A DNA stretch of 64,000 bases. It comes from Halorubrum sp. 48-1-W. Its GTDB lineage: Archaea; Halobacteriota; Halobacteria; Halobacteriales; Haloferacaceae. Below, one piece after another: positions 1 to 64,000 of the stretch; position 1 is the stretch's first letter, and the number at the start of each line of letters is the position of its first letter. Below the pieces are notes generated by a model, which was not told where the DNA came from, ran no database searches, and worked only from the letters and a program-made list of their open reading frames with translations. A program made the translations under genes and the position numbers. The stretch lies in the NCBI RefSeq assembly GCF_003287355.1, contig NZ_QMIM01000003.1:124001-188000 (forward strand). Direction: 5' to 3'.

Positions 1-2
1 GG

Positions 3-170
3 CAGTCAAGCGACTCTGTCCCGGGCGATGAAGAGAAGATTGACCCCAACCGAGCGATTCGGGAGTGGCCACAAAACTACCGTGACTGGTCATCCAGAAC
101 TACTAATCCGGGGCTGAACGATATTCGCGTATGTCTACCCGACGGCTCATCGCCATTTTTGGGGTTCTAG
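3..170 (+). CDS. Possible C-terminal tail of an upstream gene (partial)
   Basis: An open frame enters from the left edge and stops at TAG 168-170, giving about 55 acidic residues. It would overlap the start of the following lipoprotein gene by about 40 bases. A second frame from base 1 also stays open until TGA 115-117, so the true tail cannot be decided. No domain is recognisable. Confidence 0.25.
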   Translation, partial: QSSDSVPGDEEKIDPNRAIREWPQNYRDWSSRTTNPGLNDIRVCLPDGSSPFLGF

Positions 171-1582
171 GGATAGTGCTCCTTGCCGGCTGTTCTGGTG
201 GGATTAGCGACGGAGGGCCGGATCCGACCACCACTGTCGACGAGCAAGAAACGACAGCGCCTGGTACGACCGGGGCGACAGCGGTTGAAGGCGAACTGTC
301 TGTTCACCTGTTGAACGTTGGCCAAGGGTCGAGTACCCTTGTAGTCGGCCCAGATGGGGAAACGATTCTCATTGACACTGGCGATTGGACTGATGATGGT
401 GAGGGCGTTATTGCGTATCTCGAATCGCAAGGCGTGACGCGAATCGATCATCTCGTGACCTCCCATCCTGATGCGGATCATATTGGCGGGCACGCCGCCG
501 TGATCAAGCACTTCGAGGCCACCGGCGACGGCGTCGGTGCGGTGTATGATCCAGGCATTGTGTCAAGTTCGGCAACCTATGAGGAGTACCTCGACGCGGT
601 CGACGCACACAACGTGACGCTCTACCGGACGCAGGCAGGGGACTCGATCCAGATGAGTGGGGTTGAGGCCCGAATTCTCGCCCCACCAGCGGGGTATCTT
701 GCGAATGAGGACCGAAACGAGAACAGTATGGTGCTCCACCTCCAGTTCGGCGCATCGAGCTTCTTGCTCCCCGGTGATGGGGAAACCGCGAGCGAGGAGT
801 ATCTCGTGGAGACCTACGGGGACAGTCTCAATTCGACAGTACTCGCTGTCGGACACCACGGAAGTCAATCCAGCACGAGTGAGGCGTTCCTTGCTGCGGT
901 ATCACCGCAAGCAGCCGTTATCTCGAGTGCGTACGATTCCCAGTACGGCCATCCGCATGAAGAGGTGCTAGCACGGTTGGAATCCCGCTCTATTCCGACG
1001 TATTGGACCGCAACACAGGGGACGATTACGTTCACGAGTACTGGGTCGGCGGTGACGGTCGCCACACAGCAGGACGCACCAACGACGGCGACTGCGCTCA
1101 GATCTGGAGACCCGATTGAACCAGGTACCGGTGGCACTGTTACGGACCGACTCGTGATCCACGCGGATGGCTCCGAGACGGCTCCAGTTGCTAACCCCGA
1201 TGAGACACCACCTGAATCGGAGGATACCACCACGACAGAGACGAGTGAGCCCGATCGCCTCACTGTCGTTGAAATCAATGCTGACGCGGACGGCGATGAC
1301 GCCGAGAATCTGAATGGCGAGTACGTTACCTTCGAGAATACGGGGTCGTCGTCGCTCGGTCTCTCTGGGTGGGTACTCGCCGATGCGGCCGATCACTCCT
1401 ATACGATCCCTGAGGGGACCATACTTGACCCTGGAGACCGAATCACCATCTATACGGGCAGCGGCACCGATACAAAGAACGAACTGTACTGGGGCCAGCC
1501 AACCCCGGTCTGGAACAATGGCGGTGACACTGTCATCCTTCGCGATGGCGCCGGCACGATCGTGATTGAGGAGACCTACTGA
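131..1582 (+). CDS. Secreted metallo-beta-lactamase / lamin-tail-domain lipoprotein (ComEC-like hydrolase domain)
   Basis: A 483-aa protein. It starts with a short signal peptide ending in a lipobox (LAGC, around residue 21), so it is probably a membrane-anchored lipoprotein outside the cell. Residues about 55-310 form a metallo-beta-lactamase fold of the ComEC/Rec2 C-terminal type: the metal-ligand motif SHPDADHIGG is present, with a later GHHGS motif. A Thr/Glu-rich linker follows. The last 110 residues look like a lamin-tail domain (LSGWVLAD, IPEGTILDPGD). Proteins of this architecture are thought to act on extracellular nucleic acid or phosphodiesters, but the substrate is not known. It is followed after 2 bases by a DUF3006 gene, a common pairing, so the two are almost certainly co-transcribed. 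Confidence 0.85.
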   Translation: MSTRRLIAIFGVLGIVLLAGCSGGISDGGPDPTTTVDEQETTAPGTTGATAVEGELSVHLLNVGQGSSTLVVGPDGETILIDTGDWTDDGEGVIAYLESQGVTRIDHLVTSHPDADHIGGHAAVIKHFEATGDGVGAVYDPGIVSSSATYEEYLDAVDAHNVTLYRTQAGDSIQMSGVEARILAPPAGYLANEDRNENSMVLHLQFGASSFLLPGDGETASEEYLVETYGDSLNSTVLAVGHHGSQSSTSEAFLAAVSPQAAVISSAYDSQYGHPHEEVLARLESRSIPTYWTATQGTITFTSTGSAVTVATQQDAPTTATALRSGDPIEPGTGGTVTDRLVIHADGSETAPVANPDETPPESEDTTTTETSEPDRLTVVEINADADGDDAENLNGEYVTFENTGSSSLGLSGWVLADAADHSYTIPEGTILDPGDRITIYTGSGTDTKNELYWGQPTPVWNNGGDTVILRDGAGTIVIEETY

Positions 1583-1584
1583 CG

Positions 1585-1869
1585 ATGTCCACCCAACAGT
1601 TTACTGGCGTGATCGACCGGTTTGAGGACGACCTCGCAGTTATTCTGCTCGAAGCAGATGGCGAGGTCGTTGATGAAGTCGTCCTTGATCGTGAGGATCT
1701 CCCCGCTGAAGCTGCACATTCGGATGCCGTGCTTGAGGTAACGCTCACCGATGGGGAGGTAACTGACCTGTCGTATGATGCCACCGAGACTGCGGATCGA
1801 AAGGAGCGGGCGAAGTCTCGCTTCGATCGACTTGCTGAACGGCCACCCAGTGACGACGAGTCCTCGTAG
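1585..1869 (+). CDS. DUF3006 family protein
   Basis: A 94-aa acidic protein starting two bases after the preceding stop, so it is translationally coupled to the lipoprotein. The pattern G-x-IDRFEDD-x-AVxLLE near the start and the closing charged segment are typical of DUF3006, a small beta-rich family usually found beside secreted metallo-beta-lactamase proteins. Its function is unknown. It has no signal peptide. A role in partnering or regulating the lipoprotein is inferred only from its position. Confidence 0.8.
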   Translation: MSTQQFTGVIDRFEDDLAVILLEADGEVVDEVVLDREDLPAEAAHSDAVLEVTLTDGEVTDLSYDATETADRKERAKSRFDRLAERPPSDDESS

Positions 1870-2039
1870 GGCTGTAGTGCCACTACTTGTCTTGTTGCAG
1901 GGGATGATAACACCGTTCTCACGTTGAGAGGCGGTTGTTCTTCGTGAGACTTGTGATGATCCACAACCCCGACTGAGAGCTAGGCGAACGACAGGAGTGA
2001 TCGTAACAGACAGTAGTTAGCCATGTGGAATCAGGATTT

Positions 2040-2276
2040 ATGAGACGATTTGAGGTTGGCGATCAGGTCCGTATCGATATTCCCGATCAGACCGACCCCG
2101 ATCACGACCGACTCCACGGACGACGTGGAAGAGTTGTTGGCATTCTCGAAGATGACGCTGGACAGGAGACGGCTGATCAGCGTGACTCGCACCTATTCAG
2201 TGTGGAATTGGAGGATGGCACTGTCGAGGACCTTCGGTGGCGGGACCTTCGACCAGTTCCCGAATCGGACTCATAG
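2040..2276 (+). CDS. Small SH3/KOW-like hypothetical protein
   Basis: A 78-aa acidic protein. I start it at ATG 2040; an in-frame upstream start would add only five residues. The segment FEVGDQVRIDIPD followed by HGRRGRVVGI and FSVELEDG has the spacing of a KOW or SH3-like beta barrel, a fold often used for nucleic-acid or protein contact. It is a monocistronic gene converging on the nuclease gene on the other strand. No specific function can be assigned. Confidence 0.6.
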   Translation: MRRFEVGDQVRIDIPDQTDPDHDRLHGRRGRVVGILEDDAGQETADQRDSHLFSVELEDGTVEDLRWRDLRPVPESDS

Positions 2277-2366
2277 TCGTCGAGTATCGATCGGATGGGA
2301 ACAACTCGGCCCCACGCCAGTAGAAGAACCACAACCAGGCTGTATACGAGACGGATGTGAGTAGCC

Positions 2367-3455
2367 TCACTCCTCCACCGGAATCGTCGGCTCAGTACTC
2401 TTGCTTTCTCGCTCTTCACCTAGGGTATCACTATTACGGAGGTCGCTCAACGTCCGTCCATCAAACTCCGGGTGGCACCAGTATTTGTATCCATTTAGGG
2501 CTTCGTCACGGTCACGCTCGACGAGCTCATACAGGAGTTCCCTGGTTAGGCCGGTAAACGAGTATAGGTTCTTGTCGTGGTCCCATCGGACGTTATCGCT
2601 CTGACCCGTGTCACCGGTAATGGTTGCCCACCAGAACTTGTCGTCCTCTGACCACTCGCGCTCTGCTTCGGCGGGCACACGGTGGGAGTCGAAATACATC
2701 TTCTCGCCTGGCTCCAGAACCCCCCGCTCAAGTAGGACGTTGATCGCCGCCGGACGCCGCGATGTCTCCCGTTGTTTCTCCTGCTTCTCACGACGCTTAG
2801 TCATGTACTCCTCGGCCTCGGCGACTGGGATGACCTGTTGGCTGTTGAGGAGCACCCGTCCCTGATGTTCGTAGGCTTCGACCTTCGTGCAGGTGATATC
2901 CATCCCGTACTCCTCGATTAGCCACATCACGGGGGCCGTAATCTCGGTACCGAAGCTCCCCGCTGCGAGCAGGATGCGGGGCTTCTGGTCGAGTTCAAAT
3001 TCAGCCCAGCCGTCGCCCGTCAGCGGGATCTCCTCTTCGATCCCTTCCAGAAAGTCCGCAAAGGTCTGACCGACGTCTTCCGGCGTCAACTCCGTGTCGT
3101 CACGTTCGTTCCAAAACTCACGATAATCCCTCTGTATGTCTTCGGCGGTCAGCGTCGCGCAGTAACTGGCGTACTTGATGGCTTGGAGGTCTGTCGTCCG
3201 ATCAGCCTGGTCGCGCTTGAGTTCGATAACGACCAACTTTCCCGTCGGATCGAGAGCGAGGAGGTCTAGGCGGTCTCGCGTGTCCTGGAAGTTAGCGTAC
3301 TCCGACGTGATGATCTGCAAGTCCTCACCGAGGATACGCGGCTGTTCGATCGTCCACTCTTGGAGGTCCTGGCGCTCCAACACTCCTAACTCGGAGAGAT
3401 CCTGCTCTTCCAGAGCTTCAAGTGCCGCATTATCCTCATCTACGCTGAAGATCAT
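2367..3455 (-). CDS. NucS/DUF91-like PD-(D/E)XK nuclease with C-terminal RAMA-like region
   Basis: A 362-aa protein. I chose the start MIFSVDEDNAAL at 3455, because the 60 upstream in-frame residues are basic and not haloarchaeal in style. Residues about 55-100 hold RLDLLALDP and LVVIELKRDQ, the D...ExK core of NucS-like (DUF91) endonucleases. A middle helical region follows. The C-terminal 110 residues (WWATITGD and LNGYKYWCHPEFDG) resemble the RAMA/DUF4357 module found in restriction proteins and thought to read modified DNA; this second assignment is weaker. It is the outermost gene of the defence island and is not clearly in an operon with the methylase downstream of the phosphoesterase remnant. 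A role as a modification-dependent or repair nuclease is inferred. Confidence 0.7.
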   Translation of the reverse strand: MIFSVDEDNAALEALEEQDLSELGVLERQDLQEWTIEQPRILGEDLQIITSEYANFQDTRDRLDLLALDPTGKLVVIELKRDQADRTTDLQAIKYASYCATLTAEDIQRDYREFWNERDDTELTPEDVGQTFADFLEGIEEEIPLTGDGWAEFELDQKPRILLAAGSFGTEITAPVMWLIEEYGMDITCTKVEAYEHQGRVLLNSQQVIPVAEAEEYMTKRREKQEKQRETSRRPAAINVLLERGVLEPGEKMYFDSHRVPAEAEREWSEDDKFWWATITGDTGQSDNVRWDHDKNLYSFTGLTRELLYELVERDRDEALNGYKYWCHPEFDGRTLSDLRNSDTLGEERESKSTEPTIPVEE

Positions 3456-3575
3456 ATGACGTAGTCTCTGCGTGGGACTAAACAGCTTTCTCCGATCACC
3501 GAACTCATAACCTATGCATAGCCATTTGGGGTACCTCCTACCGATGATTGTGCGTGGCGATGCGACGCACATTTG

Positions 3576-4092
3576 ATATCTCCCCCTGATTCGATCGTTA
3601 TCACGGTCACAGAGGTCAATACACGGCCCGAACATCCGCGTGATGCCGAACTAACTGCTACCGACGAAAACGGGGACGAACTACACGTCATCATTTGGAC
3701 AACGCACAACGTCGATCAGAAGTGGTCGAAGGGCAAGACTACGAGGTCGACGGTGCTCGCGGCAAGCGGAACTCGGGCCGAACTGTATAGTACGAGTGCG
3801 TCCCAAGTACGAGAAGTCAACCAGCCGGAATCGACGCAATTACTCGTTATGGGGGGACCCCCCATGTCGGCTATCGACACAGACCTCGGTCGAGAAGTCC
3901 AGTTAGGCACAGAGGGTGAAGGGGATATGATCCGGCCGTTCACCCAGGGGACATCTTCGATCATCACAACATCAAGGATGTTCGGAAACGGTTCGGTCAA
4001 GAATTCAATCGTACAATCGAGTCAGACATCCCGTTCTACTACGTCTACGGCAATCATTTGACATCTGAAGAACCCGATGATACTCATTTAAG
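3576..4092 (+). pseudogene. Degenerate OB-fold/calcineurin-like metallophosphoesterase remnant
   Basis: No single frame is coding throughout, but pieces in different frames line up as one ancestral protein. The first piece (IVITVTEVNTRPEHPRDAE, then DELHVIIWTTHN) looks like an OB-fold. A frame change near 3735 gives YEVDGARGKRNSG. Later, in another frame, come HVGYRHRPR, then HPGDIFDHHNIKDVRKRF and DIPFYYVYGNH. These match the metal-binding motifs (GDxH-like, GDIFDH, GNH) of Mre11/SbcD-like phosphoesterases. Internal stops and frame changes show it is dead. Its end runs into the convergent methylase gene. The C-terminal part of a normal phosphoesterase is missing. Confidence 0.65.
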
Positions 4093-4093
4093 T

Positions 4094-5464
4094 TTACTCT
4101 ATTCCAGGGAGCGTCGATTGTTTCGTCTCACCGAATTCCTCCGGCACTGGGAGTTTCTTCAGTACGGTTGATTGCATGCGGAGGAATCCATTTGCTGCAC
4201 GCTGGCAGTTCGCCTCTAACCATGCCTGTGCCATCGGACCGTTTAAGTATTCCAGTAACTCGCTCATGTCTACATTGTTTTCCGGTATTAGATAGTAGAC
4301 ACTATGCCGAGGAACCACAGCACCCGTATTGTCTTTCCAAAAATGTGGTTCTTCAGTAATGTCTTTGCAGAGGAGTTTCGGCTGGAGGATGTCCTGCATC
4401 GGGGGATTCTCGTGCCACGCATACCAAACTCGATTTCCTTTCTTGTAACACGAACGGTCTTCGAGTCGTCCCCGGTGTAGTTCTGCCCACTCACCGAATT
4501 CTCCGAGTTCGTCTTCTGGGATGAGACGGCCATCCTTTCGATATGGTGAAATGAACACTTCTCCGCTATCGGGACCATCATTGATACGTAGTTGTTTGCC
4601 CGACGTTGTGGGGAAGGTCCATTCCTCTAACTGCGGTGGGACCTCGTTTTCTTCCATCACGAAGATGTTGTCAGCTCCGGTTGCGACACCGCAGCTGATT
4701 CGTTTACATACGTCTCCGAGGGCTACACCCGACTCTAGTTCGGGTACTCCTCCGCGAATAGTCGATGCCCAACTTGATCCATCTGTAGGTAGTGAGACTT
4801 GACGTTCAGCACCGTCTCGCGTTAGTATCCGTGTTTCCCCACCGTCACTGTTCTCAACAACAGTGATCGTCGGGAAAGTGACTCGGCCCTCGAAAGCGTT
4901 CTCATCTACATGCTCGATTTCTTTAACATAGTTGGACGCGAGGACACGACGGAGTGCCGCAGTTGTCTGGGTATACTCGAACTTCTCAGGCGTAATGAAT
5001 ACTAGCCGGCCGTTCGGAGAGAGAAGGTTCAGTGCCTGTTCAAAGAATAAGACGAACAAATCGAATCGTCCTTCTGCTGTCTCGAATCTGGTCTTATAGT
5101 CTGTTTTTTCTTCTTCATCAAGTCCTTCAATAGGGATGTAGGGCGGGTTCCCAACGATATACTCGAACTCAGAGAGAGAGGTGAGAATATCCTCATCAAG
5201 AAAATCTCGTTGCTGGAACTCTACGTTCCTATCGGAGTAGTTCTCACGAGCCTTATCAAGATGCTCTGGATTAAGTTCAATCCCGACACCTTTCGGTACA
5301 GGAAGATTGTTGACGTCACAGTATCGATGAACGGCGCCAATAAACGGTCCAGTCCCACATCCGGGATAAAGAATACAGTCGCCTTTTGTTGGGGGGTTGT
5401 TACGGAAGAGTTTCGTAACTATGTGATCTGCAAGCTCCTCCGGTGTCGGAACGTGCCCTTTCAT
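4094..5464 (-). CDS. N6-adenine DNA methyltransferase, TaqI/Eco57I-like (type II)
   Basis: A 456-aa protein with the SAM-binding motif I ILYPGCGTGPFIGA (about residue 32) and catalytic motif IV EYIVGNPPYIP (about residue 103), in the order expected for gamma-type adenine methylases. The region after residue 240 is the likely target-recognition domain, similar in layout to TaqI-like enzymes. It lies 39 bases downstream of a PD-(D/E)XK-like protein on the same strand, so the two look like a type II restriction-modification pair in which this enzyme protects the host DNA. The recognition sequence cannot be read from the protein. Base composition is lower in GC than that of the helicase genes of the island, which suggests separate acquisition. 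Confidence 0.85.
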   Translation of the reverse strand: MKGHVPTPEELADHIVTKLFRNNPPTKGDCILYPGCGTGPFIGAVHRYCDVNNLPVPKGVGIELNPEHLDKARENYSDRNVEFQQRDFLDEDILTSLSEFEYIVGNPPYIPIEGLDEEEKTDYKTRFETAEGRFDLFVLFFEQALNLLSPNGRLVFITPEKFEYTQTTAALRRVLASNYVKEIEHVDENAFEGRVTFPTITVVENSDGGETRILTRDGAERQVSLPTDGSSWASTIRGGVPELESGVALGDVCKRISCGVATGADNIFVMEENEVPPQLEEWTFPTTSGKQLRINDGPDSGEVFISPYRKDGRLIPEDELGEFGEWAELHRGRLEDRSCYKKGNRVWYAWHENPPMQDILQPKLLCKDITEEPHFWKDNTGAVVPRHSVYYLIPENNVDMSELLEYLNGPMAQAWLEANCQRAANGFLRMQSTVLKKLPVPEEFGETKQSTLPGIE

Positions 5465-5503
5465 TATCGCAACGAACCGGCCGATCGAAGTTAAAAGTAT
5501 TTA

Positions 5504-6358
5504 TTACTCGAGGTCACTCAGTGACTGCTGCTGATCCTTTGTTACACCCCATGACTCTAATTGCTTGATGAAGTCCTCTCTCTCGTCGTGGAAGAACACC
5601 GCATCAATTTCCGATGTCTCCTGTTTAGTGATCTCGCCTCTCACGGTTTCTCTCCCATGATCTTCTAGATACTGACGCCCGAGATTCGCAACTACAACGA
5701 AATGTATATTGTCGAAGTTTTGATGTGCTTCGTGTGCTTCGGTCCTAAACTCCTTGAACCGTTTTTGTTTGTCTTTCTGCTGAATAACTCGGATTTCTCC
5801 GATGATTTCCTTCGGTTCCGATTCTGGAATTACGATATCCGGTTCACCAGGTAGACTATTGCCTTTTGTCGCATTGTATCCTTCCTCGTTGAGAAATTCA
5901 AGGAATTCTGATTCGTATCGCATCCGGTAGAATCTGCGCTGATCTCCTTCCCAGGCCTTATAGAATGAATATAGAGTGGCTTCGAGGCTAAGGGATTCAG
6001 GCATGAGTTCTGCGAGTGCGTCTGCGAACTTTTTGGCATCTTCGACATCTTTCAGTGACGTTTTTCGGTCTCTAAATCGACTTCCGATTCCACGAACTCC
6101 ATATTGTCTTTCGAATTCACGATCGGGGAGCCCTGCAACTTTTTGAAAAAGAGCAATCATGGATCCGTGATCGGCATCTATTGCTGCTAAGAAATCTTCA
6201 CTAGACGCCTTACCGAACTGGATGCGTTCGTCTTTCCCATCCGCAATCTCAAAATGGTCCCGCAGAGTGATTTCCGCAGTCTGAACCATCTCATCGATAT
6301 CTTCATACATGTCCGGAAGTTCGTCTTCGGACGGACGCGGCCAGTCGTCGATATCCAT
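5504..6358 (-). CDS. Probable type II restriction endonuclease (PD-(D/E)XK-like)
   Basis: A 284-aa protein without close recognition by eye. Residues about 160-205 contain GEPDIVIPES followed by IIGEIRVIQQKDKQKRF, which fits a PD-(D/E)XK core in which the usual E-x-K is E-I-R. The first 120 residues are mixed helical and may carry DNA recognition. It precedes the TaqI-like methylase by 39 bases on the same strand, the classic arrangement of a type II system; the call rests largely on this pairing. A putative TATA element lies about 40 bases upstream. The Arg in place of the usual Lys could mean altered catalysis or a misaligned motif. Confidence 0.6.
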   Translation of the reverse strand: MDIDDWPRPSEDELPDMYEDIDEMVQTAEITLRDHFEIADGKDERIQFGKASSEDFLAAIDADHGSMIALFQKVAGLPDREFERQYGVRGIGSRFRDRKTSLKDVEDAKKFADALAELMPESLSLEATLYSFYKAWEGDQRRFYRMRYESEFLEFLNEEGYNATKGNSLPGEPDIVIPESEPKEIIGEIRVIQQKDKQKRFKEFRTEAHEAHQNFDNIHFVVVANLGRQYLEDHGRETVRGEITKQETSEIDAVFFHDEREDFIKQLESWGVTKDQQQSLSDLE

Positions 6359-6396
6359 ATACCGACAAATGCCGCTCCCAACAAACTAATTGTATC

Positions 6397-6403
6397 GATT
6401 ATA
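6397..6403 (-). promoter_or_regulatory. TATA-like element upstream of the restriction-modification pair
   Basis: On the minus strand this reads GTATAATCG about 40 bases before the ATG at 6358. It would give a short leader and drive the endonuclease-methylase pair independently of the McrBC genes upstream. Confidence 0.35.
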
Positions 6404-6498
6404 CTGGAAGTCTGGACTCATTGTGGGTAAAACCGCAAGACAGCGGAGTTCGATTCCCACAATTACTCTCGGCGGTCAGTATAGTCAAACGCCCTCTC

Positions 6499-7773
6499 TC
6501 AGGTGGATGCTAATATTGATTGAAGCAGGCTCTGAACGTTTTGTTCTAGATTTTGAATGAATTCTTCATACGACCCGACGTCCACAGCTGTGGGTAATTC
6601 AGCCACCGTAAGCGTGTATTGATCTGCAACCTGAGCTTGAGTTTCATTATCTCCCTGACAATCTGGATAAAACAGCATCCCGGGTGAATCACGAGCGAGC
6701 ATATATGACGTCATTTGGTAGAAATCCGCATTCGATGGCGTGCTAGTTTTCCACTTCGCGTCGCCAGTGAGACGAACGGTTTCAGCCTCATCATACACAG
6801 TTACGTCTGGCTTGAGTGTCATCTTGTGCTTCCCAGCGGTGAGAAGTGATTGTGTTTTTTCTTGGGGTTCCACTCGCCATCCTTCATATTCAGACAAAGT
6901 CGTACGAATAGCACGTTCAACGGCATTCTCGAAAACCGTGTTCATGTTTACGAGCATTGCGAACGACGCACTGGAGCCTGCCTCGAGTTCACCGATGAAT
7001 GAGTTCTCAATAACTAGTCGAGCCAGCCGAAGGACGTCCTCGTAGTGCTCGGACAAGCGATTGAGCTGAATTGATTTCACCTCTTCCAACGTGACGGGTG
7101 TCAACGTTATTCGGCGACGGAGCAATTGCTGATGCTGCCGGAGCGAGCGGGATATTGTAGAATCTGATACAATACCTAATAAAATAGATGTTGCGTAGAG
7201 GATAGAACGATTAACAATTGTATCGTGAGTGAGCTCATCGTACGTACATTCGAACGCTGTTGGAGTAGGGGGTTGACGTTGGATTTGTCGCTGGATATTT
7301 ATCCGACCACGCAGTCGTTGTTCAGATCCACTCATACGGCGATAATCTGTTTGCAGGCCTCGACTCAGAACACGCCGCAGCTCAGCTTCATACAACGCAC
7401 CGAGCGCATCAAGGAATGTTTGACCTTGCCGGAATGGTGTTTGTGACTCAAATGTTGTTGCCGTCGTATTGTGGGCGTATCGAAGCAAATAAAGTAGATT
7501 TGTCCCTGCAGCTTTGGGACGTATCTGAATCGTTGGGCCGTCGCGCAATGATACGACACCAACATATTGAGTCGCAGTTAGAATGGCGTCCCCTTCACGA
7601 TTATAACGTAGCCTGATACGCTCTCCTTGGCGGTCATCTCCACCGTTTACCTCTTGTTTGAGCATCCGGTCAGCGGCCTCACTCAACTCAAACGGATCTG
7701 AAGCTTCGTACTCGCCAAGCTCGATATCCGCCTCAAACACATCGTCTTCAGTGATCGGAACGGAACTAGCCAT
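6499..7773 (-). CDS. mcrC: McrC-type nuclease subunit of McrBC
   Basis: A 424-aa protein. The N-terminal half is the predicted McrB-binding domain typical of McrC. The C-terminal half holds a PD-(D/E)XK core: LKPDVTVYDE followed by LTGDAKWK and then DFYQMTSYM, all in McrC order. McrC is the nuclease that cuts DNA when the McrB motor converges on methylated sites. Its ATG overlaps the McrB stop codon (TAATG), so the two are translationally coupled and should be made in a fixed ratio. A 140-base gap separates it from the restriction gene downstream. Confidence 0.9.
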   Translation of the reverse strand: MASSVPITEDDVFEADIELGEYEASDPFELSEAADRMLKQEVNGGDDRQGERIRLRYNREGDAILTATQYVGVVSLRDGPTIQIRPKAAGTNLLYLLRYAHNTTATTFESQTPFRQGQTFLDALGALYEAELRRVLSRGLQTDYRRMSGSEQRLRGRINIQRQIQRQPPTPTAFECTYDELTHDTIVNRSILYATSILLGIVSDSTISRSLRQHQQLLRRRITLTPVTLEEVKSIQLNRLSEHYEDVLRLARLVIENSFIGELEAGSSASFAMLVNMNTVFENAVERAIRTTLSEYEGWRVEPQEKTQSLLTAGKHKMTLKPDVTVYDEAETVRLTGDAKWKTSTPSNADFYQMTSYMLARDSPGMLFYPDCQGDNETQAQVADQYTLTVAELPTAVDVGSYEEFIQNLEQNVQSLLQSILAST

Positions 7774-10304
7774 TAGTCGGAGTCATTGACAGAGGCGAGA
7801 TCGAAGGATTCGACGAATGTCTCTAATGCCGTCGATAACGTCTCGGCATTGAATGATCTGATCTCTTGCCGATCCCAATCGAATAACTCCTCTCCATCAC
7901 CAGTAAATAGACTCTCTCGTATCCGGTCATACTGGCCGAAGAGGTACTCTTCGAGCAGGGGGAGAATTTCGAATCGCCACGTATCGACAATTTCCTCGTC
8001 TGAAGCGATTTCGAACAGGAACGAATGACCGATTTGTTTTCCTCGTCCAAGATCTGGTTCGGATCGGATTCGGGCGTTGAGCTCGTGGATTGCGATTAGA
8101 GATTTACAGAGGAGGTGATCTTCTGCCCCTGGTGTACTTGCATTAGTTAACACATCTGCCCACGATCCAAGGCCATACTCTTCCCGGAGTAATCGGAGAT
8201 TGGGTGGAAACCCGAGGAAGCGGAATCGTCGCCGAATCGCCGCATCAACGAGTGCAATCGAACGATCAGCGGTGTTCATCGTTCCGATTAGAAAGAGGTT
8301 CGGTGGAATCAAGAACCGATCTCCAGAATGGGCAAGTGAAACCGTAGTCTGGTTCGACCCATCCAACCGTTTATCCGCCTCTAGAGCAGTGATCATTTCT
8401 CCGAATATCTGGGCGAGATTTCCTCTGTTGATCTCGTCAATAATCAAAACGTATCGAGGCGGTGTATCGTCATCATCGGTGGCATAATACTCTTGACGCG
8501 CTCGCTCAGCAAATTCTAGGAAGACTCCGGGTTCCTCATCGTACACCACTGTCCCATCTGCGTTCGTGTCAACACTTAATCCCTCTATAAAGTCCTCGTA
8601 CGTAAACGACGGGTGGAACGTCACTGTCTCTAGCTGGCCGTTATGAGGATCGACGTCGTCCTGATCGTTAATCCACCAATGGGCGAACTGCTTTGCTTTA
8701 TATGTCTTTCCCGTACCTGGGGGCCCATAGAAAACCATTTGGCCGATATCCGTGAGCTGCCGAGCAATCTCTTCACCTCGTTCTGGGCGATCTTTGGCTT
8801 CTAATGGACCCATCTCATCATCGAATGAGAGCGTCTGTGTCGGAGCCTCTATTTCGTAGTTCTCGTTTAGGATAGTGCGGATCTTTACTCGGCTCATGTT
8901 TGGCGAAACACCGCTACGGCTCTGGAGTTCACGAAATAGAACGAAGAATAGCGTTTCCGCTGGCCCGATGTGATTAGTTCGCCCGATCGTGAGTCGCTCT
9001 GCCACCCTCGAAAACTTTTCTTCTCGATCAGTATAGACGCGCTCGATAAGTTTGCAGTGTGTAGCTTCTGTTTCAGTCAGTTCCGCGTTGGGTTGGACAC
9101 TCGAGAGTGAAGTGGTGAACGCTTCGATGATTGACTCGGCAAATATATTGAGAAACCAAGAACGGTCGCGATCTGCAAAGGGTAGTCGAGTCCGGACATC
9201 TACGACTGCCTCGGTTACCGAGTCATATTGATCGACAGCAGGTGGCTGGTCAATGCTCCAATAATGTCGTTTGGCGTCGTCCAGTAGCTCAGGCAGCTCC
9301 GCGAGACAGATGTAGAGCAAATCGAGAGGACATTCTGTAAAATAGGCCCCCTGAGCGAGCTCGAAATTTTTGTCGTACACAAGTCCGTCGTGATCATCGT
9401 AAACCGTCTGAAGACGCTCGCGATAGTCTTCATTTTGGAGGAGGTCTTCATCGATATCAATCGGGTCATCGAATTCCCGAAACTGTCCAAGCGGTAGGAA
9501 GTACCCCTGACCACGGGCCTCCGGCTCCCAAGAATCGTCTGGCGGCCCTTCAAAATCCGTCTGGAGTGTTGATGTGACGGTTGACACTCCCTGCAGCTCA
9601 CGAGTATCTTTTAAAATATGTAGGACGAGATCACCAACCTCGGGCTCACGGAGAGTTTCATAGATCTTGTCGCCGCTTTTAGATTCGCTTCGTGAGAAGA
9701 CTGCAGTACCCAGTGCGAATTTTTCTCCAGGTTGTTTGTACGGTTTATCCTCAATCGATGTGAGTTCGATGAAGACTGAAGGGTCCTCCCGTGTGGTCTG
9801 CAGCATCTCCTCAACAGACCCATATTCGTCGTGAACTTTCTGAACTGCTTCTGGTTGTGGGATAATGGTCCGTGTTAGGGCTTCTTGATCCAGATTGAGT
9901 AGATCGTGAAGACGATAGCTTTCCAATTCGATTGGAACCGGAATATTGAGCCAGAGTATGGTTTCGCTGAATTCTTGGCTGGACTCGGTGTCAGTTGATG
10001 TCCGCTCAGCGACCTGGGACATCAGCTGCTCGGTGAGTTCCCGTGATGGGTCTATTCGATGTATTTGAGCGGCCCATGTGTACCGGTTACTCCCGCGATA
10101 GAACAACACAAAATCGCCTTTATTAATGGATGCCGGATCGACGTGATCTGCTTCCGGAACTGGCCATGCGTGAACCATGGAATCGTCCATTGGCAGCACT
10201 GGCGATGAAATTTCTTCCTGCTCGACACCTCGATGGACGAGTTCGTCAAATACCGCCTGTTCAGTAGGACTCGTAGCAGATGCGAGAACGATACCCGATG
10301 ACAT
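7773..10304 (-). CDS. mcrB: McrB-type AAA+ GTPase with EVE-like N-terminal reader region
   Basis: An 843-aa protein. The C-terminal AAA+ module carries Walker A FYGPPGTGKTYKAK (about residue 521), Walker B/signature VLIIDEINRGNLAQIFGE and the McrB-specific GTMNTADRSIALVDAAIRRRF block, so it is a GTP-driven translocase partner of McrC. The first 330 residues contain two beta-rich stretches (GDFVLFYRGSNRYTWAAQ, and GDLVLHILKD with LQGVSTV) that fit EVE/PUA-like modified-base readers rather than the Escherichia coli McrB N-domain. The gene starts 53 bases after the methylase-like gene and is coupled to mcrC. The reader type suggests that the recognised modification may not be 5-methylcytosine in the E. 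coli context; this is inference. Confidence 0.88.
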   Translation of the reverse strand: MSSGIVLASATSPTEQAVFDELVHRGVEQEEISSPVLPMDDSMVHAWPVPEADHVDPASINKGDFVLFYRGSNRYTWAAQIHRIDPSRELTEQLMSQVAERTSTDTESSQEFSETILWLNIPVPIELESYRLHDLLNLDQEALTRTIIPQPEAVQKVHDEYGSVEEMLQTTREDPSVFIELTSIEDKPYKQPGEKFALGTAVFSRSESKSGDKIYETLREPEVGDLVLHILKDTRELQGVSTVTSTLQTDFEGPPDDSWEPEARGQGYFLPLGQFREFDDPIDIDEDLLQNEDYRERLQTVYDDHDGLVYDKNFELAQGAYFTECPLDLLYICLAELPELLDDAKRHYWSIDQPPAVDQYDSVTEAVVDVRTRLPFADRDRSWFLNIFAESIIEAFTTSLSSVQPNAELTETEATHCKLIERVYTDREEKFSRVAERLTIGRTNHIGPAETLFFVLFRELQSRSGVSPNMSRVKIRTILNENYEIEAPTQTLSFDDEMGPLEAKDRPERGEEIARQLTDIGQMVFYGPPGTGKTYKAKQFAHWWINDQDDVDPHNGQLETVTFHPSFTYEDFIEGLSVDTNADGTVVYDEEPGVFLEFAERARQEYYATDDDDTPPRYVLIIDEINRGNLAQIFGEMITALEADKRLDGSNQTTVSLAHSGDRFLIPPNLFLIGTMNTADRSIALVDAAIRRRFRFLGFPPNLRLLREEYGLGSWADVLTNASTPGAEDHLLCKSLIAIHELNARIRSEPDLGRGKQIGHSFLFEIASDEEIVDTWRFEILPLLEEYLFGQYDRIRESLFTGDGEELFDWDRQEIRSFNAETLSTALETFVESFDLASVNDSD

Positions 10305-10357
10305 ATTCTACTCCGGCGTCCCCCATCTACATAATTCGTGGGTTCACTGAAACGTTC

Positions 10358-12955
10358 TCAACGAGATACTTTCTCAGCGCCCAGATAGTTATTATATTCG
10401 TGGAGCATAGCGTACGTGAATACGAAGAACGCGAGTAAGAGTGTCTCTGCGTTTGTTTCTGGATCATTGAGAAGCCGCCCGTGAGCAATCTCGTTACGTT
10501 TCTTCCGAACATCCTGCATCACCTCCCATAGGTCTCCACTGAAGAATTCGTCAATGAGGAGCTTCAATCTCAAGGGCTTCCAGTCTCCTCGGTATCTAAA
10601 TTTGAGCACGGAATTTCCTTCTTCATTCTCACGGTACGCAACATCACCACCTGTATTCTCGACGTAGTCTTGGAGGATCCCCTCAAATTGAGAGGCGGTT
10701 CCACCCATAAATGACCAATAGCGGTCTTCAGAATAGACAAGGAGAAGTTCCTCAATGAGTTGTTCGCGAGTCTCAAAGAGATCAGCTGTACGAAATGTCT
10801 TCTCAAGTTGCCGAATCATATTTTCGTCAACTAGTTCGAAGATAGTGCCGTCTCCAGCAAGTACAGAGCGAAGTCGTTCAACTTCATCTGAATATCCCTC
10901 TAGCTTCGAGAGGGGTGAAACAGCCTCATACGTTGCTGACACTGTGCTTCGATCTGATTCCTCGAGCCCCTGTAAAATTGCTGCTCGGGCTGTTGTGCGT
11001 GACTCATGTGTGTCGTACGGACTAAGAGACGATAACCGATCAAATGTCTCATCAGATAATCGCGGTAGAATAATTGGCAATCTTTCTAACGGTCGAATCT
11101 GTACTCTGACATATTCTGCATCCAAGTTCGGGAATTGATTATCGCTAAGACGTTGGTAGAGCGGTGTATTAAGAAGAATTTGAAGAGCATTCGGGGAATA
11201 TTGGGCTTCACATTTGATGCCAACTACTGAATTATTATAAAGAACTTCATCAGCATCTACATTAACGGAATGCCACTTGACCGGACTGGTTATTGCTCCT
11301 GTTACGAGATCTGGATTCACCATCGGGATTGACCGTGGTAAAACTCCTCTCCTTCTTGACTGGTTTTCCACAGCCGGAGCAAGGGTTTCCGATACATATG
11401 ATGCGGCTGCGGTATCTATCGAGGAAAGAGCCTCGCTCACCTCCCCAAAATTCTCTTCATCAAGCCCATTTTCATCGACAAATTCACGCAGGTCGAATAG
11501 GTACCAACCGATATCCCTGTCCGTTATTTCGCTCTTATCAGCCGGCAGATCTTTTATTACTGGTGTGAAGAATCTCTCCGAAATATTTGATTCGGTTTGC
11601 TCTGACTCCTCAAAATAGAAAATTCGATTTTGACCAGTAACCATACCGGTGGCGATATTCTGAGTGACGTCTTCGAGTGTCGGGTACTGCTGGGTGAAAA
11701 GCGGAGCAGCACCTGGTGCTGAGAGGAGGGTCTGAATGGTAGTACTTGGTAGTTGCCGGTCAACAGTCGTGCCCTCAGCGAAATCGTGACGTTCAGCGGA
11801 CGAGGGGGCATGAACTGCTCCACACATCTCATTCACCCCTCCGAATCTACTGAGATTCACTATTCCAAGGTCATCGTCCTCCTCTGTGCGTTCAACACAG
11901 ATCATCATTGGCTCAACTCCGATGACAGAGAATGCCGATTCTGGAAGCTTAACCAACCGTTGTAGCTGAACGCCTTCTGGAAGAACGTTTTTCCGAAGAT
12001 TGCGAAGTCCATGTGAAGGCAGAATAAAACATCCTCTACCGGATTCACTCAAGGTTCTGCATCCACCGCGTACAAACTGATGCTCGAGTCGTCTGATCTC
12101 GGAAATACGCTGATTCGATTGATCAGCGGATGACTGGCCGTCCATCCTCCCGATTGGGGGGTGGCCAAGTACACAATCAAACCCCTCTTCTGGAAACTGT
12201 GAGATGTCGGTCTCTGGGGTACGCTGGTCAAAGGTTTGTTGTGGATCGGTATATGCACTTTCAACTATTTCGAAGAAATCTGAACAAAGGATGTGGCTCG
12301 CAGGAACTCCCATTTCACCAGAACGCGACTGAGTAATGCCACATGCAAGTCCATTATTGTCTACTCCCCATACCTGGGAAGCTTCTTCAATTTCATCTAC
12401 ACCGGCAATAAGGAGTTCACCACTGCCTGTTGTAATGTCGATCAAGGAGGCTCGTTCCCCGGCACTGACCCAATTTGCAGCGATCTGTGCAACATTTTTG
12501 GGAGTATAGTAGGTTGTTAGATTAGCGGAGTAAGCGCTTTTGAGAAGCTCAATTGCATCATTTCTCTCGATTTCTGAAAGATATGTCTCGGGGAGAGGTT
12601 CAGTACGAAGCGTATCGTGGTAGATGCTCCGGACAATAGGTGCAAATTCTGGGAGTTGAATCCCTCCCACGTACTCAGGGAGATATGAGATATCGAAGTT
12701 TGACCGTGTACCTTGGATGGCGAGTACGGTGCCCTCAATTGAAACAAGAACATAATCGACAGCACTGAATTCGTTCCTAATTTCGTGTAACTGGGAGTCA
12801 TATCCTCTTTGATCGGCTGGACCTGTCGATGACCAAGAATGGACGATGAGGAGAGTGTATTCCCCATCAATCAATAACACTCCATCGGTGAGTTCGGAGA
12901 TACGTGCCTCCTCTGTTACTTCTTGAAGGGATTCTTTGAGGTTGAGTAGTGCCAT
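10358..12955 (-). CDS. Degenerate N6-adenine methylase fused to a HEPN-like C-terminal domain
   Basis: An 865-aa protein. Residues 1-120 are an unassigned N-domain. TYYTPKNVAQ (about 148) and IDITTGSGELL (172-182) are the entry and motif I of HsdM/Eco57I-type adenine methylases. The expected NPPY/F catalytic motif reads GHPPIG at 264-269, so the catalytic Asn is His. Residues about 450-660 resemble a target-recognition region. The final ~170 residues are helical and contain RNEIAH (820-825), which fits the R-x4-H motif of HEPN RNases and toxins. The gene heads the minus-strand McrBC operon (53-base gap to mcrB). I infer a SAM- or DNA-binding sensor with a possible RNase effector rather than an active methylase. 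A simple divergent type I methylase is the alternative. Confidence 0.65.
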   Translation of the reverse strand: MALLNLKESLQEVTEEARISELTDGVLLIDGEYTLLIVHSWSSTGPADQRGYDSQLHEIRNEFSAVDYVLVSIEGTVLAIQGTRSNFDISYLPEYVGGIQLPEFAPIVRSIYHDTLRTEPLPETYLSEIERNDAIELLKSAYSANLTTYYTPKNVAQIAANWVSAGERASLIDITTGSGELLIAGVDEIEEASQVWGVDNNGLACGITQSRSGEMGVPASHILCSDFFEIVESAYTDPQQTFDQRTPETDISQFPEEGFDCVLGHPPIGRMDGQSSADQSNQRISEIRRLEHQFVRGGCRTLSESGRGCFILPSHGLRNLRKNVLPEGVQLQRLVKLPESAFSVIGVEPMMICVERTEEDDDLGIVNLSRFGGVNEMCGAVHAPSSAERHDFAEGTTVDRQLPSTTIQTLLSAPGAAPLFTQQYPTLEDVTQNIATGMVTGQNRIFYFEESEQTESNISERFFTPVIKDLPADKSEITDRDIGWYLFDLREFVDENGLDEENFGEVSEALSSIDTAAASYVSETLAPAVENQSRRRGVLPRSIPMVNPDLVTGAITSPVKWHSVNVDADEVLYNNSVVGIKCEAQYSPNALQILLNTPLYQRLSDNQFPNLDAEYVRVQIRPLERLPIILPRLSDETFDRLSSLSPYDTHESRTTARAAILQGLEESDRSTVSATYEAVSPLSKLEGYSDEVERLRSVLAGDGTIFELVDENMIRQLEKTFRTADLFETREQLIEELLLVYSEDRYWSFMGGTASQFEGILQDYVENTGGDVAYRENEEGNSVLKFRYRGDWKPLRLKLLIDEFFSGDLWEVMQDVRKKRNEIAHGRLLNDPETNAETLLLAFFVFTYAMLHEYNNYLGAEKVSR

Positions 12956-13206
12956 ACTATCCGAGAGCTAACACTCCCCAATGAAACTTCCTCTGGTTGG
13001 GCTTCAGTCGTGAATTGCTAGATACCCGTTATAGAGCATGAGAGCATATCTAGGTCGAATGTAGTGGTTCAGCGCTGAAGGGGCATTAGACGCCACCAAA
13101 CGTAGCTCGATGAGGATCCTCTTTAGAACAATTATTAAGTGTCCTCCATCGGGGGTTATTATTATCGCGTGCCAGATGTCCGACGATCCACTTTCAGAAT
13201 CCTCCT
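12956..13206. promoter_or_regulatory. Divergent promoter region between the two arms of the defence island
   Basis: A 251-base gene-free stretch between the methylase/HEPN-like gene (minus) and the SNF2 helicase gene (plus). It must hold both promoters. AT-rich TATA-like tracts occur near 13129-13140 (AACAATTATTAAG) and 13155-13165 (GGTTATTATTATC), the second about 45 bases before the plus-strand ATG. No long inverted repeat or clear operator was seen. Confidence 0.4.
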
Positions 13207-16065
13207 ATGAGTATTGACACAACCCAACTTCTACCGGGAACAGTTATTCGCAATCGCAACCGACTTTGGCGGGTTGATGCGGTTGATGGCGACGAAATCA
13301 CGGCAACCGCTCTTGATGGACCGACAGCAACACATCGGTTCTACGCGCCGGTAGAGAATATCACCGAAGGGAGCCTCCCTGCGCCCGATACTTCGAAGAT
13401 GGGGAATCCCCAATTTCAGGACCTTCTGACTCAGTCAAATCGGCTTTCCATGCTGCATGGCACAGCCCCACTAATGAGCCTTCAACGTTCACGGGTGATC
13501 CCGACTGAGTACCAGTTGACACCCGTCGTGATGGGACTTGATATGCCTGCAGTACGGCTTTTATTGGCTGACGACGTCGGTCTCGGGAAAACGATTGAGG
13601 CAGGGTTAATTACGAGTGAGCTCCTCGCTCGTAATCGCGCAGAGCAAATTTTGGTAGTTACGCCGGCCAATCTCCGAGACCAATGGCGAGAGGCGTTCAA
13701 GTACTTCTTCCACATTGATGCCGAAATAACAAGCCGCCGTAACCGGAAGTCGATGGAAAAGGACGTTCCACCAGGAACCAGTGTCTGGGAGTACTATTCG
13801 AAACATATCGTCTCTATTGATTACGCGAAGCAGGCCCACATTCGCGGTCAAATCCTAAGTCAAGATTGGGATCTAGTGATTATCGACGAAGCCCATCAGG
13901 CAGCCCGTCCTCACACTTCGTCAGCTAGTCAAACGCCATCGAAACAACGCTGGGAATTTGCCCAGGACATCACCGACGCAACGACACATACACTACTACT
14001 TACAGCGACGCCGCATAACGGCTACACCGATAGTTATGCGAGCCTTCTGCGGATGGTGAATTCTGAAATCGTCTCTGGGGATGAACATAATCCGTCGATA
14101 GATCGCGATATCGCGAAGCGTCACGTCGTCCAGCGACGTCGTGAAGATGTCGAACAGTGGTTTGGTGATGAAGCACAGAATCCCTTCCCGGAGCGAGATC
14201 AGGATACTGTCGAGGTGACACCGACTGATTACGAGAAAAAAGCGTATGACGCAGTTCGGGAATACGGGGATACACTCGTCGAAGCTGCAAAGAAATCCGA
14301 TAATCGGACACTCGCCCAGTGGACCGTCGTTCACTTCCTCAAGCGTGCCCTGTCCAGCCCAGAGGCACTGCGGCGTTCTCTCAAGAATCGACAAGATAAG
14401 ATTGAGACGCGCTTGGAAGAGCTAGGCACGGACGACGATGATATCACTGAGAATGCTGGCATTTCAGAAGGATTAGCTCAGGCGAACGCACTTGATAATG
14501 ATCCTGGTGAAGACTACTCCGAATCGGAACTGGGCGATCGAGTTGAACGAGCTGTTTCTGGCGACCGTGCGGCTATCGAGATGGAACTCGAAACGTTAGA
14601 GAAGACCCTAGCAGCTGCCGAAAAAGTGACCAAGAGTCGCGACAGTAAACTCCAACAGTTGTTGACACAGACCCTGCCTGCGAGATTTACGAGTGGTGGG
14701 ACGATCATCTTCACAAAGTACGTTGATACGTTGGAGTATCTAGAAACCCGAATTGGGGAGATGCTCGAATCGGACTATCCTGATGTTGAGCTCTATACTC
14801 TGTATGGGGAGCTCAATGAAGCGGAGCGCCACGAGCGTTTCCAGCAGTTTGCTGACGCAGATCGTGGCGTTCTGGTTGCGACGGACGTTATCAGTGAAGG
14901 GATGAACCTCCAGTACGCGGCTAATCAAGTTATCCACTACGAACTCCCGTGGAATCCTAATCGGCTTGAACAGCGGAACGGGCGTGTCGACCGCTACGGC
15001 CAGCATGAGGATATCGTCTATATTCGAACGATGGTGGTGGACGATCCGATGGATCGTACCGTCCTCACAAAGCTCATCACAAAGGCCGAGGAAATCCGCT
15101 CGGAATACGGCTTCTCACCACCGTATCTGGGGGATGATGACGGCATTTTGCAATTGCTCGATCCCGATGAGTTGGATACGATTATGCCACAACAGCGGTT
15201 AGGGGACTTCACCTCGGAGAGTACAGAAGAGAGCCAAGAGGGGGCCTTCGATGATGAGGTTCTCGAGCGAATCAAGGATGAATCGTTCTATAATCATAGT
15301 GAAGTCGATCTCTCCGAAGTCCGTCGTCGGCAGGAAGAAACGCAGGAGATGCTGGGTGGGCCAGATGCAGTCGAGGAGTTTGTGAAGAGCGGACTCAATC
15401 TATTCGGCTGTTCGATCGAAATGAAGTCGGACGCTACCTACGCGATCAAGGTTACCAGTGATGAACTCCGGGGCCCTGACATTGAAGACGAATACGAGCG
15501 CGTATCCTTTGATCCGGAGCGGACGGCCGAAGAAGGCGACTTGGAAATGCTGGATATTGCCCATCCGCTGGTCCAGCAGCTTATCGATGCTGTCAAAGAG
15601 GTCGCGTTGACCAGTGATGATCGATATGGTCGGACAGCAATGCGTGGAACAGACGTCGTCGACGAACCGGTTGCCCTCTACACGGTAAAGGTTCGATATT
15701 TCGCCCACACGGGCGAAGACCCGACGGTGATGGAAGAACTGCTCCAGCTCGCACTACCGTTGTACGGAGAGGATCCGCTTTCGGAGCAACAGCTTGAAAA
15801 ACTGATTCACACGGATTCGACTGCTGCAACCCGGACCAAACAAGAGTGGCAGCGTGATCTCAGAAATGCGATCGAGCATGACCAGCGCGAAATGGCGGTC
15901 ACGCGTCGTGCTGACGAACGTCGGCAGGAAATAGAAGAAGAACGCGGTCAGATGCGCGAAAAATTAGAAGATGCCGGATACGGAGCTTCCATGACTGGTA
16001 TTGATAACCTCTCGGTTGCGAGTACTGACCTGTTGACCATCGGTCTCTACTACCCTACACAATGA
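13207..16065 (+). CDS. SNF2-family helicase, DISARM DrmD-like
   Basis: A 952-aa SF2 ATPase. Walker A LLADDVGLGKTIEAG lies near residue 120, and the DEAH box VIIDEAHQAARP near 224. The C-lobe has IIFTKYVDTLEYLE, then GMNLQYAANQVIHYE and PNRLEQRNGRVDRYGQ near 580-600. These are SNF2/HepA hallmarks. The N-terminal 60 residues form a short beta domain, and the C-terminal 280 residues are largely helical and charged. Its stop overlaps the start of the next methylase gene by four bases (ATGA). A SNF2 ATPase of this size followed by a very large adenine methylase is the class 1 DISARM order (drmD-drmMI). The likely role is to translocate on invading DNA. Confidence 0.8.
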   Translation: MSIDTTQLLPGTVIRNRNRLWRVDAVDGDEITATALDGPTATHRFYAPVENITEGSLPAPDTSKMGNPQFQDLLTQSNRLSMLHGTAPLMSLQRSRVIPTEYQLTPVVMGLDMPAVRLLLADDVGLGKTIEAGLITSELLARNRAEQILVVTPANLRDQWREAFKYFFHIDAEITSRRNRKSMEKDVPPGTSVWEYYSKHIVSIDYAKQAHIRGQILSQDWDLVIIDEAHQAARPHTSSASQTPSKQRWEFAQDITDATTHTLLLTATPHNGYTDSYASLLRMVNSEIVSGDEHNPSIDRDIAKRHVVQRRREDVEQWFGDEAQNPFPERDQDTVEVTPTDYEKKAYDAVREYGDTLVEAAKKSDNRTLAQWTVVHFLKRALSSPEALRRSLKNRQDKIETRLEELGTDDDDITENAGISEGLAQANALDNDPGEDYSESELGDRVERAVSGDRAAIEMELETLEKTLAAAEKVTKSRDSKLQQLLTQTLPARFTSGGTIIFTKYVDTLEYLETRIGEMLESDYPDVELYTLYGELNEAERHERFQQFADADRGVLVATDVISEGMNLQYAANQVIHYELPWNPNRLEQRNGRVDRYGQHEDIVYIRTMVVDDPMDRTVLTKLITKAEEIRSEYGFSPPYLGDDDGILQLLDPDELDTIMPQQRLGDFTSESTEESQEGAFDDEVLERIKDESFYNHSEVDLSEVRRRQEETQEMLGGPDAVEEFVKSGLNLFGCSIEMKSDATYAIKVTSDELRGPDIEDEYERVSFDPERTAEEGDLEMLDIAHPLVQQLIDAVKEVALTSDDRYGRTAMRGTDVVDEPVALYTVKVRYFAHTGEDPTVMEELLQLALPLYGEDPLSEQQLEKLIHTDSTAATRTKQEWQRDLRNAIEHDQREMAVTRRADERRQEIEEERGQMREKLEDAGYGASMTGIDNLSVASTDLLTIGLYYPTQ

Positions 16066-19000
16066 GTTCACAAACCTCTACTTCGAGTTCGGCGACCCGA
16101 GGACATCGCGAGACATCGTTCATCGAACCCAGCGGCGGCCTTCTCACGGAGCAACTCATCTACAAGCTACGCGATGAATCGTGTAGTGAGGATGCTGTAC
16201 AACCGCAGACCTTCGCACATCCTGGTGAGTCTACCCCGACTACTGAAGCTGAACTCGAAGGCCGTATTGGGGAAATCTGGGAAGACCTCCAGGAGCGCTG
16301 GGACGAGGTCACCCGAGGGTACGAACTCTATGCGATGGATGTCTCAGAGGCACGTACTCAATGGATGCTCAAGCTCTTCGAGGCACTTGGCTTCGAGCCA
16401 GCATACCAACACTCGAATTTGGTAGCTGGTAAAATTGAGGCTAATCTCTCACATCTTGGATGGGAACCTCGCGAATCAGTTACTGCTGATGCTGAAGGGC
16501 CGAATGCGACGCCGCCTGTTCTGCATACCGTTCGCCCGGACGAAGACAATCCACTTGATGATGGGAATCACCGCGGTGCGGAAGGACGAAAGCAGAGTCC
16601 TCATGATGAACTGCAGCGGTATCTCAATTCAAATGACGATATCCAGTGGAGTATTGTCACCGATGGACTGAAATTGCGACTGGTTCGAGATTATTACCAT
16701 ACGTATACTCGTGGGTATGTTGAATACGACCTCGAGAACATCTTTACTGAACGAAACTACGACGACTTTCGCGCACTATACCGGCTTTGTCACGCTTCAC
16801 GATTTACCCCTCCTGAGGACGAAGACGAGGACGACCCACCGATTGAGCAGCTATATCAGGTTGCGCTATCGACGGGTGTAAAAATCGGCCAGGATCTCCA
16901 GTCCAATGTTATCAGTGCCATCGAAACGCTCGGCACTGGATTGCTAACTTCTGAGATTCGAGAAGCTCTGAGAGAGGGTGGAGAAGAAGAGGCCAAAGAA
17001 TACTACCAAGAAGTCCTGCTAATTGTGTACCGCCTCCTGTTCCTCCTCTATGCAGAACAGCGAGGAATGATGGCCTCTCGTGAAAGCATATATACTGAAG
17101 AATATGCAGTTACGAATCTGCGTGAGAAGGCCGAAACGCGCCGTAGCACCAAGGACGACAACACCGACCTTTGGCACGGATTGCAGATCACTTTCCGTCT
17201 AGTTGAGGAGGGGAATGACGAGCTTGATGTCCCCTGCTACGATGGGATGCTCTTTGATTCGGAACGGCTCGAATGGATATCAGAAAGCGAGTGTCCAAAC
17301 GACGCTCTACTAGATGCAATCGAGGATTTAACTCTCATCGAACAAGAGGGAACTCGGCAGCGGATCTCGTACGCTGACCTCGGGGTCGAAGAGATCGGGT
17401 CCGTCTATGAGAGTCTTCTCGAATTCACACCGAGGCTTGCGACTGAAATCACCGAACTGGAAGATCGGACTGTTTCCCGTGGGGAATTCTATCTATACGA
17501 CCGAGGAACCGAGCGAAGAGAGACTGGGAGCTACTATACCGATCCTGGGCTGGTTCGAGAACTCGTTCAGAGCTCGCTCAAGCCTGTTGTCGAAGACCGT
17601 CTTGAAGACGCTAACACCGCTACCGAACAAGAAAACGCTCTTTTCGATATTACGGTCTGTGACCCCGCGAGTGGAAGTGGTGCGTTTCTGATCGCTGCAA
17701 ACAATTTCTTGGCACAGCGACTTGCACGCATTCGATCTGACAGCGAATATCCGCCTGAAGATGAGGTTCGTGAGGCACGTAGAGATGTCCTTCAGCATTG
17801 TATCTATGCGGTCGACCTCAATCCGATGGCTGTTGAACTGGCGAAAGTCAGTCTCTGGATTAATTCGGCCGTAGAGGACAAGCCTCTGAATTTTCTTGAC
17901 CACCACATCAAATGTGGGAACTCTCTGATTGGAACTAATTCCGAGCTCCTCGAAGGCGAGTTTCCCGTGGATGCATACGAAACATCTGGCGGGCGTGACT
18001 GGCACGTTGGTAATGAGATACGGAAACGGGTCCGGAAAGAAAACAAAGAGCGGTCAAAGGATTCCTCCGAATGCTCGCTTCAGGAGTGGGGTGCGAGTAA
18101 GGAACAATACGTAGACTTGGCTGAACGGCTTGATGCGATTGAAGAAGATGACACGACAGACGTAGAAAAAAAGAAGCAGTTGTACGATGAACTCCGGCAG
18201 TCTGAGGCATTCCAGAAAGAGAAACTAGCGTATGATATCTGGACAGCAGCGTTTTACTGGCCGATGGATGACTCTGCGAGTGAGTACCCATCTCCTTCAA
18301 CTATAGAAAAACTACGCAGAAACCCCCATCCGGATAGCGAGACGCTCCAAGATCTCAAAGAGCGGGCGACTCAAATTGCGGATCAGCAGAAGTTCTTCCA
18401 TTGGGAACTGGAATTCCCTGAGATATTTCATAACAGCGATGGCGGTTTTGATTGTATCCTTGGCAATCCGCCATGGGAAAAAATCAAAGCTGAGCAAAAG
18501 GAGTGGTTTGCTGGCAAACGTGAGGATATTGCCACATCAACATCAAAGAGTCATCGCACGAAATTAATCAATCAACTTCAAGAGGAAGATCCAGATCTCT
18601 ATCAGGCTTGGAAACAGGAAAAAGAAAATTCAGAGAATGCTTCTAAGTTCATTAGAGAGTCGGGTCGGTTCCCGCTGTCTGGTACTGGTGATACGAACAC
18701 ATATCCCGTATTTACAGAGCTCTGTGGGATTGAAATATTAGGTGATACAGGACGATCTGGTATTGTGGTGAAAACAGGCGTTGCTACCGACTATTATACA
18801 CAGGACCTGTTTTCCAAATTGGTGAACGAGAATAGACTTGTGTCATTATATGACTTTGTCAATAAGCGGAATTTATTCCCTGATGTAGCCACTCGTGAAA
18901 GATTCTGTTTACTTACTATGACTGGAATCGAGAATACGGTTCCTGAGTTCGAATTCTCATTCTTCAATTGGACTCTTGATGAATTGCACGAAGAGAAGAG

Positions 19001-20114
19001 CAAATATCGATTAACTGCCTCAGATATCCGGACAATCAATCCTAATACAAATAACTGTCCTGTACTCCAAACAAAAAAAGACAGAGATGTTACGGTATCT
19101 CTCTATTCTGAACATCCGATATTGGTTAATGATGTTCAGGATGAGAACACGTGGGGAATCTCTTATCACCGAATGGTGGATATGACGAACGACTCTAATT
19201 TATTCTCTGATAATACTCTAGAAAACCTCAAATCAGAAGGGTTTGAACTTGACAGATTGAACAGATTTGTGAGCGGTGGCGATCGATATTATCCACTTTT
19301 AGAAGCCAAGCTGTTTAATCAATATGACCACAGGTTTTCAACATTTGAGGGGATTCCAGAAGAAAAGAAATTCGGTAGGAGGGCTGGGACAAACAAGCCT
19401 TCAGCTGATCGAAAGTCAGATACTAATTTTGAATCTCTACCCCGTTACTGGATGAGTGATTCTGATTTCCAGAATATACTATCTGAGATTGACTGGAATA
19501 AAGATTGGTTATTTGCATTCCGCAATATTGGTGGAGCGGCTAGCAATAGCCGGACAGCAATTGGAACTATTCTCCCACGTTATCCTTGTGGTAATAGTGC
19601 ACCAATATTGACATTTGATGGGGGTGATTTAGCTGAGAAACCTGTCTTGTTCACAACTGTATTCACCTCATTTGTTTTTGATTTTGCTCTTCAGCAGTCT
19701 CTTGGTGGTGCTAACTTCAATTATTACATTCTCAAACAACTCCCGATGCCCACACCAAAAACTCTAGAACAGACAGATATTGAATTAGAAGGAGAAAAAA
19801 CATCTCTTCGAGAATTCCTTCTGACACGGGGCGGGGAATTGATCTGGACCTCTCATTCACTGGACTCCTTAGGTGAGGAAATTTCATCTACTGTTGGAAA
19901 CGGGCCGTTCGAATGGAATGAAGAACGTCGGAGTACACTCCGGGCAGAAATCGATGCAGCTGTTGCTAAAGCCTACGATCTTTCTCGTGAAGAATTCGAA
20001 TATATCCTTGATTCATTCGAGATTCTGGAGGAGATCGAGCAAGAGGAATATGGAGAATACAAGCGAAAAAAGGAGTGTCTCAACGCTTTCGGCAAGTTGG
20101 AGATCCAGTTCTGA
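16062..20114 (+). CDS. Large N6-adenine methyltransferase, DISARM DrmMI/Eco57I-like
   Basis: A 1350-aa protein overlapping the SNF2 gene by four bases. Motif I ITVCDPASGSGAFLIAA lies near residue 532 and motif IV CILGNPPWEKIK near 801, both intact, so it should methylate adenine N6. The region before 500 is an alpha/beta extension seen in DrmMI and PglX-like enzymes. Residues about 810-1270 are the target-recognition region, and here the DNA is far poorer in GC than on either side (33% in the 60 bases from 19201, by count). This suggests that the recognition region was swapped in. The product probably marks host DNA so that the rest of the system spares it. Confidence 0.82.
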   Translation: MSSQTSTSSSATRGHRETSFIEPSGGLLTEQLIYKLRDESCSEDAVQPQTFAHPGESTPTTEAELEGRIGEIWEDLQERWDEVTRGYELYAMDVSEARTQWMLKLFEALGFEPAYQHSNLVAGKIEANLSHLGWEPRESVTADAEGPNATPPVLHTVRPDEDNPLDDGNHRGAEGRKQSPHDELQRYLNSNDDIQWSIVTDGLKLRLVRDYYHTYTRGYVEYDLENIFTERNYDDFRALYRLCHASRFTPPEDEDEDDPPIEQLYQVALSTGVKIGQDLQSNVISAIETLGTGLLTSEIREALREGGEEEAKEYYQEVLLIVYRLLFLLYAEQRGMMASRESIYTEEYAVTNLREKAETRRSTKDDNTDLWHGLQITFRLVEEGNDELDVPCYDGMLFDSERLEWISESECPNDALLDAIEDLTLIEQEGTRQRISYADLGVEEIGSVYESLLEFTPRLATEITELEDRTVSRGEFYLYDRGTERRETGSYYTDPGLVRELVQSSLKPVVEDRLEDANTATEQENALFDITVCDPASGSGAFLIAANNFLAQRLARIRSDSEYPPEDEVREARRDVLQHCIYAVDLNPMAVELAKVSLWINSAVEDKPLNFLDHHIKCGNSLIGTNSELLEGEFPVDAYETSGGRDWHVGNEIRKRVRKENKERSKDSSECSLQEWGASKEQYVDLAERLDAIEEDDTTDVEKKKQLYDELRQSEAFQKEKLAYDIWTAAFYWPMDDSASEYPSPSTIEKLRRNPHPDSETLQDLKERATQIADQQKFFHWELEFPEIFHNSDGGFDCILGNPPWEKIKAEQKEWFAGKREDIATSTSKSHRTKLINQLQEEDPDLYQAWKQEKENSENASKFIRESGRFPLSGTGDTNTYPVFTELCGIEILGDTGRSGIVVKTGVATDYYTQDLFSKLVNENRLVSLYDFVNKRNLFPDVATRERFCLLTMTGIENTVPEFEFSFFNWTLDELHEEKSKYRLTASDIRTINPNTNNCPVLQTKKDRDVTVSLYSEHPILVNDVQDENTWGISYHRMVDMTNDSNLFSDNTLENLKSEGFELDRLNRFVSGGDRYYPLLEAKLFNQYDHRFSTFEGIPEEKKFGRRAGTNKPSADRKSDTNFESLPRYWMSDSDFQNILSEIDWNKDWLFAFRNIGGAASNSRTAIGTILPRYPCGNSAPILTFDGGDLAEKPVLFTTVFTSFVFDFALQQSLGGANFNYYILKQLPMPTPKTLEQTDIELEGEKTSLREFLLTRGGELIWTSHSLDSLGEEISSTVGNGPFEWNEERRSTLRAEIDAAVAKAYDLSREEFEYILDSFEILEEIEQEEYGEYKRKKECLNAFGKLEIQF

Positions 20115-20165
20115 ACTCATCTTTACTACCATAGAATTTTCCCTTATCGGTTTCATCCTGAGATA

Positions 20166-23100
20166 ATGGCATCACGTCTCAATCCCTTTGACGCCCTCGA
20201 CAGCGTTCAATCCTCCTACCGCTCCTACGTCGAGACCTTCCAGAACGTCGACGATGAGATCATCAACGCTTGGATCGAGAACCGAATCGAGACGGGTAAG
20301 GTACTGTGGAAGGAGCCGTTCGTCCAACTGAATCAGCGGTTCCAGTACGGCGACACCCTCGAAGAGTTCGTTGTAGACGGCAAACTCCACGAAGGTATTT
20401 TGGATGTATTCACCGACGTTGGCGGTGACCCCATCGAGCCATACAAACACCAGACTGAGGCGATTCAGTCCATCGAAAGTAGGAATAACACGATCGTCTC
20501 TACTGGCACGGGGTCGGGGAAGAGCTTCGCTTTCGGGATACCCATCGTCAGCCACTGTCTAGAAGCCAAAGAGCAGGGTGAGGATGGAATAAAGGCAGTC
20601 ATCATCTACCCGATGAACGCCCTGGCGAACTCACAGTATGAGGAATTCGCTGAACGCCTCGACGATTCTGGCCTCCGTCTCGGCCTCTATACTGGCGACA
20701 CACCCACAAATCCGGATAGTGAAGCCGAGTTCCTTCAGCAGTTTGGTCGGAAAGAGCCCTACGATTGTGAGGTTGTCTCTCGAGAAGAGCTTCGCGACGA
20801 TCCGCCGGACATCCTTATGACGAACTACGTTATGCTGGATTACATTCTGACACGGCACCAGGATAAGGAATTGTTCCCATCGCAGCACGAAGGTGTGTTA
20901 GAATATCTGGTTTTAGACGAGATCCATACCTATACTGGCCAACAAGGAGCTGACGTCGCTGCACTCATCCGGCGCCTTCGTGAGCACACCGACGCGGGGG
21001 ATGATCTCACCTGTATCGGCACCTCTGCGACGGTCCAGAGTGAGGAAGGGATCGACGCCGAACAAGAAATTGCAGACTTCTCGGAGCGGATCTTCGGTAT
21101 GTCTGTCGACGCGGATCACGTCATCGGTGAAACCCACTATGCGTTAGAATTCACCGGTGGGACACAGTTACCGGATTCAGTCGAAGTTACCGAGGCAGAC
21201 ATCCAACGATTTGACGGTTCGGCAGACGAAGCGACCAAACTCGCGGAAAAACTCACCGAGCGTTCGCTGAGTAAAGAAGAAACAAAGACAGCTGCGTCGC
21301 TGGGTGATGTACTGCTTGCTCATCCAACGGTCGCGTTTCTTGACGAAGAATTGAGTGAGCAGAGTCAACAGGTCGCGCCTGCTGATTCAACAGAGGATGA
21401 AGACGATTCGCTCGTCGCTCAGTATCGTGAGGAATACCGACCGAGTGCAACGCCACAAGAAGCACGACGAGAACTGGAGGCAGCGCTGCTCGCAGGCACA
21501 GTTGGGACGACTGATGTCCAGGGAGAACAACAGCCGATTTTCGTCCCAAAGCTCCACTCCTTCTTTAGCCAAGGATCGGGATTAGTGGCCTGCCTCACAC
21601 CGGAAACGCTTGAAGACGACGACCCCCACCTAAGTGACGCCGGCGACATCCAGTGTCGTCACTGCGCTAATAAGTATGAACGCAATCGGAACGCGTTCCC
21701 GCTCTCGTTCTGCCGAGCTTGCGGACAGGATTACTATACGATCGTTCGGACAGATGATGGGCACCTGGCACCGCGGGAGGTCAGTGATCTCAGTGTTGAG
21801 GACAACGAGACGGCTGGATACGTCATGCGTGGAGAGTGGAATCGCGACGAAGTAACACTCCCTGCTGGTTGGTTCGATGATGATGGCACTCTTCGCGATA
21901 CTTGGGTTGACGCGGTGCCCGAGCCTGCAACTTACTGTCCCCAACACAACCGTCTAACAGACGGGCATCAAGATAGCGGTCAACTCCGCTGTGGATGCTT
22001 CGCGACTCAAGGGATCAAGATCATGTGGACCGAAGCGGAGTTCCTCTTCTGTGCGAACTGCGGTGTGAGTCACACACGTATGGGCCGTGCTATGGAGCTA
22101 TCAAAGATGTTCAAGTTCGGCACTGTCGGTAGATCCACGGCGACGGACGTTCTCATCGGGTCGACGATGCAGGAACTGCCTGACACCCAGCAGAAAACGA
22201 TCGCGTTCAGTGACAATCGACAGGATACTGCGCTTCAGGCGGCTCACTTGAATAATCTCTATCAGCGGGTCAAGTTCCGCCGAGCACTATATGAAGCTCT
22301 CAAATCTCATGACCGTGTTAGCCTTGCAGATATTGGAAATCGCACGTTTGATGCGCTGGAAGAGAATGACGCGCTCCCCAATAAACTCCAGACCACTCGC
22401 TTCGGCGTACCTGACGACGAGAAGGCACGATTTAGCGAATATCTACAGTTCCATGTGCTACTTGAACTTCGGAAAAGCCAGCAAAGAGGCCAACAGAGTC
22501 TTGAGGACGTTGGCCTCCTCGATGTTGAATATGAGCACCTTGACGATCTGGCTGAAATTGATGAGGTCTGGGAGGGCATCCCCGAATTAGAAACTGCTGA
22601 TCCTGAAGTTCGACATGAGTACTGCAAAGCATTCCTCGACCTGTTCCGACGAACCGCTGCAGTCAATCATAGTATCTTCACTAACTTCGGCGACTTCCGA
22701 CGAAACACAATCAACAATCTCCATGAAGAGACAAAGTTCCACAAACAGCAGTACTTCAGGTTCCCCGAAGGATTCAGCGATACTGCAGACACGAGCGGGA
22801 CAGAGCAGATCCATCGGCTAACGGACTGGCGGTCCCGGCACGTAAAGTGGACGACGCGAGCCTTCGATGTTGACACGGACCGTGCTGCCGAAGTAATTAA
22901 TGGGGTCGTTGATCTTCTGAGTGATGAAAACGAGTTGCCCCTGCTGGTCGAAGATTCTGTGTATCGTGGACGGGCAGCCTATATGCTCAACCCGGGCTTC
23001 GTCAAGCTCGTTGCCCATGATCCGAGCGATGTCTCTGTCTGTCCGAAATGTAAAACGGTGGTGACCCGTGACCGACTGCGCCTCTGCCTCAACAGTAGTT

Positions 23101-25457
23101 GTGGGAACGTCGTTCCCGAACCAACAGATCTCCGGGATTCGTACTTCTATGATCTCTATTCACTTCCTTTCGACAAGGCCGTGGATATCCTTGCTGCCGA
23201 ACATAGTGGTCAGATCGAAGGCGAACTCCGCAAGGAACTCGAGACGCGTTTCCGCGAAGACGACGATCTCAACACCATCGTCTGTACACCGACGATGGAG
23301 CTCGGAATCGACATCGGTGACCTGTCGAACGTGTTTATGAGGAACGTCCCACCGAATCCTAGTAACTACGCTCAGCGATCCGGGCGAGCTGGCCGGCAAA
23401 GTCAACCCTCTTTGGTTACCACGTTCTGTGGGAGTGGCTTCGGTCGTGCTTCCCACGACCAGTATTTTTACCAGCGACCTGAACGAATTATTGCCGGAGA
23501 AATCTCGCCGCCAACGTTCCTGCTGAACAACCAGGAGCTCATCAAGGCTCATATCAACGCTCTCGTGCTTGAAGTGATTGATTTCAAGCTTCAGGGAGAT
23601 ATTAGTGATATACTTGACATTCAACCCGGGGATGGCTATGAGATCTACGACAGTTATCGAGATGAACTCGAGACCGCTATCGCTCGCAACAGGACAGCAA
23701 TCATCGAGGCAGTAAAAAATGCATTCTATAGGGAACGACAGCACACTGAGTTCAGTGATTGGTTTTCTGAATCATATATCGAGCAACAGGTCGATGACTT
23801 CGTCGAAAACCTTGACGCCGCTTTCGACCCGTGGCGGATCGAATATACGCGATTAACTCGTGAGCGCCGCCGCCTAAATAAGAAACTGGGCGCTGAACGT
23901 GGAGAATATCTCGAACGTCAGGAACGGGATGCGATCGAGCGCCGACTTGAAGATATGCGAAATGGTGGAAAGCGATTCTACTCGTACCAGTACCTCAGAT
24001 CTCAGGGCTTCCTGCCTAATTACGGGTTCCCACGCTCGAACTGTACACTTGGATTCACGACCAAGGAGGATGACATCCAGCGGGACGAAGCTCAAGCAAT
24101 CCGTGAGTTTGCACCCGGTAATCACGTCTACTACCGTGGAGAGCGCCACGCAGTTCGGTACGCCCGTCCGAAAACCCGCGACGCTGAACCCGTCACCCGA
24201 CATAAAATCGTGTGCCCAGAGTGTGAGACGATACTGATGGGCGATGATGCTCAAGAGGCCGCCGGGTGTCCAGCCTGTGGCTACTCATTTGCTGGCGTTC
24301 ACACGAATCCGAATACGATGGAGCTCCCCGACCAGCGGGCATATCCAGAGGAGAACATTACGAGCGACGATGAAGAACGCCAGCGAGAAGGATACGATAT
24401 CACACAGTACTACGAGCGTCGGGATCCGACGGAGTATGCGCTAAATGGAGATGGCGTCTCGGCGCATGTCACGTATGAGTCGAACGCCCGCATTGTCACG
24501 GTAAACAGCGGCATTCGTGGCCGAGATGATGACGAGCTACAGGGTTTTGCACTTTGTACTGAATGTAACCGCTGGCTCACAAGTTATAGCCAGATCGACA
24601 GACACGTCGATGATGGCTGTTATGCCAACGCCGATGAGGAAGCGATTCGACAGGAGATCGAACTTTACACAGAAGGGGGCCATGACACGATTACCGTCAC
24701 CACGCCGCTCCCCGGCCATGTTGACCCTGATAACGCAGAATCCTTCTATCGCACTCTCAAGGAGGCTCTCTATCAGGGGGTTCTGGTTGAGTTCGATCTG
24801 GATGAGCAGGAGCTTTCAACATTCCTCAAACCCTCACCAGGTGAACACGGTGATCTTACCGTCGTAATCCATGAGACAAGTGAGGGCGGTGCTGGTGCGC
24901 TTCACGACCTTACGAATCCGGCTAAGCACCGATTTAATCGAGCGATACAGGAAGCGCTTGATGTGCTCCATGTCAACGACCCAGATGGTTGCGAGCGGGC
25001 CTGCTACGATTGCCTCATGTCTTATTACAATCAGCGCGAACATCCTCTGTTCGATCGGAATCTCGTCATTCCGTGGCTTCGTGCAGCACAGTCGATGTCA
25101 TTGGATTCGATAGCAAGTGACTCCGATTCAGATCACTTTGAGGAGCTCCTCGATGCCTGCGAATCCCAGCTTGAACGCAACGTTTTGGAAACAGTTCAGG
25201 ATGAAGGTTTCCAGCTCCCTGACGATGCTCAAAAAACGGTCTATGATGGGGATGAACCAATCGTCGAAGCGGACTTCTATTTCGAGGCAGATGGTCGGGC
25301 ACAACCGGTGATCGTGTTCGTTGACGGTCCAGTTCACGAGAAAGAACATGTGCGTCAGGCTGACGAGGAGAAACGGCAACGGCTTCTCAAAATGAATTAT
25401 CGTTATCTTAGTATCTCTGACCCTGCTGAGGTTCCTGAAGTCTGGGAAGGAATATAG
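20166..25457 (+). CDS. DEAD-box helicase / zinc / DUF1998 / Vsr-like nuclease fusion (DrmA-DrmB-like)
   Basis: A 1763-aa single protein, 51 bases after the methylase gene. The N-terminal helicase has STGTGSGKSFAFGIP (about 115) and LVLDEIHTYTGQQGAD (about 250). Zinc knuckles follow (CRHCANKY, CRACGQ, CANCG). The helicase C-lobe (VCTPTMELGIDIGD, YAQRSGRAGR) is near 1040-1080. A second zinc pair (CPECET, CPACGY) precedes a DUF1998/MZB domain (HETSEGGAGAL; CERACYDCLMSYYNQ near 1610). The last 100 residues (LERNVLETVQDEGF, IVEADFYFE, VIVFVDGPVHE) look like a Vsr/PD-(D/E)XK nuclease. In classical DISARM, DrmA (helicase) and DrmB (DUF1998) are separate, with a phospholipase-D nuclease DrmC; here helicase, DUF1998 and a different nuclease are fused. 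Druantia DruE is another long DUF1998 helicase and the main alternative family. Confidence 0.8.
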   Translation: MASRLNPFDALDSVQSSYRSYVETFQNVDDEIINAWIENRIETGKVLWKEPFVQLNQRFQYGDTLEEFVVDGKLHEGILDVFTDVGGDPIEPYKHQTEAIQSIESRNNTIVSTGTGSGKSFAFGIPIVSHCLEAKEQGEDGIKAVIIYPMNALANSQYEEFAERLDDSGLRLGLYTGDTPTNPDSEAEFLQQFGRKEPYDCEVVSREELRDDPPDILMTNYVMLDYILTRHQDKELFPSQHEGVLEYLVLDEIHTYTGQQGADVAALIRRLREHTDAGDDLTCIGTSATVQSEEGIDAEQEIADFSERIFGMSVDADHVIGETHYALEFTGGTQLPDSVEVTEADIQRFDGSADEATKLAEKLTERSLSKEETKTAASLGDVLLAHPTVAFLDEELSEQSQQVAPADSTEDEDDSLVAQYREEYRPSATPQEARRELEAALLAGTVGTTDVQGEQQPIFVPKLHSFFSQGSGLVACLTPETLEDDDPHLSDAGDIQCRHCANKYERNRNAFPLSFCRACGQDYYTIVRTDDGHLAPREVSDLSVEDNETAGYVMRGEWNRDEVTLPAGWFDDDGTLRDTWVDAVPEPATYCPQHNRLTDGHQDSGQLRCGCFATQGIKIMWTEAEFLFCANCGVSHTRMGRAMELSKMFKFGTVGRSTATDVLIGSTMQELPDTQQKTIAFSDNRQDTALQAAHLNNLYQRVKFRRALYEALKSHDRVSLADIGNRTFDALEENDALPNKLQTTRFGVPDDEKARFSEYLQFHVLLELRKSQQRGQQSLEDVGLLDVEYEHLDDLAEIDEVWEGIPELETADPEVRHEYCKAFLDLFRRTAAVNHSIFTNFGDFRRNTINNLHEETKFHKQQYFRFPEGFSDTADTSGTEQIHRLTDWRSRHVKWTTRAFDVDTDRAAEVINGVVDLLSDENELPLLVEDSVYRGRAAYMLNPGFVKLVAHDPSDVSVCPKCKTVVTRDRLRLCLNSSCGNVVPEPTDLRDSYFYDLYSLPFDKAVDILAAEHSGQIEGELRKELETRFREDDDLNTIVCTPTMELGIDIGDLSNVFMRNVPPNPSNYAQRSGRAGRQSQPSLVTTFCGSGFGRASHDQYFYQRPERIIAGEISPPTFLLNNQELIKAHINALVLEVIDFKLQGDISDILDIQPGDGYEIYDSYRDELETAIARNRTAIIEAVKNAFYRERQHTEFSDWFSESYIEQQVDDFVENLDAAFDPWRIEYTRLTRERRRLNKKLGAERGEYLERQERDAIERRLEDMRNGGKRFYSYQYLRSQGFLPNYGFPRSNCTLGFTTKEDDIQRDEAQAIREFAPGNHVYYRGERHAVRYARPKTRDAEPVTRHKIVCPECETILMGDDAQEAAGCPACGYSFAGVHTNPNTMELPDQRAYPEENITSDDEERQREGYDITQYYERRDPTEYALNGDGVSAHVTYESNARIVTVNSGIRGRDDDELQGFALCTECNRWLTSYSQIDRHVDDGCYANADEEAIRQEIELYTEGGHDTITVTTPLPGHVDPDNAESFYRTLKEALYQGVLVEFDLDEQELSTFLKPSPGEHGDLTVVIHETSEGGAGALHDLTNPAKHRFNRAIQEALDVLHVNDPDGCERACYDCLMSYYNQREHPLFDRNLVIPWLRAAQSMSLDSIASDSDSDHFEELLDACESQLERNVLETVQDEGFQLPDDAQKTVYDGDEPIVEADFYFEADGRAQPVIVFVDGPVHEKEHVRQADEEKRQRLLKMNYRYLSISDPAEVPEVWEGI

Positions 25458-25571
25458 AGTGATTTGGACATACGATTACTCCTGAAGATGGTATGACTGC
25501 CCCTTTCCCCCACCCAAACATCCTCCTGTCCTGGAACAATATTATGTCACAGGGATTTGTTTGCCTGTTGT

Positions 25572-28500
25572 ATGGCTAATGGCCACAATTTTTTAACTAG
25601 TCCTTCGCCCGATGCTCTTCAATCAGCAGTTTTCGAACGGGTATCCGAAAGAGCCGGAGATCAGCCGGCTAGTATTCTCTACATCGAGAATAACGAACAC
25701 CGAATGGACAATGTCGCGGATACGTGGGCTGCAAACTACAGACCCCTTCGTCTGCGAGTGACAAATTTCAATACCGTCGTAGGTGAGTGCCACGATCAGA
25801 TCGCGGATCCAAGCGCCTTACTGGATGTATTAACGCGGCGCCGGCTAATTGACCGAGCGCTCCGAACTATAACTGATCGAGGCCTGTTAGAAGATGCGCA
25901 TCTGTATCGGGAACACTTCACGGACCTCATCACAGAACTTGAGGGCGAGGGCTATCACTCGCCGGAGGCTGTCCGCGACCTCGTCGAAAATTCCGAACTA
26001 CCGCCTGAGAAAGCCGATATCCTGTCGAACGTATACGAGGTCTTCTACAACCTTCGACAAGATGGCGTTGGAGATGACGTCTACACCCTTAGTGAGGCGT
26101 ACCGAACAGTCCTGGAGAGCGACGCTCCGTTGACCGAGGTTTTTCCCCACGTCGACGTCGTCGTGATCTCCGGTTTCTACGAACTATCCCACCACGAGAA
26201 AGTCTTTCTCCAGAGGCTAGCTGGAGCGTTCCCTGTCTACATCTCGCTCCCACTAGCCGACACGGCTACCCCGACCGACGGTGCGAACCAGATCACGGCC
26301 GACGCTATGGAAACATATCTGGATATTGCTGGCCCTCCGACCACTATTGTCCCTGACTCCTCGAACCCGTTGGTCAATGTTGCTGGGGAGCTCTATACAC
26401 CGACACCGGGGGTCGATGAAGATACGACTTCTCCCGACCAAATCCACTGGTACAGTGCCCCTACGCCGGACCGAGAGGTCAGACAAGTCGCTCGACGAAT
26501 TCGGAAACAGCTTGCGGACGGCGCAGACCCTGACGACATCCTGGTTGTAATTCCGGGATTGATCTCGTATCAGGAGCAGGTCGCAGATATCTTCGAGGCC
26601 GCCAACATCGAGTCGGTCGGGTTTTCGAACAAACTGCTGTATCAGACGTACGCCGGCCGGGCGATGCTCGATCTGGCTGACCTCTGTGTCGATGACACAC
26701 GGACGGATACGATTGCCCGCCTCGCGACGAACCCGGTTGTGACTATCGGTAGAGACAACGCCGACGTGGACCGGTCCGCTATTGCAGACCTCGCTCGCCG
26801 GCTTCCGACAGTCGATACAGACCGGCTCCTCGAGGAACTCGACGAAGACTCCGCTGAGGCTCTGGAACACCTCTTCCAAGTCACCAGCGATGCCGAGGCC
26901 GCGGGGGCTGACGACATCGTTGAGGCCGTGCGAACTGTCTTCGAAACAGTCGATCTCTCGGAAAATGTCGACACGATCGAAGCAGGTGCAACGTCATTCG
27001 ACGCTCGAATGGAAGTTGCGTCGTACAATCGGGTCGAGAAAGTGCTCGACGCCGTCGAATTCGTGGCTGAGCGCTTTGGGATGGACGATCCCATCGAAGA
27101 GGTGTACGATGCGCTTGAGAAGGTTAGGGTCCCCCCACCGAGCCAACCCACACTGGATGTTGTCGAGATCGTCGGGCCGCGCGACGCCTACATGCAGTCC
27201 TACTCGCACCTGTACTTCGTCGGGCTGACCGAACAGGATTTCCCGGTCGAACAGGACCGCCCGATCTTTTTCGAGCGAATGTTCGACGACATCCCCGAAA
27301 TCTCTCTCACCGACAACCGAGCAGAGGCCCGCTACCAGTTTGCGACCTTGCTCTCGGGCGCGGAGAGCGTCTACATCACGACGCCCGAGACCTCATTTGA
27401 TGACGATGACCTTCTAGAGTCGTCGATACTCGACGAACTCGCTCGTGTAACCGGCCTTGAGCCGTCGCCCGATGAGCTTGGAAACGCCGTTCCCGAAGAC
27501 GTCCAGCGGGCACTTCGGCATCATCAAGGGAGGGCGTCTCGGGAGGAAGCGGTTACGCACGCTGCTGACTCTGGAGCGTTCTCTCGACAGCAAGCAGAGC
27601 GCGTTGTGGCGGGTGCGAGATGCGCTGAAAGTCGAGCCGACGCCGAACTATCCCCACACGATGCACAGCTTGATTCCGAGTTGGTCGCGGAACTCCACGG
27701 GGAACGTGGGCCGTACAGCCCGACACAGCTGAAAGACTACGCTCAGTGTGGCTACGCCTACTACATGAACCGGATCCTGGGCATCGAAGCGCCCGACGAG
27801 TTCCATCTCGAGCCTCAGAAAGTCGATCTCGGGAGTCTTGTCCACGATATCTTCGAGGAGTTCTATCAGGGGCTTCAGGATGACCACGGTGAGCCGGTTC
27901 ACCTCACTGAGTACGATCGGGGCGACCTGGAGGAACGGCTATTAGAACAGACGCGGGCTAGCCTTGCTGACGCCGATATCGAATTCGACGACGTGTTCTA
28001 CGAACGGTGGTTGGAACAACTCCTCGCTGGGCTGGCGACGCCTGACGCGAACGAGTACTTCGGCGATGGGCAACCTCATCAGGGAACCGATCGGGGGCTC
28101 TTCGTCCGGTTCCTCGATGCCGAGTACGACGACAACGACGACGTTCCGGCGTGGTTCGAAGTACCGATGGACTTCGACGATTCGGAAGGGGGGGAAATTA
28201 CAGTGACGACACCCGATGGAAGACAGATACCCGTCGGTGGATTCATCGACAGAGTGAGCCTTCGCGAACAGGACGATGGTACCATCGAGGGACTGGTGCA
28301 CGACTACAAGACGAGCGATCCGGAGACCATTCAGACAATCGACGGTATCGAATTTCAGCTCCCGCTCTATACACTTGCTACACGGGCTGAACTGACAGCA
28401 CAACACGGGGATGCACTCGGCACCGTCGACGGCCAATTCTATGTTACGGAACCACCGACCGATGTTACGCGTAAGTGGAGTCTTCAGTATTACATCGAAC

Positions 28501-28787
28501 GGAACGATGGAACTGACGAGGACTACGAGCGGTTTCTCACCGAAACTGTCCCTTCGCGAGTTGGCGCGATAGCTGACGGTATTGAGAACGGTGCCTTCCA
28601 GACGACTACACTCCCGCCGAAAGAGGCCGGGTGCCACTACTGCGACTATCGCGATGTCTGTGATGTTCGTCATCACCAACGCCAGGAGATCATTCAACAG
28701 ATGGACCAGTCCGGTGCGCCGGGGTACGTCCCACAGCGGGCGCGGGATGGGTCGTTCCTCGATACGATTGGGGTTGAGGACGAATGA
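25572..28787 (+). CDS. AddB-like nuclease subunit with 4Fe-4S cluster motif
   Basis: A 1071-aa protein. I start at ATG 25572 (MANGHNFLTS), because the residues before it come from a TTG. The N-terminal half keeps the helicase fold but has no Walker A, as expected for AddB-type subunits. The C-terminal nuclease has LGSLVHDIFEEFY, FIDRVSL and LVHDYKTSD. Four cysteines, C726 and C1021, C1024 and C1030 (C...C-x2-C-x5-C), match the AddB iron-sulfur staple. Its stop overlaps the following AddA-like start by four bases. The pair should resect double-strand ends of DNA. AddAB is a bacterial-type machine and uncommon in archaea; its position directly after the DISARM-like genes suggests defence or DNA-degradation duty. 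Confidence 0.82.
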   Translation: MANGHNFLTSPSPDALQSAVFERVSERAGDQPASILYIENNEHRMDNVADTWAANYRPLRLRVTNFNTVVGECHDQIADPSALLDVLTRRRLIDRALRTITDRGLLEDAHLYREHFTDLITELEGEGYHSPEAVRDLVENSELPPEKADILSNVYEVFYNLRQDGVGDDVYTLSEAYRTVLESDAPLTEVFPHVDVVVISGFYELSHHEKVFLQRLAGAFPVYISLPLADTATPTDGANQITADAMETYLDIAGPPTTIVPDSSNPLVNVAGELYTPTPGVDEDTTSPDQIHWYSAPTPDREVRQVARRIRKQLADGADPDDILVVIPGLISYQEQVADIFEAANIESVGFSNKLLYQTYAGRAMLDLADLCVDDTRTDTIARLATNPVVTIGRDNADVDRSAIADLARRLPTVDTDRLLEELDEDSAEALEHLFQVTSDAEAAGADDIVEAVRTVFETVDLSENVDTIEAGATSFDARMEVASYNRVEKVLDAVEFVAERFGMDDPIEEVYDALEKVRVPPPSQPTLDVVEIVGPRDAYMQSYSHLYFVGLTEQDFPVEQDRPIFFERMFDDIPEISLTDNRAEARYQFATLLSGAESVYITTPETSFDDDDLLESSILDELARVTGLEPSPDELGNAVPEDVQRALRHHQGRASREEAVTHAADSGAFSRQQAERVVAGARCAESRADAELSPHDAQLDSELVAELHGERGPYSPTQLKDYAQCGYAYYMNRILGIEAPDEFHLEPQKVDLGSLVHDIFEEFYQGLQDDHGEPVHLTEYDRGDLEERLLEQTRASLADADIEFDDVFYERWLEQLLAGLATPDANEYFGDGQPHQGTDRGLFVRFLDAEYDDNDDVPAWFEVPMDFDDSEGGEITVTTPDGRQIPVGGFIDRVSLREQDDGTIEGLVHDYKTSDPETIQTIDGIEFQLPLYTLATRAELTAQHGDALGTVDGQFYVTEPPTDVTRKWSLQYYIERNDGTDEDYERFLTETVPSRVGAIADGIENGAFQTTTLPPKEAGCHYCDYRDVCDVRHHQRQEIIQQMDQSGAPGYVPQRARDGSFLDTIGVEDE

Positions 28788-31700
28788 CCGGACTCGACAA
28801 CACGCCGTCGGACGATGAAGACGAAGAAGGGTTCTCTCCGACAACAGAACAGGAGGAGGCTCTGGAACTCGATCACAATATCGCGATCACCGCCGGGGCG
28901 GGGACCGGAAAGACGACGACGCTGACTCTCCGCTACCTCGAGATGCTGGAGTCCGACCCCGACATCGGACCTGAGAACATCGCGACGATCACCTTCACGA
29001 ACGATGCCGCGAATGAGATGCAGGAGCGTATCCGGGAGGAAGTAGCCGAGCGCCTCAGTGAAGCCCCCGAATCTGACGAGTACGACTACGGCCGGTGGCG
29101 CAATATCAAGGACGACTTGGAAGACGGCTATATCCACACCATCCACGGGTTCTGTTCGCGATTGCTCCGCGAGTACGTCGTTGAAGCCCCCGTCCAACCC
29201 GAGTTCGACACGCTGGACGAGGCTGATGCCAAGGTGTTGATGCAGGAGGTGGTCCGAGAGACGATCGACGCTCGATGGGAGACGAACGAAGACATTCGCC
29301 GTCTCGCTCGTCTCTGGAATCGGGATTCTCTCGAGCAAGTTCTCGTCGGTTTGCTTAATAGCCGACCAATGAGTACCGAGTGGGCCACTCGTTGGGAAGA
29401 CGCGTCTGTCGACGAGTATTTAGACCACATCTGGGCCACGTTCTATCCCACGGATCAGGAGATAGCTGAAGCACTCCTCAGTGACTCGTCAGTACAGACC
29501 GCCCTGCACACCATTTGCGATCTCTATGACCAGGGATTCGATATCGATTCCAGCGACAACGGAATGGAGCTCATTGAGACTGTCTCCGCGATTGCACACG
29601 ATACCGGGATTCACACTGGCGAGGCGGAAGGCAGAGAGTGGCAACGGGCCTTCGATGTCATCTGTGACCGACTGACGACGGGTAGTGGTGGCCGATACAG
29701 CCGGCGTCACTGGTACCGAGGATCCAAGTCGAGTTGGAGTGCTCGCGAGGATGAACAGGAGCAATTAGACGCAGCGGCGGATGCGCTTCTGGAAGGTCTC
29801 GAACCTGAAGAGAGGGAGTTCATCGGCGGACTCGACACTGAGTGGAACAGTAGTCATTACGTCCTGAGCCTCGCTCGTCTCTACTGTACCGTTCTGGAGG
29901 AGTACACGCAGACGAAATCGGATCAGAATACACTCGACTATCACGATCTCATCCATACCTGTATCGAGTTCCTGAACGCGAACGACCGCGTCTGTGAGCA
30001 GGTTCAGTCGCAGTTCGAGTACGTGATGGTCGACGAAATGCAGGACACCGACCTGCTCCAGTGGAAGCTCATCAAACTCCTGACCGCCGGTGATACCGAC
30101 GACTTTGACGCTCAGAACGTCTTCCTCGTCGGCGACGAGAAACAGAGCATCTACCGATTCCGTGGGGCTGACGTGACCACCTTCGGTTCGGCTCGTGAAG
30201 ACCTTGCCGCGGCTAATCCAGACGACATCGAGACAACCAAGCAACTCAAAGGTAACTTCCGAACGATCGAGGAGACGCGGGAGTTTCTGAACGCGCTCTT
30301 CGACGAGGTATTCGAGCCGATGGACGACGAGTACCGCGACTACGAAGCCGAGCCGCAGGCGCTTACCGACGAACGCCGAAAGGGTCGCGATGTCACCGGT
30401 TCGGTCGAGTACCTCCTCGTTCCCGACGAGGACATCCCGGCACTCCACGGTGACGACTACCTGAATCAGACACCTCGATTCGCTGGCCACGGAGAGCGTG
30501 AGGCCCACGCGCTCGCCAGCCGCCTCACCTCGTTGCTAGACGATTCGCCCGAGATCTACGATGAAGACGAAGGGTGCCTTCGACCTGCGAAACCTGAGGA
30601 CATCACTATCCTGCTGCGCGCTCGCACCCGTCTCAAGGAGCACGAACGAGCGCTGGATGCATACGAGATCCCGTATACTGTTGTGTCGGGGACCGGGTTC
30701 TGGGATGCCCCCGAGATCACAGCCCTGGTCAATCTGCTCACGTTCTTCGAGAACCCGGACGACGACATCGCGCTCTACGGTGTCCTCCGGTCGCCGCTGT
30801 TTGGCTTCCCTGACGAGGACCTCGCCCGACTCCACTCCGAGGGTCAATCACTCTGGACTGCTCTCCAGACGACTGAGGACGACCTCGAGGACGCAGCACG
30901 CCTCTTGAGCGAATGGCGACAACTCGCTGCCGTCAGCGACGAGGTCTCGGCTGACACGACGGTTCCGTGGGGGACGTTGCTCTCCCAGATCATCGACGAC
31001 ACCGGGTATATCGCTAGTGTCGGCGCCGACGAACGGCCACGGCAGGCGGCAGTGAACATCAACAAATTCCGCGAACAGCTCCGCGCGTGGGAGGAAGGTG
31101 GCGTCAAGACGGTCTCGGAACTTCTTACGCGAATCGAGCGTCGGAAGGAGATCGAGTCCCACGCCGACGAGGCGACTATTCCCGAAGATGCTGACGGCGT
31201 CCAGATCCGGACCATCCATTCAGCGAAGGGACTTGAGTTCCCTATCGTTGCGATACCCGAAGTTGGCACCGAGTTCAACTTCCAAGGGGACGTCGACGAC
31301 TATGGGAAAGTCTACCTCGACGAACTCGATGTCGCCGACGGCGGGTCAGAACCAGTCCTTGGTCTGAAAGCTCCGTCAGCTGACGATCCCTACGAGCACC
31401 AGAACACGCTCGCTCGGACGAGGCTTCAGGACGAGGTCAGGATGCAGGAACGAGCCGAGCTGAAACGTCTCCTCTATGTCGCAGCGACGCGGACCCGAGA
31501 CCACCTACTCTTCAGTGGCGTTCACTCCATCGAGGCTGATGAGGGGGAAGAGTTGGGGTTAGGTGATGCGAATGACGCCGCAGATGCTCGGTACTGGCGT
31601 GACTGGCTCCAACCAATTCTGTTAGAAGACGAGGATGGCGACGCGGGGCATATTATTGGCCCACTCTCCGTCGGGGCAGAGCATACGACCACCATCCGTG

Positions 31701-32500
31701 GGAGTGAATACACGGTTCGAGTACCAACAGCCCCCGTCCACGACTGGGACGCGTCGGCATCGACTGAGCGCGACTATCCCCAGATCGACATTCCTGCTCC
31801 AGAGGTATCCACTCCCCCGACGTCGATTACAGCGACAAACTTCGCAAAGGCACTCTCTCCCGATGATGTAGCCGTCTACACCGACGAACTCGAAGAGGAT
31901 GCCGCGGGTCTCGAAACCGACGGTCTACAGGCCAACCATCTGGGAACGATCGTCCACAAACTCTGTGAGCTACGACCTGATCGAGATCGGTGGCGCTCTA
32001 TCGCGTCCCGGCTGGGTTCTGTTCTAGATGATACGGTGACCGATGGAGATTTGGACCGGATCGAAGAGTACACTGAGCGCTGTTTGCAGTTCCGTGACGG
32101 TGTCGTCGACGATGAATCGCCGATGACTATCCACGAGGAACTCGCGGTTGTAGCACGGTTAGAGGCTGGTCGAATCGTCGGTGATATCGATCTGCTTCTG
32201 GTCACCCCGGACAGCTACCACGTCATCGATTACAAGACGAACGATACCTCTCAACGGTCGGTCGACGACCTCGCAGGGAAGTACTGGCCACAACTCGAGG
32301 TGTATGCTGCTGCTCTCCACCAGAATGACGACTCCCGAACCGTTCACACGACGTTGTACTTTGCTGACGCCGATGAGCACCGGACCACGACCCACGATAT
32401 GCTCTCCCTGGATATTCTCGGTGATGACCTGAACACGCAACTCGAGGAGTTAACTCAGTCCGCCGGCGCGGCAGTCCCGGGAAGTCCGGGCGCTCACTGA
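28784..32500 (+). CDS. AddA-like UvrD helicase with RecB-type nuclease domain
   Basis: A 1238-aa SF1A protein. Walker A ITAGAGTGKTTTLTLRY lies near residue 37. Walker B reads MVDEMQDTDLLQWK, followed by DEKQSIYRFRGAD and TIHSAKGLEFPIVA. The C-terminal 200 residues carry GDIDLLLV and YHVIDYKTND (about 1150), then WPQLEVYAAAL, which is the RecB-family nuclease signature. It overlaps the AddB-like gene by four bases, so the two form a heterodimer in all likelihood. Together they would unwind and cut linear DNA. The GC content is high compared with the McrBC arm, so this pair may have a different origin from the rest of the island. Confidence 0.85.
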   Translation: MTGLDNTPSDDEDEEGFSPTTEQEEALELDHNIAITAGAGTGKTTTLTLRYLEMLESDPDIGPENIATITFTNDAANEMQERIREEVAERLSEAPESDEYDYGRWRNIKDDLEDGYIHTIHGFCSRLLREYVVEAPVQPEFDTLDEADAKVLMQEVVRETIDARWETNEDIRRLARLWNRDSLEQVLVGLLNSRPMSTEWATRWEDASVDEYLDHIWATFYPTDQEIAEALLSDSSVQTALHTICDLYDQGFDIDSSDNGMELIETVSAIAHDTGIHTGEAEGREWQRAFDVICDRLTTGSGGRYSRRHWYRGSKSSWSAREDEQEQLDAAADALLEGLEPEEREFIGGLDTEWNSSHYVLSLARLYCTVLEEYTQTKSDQNTLDYHDLIHTCIEFLNANDRVCEQVQSQFEYVMVDEMQDTDLLQWKLIKLLTAGDTDDFDAQNVFLVGDEKQSIYRFRGADVTTFGSAREDLAAANPDDIETTKQLKGNFRTIEETREFLNALFDEVFEPMDDEYRDYEAEPQALTDERRKGRDVTGSVEYLLVPDEDIPALHGDDYLNQTPRFAGHGEREAHALASRLTSLLDDSPEIYDEDEGCLRPAKPEDITILLRARTRLKEHERALDAYEIPYTVVSGTGFWDAPEITALVNLLTFFENPDDDIALYGVLRSPLFGFPDEDLARLHSEGQSLWTALQTTEDDLEDAARLLSEWRQLAAVSDEVSADTTVPWGTLLSQIIDDTGYIASVGADERPRQAAVNINKFREQLRAWEEGGVKTVSELLTRIERRKEIESHADEATIPEDADGVQIRTIHSAKGLEFPIVAIPEVGTEFNFQGDVDDYGKVYLDELDVADGGSEPVLGLKAPSADDPYEHQNTLARTRLQDEVRMQERAELKRLLYVAATRTRDHLLFSGVHSIEADEGEELGLGDANDAADARYWRDWLQPILLEDEDGDAGHIIGPLSVGAEHTTTIRGSEYTVRVPTAPVHDWDASASTERDYPQIDIPAPEVSTPPTSITATNFAKALSPDDVAVYTDELEEDAAGLETDGLQANHLGTIVHKLCELRPDRDRWRSIASRLGSVLDDTVTDGDLDRIEEYTERCLQFRDGVVDDESPMTIHEELAVVARLEAGRIVGDIDLLLVTPDSYHVIDYKTNDTSQRSVDDLAGKYWPQLEVYAAALHQNDDSRTVHTTLYFADADEHRTTTHDMLSLDILGDDLNTQLEELTQSAGAAVPGSPGAH

Positions 32501-32552
32501 GGAATCCACGTATTCTCGGGCTCTATTTCCTATTTCTGTTCTCAGCACTCGA

Positions 32553-32560
32553 AATTTAAA
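32553..32560 (+). promoter_or_regulatory. TATA-like element before the helical protein/peptidase pair
   Basis: ATTTAAAG preceded by a purine-rich CGAA (BRE-like) lies about 45-50 bases before the ATG at 32606, in the 105-base gap after the AddA-like gene. It suggests that the last two plus-strand genes can be transcribed on their own. Confidence 0.4.
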
Positions 32561-32605
32561 GCGAAAAGTTATATGACTCGACAAGGCGTACACACATACT
32601 AGCCT

Positions 32606-33058
32606 ATGACTCGATGGCGAGCGAAGCGCCGGTACGAGGCCAACCGGCGGTTCGGCGAGCGTGCTGACGAGGCGCTCGTAGCCATCTCTATCCTCAAAGC
32701 GAAGCGTGACGGCATCGACCTTGAGCAGAGTGAGGAAGATCTGCAAGCGAAACTCGAGTCGGGCCGACACCTGCTTGAGAGAATTCGTGACGCGCTCGAT
32801 GAAGATCCCGACGCCGATCCGTACGAGTTAGCAATTGCGGAGCAGATCCAGAAGAACGCGATTACTGCAAGCTCTCGACTGGTCGGCGATTTCGACGATC
32901 TGATTGAAGTTATGGAGACTGCCGAAGAAACTCTCACTTATCAAGAAGGTCTCGACGATGTCCGTCAACAATTAAAGGAAATCTCGGAGACTGCGAGTCG
33001 CACTTCTCGAGATAGTATCAACCGTATGCGGGGGACTCTTGCCGACGGAACTCGCTGA
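32606..33058 (+). CDS. Small all-helical charged protein, unknown function
   Basis: A 150-aa protein, basic at the start (MTRWRAKRRYEANRRFGERAD) and acidic after, predicted to be a helical bundle or coiled coil throughout. It has no recognisable domain, signal peptide or membrane segment. Its 3' end overlaps the start of the peptidase gene by about 20 bases, so the two are translationally coupled and likely work together. It may be a partner, substrate or inhibitor of the peptidase; that is a guess from coupling only. It resembles no antitoxin that I can name. Confidence 0.65.
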   Translation: MTRWRAKRRYEANRRFGERADEALVAISILKAKRDGIDLEQSEEDLQAKLESGRHLLERIRDALDEDPDADPYELAIAEQIQKNAITASSRLVGDFDDLIEVMETAEETLTYQEGLDDVRQQLKEISETASRTSRDSINRMRGTLADGTR

Positions 33059-34157
33059 GTCCCAAGTTGCGTTTCTTCAGGGCAAGTTCGAGGCTGCACG
33101 CGAGGTTCTGGATACCCTCGACACGACTGTTCCTGCGACGAATTCAATTTACAGCTCCGTTGAGGACGGATTCGATAATATCGAGGAAACCCGTCTCCTC
33201 TACGAACGAGCATATGATCAGGAACCAGACGCTGAAGCGACTCACGAACTGTACGAAGAGTACCTCCGAGCTATCGATGCCGTTGCTTCGGAACTCCAGG
33301 TACTGGAGATAGAACTTGTCTACCTAGATCTACATCAGTATCAACGCAACTCGACTACGTCTAGTCGGCTCGACCACGCGTCATCCCTCTCGTCGGAACT
33401 TGAGGAGGCATTTGGAATCGATATTACAGTCCTCCCAGTGATCTGGGATGGATTCGCAATCGATCCCCTCGATCAGAATATCCCTGCTACCGGTGACTTG
33501 AGCCAGATTTACGTCCTCATTCTCCCCAGAACTCAGAGTGACCCGGAGTTCTATGCCCCAATTGTGGCTCACGAACTAGCTCACGCGGTCTTGGACCGGC
33601 AGGACGAACTAAAGACGGACTTCTATAATGCCGTGAGAGAAGTGCAACGACGAACTCGCCAAGAGATTGATGATGAGGCTCATTTCGCACGCTCATGGCG
33701 GACGTGGTTCGAGGAGCTGTTCTGTGACGCCTGTGGGGTGTTGACCTTCGGACCGGCCTATCTCTCCTCGCTTGCCAGGCACCTTCACCACTCAAACCCG
33801 TATTATATCGAGAAGGATGCCGATAGAGACCTTCATCCACCACCCGCACTTCGATTCGATCTCGTGATGGACCTCTCTGATGACTTCTTCCCCGAGCTAA
33901 TGGACGGAATTCGCGATGACCGCATCGCATTCGAGCGCCATCTCGATGCTCTTGAACACAGTCGGCCGCGAATCTACGAGACCTACGACTACGGCGACCT
34001 CCGGACCTTCATCACGCAGGAAGTCCCGGCAGCGGTTGATCACGATATCGAGGTACTCGTTGACGACATCTCAGCTGGTGTAGCCCCGGAGGACTGCCCA
34101 GAGCGGGCACATCGATTAGCAGCGAATCAATACTGGCTGGATACCTATTCTCCCTAG
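33039..34157 (+). CDS. Gluzincin-type zinc metallopeptidase-like protein
   Basis: A 372-aa protein. The central region has IVAHELAHAVLD (HExxH, about residue 177), with WFEELFCDACG about 45 residues later; the ELFCD part fits the ExxxD third-ligand motif of gluzincins. The first 130 residues are helical, and the C-terminal 120 are mixed. The only long start is TTG 33039, inside the preceding gene; no in-frame ATG comes soon after, so the start is uncertain. The stop overlaps the end of the convergent Argonaute gene by four bases. Zinc peptidases in defence loci can activate or destroy regulators, but the target here is unknown. Confidence 0.65.
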   Translation: MPTELAESQVAFLQGKFEAAREVLDTLDTTVPATNSIYSSVEDGFDNIEETRLLYERAYDQEPDAEATHELYEEYLRAIDAVASELQVLEIELVYLDLHQYQRNSTTSSRLDHASSLSSELEEAFGIDITVLPVIWDGFAIDPLDQNIPATGDLSQIYVLILPRTQSDPEFYAPIVAHELAHAVLDRQDELKTDFYNAVREVQRRTRQEIDDEAHFARSWRTWFEELFCDACGVLTFGPAYLSSLARHLHHSNPYYIEKDADRDLHPPPALRFDLVMDLSDDFFPELMDGIRDDRIAFERHLDALEHSRPRIYETYDYGDLRTFITQEVPAAVDHDIEVLVDDISAGVAPEDCPERAHRLAANQYWLDTYSP

Positions 34158-36349
34158 AACGGGGGATAAGTAAGGCGTGAGACGCGGTCGTGACTGAGAC
34201 GGCGGTTCATTCTCCGTGTGAGATACACGGTCAGCGGATCTTTGATTCCCTTCGAAGGTGCGCCCCAATTCAGTTCGGAGAGATAGAACGCGTCGCGTCC
34301 GACTGAGTAAATATCGAAACTACCCTCCTCAACAGCTATCTTACAGAGGATCGGCTGGGGTGTACCCTGTTTCAATTGCGGAGCATCTGTGGTAAGTAGC
34401 AGGACAGTTTCGTCGTCCAGCTGCGCATACGAACCCATATCCGGCATTCCATCGTCGTCGTAGATACGATATGTTGGGGAATGTTGGACGTCGACGCCTA
34501 CCCACTTGAAGGAGTCCGTCACGTACCCATTCGATTTCAGATATTCGACCCCCTCACGGAGTCCAGCGATCTCCTCGTCGCCGAGGTAGCCGTTTCGGTG
34601 AATCGTCAGGGAGTCCAATTGCTCGAATCCAGATCGGGGGTTGGTGACTGCTCCCTGGACAGCTCGAATTAGAATCTGCTTCGCTAAGCCCTGATTCGTC
34701 ACGGTACTCCGACCGGTCGGGTTCGTCTCCTCCGTTTGGTAGAGAATCTGGTTATTGGTTCCCGACACAACGACTCCACTGGCTACCGTCCGGTCGCGAC
34801 CTGTCACACTGAGTCCGAGGTAGGCGTCTGTGTCGAGTTGATTCTCGATACTAAACGGGACGACGCCCAGCTTCACCCCTAACCCGACTGCCGTATTCGC
34901 AATAACATCGTCCTCGTGTCCCGACCGCTGAGCGCTGCGTAGATTCACTGCTGTCAACGATTGCAGCGGCTTCCCCTCCAGTATCTCGATCAATTGGTGG
35001 TAGACCTCTTCGTCGTGCTGGGGGAGGTAGCCAAATCCGGCGTCGATATTATCTAAGGACTGCTGCCAGTCTTCGACCTCGTGCGGATCCTCGTAGTTGA
35101 CTCTCCCTGGTGGATCCGAGAGGATAATTCCAAGGTGATCTTCGACGTATTCCCGAACCTGTTGATATGCCCTGAGAGCGTCGTCTTCCGCACCCTCTGG
35201 AAAGAGGACTGCTATATTGAAATCCTCATCAAACGTGCGTCGAGGACCGACCTCCTCGAGATATCCCTGCTTCGCCGGGTTCCAATATTCCTGAGTGAGA
35301 GGGCTGCCGTCGAAGCTAATGTTCGGCCGTCCGATGCCCATCTCTGTCGAGGGATCGTCGCCGAACGTCAGTACGGGATATCCATATGCGCTAATCCCAT
35401 CACGCACCGGCGGTTGGCTAATGTCGGTCTGGATAGTGCCGATATTGATATTGCCGATCAGCTCACGGAAGCCTTCGACTTTCTCCCATCGTTCCCGAGG
35501 CGAGAACGTCGCCCGTTGGCTGATGTCGTCCGGGCGATCTTCAGACGGTGCAAACAGGAGCAACGATGGGGCAGCGGGATACCAATCACTGTTTCCGTAC
35601 CGGATTTTGACGGTCGGTTCAGAGGGGTCGACTTTGTCCGCGACTTCCCGACCGTGTCGGTCCTCTATTTCATCCAGTGTCTCGTTGTCGAATCGGCCGG
35701 GCGGGACCTCAGAAACGGTTGTGTTCTCGAAAACCCCCGTCACAGTACAGGAGGTCCGATCCGAGGTCTGGAAGATGAACGTCCGCCCGACGAGTTCCTC
35801 GCTGACTCGGTCGATCCCCCAGCTATCGTCGTTCAGGTAGTCCGCTAGCGTGCGCGATCCGATCGCTCCAAGCGTCGGATCCAGAGTGATGAGGGGTCGG
35901 TCGTGGTAACTAATTCGCACTTCGACGCCGGGGTGGATATCATATCCTTCGATTTGCGTCTCACGATTTTCCCGATAGAAGGTATTCTTCGTCGAGTCGT
36001 ACCAGTATCCGTCCGCTTCGAGATCCTGCTTCAACTCCTCGATGAGCGCTTCCTGCAGGATCTTGAAATCGCTCCACTCGGAGAAATCGAGCTCTGTTTC
36101 GTGAGCGAATTCTAATTCTGCTCCCTCCGCAGATTGAATCGTGGCGTACTCTTGCTCGGTTCCGATTACCGCGATGTAGTGTCGACTACCTTGGCTGTAC
36201 CAACGTGCCCTTCCTCCGATGTTTTCTTCGAGGATTGTGGCGTGGGCGTTGAGAAGGGGGTAGTTGTCGTTGGGTTGGGGATCGATATCATAGAGATCTG
36301 CAGTCACCGGCGGCACGTCGATCTCAAACGAATTGATGAACCGACCCAT
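34154..36349 (-). CDS. Prokaryotic Argonaute, predicted catalytically inactive
   Basis: A 731-aa protein. Residues 100-230 hold an N/PAZ-like region (VRISYHDRPLITLDP, ELVGRTFIFQ). GYPVLTFGDD near 324 fits the L2 linker. FNIAVLFPEG to VIANTAVGLGVKLGVVPFS (387-500) is the MID domain, with the conserved Lys at 493. The PIWI domain follows: AYLGLSVTG has Ser514 where the first catalytic Asp belongs, and LTIHRNGYLG has Asn586 where HRDG is usual, 72 residues later. The last ligand region (DPLTVYLTRRMN) lacks the Asp/His. It should bind guide and target but not cut, like long-B pAgos, which rely on partner effectors. No effector is encoded beside it on the same strand. A TATA element about 25-30 bases upstream of the ATG predicts a leaderless transcript. 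Confidence 0.85.
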   Translation of the reverse strand: MGRFINSFEIDVPPVTADLYDIDPQPNDNYPLLNAHATILEENIGGRARWYSQGSRHYIAVIGTEQEYATIQSAEGAELEFAHETELDFSEWSDFKILQEALIEELKQDLEADGYWYDSTKNTFYRENRETQIEGYDIHPGVEVRISYHDRPLITLDPTLGAIGSRTLADYLNDDSWGIDRVSEELVGRTFIFQTSDRTSCTVTGVFENTTVSEVPPGRFDNETLDEIEDRHGREVADKVDPSEPTVKIRYGNSDWYPAAPSLLLFAPSEDRPDDISQRATFSPRERWEKVEGFRELIGNINIGTIQTDISQPPVRDGISAYGYPVLTFGDDPSTEMGIGRPNISFDGSPLTQEYWNPAKQGYLEEVGPRRTFDEDFNIAVLFPEGAEDDALRAYQQVREYVEDHLGIILSDPPGRVNYEDPHEVEDWQQSLDNIDAGFGYLPQHDEEVYHQLIEILEGKPLQSLTAVNLRSAQRSGHEDDVIANTAVGLGVKLGVVPFSIENQLDTDAYLGLSVTGRDRTVASGVVVSGTNNQILYQTEETNPTGRSTVTNQGLAKQILIRAVQGAVTNPRSGFEQLDSLTIHRNGYLGDEEIAGLREGVEYLKSNGYVTDSFKWVGVDVQHSPTYRIYDDDGMPDMGSYAQLDDETVLLLTTDAPQLKQGTPQPILCKIAVEEGSFDIYSVGRDAFYLSELNWGAPSKGIKDPLTVYLTRRMNRRLSHDRVSRLTYPPF

Positions 36350-36372
36350 TATGTTCTATTCGCTATTGACAG

Positions 36373-36381
36373 GATATAATA
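36373..36381 (-). promoter_or_regulatory. TATA element of the Argonaute gene
   Basis: On the minus strand, GGTATTATATCCTG is centred about 28 bases before the ATG at 36349. This is the spacing expected for a leaderless haloarchaeal mRNA. Confidence 0.5.
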
Positions 36382-36476
36382 CCCCGCGGTTTTCCGGTGA
36401 ACTGCTGATGTTTGAGCCAAAAGGTTCGCTGAACTCGCGGTACCAAGTACTTATGCCTGCCTTTCGGACGATGTGT

Positions 36477-36748
36477 ATGGGGCTATTTGAGACCTTATTT
36501 AGCTCATTCACCGGTGACTCCGTTCCTCAGGCTCAGCAGCCAGGTCAGCACAAGGTCTTCCCCGACGAGAAGTACAACGTCGCTTCCGCTGTAGCTGACC
36601 GGCGTGAAGAACTCAGGATCTTAGAACAGCTACTGGAATCCAACCAAACCTCACCGACCCACAACCTCGGAGGGTCGACCGTGCTCACACGTGGGCGTCC
36701 ACGGACGCGCTCCTTGAAGAGGTACAGGCCGTGTCTGACGGTGACTAA
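36477..36748 (+). pseudogene. Possible small frameshifted hypothetical gene
   Basis: From ATG 36477 one frame reads MGLFETLFSSF, later DEKYNVASAVADRREEL and LEQLLESNQ. Near 36650 the frame with coding character changes and reads TWASTDALLEEVQAVSDGD before TAA 36746-36748. The combined 90-residue product would be acidic and helical. The length (272 bases) is not a multiple of three, so either the gene is broken by an indel or one half is noncoding. No family is recognised. Confidence 0.35.
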
Positions 36749-36870
36749 GGGCCAACCATCGGACTTCCAACCAACCCTTCGACCGTCTGAGACTCAAAGG
36801 ACCGATGATCACCGTTCTCGATACTGCAATTACCGTTTACAGTTATATTTGAGTACAGCGTGTAGAAGCT

Positions 36871-37194
36871 ATGAGTTTCGAGATCGTGGGGTTTGAAACG
36901 GAACTTGACACGGATGCGGCGCTGCCGCCCGACTGCGAGAGCGACGACCACACCGTACCGATTAGTTTCGAGGCGTTCTTTCCGAGTTCGTTCATGCGAC
37001 TCTATACCGACGCAGAGACGTTTGCTGAATTCATGCGGGACAGCCCGTGGCATGTCACGACGCTGGCCGAGTTCGAGATGATCCCGGAGCCGGATCTAGA
37101 TGTCTATGTCGACGACCGGACGGAGTTCAGGTCATGGACGGAGATGCTAAGAGCAGCGGGTCCGGACTTCATCAAGCGGGTACAGAACCACTAA
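36871..37194 (+). CDS. Hypothetical protein, 107 aa
   Basis: An acidic 107-aa protein beginning MSFEIVGFETELDTDA, with a run of aromatic residues (ISFEAFFPSSFMRLY) and FRSWTEMLRAAGPDF near the end. It has no signal peptide, membrane segment or known domain. It is a single gene with a TATA-like TTATATTTG about 30 bases upstream (near 36843). The function is unknown. Confidence 0.55.
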   Translation: MSFEIVGFETELDTDAALPPDCESDDHTVPISFEAFFPSSFMRLYTDAETFAEFMRDSPWHVTTLAEFEMIPEPDLDVYVDDRTEFRSWTEMLRAAGPDFIKRVQNH

Positions 37195-37452
37195 ACTCTC
37201 TCACAGACCAAGAGTTTCAGAAACCCGGCTTGATTTTGACCTAAACTCACGGAATCAAGAACGCTCTCGTACAGCGAGCCGAGCGGGCGCTTCACGGCCG
37301 AGTTCACTGTCTTGGTTATCGGGTGCTGGTTGTGACACCATGTGTATTCTCACATTGTGTGCCTGATCGGATGGCGCGAAGATACGGTCCTGAACCCACC
37401 AACGGCCGGATCGTGAACAAGATTTAGTCCGAATGGCACACAACCACGGCAT

Positions 37453-38451
37453 ATGTCGTTCACCGTCAGCTGGCACACACTTCTTGAGGAACTCGATGAT
37501 CTCCCGGATAGCGCGACGCTCACCACGCCGCTGTCACACGATCGAATCCATGTCTCCGACGTACAGAAGCAACGGGTCGTCATCGAGTTTCTGGACCGCG
37601 ACATCGACGAGACACGCCCGCTTCAGCGCGACCAGTTCGAGACGCTGTACCGACGGATCACCGATGAGCCGGACGGCTTCGACCTCGATAGACTCCCGCC
37701 CGACGCCGATCCGTATCCAGCTGTCCTGTCGCTTCACCCGCGCTTCGAGATCGACGAGGATCAGGGGGTGATTGGTGAGACAGAGGGTCCGACCACCAGC
37801 CAGCTACTCGATTCGGGAGACGAAGCTGAGACAATCGAGGAGGAACGGACCGAGCCGGATCTGGACGTGTACGCTGATGCACTGTTGCTCATCGACGCGC
37901 TTGAACGCCACGAGGTCGAGGTCCTAGAGGACATAGAGACGGACGCCCTCGTGAACCTTTACACCCTGCTCTCGGACGTTCAGCGCAACGCCAACGACCT
38001 CCGTCAGGACGTTGCTGACGTGTTGCTCAACCGGCTCCATTACGACCGTCCCGTCAGTGGCTCGTTCGGTTCGGTCCAGCGCACAACCAGGCGCAACCGC
38101 TCGCTGAGAGACGAGAACGAGGTGCTGGAGACGCTCGAAGACGCCGGGGTCGACCCGGAGCGTGTAATGGGTGTAGACCGCCAGAAGGTAGACGATGCCC
38201 TCGACGTGACCGAACTCTCGGAGGGCGACGTATACGAGATCGAGGAGTCCGAGTACGTCCGTAAGGCCGAGGTGGACAAAGAACGCAAGGAGACACGCCT
38301 CCAGGGACTCAAAGACCAGCTTGCGGCCGCCGAAGGTGACGAACCTGAGGAACTGCGCAGGGAGATCGAGGAACTCGAAGACCGGATCGAGGAACTCACG
38401 GAGTTCAAGTCGGGCTCAGAGTTCCACACGCGGGCTGGTGGTGAACCATGA
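37453..38451 (+). CDS. Hypothetical acidic protein with C-terminal coiled coil
   Basis: A 332-aa acidic protein. Residues 1-100 form a mixed alpha/beta region (MSFTVSWHTLLEELDDLP). The middle (140-210) is helical. A conserved-looking segment (TTRRNRSLRDENEVLETLEDAGVDPERV) precedes a strong coiled coil at about 275-320 with heptad Leu/Glu repeats. No family is recognised. Its stop overlaps the start of the CcbP-like gene (ATGA), so the two are coupled. A structural or adaptor role is only a guess. Confidence 0.6.
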   Translation: MSFTVSWHTLLEELDDLPDSATLTTPLSHDRIHVSDVQKQRVVIEFLDRDIDETRPLQRDQFETLYRRITDEPDGFDLDRLPPDADPYPAVLSLHPRFEIDEDQGVIGETEGPTTSQLLDSGDEAETIEEERTEPDLDVYADALLLIDALERHEVEVLEDIETDALVNLYTLLSDVQRNANDLRQDVADVLLNRLHYDRPVSGSFGSVQRTTRRNRSLRDENEVLETLEDAGVDPERVMGVDRQKVDDALDVTELSEGDVYEIEESEYVRKAEVDKERKETRLQGLKDQLAAAEGDEPEELRREIEELEDRIEELTEFKSGSEFHTRAGGEP

Positions 38452-38798
38452 CTGAGCGAGACGAGGAGCGAGAAGAGCGCATCAAGATGGAGATCATTGT
38501 CGATGCCTACACCCAAGACGAGCAGGCGATGGGGTGGCACATCTATCTGGAGGAGACGATGGACGTTCCCTTCGAGGCACGCTGTATCGAAGAGCAGGAA
38601 GTATCACCGCTGGATGAAGGGGAGACGGTTCGTGTGGTCGGCAAACCGTCATCGGAGCCATCGCTCCGCCAGCAGTTCGTGACCATCGAGTGGATGGATC
38701 GGGAGTTCGGTGTCCCACTGAGCCAACTGGAGCCGGTTGAAGCCAGTGATGACACTGAGCAGGCCGTTTCGGACTGGCACTACTGGCTCGACCGATAA
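38448..38798 (+). CDS. CcbP-like calcium-binding protein
   Basis: A 116-aa acidic protein that closely follows the pattern of the cyanobacterial calcium-binding protein CcbP: IIVDAYTQDEQAMGWHIYLEE, VPFEARC, SPLDEGETVRVVG, then VPLSQLEPVE and AVSDWHYWLDR. In that family, acidic surface pockets bind calcium. It is coupled by a four-base overlap to the coiled-coil protein upstream. A calcium-buffering or protein-interaction role in this archaeon is inferred from the family only. Confidence 0.75.
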   Translation: MTERDEEREERIKMEIIVDAYTQDEQAMGWHIYLEETMDVPFEARCIEEQEVSPLDEGETVRVVGKPSSEPSLRQQFVTIEWMDREFGVPLSQLEPVEASDDTEQAVSDWHYWLDR

Positions 38799-38833
38799 CG
38801 TCACCAGCGTCGATACAAAAGAACTCCACAAAT

Positions 38834-39298
38834 ATGGCGACCTACCGTTTCCGCGTCAAGTACGAGCACGACCCCCGGTCGCTGTGGCGGGACATCGTCG
38901 TCGGGGCGGACCGAACCCTGGACGAGTTCCAGTCGGTACTCAACAGCGCGGTCGGACTGGACCAAGACCACCTCTGGTTCTTCGGAACTGACCAAGACTA
39001 CTGGGACAGCGACGTCCAGTACAAGCGCCCTGGAGAGATCGAACAATCCCCAGACGGAATGTTGCGCGGTGGCGAGGAGTATGACGCGGGCGAGACGACA
39101 GTCGGTCAGATGGCCCGTCAATTGGACTTGGACGAACGCGACCGGATCTGCTACCTCTTCGACTACGGTGACGAATGGCGCTTCTATGCCATCCTCAAGG
39201 AGATCAACGAGGGCGGAACCAACGATACAGAGCCGGAAGTCGTGAAAGAGAAAGGCGAGCCTGTCGAGCAGTATCCGCCACCCAGCGAAGGCTGGTAG
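38834..39298 (+). CDS. Plasmid pRiA4b ORF-3-like protein
   Basis: A 154-aa acidic protein with YRFRVKYEHDPRSLWRDIVV at the start, DHLWFFG in the middle and ICYLFDYGDEWRFY later, the signature of the pRiA4b ORF-3 family often carried on plasmids and transposons. The function is unknown. It starts 35 bases after the CcbP-like gene and converges on the DUF790 gene. Its presence supports a plasmid-like or mobile past for this stretch. Confidence 0.8.
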   Translation: MATYRFRVKYEHDPRSLWRDIVVGADRTLDEFQSVLNSAVGLDQDHLWFFGTDQDYWDSDVQYKRPGEIEQSPDGMLRGGEEYDAGETTVGQMARQLDLDERDRICYLFDYGDEWRFYAILKEINEGGTNDTEPEVVKEKGEPVEQYPPPSEGW

Positions 39299-39334
39299 TC
39301 ATCCTGAGGAATATTTGCGGCGAAGCGGCCCCGG

Positions 39335-40699
39335 TCAGTGTTGCTGATCAGGGGCGTGTCCGTCGATGGCGTGCGCCTCTGCCAACTCCACCACATCGTA
39401 GACGTGAATCCCTGATTTGAACCAGAGAACACGGTCTCTCGCCCCCTCAAAGTCGTCCGCTGAGCACTCTAACCGCTCCGAGACTGCGACAAGCAAGTGG
39501 TCGAGATCGGCCCCCCGAATTTTCGCCAGCTTCTCGTTGAGGTACTCGGGTGTCCAGAAGCCCACAATTTCGAAGATTGCTCGTCGTCCATCCGGATGTT
39601 CGATCGCGAAGTCGGGGATCATGACTTCGGCACCGAGATCGAAGACGTCGTCTTCTCGGACAAGTTCCCACTCCGTATTCGCTCGCTCCCACTTCCGGGC
39701 GAGCGTCCGCTCGACATCGCTATCGAACTGGTCGCCAGCACTGTAGTGCGAATCGAGGTCCTCCGTGTGGTCGAGCGCGAACTGTCGAGTCTCGCCGGTC
39801 GTCTCGTCGACGAGAATCGTCGCGGTCATCTCCCACCGATCACAGAGGGGCAACGCCGGCAGGAAGTTCGCCATGCGAATCCCGTACTTCTGCGATTGGG
39901 AGAACAGCGACGCGGGCCCGTCCAGCACGGCCTCGTAGCCGGCGGCCTGGTCGGTACTCGGGACGCGTTCACCGTCGACGTCGATCGGATAGATCCGGTG
40001 CATCAACCCGAACAGCTTCACGTAGCTGAACACCGTCCCGAAGTGATCCCAGACGCGAATTCGCATCTCCGTCGCATCGTAGAGCACCGCTTGGGCCAGC
40101 GCGAGGTTGTACCGGGTCAACAACCAGTCCACGGTGAGATCCGTGTGTTCGTACTCCGCGTCGCTGCTGCCGGTCAGGTTGGTCGTCGACGTCGATGCAT
40201 CATCATCACTGGCGTACTGGTCGGCCGTCCGCGTCCCGATTCGGACGAGTCGCTTGTTGTCCTCGAGATCGGCGTACATCCCGCGATAACACTCTTCGAG
40301 CGACAGTCCGAGGTCGTCGGCGACCGCGCTGTACACCTCCAGTTTCTGCGTGTCCTCGCCGAGGGTGGGCTGGCGGACGATCGGATAGCGCTCGTTAGCT
40401 TTCTCGAAGAGTTGCTGGCGGATCTCGCGCGGTTCGACGGAGGCCACGACCTCGAATTCGCACTCGTCTTTGAGGAGCTTCGCGAGGCCCTGAACGATCT
40501 TGTAGTCCGTATCCGCGACGGTCAGCTCACCGATGGCGTCCTCGAGATCACCTTTCGGCTCGCCAAGATGGTCCTCGAACAACTGGATGAGTTCGCGGGC
40601 GGTCTCCCGATAGCGCTCCTCGTCAGAGTCGATGAACAGCGGCGTAACCGTCTCGTCACCCGTGTGTGAGCGCGCGAGGTTAGCCGTCAGCACTGGCAC
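39335..40699 (-). CDS. DUF790 (Bax1-like) nuclease partner of XPB
   Basis: A 454-aa protein. The C-terminal region has EVMIPDFAIEHPDGRRAIFE followed by IVGFWTPEYLNEKL, the PD-(D/E)XK-like core of the archaeal XPB-associated nuclease Bax1 (DUF790). The start is GTG, either at 40699 or six bases further in (VLTANLARS). It overlaps the XPB helicase gene by about 20 bases on the same strand. In archaea this pair is thought to unwind and incise damaged DNA in a nucleotide-excision-like reaction. Confidence 0.88.
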   Translation of the reverse strand: MPVLTANLARSHTGDETVTPLFIDSDEERYRETARELIQLFEDHLGEPKGDLEDAIGELTVADTDYKIVQGLAKLLKDECEFEVVASVEPREIRQQLFEKANERYPIVRQPTLGEDTQKLEVYSAVADDLGLSLEECYRGMYADLEDNKRLVRIGTRTADQYASDDDASTSTTNLTGSSDAEYEHTDLTVDWLLTRYNLALAQAVLYDATEMRIRVWDHFGTVFSYVKLFGLMHRIYPIDVDGERVPSTDQAAGYEAVLDGPASLFSQSQKYGIRMANFLPALPLCDRWEMTATILVDETTGETRQFALDHTEDLDSHYSAGDQFDSDVERTLARKWERANTEWELVREDDVFDLGAEVMIPDFAIEHPDGRRAIFEIVGFWTPEYLNEKLAKIRGADLDHLLVAVSERLECSADDFEGARDRVLWFKSGIHVYDVVELAEAHAIDGHAPDQQH

Positions 40700-42092
40700 T
40701 CACCCCTTCGCGGCGACGCTGGGAGACGTAGGTCTCTATCGTCTCCTCGGTGATGATTTCGTAGAGGCGGGCCGGTTGGCGGTCGTCCGTCGGTCGGAGG
40801 ATCCGGCCAAGCCGCTGGGCGTACTGGCGTTTCGAGGCGCTCCCCGAGAGAATGATCCCGACGTTCGCAGCCGGGACGTCGATCCCCTCGTCGAGGACCT
40901 GGGAAGTCACAAGCATCGAGTAGTCGCCCGTGCGAAACCGCTCAAGGATCTCGGTGCGTTCGTCCGTCTTCGTCTGGTGGGTGATGCATGGGACGATGAA
41001 CTCCTGGGAGATGTCGTAGGCGAAGTCGTTGTTGGCGGTGAAAATGATGGCGCGGTCGTCGTGATGGCGCTTGATGAGATTGTCGAGCGTGTCGAGTTTC
41101 TTCTCGGCGGTGCGGGCGATTCGTTCGGCCCGTTGCTTGGCGATGAGTGCCCGCCGGCCTTGTGGGTCGTAGGATGTGCGCTTGAGGAACTCCGCATAAC
41201 CCTCCTCTTTCCAGAGGTCGAACTCGTGGCTGTCGACGTAGTCGCGATAGATCTGATACTCCTCGTCGTACGTCTCGCGCTCGTCGGCCGTGAGCTCGAC
41301 CGACATGTGGATCGTTTCGTATTCGCTGAGGTATTCGCCGGCGAGTTCGTCGACGTCCTCACGGTAGACGACCGGGCCGAGGAGGTCCTCGAGGAGTTCG
41401 TGCTTGCCGTCGGGCCGCTCATACGTTGCAGTCAACCCGAGGCGATACGGCGCGATCATCATCTCGGGGATCTGCCGGTAGGTCGGGGCTGGCAAGTGGT
41501 GTTCCTCGTCGACGACGAGCAACCCAAACTGGTCGCCGTATTCGTTGACGTAGCGATAGGCGCTATCGTAGGTGGTGACGGTGATCGCGGTGACGTCATG
41601 GCTACCGCCACCGAGGACGCCGACCGGCTCTGTAAGTTGGTCGCCGAAGGCGTTGGTGAGCGTGGCGTGCCACTGGTTCATCAGGTCGATTGTCGGCGTC
41701 ACGACGAGCGCACTGACGCCGGCGTCAGCGATAGCCTGCAGCCCGAGGAAGGTTTTCCCGCTGCCCGTGGGGAGCACGACGCTCCCTCGCCGCCCGTGGT
41801 CGATCCAGGCGTCGAGGGCGGCCTGCTGGTAGTCACGCGGTTCGATGTGGAGCGCCGGCGTAAGCTCCAGGTCGGGGTAGGCCCGAGCAGCATCCTCGCA
41901 GGACCGACCGAATCCATCGCGGAGCGTGGCTTGGTCGTCGCTGCCCGTCCATGTGCCGGCCCATTCGAGGAGGGCTCGATATCGATATGCCTGTGTGCGA
42001 TGCTCGTCGACGCGGTCGTCCCACTCCGCGTAGGGCACATTCTCGGTCGCGTCACGGAGTAGGAGAGTTCCGTCGTCGAATTCGATCCGCAT
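40680..42092 (-). CDS. xpb: XPB/Rad25-like DNA helicase
   Basis: A 470-aa SF2 helicase. Walker A VVLPTGSGKTFLGLQA (about residue 135), DEEH-type box LLVVDEEHHLPAP, and helicase C motifs QVLDEGIDVPAANVGI and QYAQRLGRILRP are all intact. The first 80 residues form the damage-recognition-like domain. It is coupled to the DUF790 nuclease. It starts from MRIEFDDG at 42092, after which a long intergenic region begins. Confidence 0.9.
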   Translation of the reverse strand: MRIEFDDGTLLLRDATENVPYAEWDDRVDEHRTQAYRYRALLEWAGTWTGSDDQATLRDGFGRSCEDAARAYPDLELTPALHIEPRDYQQAALDAWIDHGRRGSVVLPTGSGKTFLGLQAIADAGVSALVVTPTIDLMNQWHATLTNAFGDQLTEPVGVLGGGSHDVTAITVTTYDSAYRYVNEYGDQFGLLVVDEEHHLPAPTYRQIPEMMIAPYRLGLTATYERPDGKHELLEDLLGPVVYREDVDELAGEYLSEYETIHMSVELTADERETYDEEYQIYRDYVDSHEFDLWKEEGYAEFLKRTSYDPQGRRALIAKQRAERIARTAEKKLDTLDNLIKRHHDDRAIIFTANNDFAYDISQEFIVPCITHQTKTDERTEILERFRTGDYSMLVTSQVLDEGIDVPAANVGIILSGSASKRQYAQRLGRILRPTDDRQPARLYEIITEETIETYVSQRRREGVSASADG

Positions 42093-42483
42093 TCGCTATG
42101 TAGATGCATGCGACCGGCCGGATTCAATCTGTGGGTCGCGTTTGAGTGGTTCCTGTGACTCGACGTGGCGGCTTCGGTGCTTCATACTCTTCGTTCGAAA
42201 CTAGTGCTCTGTCAATCGCCAATTATCGAAGTTGCAAGGCTAAAACTTCGCCTTCACCACGGGGAGGATATCAAGATACTCTCGGATATACGTCCGTGAA
42301 CGGTTGGGCGAGCAACGTTCACCAAATTGATTTGATGACGACAATCTCTCAGACGGCAGGCTTTAGATCAAGTAACTAAGTCTGCTTCCACTTTCACTTT
42401 GGTTCACTGAGGTATATGTGGGCTCGTTCCCTTAGAGAGAAGCAGAGGGCATTGCGTCCCTCAGTCACACGCTTCACACTCAT
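42093..42483. other. Gene-free region with a possible IS200/605 right-end scar
   Basis: There is no supported gene in these 391 bases. At 42241-42274 the sequence ends GGGGAGGATATCAA, close to the GGGGAGGATGTCAA right terminus of the TnpB element at 59524, but the preceding hairpin is imperfect. It may be the worn end of an old insertion. The rest appears featureless. Confidence 0.25.
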
Positions 42484-42621
42484 ATGAGCACTCAGGACCC
42501 GCACCTCGGCGACTGCCCGCATTGCGGTTGTGAGATTCTGTCCCGTCATACTCTGATAGAGTATGCGGGCGGTGTCTGGGCTGAATGTCCCGAGTGCCGG
42601 GATGTCGTTGACCCACAGTAA
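42484..42621 (+). CDS. Small CPxCG zinc-finger protein, 45 aa
   Basis: A 45-residue protein with DCPHCGCE near residue 11 and AECPECRD near 35, two zinc knuckles in the pattern of the haloarchaeal CPxCG micro-proteins. It probably folds around one zinc. Such proteins affect growth and biofilm behaviour in Haloferax, but this homologue is not assignable to a pathway. It is six bases upstream of another tiny zinc protein on the same strand. Confidence 0.7.
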   Translation: MSTQDPHLGDCPHCGCEILSRHTLIEYAGGVWAECPECRDVVDPQ

Positions 42622-42627
42622 GTCTCT

Positions 42628-42723
42628 ATGTTACGAGTCCTAAAGCGGCTGTCTCCGAGTTCAACTGATACAACAGCACTGTTCGAGTGTCGATCTTGCG
42701 GGACCAATTTAGTACGTCCATGA
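42628..42723 (+). CDS. Truncated small zinc-ribbon protein, 31 aa
   Basis: A 31-residue reading frame, MLRVLKRLSP to FECRSCGTNLVRP. It matches the first half of the protein at 47052 (YECRNCGTT) but stops before a second CPxCG knuckle. Either it binds zinc as a dimer or it is a decayed copy. It is coupled to the zinc protein upstream. Confidence 0.4.
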   Translation: MLRVLKRLSPSSTDTTALFECRSCGTNLVRP

Positions 42724-42753
42724 TTCATTAGACGATTCGGTGCATCCCGGTCG

Positions 42754-43608
42754 TCATCCAGTGTAAATCGCCGATGTCTTCGCCGATTCGTTCGCTGTGG
42801 TATTCACGGTTGTTTCGTTCGTGGTGCCGATGTTCGGTCTAACGAGCCAGGAACCGGTGACATCGGCGACGTCAGCGCGCATCGCGGAAGGTTCACGAGG
42901 TGCAGGTGTGTCGCCACGCTGTGGCCCGTAGGCACCAAACCCGGCGTGGTTTACACCATCTAGTTCGACGATTTCCGCATCTGCGGGGAGCAACGCACGG
43001 TGTTTGCGTTCTCGGTCAGTGTTGAGAACGCCATCGTCGGTGCCGAGGACGGATAACACCCGGAGATCGCTGTGACTGATGTCGACGTCGCAGTACGCTG
43101 CGTGGAGAACGAGTCCGTCGAGATCCGCCGCGTTGTCCGCGGCGTAGCGACATGCCATGGCACCGCCGAGGGAGTGACCGGCGATATTCCAGGACTCAAC
43201 TGCGGGCTGGGTTGCCATAGCGTCGGTGGCGCGGTTCGGTGCCAAGACCGCGAGGTTGAGCGGCATGTCGACAATAACGACCACGATATCGCGTTCCGTG
43301 ACGATCGACGCGGCGGTCGGCACGTAGCTCTCGTGGTTTACCCGCGCTCCGGGATAGTAGACGACACCAACGGTGTTGTTGGTGATTGGTCCGCTCCGGA
43401 CGGCGGTTCCTCTGTCGAATCGCTCGATCGTTATCGCCTCGTTTCCTTCGACAGTAGTCAGCGCTTCGGCGTTTGGGCCGTAGCCGATAGCGAAGTACGC
43501 GACGGTACCAATCGTGACGAGCACGAGTGCCACGAGGAGGATGCCGAGAGCGACGGCAGCGATGCTCTGACGAGTCCAGTCCACGGCCGAGAGACGGCGC
43601 GATCCCAA
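42754..43608 (-). CDS. Alpha/beta-hydrolase, membrane anchored
   Basis: A 284-aa protein. Residues 14-42 form a hydrophobic anchor, so the enzyme domain probably faces outside. The nucleophile elbow is AGHSLGGAMA, the acid is in SVLGTDDGVLN, and the catalytic His is in ELDGVNHAGFG, so the Ser-Asp-His triad is complete. The substrate is unknown; esterase or carboxymethylenebutenolidase-like activity is possible. The tail is rich in Thr and Asn (possible N-glycosylation sites NETT, NTTA), fitting an exported protein. Confidence 0.8.
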   Translation of the reverse strand: MGSRRLSAVDWTRQSIAAVALGILLVALVLVTIGTVAYFAIGYGPNAEALTTVEGNEAITIERFDRGTAVRSGPITNNTVGVVYYPGARVNHESYVPTAASIVTERDIVVVIVDMPLNLAVLAPNRATDAMATQPAVESWNIAGHSLGGAMACRYAADNAADLDGLVLHAAYCDVDISHSDLRVLSVLGTDDGVLNTDRERKHRALLPADAEIVELDGVNHAGFGAYGPQRGDTPAPREPSAMRADVADVTGSWLVRPNIGTTNETTVNTTANESAKTSAIYTG

Positions 43609-43685
43609 TTAAACGATATCCCATGATGAGCAGCACATTCCAACGGGTGATTTATTCTATCCGAGATGAATAACACGAGAGCCAC

Positions 43686-43714
43686 GTACTGAATCTATTC
43701 TCTACATCTGGCAC
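43686..43714 (+). repeat. Dispersed 29-bp repeat, copy 1
   Basis: It begins GTACTGAAT and ends CATCTGGCAC, and is the most divergent copy of a family also found at 46921, 47708, 47774, 50791 and 52808. It lies about 100 bases before the dehydrogenase-like gene at 43817. Confidence 0.3.
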
Positions 43715-43816
43715 AGCAGTTCCTGATAGAAACCGGATAAGATGGTTCCACTATCACCGGTCAGAGCCTTGCCCGAACAGTTGAGGTTCTTCGCGTCCTA
43801 TTGGTAGTAGAAACCC

Positions 43817-45070
43817 GTGTCATCTACAACAAACAACTACGATATCGTGGTCTGGGGAGCCACAGGATTCGCTGGCCAACTCGTCGCCGAACATCTCACC
43901 AGTCACTACCCCGCTGCTGAACTGTCTGTTGCTCTTGGTGGTCGAAATGCATCCAAGCTCCGCCGACTCGCAGAAGGACTTGCAAATGAGTCTGATCGAG
44001 AGGAGATCGCCATTGTCGTCGGTGATGCCACCAAACCGGCGAGCCTCCGTGAGATGGCCGGCCAAACGCAGGTCGTCTGTACGACAGTCGGGCCCTACAC
44101 AACATACGGGACACCACTCGTCGAAGCCTGCATTGAGGCTGGAACCGACTACTGTGATCTCACCGGGGAGATTAACTGGGTTCGAGAGATGATCGACCGC
44201 TATCACGACGATGCTGTGGCTGCCGACGTGAAAATCGTCCACAGCTGTGGGTTCGATTCGATCCCATCCGACCTCGGGGTCAAACTGCTGCAATCGTACG
44301 CTACCGAGGAGTTTGGAGACTCTTGTGAGTTCGTTCGTATCTATCTCGAAGATGGAGAGGGTGGGGTGAGTGGCGGCACCTTAGCCAGTGCGGCCGAATT
44401 ATTCGAAGCCGCCGCAACTGATCCGATTGCCCGAGAAACAGTATCGAATCCGTACTCGTTGGCTCCACCGGGCGAACGCTACGGTGTCGATACAGGCGAA
44501 CAACGACGACCACAGCGAGATTCCATCCGCTCGATATGGACGGCTCCCTCGCCGATGGCAGCCGTCAACGAACGGGTAATCCGACGGAGCAATGCCCTCT
44601 TGGAGTATCCGTGGGGCCGAGAGTTTCGGTGTACAGAGGTCATCCCAACCAGTTCTGGGATCGGCGGTGCCGCAGCAGCTGGCGGGATCGCACTCGGCTT
44701 GGGTGTCGGAACCGCTGCGATGAAGAGTCGGCTGCTTCGGCGTGGATTGCGTCGGTTCGTGTTCCCTGAGCCGGGCACAGGGCCCTCGGAAGCGGAGATT
44801 AAATCAGGTCACTTCTTGATTCGTGTCATCGGCCGAGGGACAACGACCGATGGGCCGTTCACTGTCGTAAGTGAGATCGGAGCCGAACTGGATCCTGGCT
44901 ATGGCGCAACCGCCCGGATGCTCGGAGAGGCTGGGATGTGCTTGCTGCGAGGTGAGACGGAGTCACCGCTAGACGGTGGCATTCTGACGCCCGCTTCGGG
45001 GATTGGTGATCCACTCGGTGATCGACTTCGGGATGTTGGCTTCACCGTGACCGCTGGTGCGTGGCAATGA
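43817..45070 (+). CDS. Saccharopine dehydrogenase-like / trans-acting enoyl reductase family protein
   Basis: A 417-aa protein starting with GTG. The N-terminus IVVWGATGFAGQLVAEHL is a Rossmann NAD(P)-binding motif. CTTVGPYTTYGTPLVEACIE and DLTGEINWVREM are typical of the saccharopine-dehydrogenase-like family, which includes the mycobacterial trans-acting enoyl reductase. A hydrophobic stretch at about 282-300 (GIGGAAAAGGIALGLGVG) suggests contact with the membrane or a lipid substrate. In archaea the likely role is a reduction in lipid metabolism, but the substrate is not determined. Confidence 0.8.
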   Translation: MSSTTNNYDIVVWGATGFAGQLVAEHLTSHYPAAELSVALGGRNASKLRRLAEGLANESDREEIAIVVGDATKPASLREMAGQTQVVCTTVGPYTTYGTPLVEACIEAGTDYCDLTGEINWVREMIDRYHDDAVAADVKIVHSCGFDSIPSDLGVKLLQSYATEEFGDSCEFVRIYLEDGEGGVSGGTLASAAELFEAAATDPIARETVSNPYSLAPPGERYGVDTGEQRRPQRDSIRSIWTAPSPMAAVNERVIRRSNALLEYPWGREFRCTEVIPTSSGIGGAAAAGGIALGLGVGTAAMKSRLLRRGLRRFVFPEPGTGPSEAEIKSGHFLIRVIGRGTTTDGPFTVVSEIGAELDPGYGATARMLGEAGMCLLRGETESPLDGGILTPASGIGDPLGDRLRDVGFTVTAGAWQ

Positions 45071-45100
45071 GCAACACATCATGGCGATGACTCTCGGGAG

Positions 45101-45499
45101 CTAATCGTGGTCTTCAACCGCTTGCCGAAAAGCCGTGAGGACTAATTCTGCACACTGGAGCCTGCTGGGTGTCAACTCCATTCTAACACGTTCTTCGATG
45201 TATTCGTTATCCCACTCGATGATCTCAGAAACAGCGGTACCAACCATCTGTTCGGACAACAACGAAGCACCAGCTTGAGATAATGTACATCCATCTCCTG
45301 TAAAGCGAACGGCCTCGACAATGTTTCCTTCGTCGCTAAGAGCGACCTGAAGGGAGACACGGTCGCCATCGGGATGAGTTGGGCCGACACACTGCGGGTT
45401 CGTCATTTCGGCTTCGATATCAGGTGATTGGAGTTCACCGTAATTCCGTGGATTCCGTGAGTGATCCCCGAGCATCTCTTGAACGAGTTTGTCGTCCAT
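45101..45499 (-). CDS. IscU/SufU-type Fe-S scaffold protein, variant
   Basis: A 132-aa protein from MDDKLVQEM; an upstream ATG would add four residues. Three cysteines are placed as in NifU-N/SufU scaffolds: C37 in NPQCVG, C71 in GDGCTLSQAG and C106 in RLQCAELVL. The usual CGD after the first cysteine is replaced by CVGPTHPDGD, so the conserved Asp is shifted by an insertion of several residues. It probably receives sulfur for cluster assembly, but the loop change could alter zinc or cluster binding. It stands alone, without a cysteine desulfurase nearby. Confidence 0.8.
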   Translation of the reverse strand: MDDKLVQEMLGDHSRNPRNYGELQSPDIEAEMTNPQCVGPTHPDGDRVSLQVALSDEGNIVEAVRFTGDGCTLSQAGASLLSEQMVGTAVSEIIEWDNEYIEERVRMELTPSRLQCAELVLTAFRQAVEDHD

Positions 45500-45750
45500 G
45501 TCTCTCTGCAAGATCTACAAGATCAAGATTGCTCGGGAAATTGTTATCCGTTGAGTGCCCAACGAGATTTCTTCGGTCGCCGGTTGGAACTTGAGGAAGG
45601 TGCGTCTCCAGACCGTGAGCGTGTCTGGTTCCGCAAACACGGCGGTAATACTAGTGACCATCTATGATCCTCAACTCTTTGACTCAGAGCCAACAAGCCC
45701 AGATATCGGTACTTCCCAACCGGCGTAATCAACTGAATTGAATCGCCGAT

Positions 45751-46390
45751 GTGATCACGGGAAAGTGTCTGGATCTGGATGTGTTCAAGATCCTCGATCC
45801 AGACGGGTACCTTTCGGCCTCGGACGTCAAAGACGTAGCGGAAGAAGTCATTGCTCCGCTCCCCTTGCCGGAGGTCAAGGAGAGCCCCCTCGACCCCGGC
45901 GACATCTGGCTCGTCGTCATCTTGGCCTGTGTTAACCAGACCTCAATCTGGGAAACGTGCAAAGACACCGACGGAACACCCTGTGACGACACGACTCTCA
46001 CGTATCTTCACACTCTTGACCGTGACTGGCTCGAAGTCTTTGCCAACCTTCTGCTTGGACGCCTCACCATGACGATTCTCGACCCGCCGGTCGAGAATCG
46101 TCTCTATCGACTTCATCGACATACCCCATCACGGCGATCACTACGCCGAGGAAGGCGAACTCTGCTCGATGGTTCCCAAAGACGGTACGACGACTTGCCA
46201 CCGCTACTGTACCACCTATTTCGTCTCCAACGAGAAGCCGGTGACACTGGCGATGACCGACATCCGCAACGACGAAGAGGAGGCCGACGCGGTCGAGCGC
46301 GTGCTCGCCCGCGTCGAGATGCGTTGGCAGTGGAAGATCAAAGCGAACGGGATTGGTGTACCGGCGTCACAGGCTGCGGCCGCGGGCTGA
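45751..46390 (+). pseudogene. ISH3-family transposase remnant, frameshifted and truncated
   Basis: The first frame reads VAEEVIAPLPLPEVKESPLD and NQTSIWETCKDTDGTP, as in ISH3/ISH51 transposases. Near 46085 the frame changes and continues RIVSIDFIDIPHHGDHYAEE, with the first catalytic Asp, then GTTTCHRYCTTYFVSNEK and TDIRNDEEEADAVERVLARVE. After about 46315 the similarity ends and the remaining half with the other catalytic residues is missing. No intact terminal repeats were seen. The element is dead. Confidence 0.75.
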
Positions 46391-47051
46391 CCGGGGTCAG
46401 CCCACGGCTTACCTGTTGGGCAGTGAGCGACAGCCTTAGTTCGATACCGCTGAGATTCGGTTGATCTCGTCTGTTCGGAGCGTTGAATTGGAACGCCCTC
46501 GATCTTCTCCGCGGTAGCAGGAGAGACTGACCGTCAAATTATACAGAAAGTGACTGTTTTGTGGCGTTCAGGTAACGCTCTCTCGACTCGATTGGGAAGT
46601 ACTGATATTCAGCACGCGAGATCTGGCAGAATATGAAGATGTGGTGTCAATCACCGATTGATTTTCTCCGTAGGCACCAGTTTGGCTGTACGCGAATCCC
46701 GGTGACACCCACTCGTCCAATCGCCAATCGAACGAAAGCAAAATCAGGCCCAATCGACCGATAATCGCCACGCAGTCTGGCGATTATTCTACCTCAAATC
46801 TATGGGGCTGCAGGCTCTGGTTCGACTATCGAACGAATCGGCCTTTCAGGCGTGAGGCGGCTGAAATCGGGCATTTGAGAATGGGAAAATATGTCTGATT
46901 CTGGATGTGTATTCTAAGCCGTACTGAATAGAGCGCGCGTATCTTGCACTTCAGTACTCAGAATAAACGAGAACCTGTATCTGGCACTCGTTAATATGGG
47001 GGGTGATATCCGAGGCAACGTTCATTGGTGTTGAAGGGGAAGTGTCGGAAA
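46391..47051. other. Long gene-free region after the ISH3 remnant
   Basis: There are 661 bases with no reading frame that looks coding on either strand. It contains one copy of the 29-bp repeat (46921) and AT-rich stretches. It is probably degraded mobile-element DNA plus the upstream region of the small zinc protein. Confidence 0.4.
46921..46949 (+). repeat. Dispersed 29-bp repeat, copy 2
   Basis: It runs GTACTGAATAGAGCG to GTATCTTGCAC, close to the family consensus. It stands about 100 bases before the zinc protein gene at 47052. Confidence 0.4.
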
Positions 47052-47192
47052 ATGGGTCTTCTTGATTTTATTCGCGGGGGTGGTCAGACTGCGGAAGTGT
47101 ATGAGTGTCGAAATTGTGGGACAACTGTTTCCGCAGAGACCGAAGAATGTCCCGCGTGTGGTTCGACGGAGATTGGATGCTACAAGGTGTAA
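47052..47192 (+). CDS. Small two-knuckle zinc-ribbon protein, 46 aa
   Basis: A 46-residue protein, MGLLDFIRGGG then YECRNCGTTV and EECPACGSTE, a complete zinc ribbon (C-x2-C...C-x2-C). It is a common haloarchaeal small protein, related to rubrerythrin-type ribbons. It converges on the universal stress protein gene with a gap of 25 bases. The function is unknown; redox or transcription-linked roles are possible. Confidence 0.7.
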   Translation: MGLLDFIRGGGQTAEVYECRNCGTTVSAETEECPACGSTEIGCYKV

Positions 47193-47217
47193 CATACAAT
47201 TCGTCAGGCGGTTAGAC

Positions 47218-47658
47218 TCAGGTCTCTGTGTCATTCCGTGGGAGAGCAATCACTGGCCGGTCGCCTTGTGTGACGAGTTTGAGCGAAGTGTCACCTGATA
47301 GAAACTGAATTATGCGATTTCCGCCCCGCGACCGATAAGCAATTGCGCTCGCGTTGACCTTCTCGGCACTCTTGAAGATTGCCCCTACAATATCCCGAGC
47401 GTAGGCCGTGTGCTCATCAGCATCGGGAAACACAGTGCGGACAGAGGCGTACGATTCCTCTGCCAGTTCTTCAGATTGTTCGACCGGTGTTTTATTTGGG
47501 ACACCTTCGCCTTTCTCCACGATGTGGAGTGCAGTGACGTGGTCAGGATTGTACGGCTCAAGTGCTTTTGCGGTTTTCAGTGCATCGTCTTCATTCGCCA
47601 CTGGCACCAGAACGTGAGAGAGAAGACTCCGCTGGTGGGATTCGTCTTCACTATCCAT
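47218..47658 (-). CDS. UspA-family universal stress protein
   Basis: A 146-aa protein with HVLVPVANEDDALKTA at the start, HIVEKGEG after the second strand and a closing VTQGDRPVIALP. The usual ATP-binding loop G-x2-G-x9-G-S/T is poorly conserved (YRSRGGNRIIQFLSGDTS), so nucleotide binding is uncertain. It lies downstream of a CNNM/CBS protein on the same strand, and a second such pair is found at 52278-54307. Two facing copies of the 29-bp repeat lie just upstream. Confidence 0.8.
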   Translation of the reverse strand: MDSEDESHQRSLLSHVLVPVANEDDALKTAKALEPYNPDHVTALHIVEKGEGVPNKTPVEQSEELAEESYASVRTVFPDADEHTAYARDIVGAIFKSAEKVNASAIAYRSRGGNRIIQFLSGDTSLKLVTQGDRPVIALPRNDTET

Positions 47659-47707
47659 ACCAGCATCTTAGCATCTCTTCTTATACTGATTCGGTAGCCT
47701 ATCCACT

Positions 47708-47736
47708 GTGCAGGATACACGCTCTATATTCAGCAC
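47708..47736 (-). repeat. Dispersed 29-bp repeat, copy 3
   Basis: On the minus strand it begins GTGCTGAATATAGAGCG and ends TATCCTGCAC. It ends about 50 bases before the universal stress protein start and faces copy 4, so the two form a 95-base inverted arrangement. Confidence 0.45.
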
Positions 47737-47773
47737 TCGGGTCCTTCCAGAATCCGGATGAGTCTTTGAGAGC

Positions 47774-47802
47774 GTGCTGAACATAACACGCGTATCTGGT
47801 AT
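47774..47802 (+). repeat. Dispersed 29-bp repeat, copy 4
   Basis: It begins GTGCTGAACATAACACG and continues CGTATCTGGT. With copy 3 it could form the ends of a very short transposable element or a paired operator. Confidence 0.4.
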
Positions 47803-47893
47803 CGCAGGAGTCCATCGATTCGCTTTCATGCGAATCTGATACCCCTTGCTGGTCGAGGGGCTCTGGACCTCCGACCGGCCAGGATAATCCCGA

Positions 47894-49225
47894 TCAGTCC
47901 ACCCCTGAATCATCCTCCTCGCGTTCGTGGACCCGGACTGTTGAAATTCGGGTTCCCTCAACGCTCGTCACCTCGACGACGTACCCGTTCACCTCAACGC
48001 GATCGCCACGTTCTGGCGCGCGGTTGAGTTGCTCGAGTACCAGTCCACCGATCGTTTCGACCTCTTCACTTGTGAAATCTCCCTCAATCATGTCGTTGAT
48101 TTTCGATAGCGGGACGCCCCCGTCAATGTCGTACCCCTCATCGCCATGGCTTCGAATCGAGGGTTCACGCTCGTCCATATCAAACTCATCTCGGAGGTCT
48201 CCGACGAGTGCCTCGACGACGTCTTCGACCGTTGCAATCCCCTCGAATGCCCCCCACTCGTCGATAACTGCGACCATTTGCTGTTGATCTTCCCTGAACT
48301 GTCTCAGGAGATCGCTCAGTGCCATCGTCTCGGGAGCGATGACGATCTCGCGGGCGATGTCGCCAACTAACTGACCGTCCCCGCCCTCCACCTCAGCTCG
48401 TAACACGTCCTTGACGTCGACGAATCCGGTCACCTGGTCGCTGTCGTCGGCATCAAGAACTGGATAGCGGGTATGACCAGCCTCGAGGATGATCGACTGG
48501 AGGTCGGAGAGGGGGGCATCGGCCGGAACGCTCACCACGTCCGGTCGTGGAACCATGACCTCTCGCACCACGATGTCGTCGAGATCGAAGACGCGCTCGA
48601 TCATCGTCACTTCCGCAACGTCGATGTCCCCTCCCTCGCCCGATCGTGTTAGTACTCGTAGGAGCTCTCGTTCACCGAGTGTCTCATCTGTTTCGGACGC
48701 GGGCGGCACACCAAGCGACCGCGTGAACGCGTTGGCTGCCCCGTTGAAGACCACAATTCCCGGATAGAGGATGTAATAAAAGAATTTCATTGGCGGGGCG
48801 AGAAATAGCGAGAGTCGCTCGGTCTGGGCGATTGCGATCGTCTTCGGCGCGAGTTCGCCGAAGACGACGTGGAGGAACGTGATGATACTGAAGCCGATTG
48901 CGAACGCGACGAGATGGATGAGACCCGCCGGGAGAATCGGTTCCAGTACGGGTTCGATGAGCGCCGCCACTGCGGGTTCGCCGACCCACCCCAACCCGAG
49001 CGAGGCGATGGTGATGCCGAGTTGCGTTGTGGCGAGGTAGTTATCGAGATTGGTCATCACTTCTTGGAGTGTCCCCGAACCCGGGCGCCCTTCCTCGACG
49101 AGCTGGTCGACCGATGTCCCCCGAATCCGAACGAAGGCGAACTCTGCAGCGACAAAAAAGCCGTTGAGCACCACGAGAAACAGTGCTAAGACGAGTTGTC
49201 CCACGGAGAGCGCGACGTTTACCAT
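47894..49225 (-). CDS. CNNM/CorC-type membrane protein with CBS pair
   Basis: A 443-aa protein. I start at MVNVALSVGQ (49225); upstream in-frame starts would add an unlikely hydrophilic tail. Residues 1-190 form the CNNM (DUF21) domain with four hydrophobic segments (LVLALFLVVLNGFFVAAEFAF, LGITIASLGLGWVGEPAV, VAFAIGFSIITFLHVVFGELAPK, FFYYILYPGIVVFNGAANAF). Two CBS domains follow (VMVPRPDVVSVPAD; YPVLDADDSDQVTGFVDV), then a CorC/HlyC domain. Such proteins are linked to magnesium or sodium transport. It is upstream of a UspA gene on the same strand, as is its paralogue at 53225. Confidence 0.85.
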   Translation of the reverse strand: MVNVALSVGQLVLALFLVVLNGFFVAAEFAFVRIRGTSVDQLVEEGRPGSGTLQEVMTNLDNYLATTQLGITIASLGLGWVGEPAVAALIEPVLEPILPAGLIHLVAFAIGFSIITFLHVVFGELAPKTIAIAQTERLSLFLAPPMKFFYYILYPGIVVFNGAANAFTRSLGVPPASETDETLGERELLRVLTRSGEGGDIDVAEVTMIERVFDLDDIVVREVMVPRPDVVSVPADAPLSDLQSIILEAGHTRYPVLDADDSDQVTGFVDVKDVLRAEVEGGDGQLVGDIAREIVIAPETMALSDLLRQFREDQQQMVAVIDEWGAFEGIATVEDVVEALVGDLRDEFDMDEREPSIRSHGDEGYDIDGGVPLSKINDMIEGDFTSEEVETIGGLVLEQLNRAPERGDRVEVNGYVVEVTSVEGTRISTVRVHEREEDDSGVD

Positions 49226-49452
49226 CGGTACTCCCAGAACGGACTGCCGTTCGATTGTAGTGTGTCCATAGCTATGCATCTCGTTCTGTTTACTAAAACC
49301 ATCTACAGGATTCGCGGGTGATCGACTACTGTCAATAGGACCTCGACATTCAGTAGGCAAATTAGACGTCGGGGTTTGAGCTCGAAGACGTGATCGACGC
49401 GGCCTCGGTTACGAGAACGATCGCTTGGCCAAGCGAACGGCCGATGTCCACG

Positions 49453-50544
49453 CTATTCACGCTCATCCCCAACGTCCGCGTGTTCCCCGCTCTTCGCTTC
49501 GGTTTCGCCCCAGTCGAGGTCGCGGGACCGGTCGGTCTCCCGGAGAATGAACGGCCCGATAGAGAGCGTGCGCTTCGTCACGGTGACGATGCGAAGAATG
49601 TAGGAGAACAGGAACGCGAACGGCAGCACGGCGACGGCGACGCCCGCGCTCACCACCAGGACGAGCGTGCGCACGCCGAACACGGTCCCCGGGAACAGCG
49701 CCGGTTCGAGGTAGAGGATGCCCGCGACCGCCGTGAGGAGTGCGGGTATGGACGCGTACAGCATCGTCCGGGAGAGGTCGATGAGCGCCCACTGGAAGTA
49801 TAGCGTCTTGAAGTGCTCACGCGCCGGCCCGAACAGTTCGAGCGCGTTGATGAGTTCGTCGAACGCCGCTCGGGCATCCTCGGTGAGCACGTCCTCGTTC
49901 TCCGCGCGGATGCGGCGCGCCGCGTACAACTTCCACGAGTAGTTGTAGTTCAGCGCGGAGAATACCACGTCGAACTCCCCGAACTGGGCGTCTTTGAGAC
50001 CGTTCTCGACGGCGTCGGCGTTCCCCTTCACGTTCTCCGTGAACTGGGCCACCTGGTCGTTGAGAGCCTCGTCGTTAATGTCCTGGATGGCGTCCGAGAC
50101 GGCTTTGGCGCGCCGCTTCGTGAGTTTCACGAGCGATCGAAGGAACGCCGAGGGCTGGGCGGGACTCACGGGCTCCTCGATGACGTCCTCGACGTCCTTC
50201 CGGAACGCCATCGCGCCCTCCATGCGCTCGCGCTGGTCGCCGACCGGCCCCAGTTCCTGAGAGAGGACGAGCTGACTGAGCGCGAGCACGAGCGTGACGC
50301 CCGTGATAATGGACGTCAGTAGCCCCTGGAACAGCGTCTCGATAGGGTCCGCCTGGCTGAACAGCGCCGGCGACCCGATTGGATGGAGCTGCCCGATGAT
50401 AGCGAGCGTGAGGAACACGCCGCCCGAGATTCCGGCGGCGACCAGCCACCGGTTCGCGTTCAACAGTAGCCAGAACTTCCAACTGTTCTCCGGCACGCGC
50501 TCTCGCATCGTGTCGCTCGGGCGACTCCCCTCATTGTCGCTCAT
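49453..50544 (-). CDS. Four-helix membrane protein, haloarchaeal hypothetical
   Basis: A 363-aa protein from MSDNEGSRPS (50544). Two hydrophobic helices lie near the N-terminus (WLVAAGISGGVFLTLAIIG; GLLTSIITGVTLVLALSQLVL) and two near the C-terminus (IPALLTAVAGILYL; LVLVVSAGVAVAVLPFAF). Between them is a 150-residue charged cytoplasmic domain. No transport motif is recognised. It is divergent from the PiT transporter gene. GC content is high and coding character is strong. Confidence 0.65.
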   Translation of the reverse strand: MSDNEGSRPSDTMRERVPENSWKFWLLLNANRWLVAAGISGGVFLTLAIIGQLHPIGSPALFSQADPIETLFQGLLTSIITGVTLVLALSQLVLSQELGPVGDQRERMEGAMAFRKDVEDVIEEPVSPAQPSAFLRSLVKLTKRRAKAVSDAIQDINDEALNDQVAQFTENVKGNADAVENGLKDAQFGEFDVVFSALNYNYSWKLYAARRIRAENEDVLTEDARAAFDELINALELFGPAREHFKTLYFQWALIDLSRTMLYASIPALLTAVAGILYLEPALFPGTVFGVRTLVLVVSAGVAVAVLPFAFLFSYILRIVTVTKRTLSIGPFILRETDRSRDLDWGETEAKSGEHADVGDERE

Positions 50545-50977
50545 ACTAGGCCAGTTCCGCTCACAATTGAAAATGCTTGAGCCGTCACAACCGATGGGAA
50601 CAGCCGCGCGACGACTCTCGGTTAATGCCCTCCCTATTGGTACTGAGTCGTATGGCAGACGGCAGCTCGACCAAGATCCTCTCAAAGTGCTCACTGAAAA
50701 ATTGATCTTCTGTAAGTGGTTCCCTGCTGGATACACCCTCCGTATCGGTCACACCCGGACTGACAGACACTGAGTAGATCGAAATTACTCTGCTACATAC
50801 ACAGCGCATATCAGTCACTGATCTTTGGACAACCCGTGTGGAGACGAATCGGTAGAGACTAGTGGGACTTCAGTTGTGAAGTACTGGATCTCCGTATTAC
50901 TTCGTCTATCGCTCGTATCCAACGGTTCAGCAGTGAAACGGCACTATTTTTTCGTGTGCGAACCGAATCGCAGACAC
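50545..50977. promoter_or_regulatory. Divergent upstream region of the membrane protein and PiT transporter
   Basis: About 430 bases without a supported gene, holding one copy of the 29-bp repeat (50791-50819) and the promoters of both flanking genes. In-frame codons before 50978 would extend the transporter, but they are not typical of the family. Confidence 0.35.
50791..50819 (-). repeat. Dispersed 29-bp repeat, copy 5 (divergent)
   Basis: On the minus strand it reads GTGACTGATATGCGCTG then TGTATGTAGCA, keeping the CGC...GTAT core of the family. Confidence 0.3.
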
Positions 50978-52237
50978 GTGGCAGAATTACTGATTCTCTT
51001 GGGGTTTCTGGTAGCAGTATTCGTCGGGTACAATATCGGCGGGTCATCAACCGGTGTTGCCTTCGGGCCGGCGGTCGGCAGCCGGGCCGTCAGAAAGGTC
51101 ACTGCCGGGGCACTGTTTACCGTGTTCGCGTTCCTCGGAGCGTGGACGATTGGGCGGAAGGTCATCACGACGATGAGTACCGAAATCGTCGATGCAGCAG
51201 CCTTTACACCCGCAGCGAGCGTTGGCGTCCTCTTTTTCACCGGGCTCGCACTCCTGATCTCGAACCTCTACGGTGTCCCGGCGTCAACCTCGATGACAGC
51301 CGTCGCAGCAATCGTCGGATTGGGGTTGGCAACAGGGACGCTCAACACTGCCCTGATGTTTACCATCCTGTCGGCATGGATCGTCGCCCCGCTGATCGCC
51401 GTCTTCACAGGTGCGTTTATCGGCAGATACCTGTACCCACACCTCGACGCCAAATTCGAATTTGGTCGCCTTACGAACCCGTTGATCGCAATCGATACCC
51501 AGGGGAGGCTCCCACAGCTATCGGTCAACGATAACGTGGCGCCTCGGGATCTGATCGGGTCGGCGCTTGTGGTGGCAATTGCCTGCTACATGGGGTTCAG
51601 CGCCGGAGCCTCGAACGCGGCGAACGCGGTCGCCCCGCTTGTCGGCAACGGTTCCCTTAATCCCAGCCCGGCGATTCTCCTCGCGGTCGGGGCCATCAGT
51701 GTGGGCGGCTTCACGATTGCCCGGCGGACGCTGGCGACCGTTGGCAGCGATATCACTAAGATGCCGATTCTGGCAGCGCTTATCGTTTCGACCGTGGGTG
51801 CGACGATTATCACCGTGCTATCGTGGCTCGGCATTCCAGCCAGTCTCGCCGTGAGTACGACCAGTTGTATCATTGGCCTCGGATGGGGCCGTGCAAGCCG
51901 AGCGCGGACGCTCGCAGAAATAGTCACACAGTCCCCTGCCGATGAATCCGCTCCAACGTTTACGACTGGTGCACTCAAACTCCCGCCAGTTGAAGGTAAC
52001 AAGGGGGTCGCTGCAGGCCCGACTGTGGGCGAACTCGCTGAAGGCGAGTCTCCGCACCCGGACAGGCAGCACGCATCCGAGGATCGTGTGTCTAGCATTG
52101 GCGAGAAAGACCCGGAGGAGCTGTCCGCCGAAAGTCTGTTTGACCCCGCAGCGGCGGCGCGTATCGTGGCGCTCTGGGTTATCACGCCGACGATGGCGGT
52201 CGTGGGATCCTATGGATTGTTTTCACTCCTCGCCTAA
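50978..52237 (+). CDS. PiT-family inorganic phosphate transporter
   Basis: A 419-aa membrane protein. I start at GTG 50978 (VAELLILLGFLVAVFVG); ATG-like options upstream give an unusual hydrophilic lead. Both PHO4 repeats are present: GYNIGGSSTGVAFGPAVGSR near residue 17 and GFSAGASNAANAVAPLVG near 208. About ten hydrophobic segments surround a hydrophilic loop near 320-380. PiT carriers import phosphate with a proton or sodium ion. No PhoU gene is adjacent. Confidence 0.85.
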   Translation: MAELLILLGFLVAVFVGYNIGGSSTGVAFGPAVGSRAVRKVTAGALFTVFAFLGAWTIGRKVITTMSTEIVDAAAFTPAASVGVLFFTGLALLISNLYGVPASTSMTAVAAIVGLGLATGTLNTALMFTILSAWIVAPLIAVFTGAFIGRYLYPHLDAKFEFGRLTNPLIAIDTQGRLPQLSVNDNVAPRDLIGSALVVAIACYMGFSAGASNAANAVAPLVGNGSLNPSPAILLAVGAISVGGFTIARRTLATVGSDITKMPILAALIVSTVGATIITVLSWLGIPASLAVSTTSCIIGLGWGRASRARTLAEIVTQSPADESAPTFTTGALKLPPVEGNKGVAAGPTVGELAEGESPHPDRQHASEDRVSSIGEKDPEELSAESLFDPAAAARIVALWVITPTMAVVGSYGLFSLLA

Positions 52238-52277
52238 GAGAGCACCACATCCGTCCATCGGTCTCAGTCGCAGCGAC

Positions 52278-52697
52278 TCACCGAGCGACGATCACGGGGA
52301 CGGGCGAGTTGCGGAACACTTTCTGGGCGACGTTCCCGACGACCAGTCGATCCACTAACGAGCCGCCGTGGATCCCGATGACGACCGCATCGAAATCGTC
52401 GGCGCTGTTCACAATCGCCCGTGCCGGATGGCCCAGTTGAACCTCAGTGGTGATCTCGATATCGTACTCGGCGGCAAGTTTCTTGGCGCCATCGAATACG
52501 TCCTCTGCGCGCTCCTCTGCGGCTTCTTCAACATCCTCCTCAAGAGCAAGTGACGTGGCTGCTCCGCCCCACAATGACGGTTCGCCCACGACATGTAGGA
52601 CGGTGATCTCCGCGTCGGGATGGTTCTCAAGGGCGTACTCAAGCGCATGTTGGGCCATCTCCGAGCCGTCTATCGGAACGAGAATCCGTGAGATCAT
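52278..52697 (-). CDS. UspA-family universal stress protein
   Basis: A 139-aa protein from MISRILVPIDGSEMAQHA (52697); the 39 in-frame residues upstream are not conserved in character. VVIGIHGGSLVDRLVVGNVAQKV near the end fits the ATP-binding glycine motif G-x2-G-x9-G, followed by SPVPVIVAR. It is thus the nucleotide-binding type, in contrast to the paralogue at 47218. It lies downstream of a small membrane protein and a CNNM/CBS protein on the same strand. Confidence 0.88.
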   Translation of the reverse strand: MISRILVPIDGSEMAQHALEYALENHPDAEITVLHVVGEPSLWGGAATSLALEEDVEEAAEERAEDVFDGAKKLAAEYDIEITTEVQLGHPARAIVNSADDFDAVVIGIHGGSLVDRLVVGNVAQKVFRNSPVPVIVAR

Positions 52698-52807
52698 ACT
52701 GCCGACTACGGGTAGAATGTGGATAAAATGATGGTTCGTTCGTCTCAGGATGCGCAACGTATTCCCACCAGCTACCAAACTCTCTACATTTTGCACGAGA
52801 TTCCTGA

Positions 52808-52837
52808 CAGGCAAGATATACAGCGCGCCTCGGGCAC
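52808..52837 (-). repeat. Dispersed 29-bp repeat, copy 6 (divergent)
   Basis: On the minus strand it reads GTGCCCGAGGCGCGCTG then TATATCTTGCCTG. It lies about 110 bases before the UspA start, at a position comparable to copy 3. Confidence 0.3.
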
Positions 52838-52913
52838 CGATATTACTCGGGATCAGCGTAACTCAGAGCGGGAGTGGACCTTCTCCGCGGACATCCCGAA
52901 GTGAACCGGACCG

Positions 52914-53099
52914 CTACGGACTGGCACGGAACTCGCCGTGTTTCAGTCCGAAGAAGAACGCGACGACCGAGAAGACGATCATTGAGGGCAGAACCATCAT
53001 GAAGACCGTTGAGGGAGCCATTACGGACGTGAGCGCGACTGTTGCGACGGCGACGATTACGGCGAGCGGAACCACTGAGCGCGTGAAATCAAATTCCAT
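52914..53099 (-). CDS. Small two-helix membrane protein, 61 aa
   Basis: From MEFDFTRSVV (53099) the protein is two hydrophobic helices (PLAVIVAVATVALTSVMA and VFMMVLPSMIVFSVVAFFFG) with a short charged tail. An alternative start 16 residues upstream exists. It lies between the CNNM/CBS gene and the UspA gene. The function is unknown. Confidence 0.55.
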   Translation of the reverse strand: MEFDFTRSVVPLAVIVAVATVALTSVMAPSTVFMMVLPSMIVFSVVAFFFGLKHGEFRASP

Positions 53100-53224
53100 A
53101 TCCGTGATTGTAGCCGGACGAATAAAGCGTTTGAGAATGTACGTCATTAATCAGTAAGTTGAAAAGTATTGCTCTGAATAGGAGCGCGTGGAGATTCTGT
53201 CGGCTTTGGACTCGTACAGCCAGT

Positions 53225-54307
53225 TCACTGGGGGGCGCTTTTCTGTTCCTTGAGTTTGATGTCGAGGGGGTCTTCGATTTCACCCATCACTGCTTCGAGG
53301 GCGTCTGTCGCAGTGATCAGTCCCACGACGTTCTCCTCGTCCTCATCATACACAAGCGCGAGTTCTTGATGTTCGTCCTGAAACTGATCGACGGCATCGC
53401 TGATGAGCGTGTCTGCTCGGAGCGTCATCGGTGGAGCAGCGACATCCTCGAACGTGACCTCGCCATGCCGGAGCTCGTCGATCTGATCAACAACTGCAGG
53501 AACGTAGACAACCCCTCGATAGTCGGCTGGATCGTCACCAATCAAGGGAAATCGCGTGTGCGGGCTTGTTCCGATTCGATCGAAATTTTCCTGCGCAGAG
53601 ACGGCTGTCGAGAGAAAAATAATGTCCTCACGATCGGTCATAATATCGCTGACGGGCTGTTCGCCGACAGTGAAGGCGTTCAGGATCTCTTCTTGCCGTT
53701 CCTCAGAAAGATTCCCTTGGTCAAGCAAAGTCCCGAGCCGATGGCGGAGGTCCGCCCGGGATTCGACCCGGTCGGTTTCGGTTTCCAGCCAGGCACCGGT
53801 CATCTCGACACCGAACAGCCCGAGCGTCCATTTGGCGACGCTGTCTCCGATCACGATGACCGGATAGAGCAGTTTGGCAAACCAGTACAGCGGTGTCGCG
53901 CCGTACCGAGCGACGAACTTCGTCCGCTCGACCCCGAGATACGTGGGTGTCTGTTCGCCGTGGGTCAGGTGGAGCAGATTGATGATGACGAACGCAAGGA
54001 TGCCACCCGCCCCAATCGACGTGAGCAGCGTGTTCTCGAACACTGGATCGATCAACGAAGCCAGGGCAGGTTCCGCGACGATGCCGACGGCGATACTCGT
54101 CGCAGAGATGCCGACCTGACAGCTTGTGAGATAGATTTCGAGATCCTGTGTCATCTCCCAGGCTCGCTCGAGTCCCGGGACGTCGAACTCGGACTTAGGG
54201 TACTGTCGCACGCGAGTGAGTGCGAACTCGATCGCGACGAAGAATCCGTTTGCGAGGATAAGCAAAACACCGCTCAGTAGGCGGAGCGTTAGTTCGAGAC
54301 CATTCAT
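53225..54307 (-). CDS. CNNM/CBS-domain membrane protein (second paralogue)
   Basis: A 360-aa protein. The CNNM domain covers residues 1-180 (LLSGVLLILANGFFVAIEFAL, GISATSIAVGIVAEPALASL, ILAFVIINLLHLTHGEQTP). A CBS pair follows (IMTDREDIIFLSTAVSAQ; LALVYDEDEENVVGLITATDAL). It lacks the C-terminal CorC/HlyC domain of the paralogue at 47894 and ends soon after CBS2. The same-strand UspA further downstream repeats the arrangement seen at 47218-49225. Confidence 0.85.
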   Translation of the reverse strand: MNGLELTLRLLSGVLLILANGFFVAIEFALTRVRQYPKSEFDVPGLERAWEMTQDLEIYLTSCQVGISATSIAVGIVAEPALASLIDPVFENTLLTSIGAGGILAFVIINLLHLTHGEQTPTYLGVERTKFVARYGATPLYWFAKLLYPVIVIGDSVAKWTLGLFGVEMTGAWLETETDRVESRADLRHRLGTLLDQGNLSEERQEEILNAFTVGEQPVSDIMTDREDIIFLSTAVSAQENFDRIGTSPHTRFPLIGDDPADYRGVVYVPAVVDQIDELRHGEVTFEDVAAPPMTLRADTLISDAVDQFQDEHQELALVYDEDEENVVGLITATDALEAVMGEIEDPLDIKLKEQKSAPQ

Positions 54308-54384
54308 TTCGTAGGGCTATTCCCCGTGGTATCAAGAATTCCGTCATCTCGCTCACCGGTACGAGCTGAGCCTCGTCATTCGGT

Positions 54385-54788
54385 CTACTTGTCGGCAAAT
54401 TCCCCAAGGAGATCGCCTTCGTCCTCGTCGAAATCATCCGGTGTGTACGTCGTCGGGCCCGGCTCATCGTCACCAAGATCGAAAATCGAATAGAGCGCTT
54501 CGACGAGATCATACGCAGTTTCAGCGGTGTATACGGCGGTTCCGCCATCTTCGTCAACCTTGCTGATCAGGCCTGCCTGCTCCAGTTTATCGAGATAGTC
54601 GAACACCGTCTTCTTCGAGTCAGTCGTTGACTCAACAAGTTCGGGGGCCGTGGCAGTCGCTGAGCGCCGAATCGATGTATAGAGACTAGCGAGGGACGGG
54701 TTCTCGAGTAATTCTGCGAACGTGGGGATCCGATGATCATCTTCGGAGTGTCACCCGCGTTTCCCACGTGTTCCGTATCGTAGCTCAT
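54385..54788 (-). pseudogene. Winged-helix transcriptional regulator, broken by a one-base shift
   Basis: The frame starts MSYDTEHVGNAG at 54788 but then shows no coding character. Another frame, opening after a TGA near 54750, reads EDDHRIPTFAELLENPSLA, then PELVESTTDSKKTVFDYLDK and LEQAGLISKVDEDGG, which is a winged-helix DNA-binding domain. The full span of 404 bases is one short of a multiple of three. Restoring a base near 54750 joins both parts into a ~134-aa regulator with an acidic tail. This is either a recent mutation or a sequencing error. A GTG-initiated short form from 54606 would lack the DNA-binding part. Confidence 0.65.
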
Positions 54789-55070
54789 TTTGTATAGGGT
54801 TACGGAACTAGAAACGATACACGTTTGCCACGGAAATGGGGTGCTGTAGTGTTCCCCGGTTTTCGAGGCGGTTCACTCACGATGGTGATAGCCACCGCAA
54901 GCACTTCGAGTGTCTAAAGCGTGGCTACCAGACGGCCGCCGTCTCGAACCACGAACGGCAAATCCGTGAGCGAGTGGGGTGGAGGATATCAATTGCGGGG
55001 GTCTCTCGAGGGCACTGTTCGGGTTTTCTGTTGACGGAATCGTTTTCTGGTTCGCGTGCATTTTGGGTGT

Positions 55071-56954
55071 ATGAGTTCTGCGTCACCCTCGCCAGCCACC
55101 GTGTTGAATGCTGTCGACACGCTCGCACCTGCTGGCACGCCGGTGACGACGACGGAGGTCGCAGCCGAGTTCGACTGTACAGCGCGCACGATTTACAACA
55201 AGTTAGATGTCCTCGTCAACCAAGGTGCTCTTGAGACAAAGAAAGTCGGGGCGAGAGGTCGAGTGTGGTGGCGACCTACGGAGCAGTCATCCGATGAGTT
55301 ATATGATGCTGCTCACTCTCTGGCACCGTCGGCGCATAGTCGACTTCGAGAAGGGCAAGATTCATTCCAGTTATCGATGGAAAATCTCGGCCAAGAGGAC
55401 CTCTATGAGCTAATATTCAACCAGACGTTCCATTTTATCGGTGTTCTTGAGCCCGACGGCACGCTTATCGATGCAAACGAGGCCGCACTCTCCTTTGGGG
55501 GCCTGACCCGAGAGGACGTCGTCGGGAAGCCGTTCTGGGAGGCCTACTGGTGGCAGCTCTCCGACGGGACGCAAGCCCAGTTGAGAGACGCTATCGACCG
55601 AGCAGCCGACGGCGAGTTCGTTCGGTTCGAGGTCGAAGTTCAGGGTGCCGACCGCACCGCAATCATTGATTTTTCACTCCGCCCTGTGTCGAACGAACAC
55701 GGCGAAATAATATTGCTTGTGCCGGAAGGGCGAGATATTACCGACCTCAAAGAGCGCGAGCAACAGCTCCAGCGCATCGATCGACTCAATACCGTAATCC
55801 GGGCAATCGTCCAGACCGTCGCACGGGCCGAGACGCGCAAGGAGGTCGCACAGGCTGTCTGTGACACGCTCCTGGAGTTCGATGCGTACCAATCGACAGT
55901 GATGGGTGAACTGTCGTCACTATTCGATGACTTCGAACCCTGGGCGATGGCTGGGGATATGGAAACCTATCTTGATGAGATGTTGGATCAAAAGGCACCT
56001 CCGCTCGACGAGGGTCCTGCTGCGCACGCCGTACGAACCGGTGAATTACAAGTCCAACACGATCTCGCTGATCTTCCCTACGACTATTGGAAGCACCTTG
56101 CCGATACCCACGGGATACGATCGTACGCTTCCGTTCCTTTGGGGTATGAAGGGACGGTATACGGCGTGCTTGGGGTGTACGCTGATCGCTCCGAGGCATT
56201 CAGCCAAGAGAAACAGCGCATTCTCACGGAACTCGGCGAGATTATCGGGTACGCGTTGTACGCTCTTGAACGCAGGGACGTGCTTGATCCCACCGCGGAA
56301 CTGGAGTTTAGATCCGCGGAGATTGCTCGACTCTGCCGTACAGAGACAGACGCAGACTTCGAGCTGGCTCTTGATTCGACTGTCTCGCTCTCTGACGGAA
56401 CGGAACGCCTATTCTGGGCAGTAAACGGGCTGTCACCCCAGATTGTTCGGAGTCTCGTCGAGAGCGGTTTTCCCTCCGCCTTCGATTTCAGACTCCTGAA
56501 AGACGTGGAGGAGAGCGCTCGCTTCCACGTAACTGCCACTGACCAGTCAATTGCCGCCATCTTCGATACCTTCGACGGCGAACTCCAAACGGTGACGATC
56601 AAAGACGACACGGCGACAGTGATTGGGAGATTCCCAGAAACGGTCGATTCAACGACTGTTGTACAGGCGATTCGAGAACAGTATTCGGATATCGAACTCG
56701 TCGCTCAACGACGGCTGTTGACTCCGACGTATCTCCGACAGTTTGTCGATGAGGAACTGACTGATCGACAACAAGCAGCGCTGCAATTAGCGTATTTCGG
56801 GGGATACTACGAGCGCCCACGGCTCAAAACCGGCGACGAACTGGCGGCGGAACTCGGCATTTCGCGACAGACGTTCCACTATCACTTGCGACGGGCGGAG
56901 TCTACAGTATTCTATCATTTGTTCGAACAGGCAGCCGCCCTACCGTCAGACTAG
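55071..56954 (+). CDS. Bacterio-opsin-activator (bat) type HTH regulator with PAS and GAF
   Basis: A 627-aa protein from MSSASPSPAT (55071). It has an N-terminal winged helix (TTTEVAAEFDCTARTIYNKLD), a PAS domain (about 105-225: LYELIFNQTFHFIGVLEPDG), a GAF domain (about 230-400: LNTVIRAIVQTVARAETRKE), the bat-associated domain, and a C-terminal HTH_10 (LTDRQQAALQLAYFGGYY; ELAAELGISRQTFHYHLRRA). Members sense small signals or redox state and activate transcription. Having HTH motifs at both ends is a notable feature. The target genes are unknown; the HalOD1 gene follows directly. Confidence 0.88.
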   Translation: MSSASPSPATVLNAVDTLAPAGTPVTTTEVAAEFDCTARTIYNKLDVLVNQGALETKKVGARGRVWWRPTEQSSDELYDAAHSLAPSAHSRLREGQDSFQLSMENLGQEDLYELIFNQTFHFIGVLEPDGTLIDANEAALSFGGLTREDVVGKPFWEAYWWQLSDGTQAQLRDAIDRAADGEFVRFEVEVQGADRTAIIDFSLRPVSNEHGEIILLVPEGRDITDLKEREQQLQRIDRLNTVIRAIVQTVARAETRKEVAQAVCDTLLEFDAYQSTVMGELSSLFDDFEPWAMAGDMETYLDEMLDQKAPPLDEGPAAHAVRTGELQVQHDLADLPYDYWKHLADTHGIRSYASVPLGYEGTVYGVLGVYADRSEAFSQEKQRILTELGEIIGYALYALERRDVLDPTAELEFRSAEIARLCRTETDADFELALDSTVSLSDGTERLFWAVNGLSPQIVRSLVESGFPSAFDFRLLKDVEESARFHVTATDQSIAAIFDTFDGELQTVTIKDDTATVIGRFPETVDSTTVVQAIREQYSDIELVAQRRLLTPTYLRQFVDEELTDRQQAALQLAYFGGYYERPRLKTGDELAAELGISRQTFHYHLRRAESTVFYHLFEQAAALPSD

Positions 56955-56963
56955 TCAGAGTCT

Positions 56964-57440
56964 GTGTTCATATGGTATGAGGTGGCACAAAACATTGTGA
57001 GCGCGAATCAAGACAACTCGACACCCAACAAGTGGCATTTCCAGATTGGTGAGCGCCCTCCATCCGTCGCTATGATTGAAGCGATTGCGTTCGTGACGAA
57101 TCAAGACCCGCTTGATATTGATCCAGTAGCAGACGTAATTGATCCAGATGCGATGGACCAATTGCTCGGCGGTGACGATACTGTGACGATCTCGTTCGTT
57201 TTTGAGGAGTACGATATAGAGCTTTCGGGTTCTGGTGAGATCGTGATCTCTGGAACGGATCTACTTCATACTGATCTTCCATCTGCAAACGAGGAAGTGG
57301 CGAAACTCCGTCTCCAGCTAACTCATTTGTCTCTGTCCGAGTTAGAGGATGGAGGGCTGGTTGTCTTGGACAGAAATGAGAACGTCGTGAGGAAAGGAGA
57401 GAATTTTGATTCGACGCTATTTGAGCAACGTAGTGACTAA
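56964..57440 (+). CDS. HalOD1-domain protein
   Basis: A 158-aa protein. GERPPSVAMIEAIAFVTNQ, then LDIDPVADVIDPDAMDQLL and FVFEEYDIELSGSGEIVIS make up the haloarchaeal output domain 1 (HalOD1), found downstream of sensory proteins and of unknown biochemical role. The first 25 residues may be an extension from a wrong start. It starts ten bases after the bat-type regulator, so co-transcription is likely. Confidence 0.75.
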   Translation: MFIWYEVAQNIVSANQDNSTPNKWHFQIGERPPSVAMIEAIAFVTNQDPLDIDPVADVIDPDAMDQLLGGDDTVTISFVFEEYDIELSGSGEIVISGTDLLHTDLPSANEEVAKLRLQLTHLSLSELEDGGLVVLDRNENVVRKGENFDSTLFEQRSD

Positions 57441-57594
57441 CTGCTGTGACATTCCCGGCCATATCGACACTTGTTCTATTGTATTTGTTGAGCGTTTCTG
57501 CCGTTGATATGTTTCTGCGGCCCTGCTGGATACACGATGCGAATGCAGCAATTTGTGCATCGGCAATCAAGACTGTTTGACCCGATTAGTATAA

Positions 57595-59523
57595 TTAGTT
57601 ATTCTCCCTTCGATATTTGCTGGACGCAGAGTTTTCTGTAGCTACGAACTCAACATTGGTAATCTCAAACCGAGCCCCGCCATCTGCCCCGTCTGTAACA
57701 CGAATGTTCCAATCGTGGGCAGTGACAATCTGTTCGACGATACTCAGTCCGAATCCGGTGCCGTCGGTCGACTGCGAGTAGCCGGCCTCAAAAACAGCGT
57801 CGCGCTCGTCGGACGGAATCCCCGGACCATCGTCCTCGATGTAGAACCCGTCGTTCAGTCCCCCAATCGTCACAGTCACATCCGCCCGGCCGTGTTCGAC
57901 GGCATTCCGAAACAGGTTCTCAAAGACCTGCTTGAGGCGACTTCTGTCCGCCCAAACACTTCGATCGATAGTAGTGATTAAGCTTGCCTGATTCGTCTCG
58001 ACGTTCTCCCAGCACCCGTTGACAATCGTGGTGAGGTCGACCGGCTGAGCGTCGGTTACCTCTTTACCTTCCCGGGCTAACAGTAGGAGATCGTCGATCA
58101 GTGCCCCCATCCGGTCAAGCGCCCCTTCGAGATCGTCGAGATGGGCGCTGTCACACTCCTCAGCTGCCAACTCGAGTCGGCTGGTAGCGACGTTCAGCGG
58201 ATTCCGGAGGTCGTGTGAGACGACACTCGCGAACTCTTCGAGCTGCTCGTTCGCACGCTTGACGGACTCACGTTCGCTGATGTCGATATACATCGCTACC
58301 GTTCCGATGACGCTGCCGTCGGCTGTCCGGCGCGGAACCGCACGCAGAAGCGCTTCGATGGTCTCCCCATCGATAGTTAGTAGCTCGCGTTTCTCTCTGG
58401 TAAACTGTCCGTTAAGCGCTTGGCTGTACCCCTGAGATCGTAGTCTTTCCGCCGATTCGGGTGTGTAGAACTCCGCGAGTTCACTGCCGATTATTGTATC
58501 CGCATCGTATCCAAGGGTCTCGACAAACTGGCTGTTACAGTCATCGATGATCGGTTGGCCGTCCTCGGAGCGAGTAAGAATCGTCATTACCGGGGCCTCC
58601 TCGAACAGCGTTCGATACTGGGTTTCGTATTTCCTCGCCAATTGCTCCAGTTCCTCAGTTTTGTGTTCCAGTTGCTGTTCGTGTTTTATCTGTTCGGTAA
58701 TGTCGGTCGCAACACCAGTGAGCTGCGACGGGTCGCCGTTCTCGTCAGTAATCGCGTCGATGCGGGCCTGCACCCACCGCACACCACGGTCGGGGTGGTC
58801 GATACGGAACTCCTGTTCGCGTGGCCAGTCGGACGTTTCGTCCTGCTGGGCTTCCATCTCCGCGAGTAACTCGTCCTTGTCGTCGGGATGGACGTGTCGG
58901 AGCCATGCCATCGAGTCGTCGTATGCCTCTTCCGGGGTGATCCCGTAGATCGTTTCCACTGCCGGATTCACGTACTCGGTTTCGGAGTAGTCGATCGGCA
59001 ACAGGAAAAACGCGTCTTCAACGTTGCTCGCGAACCGCTCGAACCGCTCGCGAACCATCTGAAGCTCCTGCTCGCGCTCTTTGCGCTCGGTGATGTCCTG
59101 AAACGTCCCCTGAACGGCGATGAGTTCATCATCCTCATATACCGGTTCTCCGAGCGCGCGAACCCAGCGCACGTCGTCGTCGACTGTGACGATCCGCAAT
59201 TCCACGTCATACGGTTCGCCCTCGGATGTTAGACGGTCGACAGCCTTCCGAATCGTGTCTCTATCGTCGGGATGATAGAACTCGATGGCGTCTTCAACCC
59301 TCACATCGGCATCCGGTGGCAGTCCGTGGATCCGATACACTTCGTCCGACCACCGCAGCGACTCAGACTGCAAATCAAGTTTCCATCCACCGATATGTGC
59401 GACTTCTTGTGTATCTCGCAGGAACTGGCGGCTCCGGTCAAGTTCCTGCTTTCGCTGCTTGCGTTCTGTTACATCACGATATAGCCACAAGTGTGCCTCC
59501 CCCTCGGGCAGGGTGTACGGCAC
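57595..59523 (-). pseudogene. C-terminal part of the IS-split sensor kinase (PAS-PAS-PAS-HisKA-HATPase)
   Basis: From base 59523 leftward the frame reads VPYTLPEGEAHLWLYRDVTE, picking up exactly where the fragment at 61019 stops. It holds three PAS/PAC units (ending ITERKEREQEL and TDITEQIKHEQQL), a HisKA phosphoacceptor SVVSHDLRNPLN and an HATPase domain with ENLFRNAVEHG, DDGPGIPS and GTGFGLSIVEQI. All catalytic motifs look intact. A run-in frame from inside the element (from 59739) could still translate this half without its receiver and first PAS domains. Confidence 0.85.
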
Positions 59524-59640
59524 TTGACATCCTCCCCGCGCTGAAGCGCGAGGATTCCCACGGCACCGCACCGCTGGGTTGGGATATTGTGGTTTACGAC
59601 GTGACCTGTTCTTGAGGTGCGAACGCACCAGTTTCCTTGT
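59524..59640 (-). ncRNA. Predicted omega (reRNA) scaffold at the right end of the TnpB element
   Basis: In this family the 3' end of tnpB and the right end encode a guide RNA whose scaffold ends at the element boundary. The right hairpin (59534-59553) and the boundary TCAA (59524-59527 on the plus map) are visible. The guide would then be the flank starting GTGCCGTACACC at 59523. The 5' limit of the RNA is not visible; 59640 is arbitrary. Confidence 0.45.
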
Positions 59641-60874
59641 CAAACAAGAACGTCGATGGCTGTGCCAACCAGCCGTTACTCCTATCACCGCCATCCGTGG
59701 CGGGACTTGGAGATACTTTCTGCCGAATGTTCTCAGCACCGTTCACGTCCGCGTTCGCCACTGTCCCGCACTCATCGCAGACATACAGTCCGCGTTCAAC
59801 ACGGTTTGCGTCACGCTTCCGACCACAGCACGAACACGACTTCGAGGTATCCCGCTCAGACACTTGTTCGACCGTGATACCTTCCATCTCAGCTTTGTAT
59901 TCGAGAAGGTCTGTGAAACGGTCGAACGCCCACGAGTGCAGATCAAGATTCCCGTGCATGCCCCAGTCCTTTGACCCGGCCTTCTCCTCATCCTCACGGA
60001 TGCCGGAGAGATCTCCCACCACCATAGTTCCAACTTCCTCGTCAACACACCGCTGGACGATATGTTTCGAGAGTGTGTGGAAGTAGTGGGTACGGCGAGC
60101 CGACTTCTTCTGGTTCAGCCGGGTGGCCTGCTCGGAGCCCGGGTCGTCACACCGAGCAATTCGCTTGCTGAAGTAGTAGTCGTCCTGTTTCAAGCAGTTC
60201 AGCGGGTACAGCTCGCTGTGACCGTCTTCATAGGCGAGCGCGGCAAAGTTGTTAATACCGAGATCAACACCCACCGTCTTCTCACCGGGGGCGTCATCCA
60301 CGTCGATCTCGACCTTACAGACGAAGTGTAGTTCCCATTCGTCGCCCGTCCACACAATCTTGGCTTGTTGGACGTTCTCCACGGCGGAGAGGTCAACGTC
60401 GGGGCGAGTTTGGTACTTACACAGGACAAAATCCGACCAGTACTCTTTCAGGTTCGATCCTTTTGAGAGTCGGACGCGGTTGTACTGGGTGTCGAGTTTG
60501 AAGCCTTTCTGCTTGAACGTGACTGTGGAACGCGGGTGTTCGTCGCCGTGTTTACGGTAGCCGGGCGGGTTCGCTCTCGTGTCTCCGTTACGTCGTTTGC
60601 CGTACCAGCCGCTGAACGCCTCAGCGAGTTCTTGAAGGACTCGCTGACTTGACTGCGAATGCAGGTCATCATAGCGTTCGTGGGTTTTGAGGTACGTGGT
60701 GAGTTCGTTGTGGTTCGGGATGTGATCGATTTCATCCCAGATCCGACTACACGTCCACCGTCCGACGTTCCAGAGCTTACTGGCTGCGAACCCGAGCGAA
60801 TCAAGGTTGTCTTGCACCCGATACTGGTTCCGTATGGAAGCAGTATAGGTGCGGGTAACGACCTGTTTCGCCAT
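59594..60874 (-). CDS. tnpB: TnpB RNA-guided nuclease
   Basis: A 426-aa protein. It has an N-terminal wedge/REC-like region, then a RuvC domain with VGVDLGINNF (D204), MVVGDLSGIRED (287-295) and NADVNGAENI (D376), and a zinc finger CSCCGRKRD...CDECG (347-369). In most TnpB proteins the second motif has Glu where this protein has Gly287, so the RuvC-II acid is missing or replaced by the nearby Asp288 or Glu294. Otherwise full length. The 3' end of the gene overlaps the predicted guide-RNA scaffold. It sits inside the kinase gene on the same strand. Confidence 0.9.
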   Translation of the reverse strand: MAKQVVTRTYTASIRNQYRVQDNLDSLGFAASKLWNVGRWTCSRIWDEIDHIPNHNELTTYLKTHERYDDLHSQSSQRVLQELAEAFSGWYGKRRNGDTRANPPGYRKHGDEHPRSTVTFKQKGFKLDTQYNRVRLSKGSNLKEYWSDFVLCKYQTRPDVDLSAVENVQQAKIVWTGDEWELHFVCKVEIDVDDAPGEKTVGVDLGINNFAALAYEDGHSELYPLNCLKQDDYYFSKRIARCDDPGSEQATRLNQKKSARRTHYFHTLSKHIVQRCVDEEVGTMVVGDLSGIREDEEKAGSKDWGMHGNLDLHSWAFDRFTDLLEYKAEMEGITVEQVSERDTSKSCSCCGRKRDANRVERGLYVCDECGTVANADVNGAENIRQKVSPSPATDGGDRSNGWLAQPSTFLFDKETGAFAPQEQVTS

Positions 60875-60980
60875 ACGTAACCTATGTATATCAACTTACT
60901 TGAAGCTGTGTATTTGCTCAGCGTGGAATATCCAGCCGTGCCATCGAACGGTGGACTGTGAAGGGTAGTGTCGGATTCAT

Positions 60981-61018
60981 CCCCGCGCTAAAGCGCGAGG
61001 CTTTCTCCTCGATTCTCC
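60981..61018 (-). repeat. Left-end hairpin of the TnpB element
   Basis: After TTAC at 61019-61022 and an 18-base spacer comes an 8-bp stem (CCTCGCGC...GCGCGGGG, 60981-61000) with loop TTTA. The right-end hairpin at 59534-59553 has the same stem. Confidence 0.85.
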
Positions 61019-63241
61019 GTAATCGCGTTCGAGCACACGACCGTCTGCCAGCGGGAGTTCCTCGTTTTTCACCGGCTCTCGCCGTTCGATCCGTTCGGTA
61101 ACCCCTTTGATAAATCCCTCAGGATCGGCGAACAGGTCCTTGAGTTCTTCAGCCGTCGCGGCGCAGTCACGCCCAGTGAGTTCATCACCGCCGATCGGTC
61201 TGCCAAACGTCTCTCCCAACAGGTCATTTGCCATGAGTATGTCGCGTTCAGCATCTTCGACGAGCACGCCCATCGGCAGGTTTTCGACTATCGTTCGGAG
61301 GATGGTGTTTGTCCGACCAAGCTCCTGTTCCCGTTCTTTGCGCTCGGTGATGTCGACGAGGTATCCCAACCGATGGGTAATCTCACCGTCCTTCCGGATG
61401 TTTTTAGTGTGATCGAGTACCCATCGAACGGTTCCGTCAGGGGTAACAATCCGATACGGTTCGTGACTGAACTGGTCGGTCTCCCCGTCGCTGTGTTCGG
61501 CGACTTCCTCAAGTACCCGCTCGCGGTCCTGGTCGTGGATGACGTCCGCGTAGGCTACGGCTCCCGACTGGAACTGTTCGGTCGTGTATCCGAGTACGTC
61601 CTCGACGTTCTCCGAGACGTGCTCGACAGGCCATCCCTCCGCTTCTCGCCACTTGAAGACGACTGCGGGCCCTTGCGTGAACATATCCCGCTCATCTTTC
61701 AGCTGTTGTTCGTACGTCTTGCGGTCGTCGATATCGAGGTGGATGCCGACGGCCCGAGCCGGCTCGCCGTCTTCGCCTCGTTCGACGACCTGCCCGATGT
61801 CTCGGATCCACACGTAGTCGCCGTCGGCAGTCTGCATTCGATGCTCCGTGTCGTAGTACTCGGCCGCGCCTGCGATGTGTCTCTCAAGGGCCTCCTTGAC
61901 GCCGTCGAGGTCGTCGGGATGTACGCGTGTTTCCCATGCCTCAAGACGCGGCTCAATCTCGTCGAGAGAGTAACCGAGCATTTCAGCCCACTGTTCGTTG
62001 AACTCCACCTCATCTGTAGTCATATCCCAGTCCCAAATCCCCAGATTGGCACCCCCGACAGCAAGGTCAAGTCGCTCTGTGAGTTTCTGAATTTCGCGCT
62101 CCCGCTCTTTACGCTCAGTAATATCAAAAAAGGATGACACCACTCCGATCGGGGTACTATCGCTGTCTGTCAGGTGGCTGTTCACCCCTCTGGCGTAGAA
62201 CGTTGACCCATCTGCCCGGACGGCTTCGAGTTCGCCTTCCCAGCGTCCCTGTTCTTTGACCGTCTCCAGCACAGACCGTGCCTGCTCAGGCTCCTCCCAC
62301 AGATCTATCGCTGAACGTCCGATCACATCGTCTTCATCATCGTACCCCCACATGTCGAGAAATGCAGGGTTCACATCCGTTAATTCGCCGTCAAGATCTA
62401 CTTGTGCAATCCCGCTGAGGGCTGATTCATACGCATACTGGTACTGCTGGAGCATAGTCTCACGCTCTTTACGCTCGGTGATATCCATCGAGACACCGAG
62501 CACAGCGTCACCGTCTGTCTCAACCGGGTCGTAGGGGATCTTCGTCGTTTCTAAGAGCCGTGTCTCACCGTCTGCGGTCGTCAGCGACTCCTCGGGAATG
62601 TACTTGGGCTCGCCGGATTCGATGACGGCCTGATCATCGGCACGGAACTGTTCGATTTCCGCCTCGGAGTCGGCGAAGTCGACATCTGTGGCTCCTTCGA
62701 GGTCGCTGACGGTGGTCCCGTACGCGTCGGCAGTGGCCTCGTTTGCCAGCAGGAACTCGCCGCCCTCGTCTTTGACGAAGACGAGCTGTGGAAGCAAATC
62801 GATGATCTGGCGCAAGCGATCGCGCGTCGCCTGGGCACGCTCCCGTTGGCGGTATCTCTCGACAGCGTTGCGAACTTTATTCGCGAGGACAGTATACTGG
62901 CTCGTCCCGGGTTCTTTTTGTAGGTAATCCGTCACACCAGCAGCGATTGCGTCGCTCGCAACCGCTTCGCTCCCTTTGCCGGTATACAATATAAACGGCA
63001 GGTCGGGATGCTTCTCGCGTATGGTTTCGAGGAACTCAATGCCGTTCTGGCCGGGCATCTCGTAGTCGCTCACGATACAGTCGAAGCTATCTGTGGCAAG
63101 TCGATCTCGTCCCTCACTGGCATTCATTGCCGTCTCGACGGTGAACTGAGCCTCGTGTTCTGAGAGCATCTCGGCCGTCAGATCCGCGAAGGCGGGATCA
63201 TCATCAATGTGAAGAACTGAGATCACAGACGCCTCAGTCAT
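61019..63241 (-). pseudogene. N-terminal part of the IS-split sensor kinase (REC-PAS repeats)
   Basis: From MTEASVISVLHIDDD (63241, chosen from the TATA spacing; an ATG at 63256 is possible) it encodes a receiver domain with phosphoacceptor FDCIVSDYEMPGQNG and TGKGS, then about five PAS/PAC units, each ending in a DITERKERE-like linker. The true frame ends at ERDY (61019). Beyond it the ribosome reads 13 residues of the element and stops at 60977. Joined to 57595-59523 it makes a REC-PASn-HisKA-HATPase protein of about 1383 residues. The receiver and kinase halves are now separate, so phosphorelay is probably lost. Confidence 0.88.
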
Positions 63242-63271
63242 ATGTACGTCAGCCAACGCTAGCGTGCAGTA

Positions 63272-63283
63272 TAGTATTTATTA
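63272..63283 (-). promoter_or_regulatory. TATA element of the split kinase gene
   Basis: On the minus strand it reads TAATAAATACTA, centred about 36 bases before the ATG at 63241, giving a short leader of about 10 bases. Confidence 0.45.
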
Positions 63284-63385
63284 CCTAATTTTCACGTGAG
63301 ATTCTGGGCCAATCTACTTTCATCAATTATGTGCCAGAGCGGCCTCGTTGAAATAATCTAGCACTGACAAGTTCGGTACTTGTAC

Positions 63386-63900
63386 GCGGAACAGGCACAA
63401 TACCACGCCGTGAACGGCGTGGATACGCGCCGTCACTCCGGGCAACAGAGAACCGTTCAAACGGCTGCCTTGAGTTTCCCACAGAGACGTTTAAGTGACA
63501 GGCCGTCTTAAGTTGAGGGAGGAATCGGTCGGAACGGAGCGGATTCCGAACCGTCCTTCGGAGGCGGCCTGTCCGCCCACGTAATGAGGCAGTATCCCAA
63601 AAGGCAGTCGGTGAACGCGCATTCTTGAAGGGTGTGCCGACGTGCCGACTGCTCGAAGCGGATCAAAAGGTAACCCCGACTTCGCTGACGCCTGCTGGCG
63701 TCCCGTGGCAAAAACAACACTGGGACGCCATACACGGTCAAGGATAGGGGTACCGGCCACTCGGCATGGCCAGCAGTCCACCAGTCCGATGCTGTGGGAC
63801 TACCTGCGCCCGAAAGGGCTGGTAGTCCGGTGATTGGACTGCAAACCTGAAACTCCCACCGCTCGGGATTCCTCCGCGTTCACGCGGAGGAGGATGTCAA
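63386..63900 (+). mobile_element. 515-bp non-autonomous IS200/605-like mini-element
   Basis: The right end reads CCTCCGCG-TTCA-CGCGGAGG then AGGATGTCAA (63871-63900), the same layout and terminal AGGATGTCAA as the TnpB element. The left hairpin CCACGCCG-TGAA-CGGCGTGG (63403-63422) starts 17 bases after TTGTAC (63380-63385), matching the left-end spacing of the first element within one base. No transposase or tnpB frame lies between, but the right part (GCAAACCTGAAACTCCCACC) resembles the pre-terminal part of the TnpB element. It resembles the palindrome-associated elements known in Haloquadratum. It may still encode a guide-RNA-like transcript. Confidence 0.6.
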
Positions 63901-63910
63901 TCAGGAAAAT

Positions 63911-63932
63911 AAAAATCCGACTTCGGGTTTTT
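63911..63932. terminator. Inverted repeat with A/T tails (possible bidirectional terminator)
   Basis: AAAAATCCG, loop ACTT, CGGGTTTTT forms a 9-bp stem with A-run and T-run flanks, directly right of the mini-element. It could end transcription from either side. Beyond it, up to the window edge, no gene is supported. Confidence 0.45.
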
Positions 63933-64000
63933 GACCGGCGAGGCATTTTGGAGTTTGGCAATTTTCGCAGGGCTGCGATCCCGAACGATGACAACATCGT

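Follow-up and report, generated by a model that had tools for sequence, protein, structure and literature searches.

Three adjacent genes of the haloarchaeon Halorubrum sp. 48-1-W raise the question of whether the archaea harbor an undescribed branch of the DISARM defence systems, or whether the genes belong to a system already known under another name. They lie in a stretch of 64,000 nucleotides (contig NZ_QMIM01000003.1, positions 124,001 to 188,000; hereafter the window). A preliminary description had presented them as a three-gene defence locus with an SNF2 helicase and a methylase like those of class 1 DISARM, and the open reading frames and Pfam domains were confirmed at the positions given in Table 1. 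ARMADA, described in 2025 (Bell et al. 2025, PMC12458937, preprint), combines a YprA-family helicase with a second helicase like BrxHII and a methylase like PglX, and was presented as the "missing link" that joins DISARM to Druantia; its type I has the order SNF2-methylase-YprA in many archaea, with an active Vsr nuclease at the C-terminus. Because gene content, gene order, domain order and phylogeny all match this published definition, we identify the locus as an ARMADA type I system of a Haloferacaceae archaeon, with the genes in A-B-C order, at a probability of about 0.92. The earlier proposal of a position between DISARM and Druantia stands, while membership of DISARM does not, the match being to ARMADA I. 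As the gene order and the Vsr fusion had already been published, the genes add a good new case to a known kind of system and are not an undescribed DISARM branch.

Table 1. Features of the three-gene locus and of the associated upstream genes (positions in the window)
Feature	Position	Strand	Product and remarks
armA	13207..16065	+	952 aa; BrxHII/RapA-like SNF2 helicase (ORF)
armB	16062..20114	+	1350 aa; PglX/DrmMI-like adenine methyltransferase
armC	20166..25457	+	1763 aa; YprA-family helicase, inserted Zn-binding modules, DUF1998/MZB, predicted C-terminal Vsr-like nuclease
DUF1998/MZB Zn-binding domain of ArmC	24756..25016	+	residues 1531-1617; PF09369 34.7 bits
predicted Vsr-like (EDxHD) PD-(D/E)xK nuclease domain of ArmC	25083..25454	+	about residues 1640-1763
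mcrC	6499..7773	-	424 aa; PF10117 E 2.8e-54; associated, not core ARMADA
mcrB	7773..10304	-	843 aa; AAA_5, NCBIfam McrB-like 127 bits; associated, not core
N6-adenine methylase between mcrB and armA	10358..12955	-	865 aa; N6_Mtase; associated, not core

The three genes are co-directional, with an overlap of 4 bp between armA and armB, and armC begins 51 bp past armB. The armA product contains the Pfam domains SNF2-rel_dom and Helicase_C, with Walker A (DDVGLGKT) at residue 122 and DEAH at 227. The armB product matches Eco57I/N6_Mtase and has the SAM motif DPASGSGAF at 534 and the catalytic NPPW at 802; its variable specificity half begins past about residue 750. In ArmC, the DEAD (residues 94-292), Helicase_C (1007-1077) and MZB/DUF1998 domains occur in a single protein, which agrees with the earlier view that functions of DrmA and DrmB are joined here in one chain. 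In the YprA family a single chain is the rule, and the split in DISARM is the exception (PMC12458937).

The helicase motifs of ArmC are intact (Walker A, TGTGSGKS; DEIH; SAT; QRxGRAGR), and 216 positions of the window protein are invariant across 16 ARMADA I proteins. Zn-ligand cysteines are invariant in these proteins at 516/519, 629/632, 1350/1353, 1368/1371 and 1609/1613/1616, and the CxxC at 516, 629, 1350, 1368 and 1613 would supply the Zn-binding modules expected as inserts in RecA2 and the OB region. The putative nuclease residues E1670, D1703, H1724 and D1733 are likewise invariant across the 16 proteins. This set, which we take to be the one named EDxHD and linked to Vsr and I-Bth0305I, is not conserved as a whole in Druantia III or BRIGADE, and MrfA lacks it. 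No Pfam match above threshold was obtained with the nuclease domain (last 120 residues) of the window protein, and the Vsr-like family REase_MTES_1575 matches two of six ArmC orthologues (best E 1.6e-4). An AlphaFold2 model of residues 1490-1763 has an overall pLDDT of 62, mostly 65-90 in the nuclease part, where the predicted order is alpha-beta-beta-beta-alpha-beta. Foldseek with this model returned weak matches, MrfA first (E 0.037) and the Vsr-like I-Bth0305I at rank 14 (E 0.28). The terminal Vsr-like domain noticed earlier is borne out by the invariant residues and the family matches, and the C-terminus of ArmC is, as in ARMADA I, a predicted active Vsr-type nuclease with a weak fold match. 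The lineage also has a synapomorphy, a BrxA-like helical insert that follows RecA1; at the corresponding position the poor model of residues 298-720 (mean pLDDT 40) has helices of low to medium confidence, and no Pfam family matched this region.

Among 293 genomes of the order, ArmC has a match at E 1e-50 in 12, the window genome included, and the spread is patchy; two of the 12 are fragments and one (G040, 27-29% identical) falls outside the clade. The order armA-armB-armC is kept in 11 of 11 other complete haloarchaeal loci and in a twelfth, from Natronococcus, in which the contig end cuts inside armA, and this recurrence excludes a chance arrangement. Among the named haloarchaeal relatives are Natribaculum breve, Natrinema gelatinilyticum, Haloferax marinum, Natronococcus sp. 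and a Halobacteriales MAG, and plasmid PL100 of Haloquadratum walsbyi C23 carries a relative locus. ArmA orthologues are 59-82% identical in haloarchaea and 30-38% in Thermus, Chroococcidiopsis, Rhodococcus and Deinococcus. The bacterial homologues of the trio are on plasmids, in the order A-B-C in Thermus and Chroococcidiopsis, with extra small genes within the cassettes, and C-A-B in Rhodococcus and Deinococcus.

A maximum-likelihood tree was built from 25 YprA-family proteins (1557 columns, LG+C20), using the MrfA-like protein of the same genome as outgroup. The window ArmC, 11 haloarchaeal and four bacterial ARMADA I proteins, representing both published gene orders, form one 100/100 clade, apart from Druantia III (100/100), ARMADA II (100/99) and BRIGADE (100/100); the tree leaves out DISARM and Dpd helicases and has long branches, and its deep nodes are limited in meaning. 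Support for the ARMADA I clade is firm. The preliminary description had staked its reading on ArmC not grouping with MrfA-like helicases whose relatives lack a methylase neighbour; ArmC is apart from MrfA in the tree, and the methylase neighbour is conserved. Loci L056 and L057, considered as DISARM anchors for the tree, were rejected for having a different helicase cassette. On a Halalkaliarchaeum plasmid (L052, 8800-17289), two hypothetical proteins and a YprA-type helicase of 1807 aa are encoded in one operon; this helicase takes a long branch beside Druantia III, and a methylase or SNF2 gene was not seen nearby.

Profile searches could suggest that the locus is a DISARM variant, namely class 1 without drmC and with drmA and drmB fused. 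The best PADLOC scores of ArmA are DrmD (392 bits) and BrxHII (311 bits), that of ArmB is DrmMI (347 bits) and that of ArmC is DruE3 (422 bits, against at most 49 for DrmA), but the library was a 2023 copy that predates ARMADA, and its labels are therefore those of nearest neighbours only. ArmA also reaches 428 bits with NCBIfam DISARM_DrmD, although this is under the curated cut-off of 610. Relatives of ArmC in the PDB are the long YprA-type helicases 9tu7 (2108 aa) and 9wae (1970 aa) and MrfA (6znp), with neither DrmA nor DrmB matched at E 0.001. DrmB was not found, the sole other MZB/DUF1998 protein genome-wide being the MrfA-like helicase on contig C18. The earlier statement that DrmC is missing holds for the locus, and the genome-wide search for PLDc_2 gave hits on contigs C10 and C69 only. 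A search of 99 haloarchaeal genomes with the PADLOC DrmA profile (E 1e-80) found no DrmA, but as no control gave a hit either, this result carries no information. In the published tree ARMADA is outside the DISARM/Dpd clade (PMC12458937), and the present tree is consistent with this. The exclusion of DISARM and Dpd is based on profile scores and on the lack of a DrmA or DrmB match in the PDB, and a DISARM variant is very improbable.

That ArmC is a DruE and the locus a Druantia system is scarcely credible, even if DruE3 is its best PADLOC profile and Druantia III is near ARMADA in the tree. The two fall in separate clades, neither DruH nor another Druantia partner was found, with a methylase and an SNF2 partner always present instead, and the Vsr-like C-terminus of ArmC has an intact EDxHD set that is absent from DruE of Druantia III. 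BRIGADE, a haloarchaea-only ARMADA/Dpd hybrid, shares the host group and has an ARMADA-like helicase, but it is marked by a 7-deazaguanine cluster, a PLD or PD-(D/E)xK nuclease gene and usually two YprA helicases. No 7-deazaguanine or tRNA-guanine transglycosylase genes were seen, nor a second YprA helicase or PLD nuclease near the locus. A real BRIGADE locus (L060), where a PLD protein and transglycosylase genes accompany two helicases, branches far from the window ArmC; this reading is refuted by gene content.

Within the ARMADA I locus, identity to the nearest relatives is 76-82% for ArmA and ArmC and 49-54% for ArmB. Residues 1-225 of ArmB are closest to the window's own subclade (up to 83%), residues 300-750 are closest to the other subclade (77-93% with L030, L032 and L034), and beyond about residue 750 the values range over 24-63% according to the partner. 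DNA comparison reveals the same break, with 73-76% identity to L030, L032 and L034 starting near position 16690, and G+C drops to about 0.40 in the 3' half of armB. As far as these comparisons indicate, armB has the pattern expected of allele exchange together with a fast-changing specificity half. In Natronococcus sp. A-GB7 (L006, 1990-9992), two tandem armB genes, 58% identical, lie between armA and armC.

McrBC is encoded divergently upstream of armA in six of six evaluable loci of the window subclade, directly beside armA in five of these and one gene away in the window. The intervening gene, for the 865-aa methylase, is present in the window only and missing there in relatives. McrC, McrB and this methylase (6499-12955, -) make up one apparent operon, and the C-terminal RNEIAHG of the methylase resembles, by eye, HEPN-type motifs. 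Earlier work had already linked McrBC with a DISARM-like cassette and with DNA methylases (PMC11090510, PMC12458937). ARMADA and the divergent McrBC might be one two-layer system in which unmodified DNA is the target of ARMADA and modified DNA that of McrBC, a reading that would extend the ARMADA I identity without contradicting it. The head-to-head position in all evaluable loci of the subclade and the earlier reports speak for such a unit. On the other hand, McrBC is absent from six of six other-clade haloarchaeal loci checked and from the bacterial ARMADA I loci (Thermus, Chroococcidiopsis, Rhodococcus, Deinococcus), and is therefore not needed for ARMADA I; linkage in one subclade may also reflect shared descent of one island. 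We consider the two-layer system doubtful. Equally tentative is the broader proposal that haloarchaeal ARMADA I and McrBC make a stable head-to-head defence unit and that ArmB is an exchangeable specificity subunit, which would retarget ArmA-ArmC by analogy with the specificity subunits of type I restriction; the recombinant allele in the window and the tandem armB pair in Natronococcus are cited in support of an exchangeable ArmB.

On the other side of the locus, armD (GajB-like with a RelE-like domain) is absent after armC, where the adjoining genes encode an AddB-like (1076 aa) and then an AddA-like (1238 aa) protein (25557-32500, +). AddAB was considered as an ARMADA accessory, like armD, and rejected: AddA occurs in 27 of 146 genomes (E 1e-100), none of the others bearing ArmC, and G006, which has no ArmC match, has a 91% identical AddA. 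In an empty-site comparison within the genus, both genes flanking the island have paralogues and do not map together, and a search of viral contigs with ArmC gave no match. Further observations concern the surroundings. A TaqI-like methylase (456 aa) lies beside a 284-aa ORF of no known family (4094-6358, -), possibly a type II restriction pair, and homologues of this methylase are found after armC, in divergent orientation, in L006, L007, L010 and L025. A 422-aa NucS_C-like protein (2367-3635, -) matches the PADLOC candidate family PDC-S11 (231 bits). Directly after armC in L027 (4173-13545) and L029 (4364-13784) there is a four-gene operon, possibly another uncharacterised YprA-type system, that encodes a DpdJ-like helicase (972 aa) and a type II-like methylase along with two proteins (607 and 697 aa) without PADLOC match. 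A 332-aa protein (37453-38451, +) has a full-length match to phrog_35116, of unknown function (E 2e-171), and is followed by the gene of a CcbP-like calcium-binding protein; an IS605 OrfB/TnpB-type gene (426 aa; 59594-60874, -) is located between two PAS-domain signalling genes.

Regarding function, the ARMADA II system of E. coli gives non-abortive protection for which all four genes are required; it needs the ATPase motifs of ArmA and ArmC and the NPPW motif of ArmB, and mutants in the SAM motif of ArmB or in Walker B of ArmD lose activity only in part (PMC12458937). The literature searched yielded no antiviral test of an archaeal ARMADA. Gene content, gene order, phylogeny and intact motifs are observed at the locus, whereas we infer the antiviral role in the host and each biochemical step of the following scheme, whose details we rate at about even odds. 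By homology with E. coli ARMADA II, the system would attack invading DNA directly while the cell survives. ArmB most likely lets the system tell self from non-self by marking or reading sites of adenine methylation, and the exchangeable C-terminal half of ArmB would set the sequence that is read. ArmA, being SNF2/RapA-like, most likely translocates on DNA or remodels it. ArmC most likely loads on unmarked or exposed single-stranded DNA and would move 3'-5', with the DUF1998 canopy as a ratchet, cutting unmarked DNA with its C-terminal Vsr-like nuclease in place of DrmC, the separate PLD nuclease of DISARM. Since the SAM-motif mutant of ArmB loses activity only in part (PMC12458937), the role given to methylation in this scheme is a proposal. 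The ARMADA II phenotype may not carry over to type I, because the type II system tested in E. coli has a fourth essential gene, armD, which type I lacks.

The locus is a clean, motif-intact archaeal ARMADA I, with relatives that include Haloquadratum walsbyi C23 and Haloferax marinum, the latter from a genus with good laboratory tools. Among the ARMADA systems met in the literature searched, only the four-gene type II of E. coli has been tested, so that an archaeal form with three genes could reveal whether armD is dispensable. The mosaic armB offers a handle on the role of the methylase in ARMADA and DISARM. Beyond its identity, the interest of the locus resides in the three-gene archaeal form, the pairing with McrBC and the possibly exchangeable ArmB.

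Compared with known systems, the locus shares with BRIGADE (L060) a haloarchaeal host and an ARMADA-like helicase, whereas BRIGADE has two helicases, a PLD nuclease and tRNA-guanine transglycosylase genes of its own, and armA and armB were not seen at L060. Druantia III (DruE), the nearest profile, is alike in its long one-chain YprA helicase with a C-terminal nuclease, but has a PLD nuclease and the partner DruH, and neither methylase nor SNF2 helicase. Class 1 DISARM has in common the DrmD-like SNF2 helicase, the DrmMI-like methylase and the functions of a YprA-family helicase; it differs in the DrmA/DrmB split and the PLD nuclease DrmC, and its helicase is distant by profile score. ARMADA type II (E. 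coli; L051 and L055), for which phage defence was shown, has homologous proteins in the same armA-armB-armC order and is distinguished by its own armD, a longer ArmC (2113 aa) and a separate clade. With ARMADA type I the window shares the three core genes, the A-B-C order found in archaea and cyanobacteria and the lack of armD; the divergent McrBC neighbour in the window subclade and the mosaic armB are the differences, and the core is unchanged.
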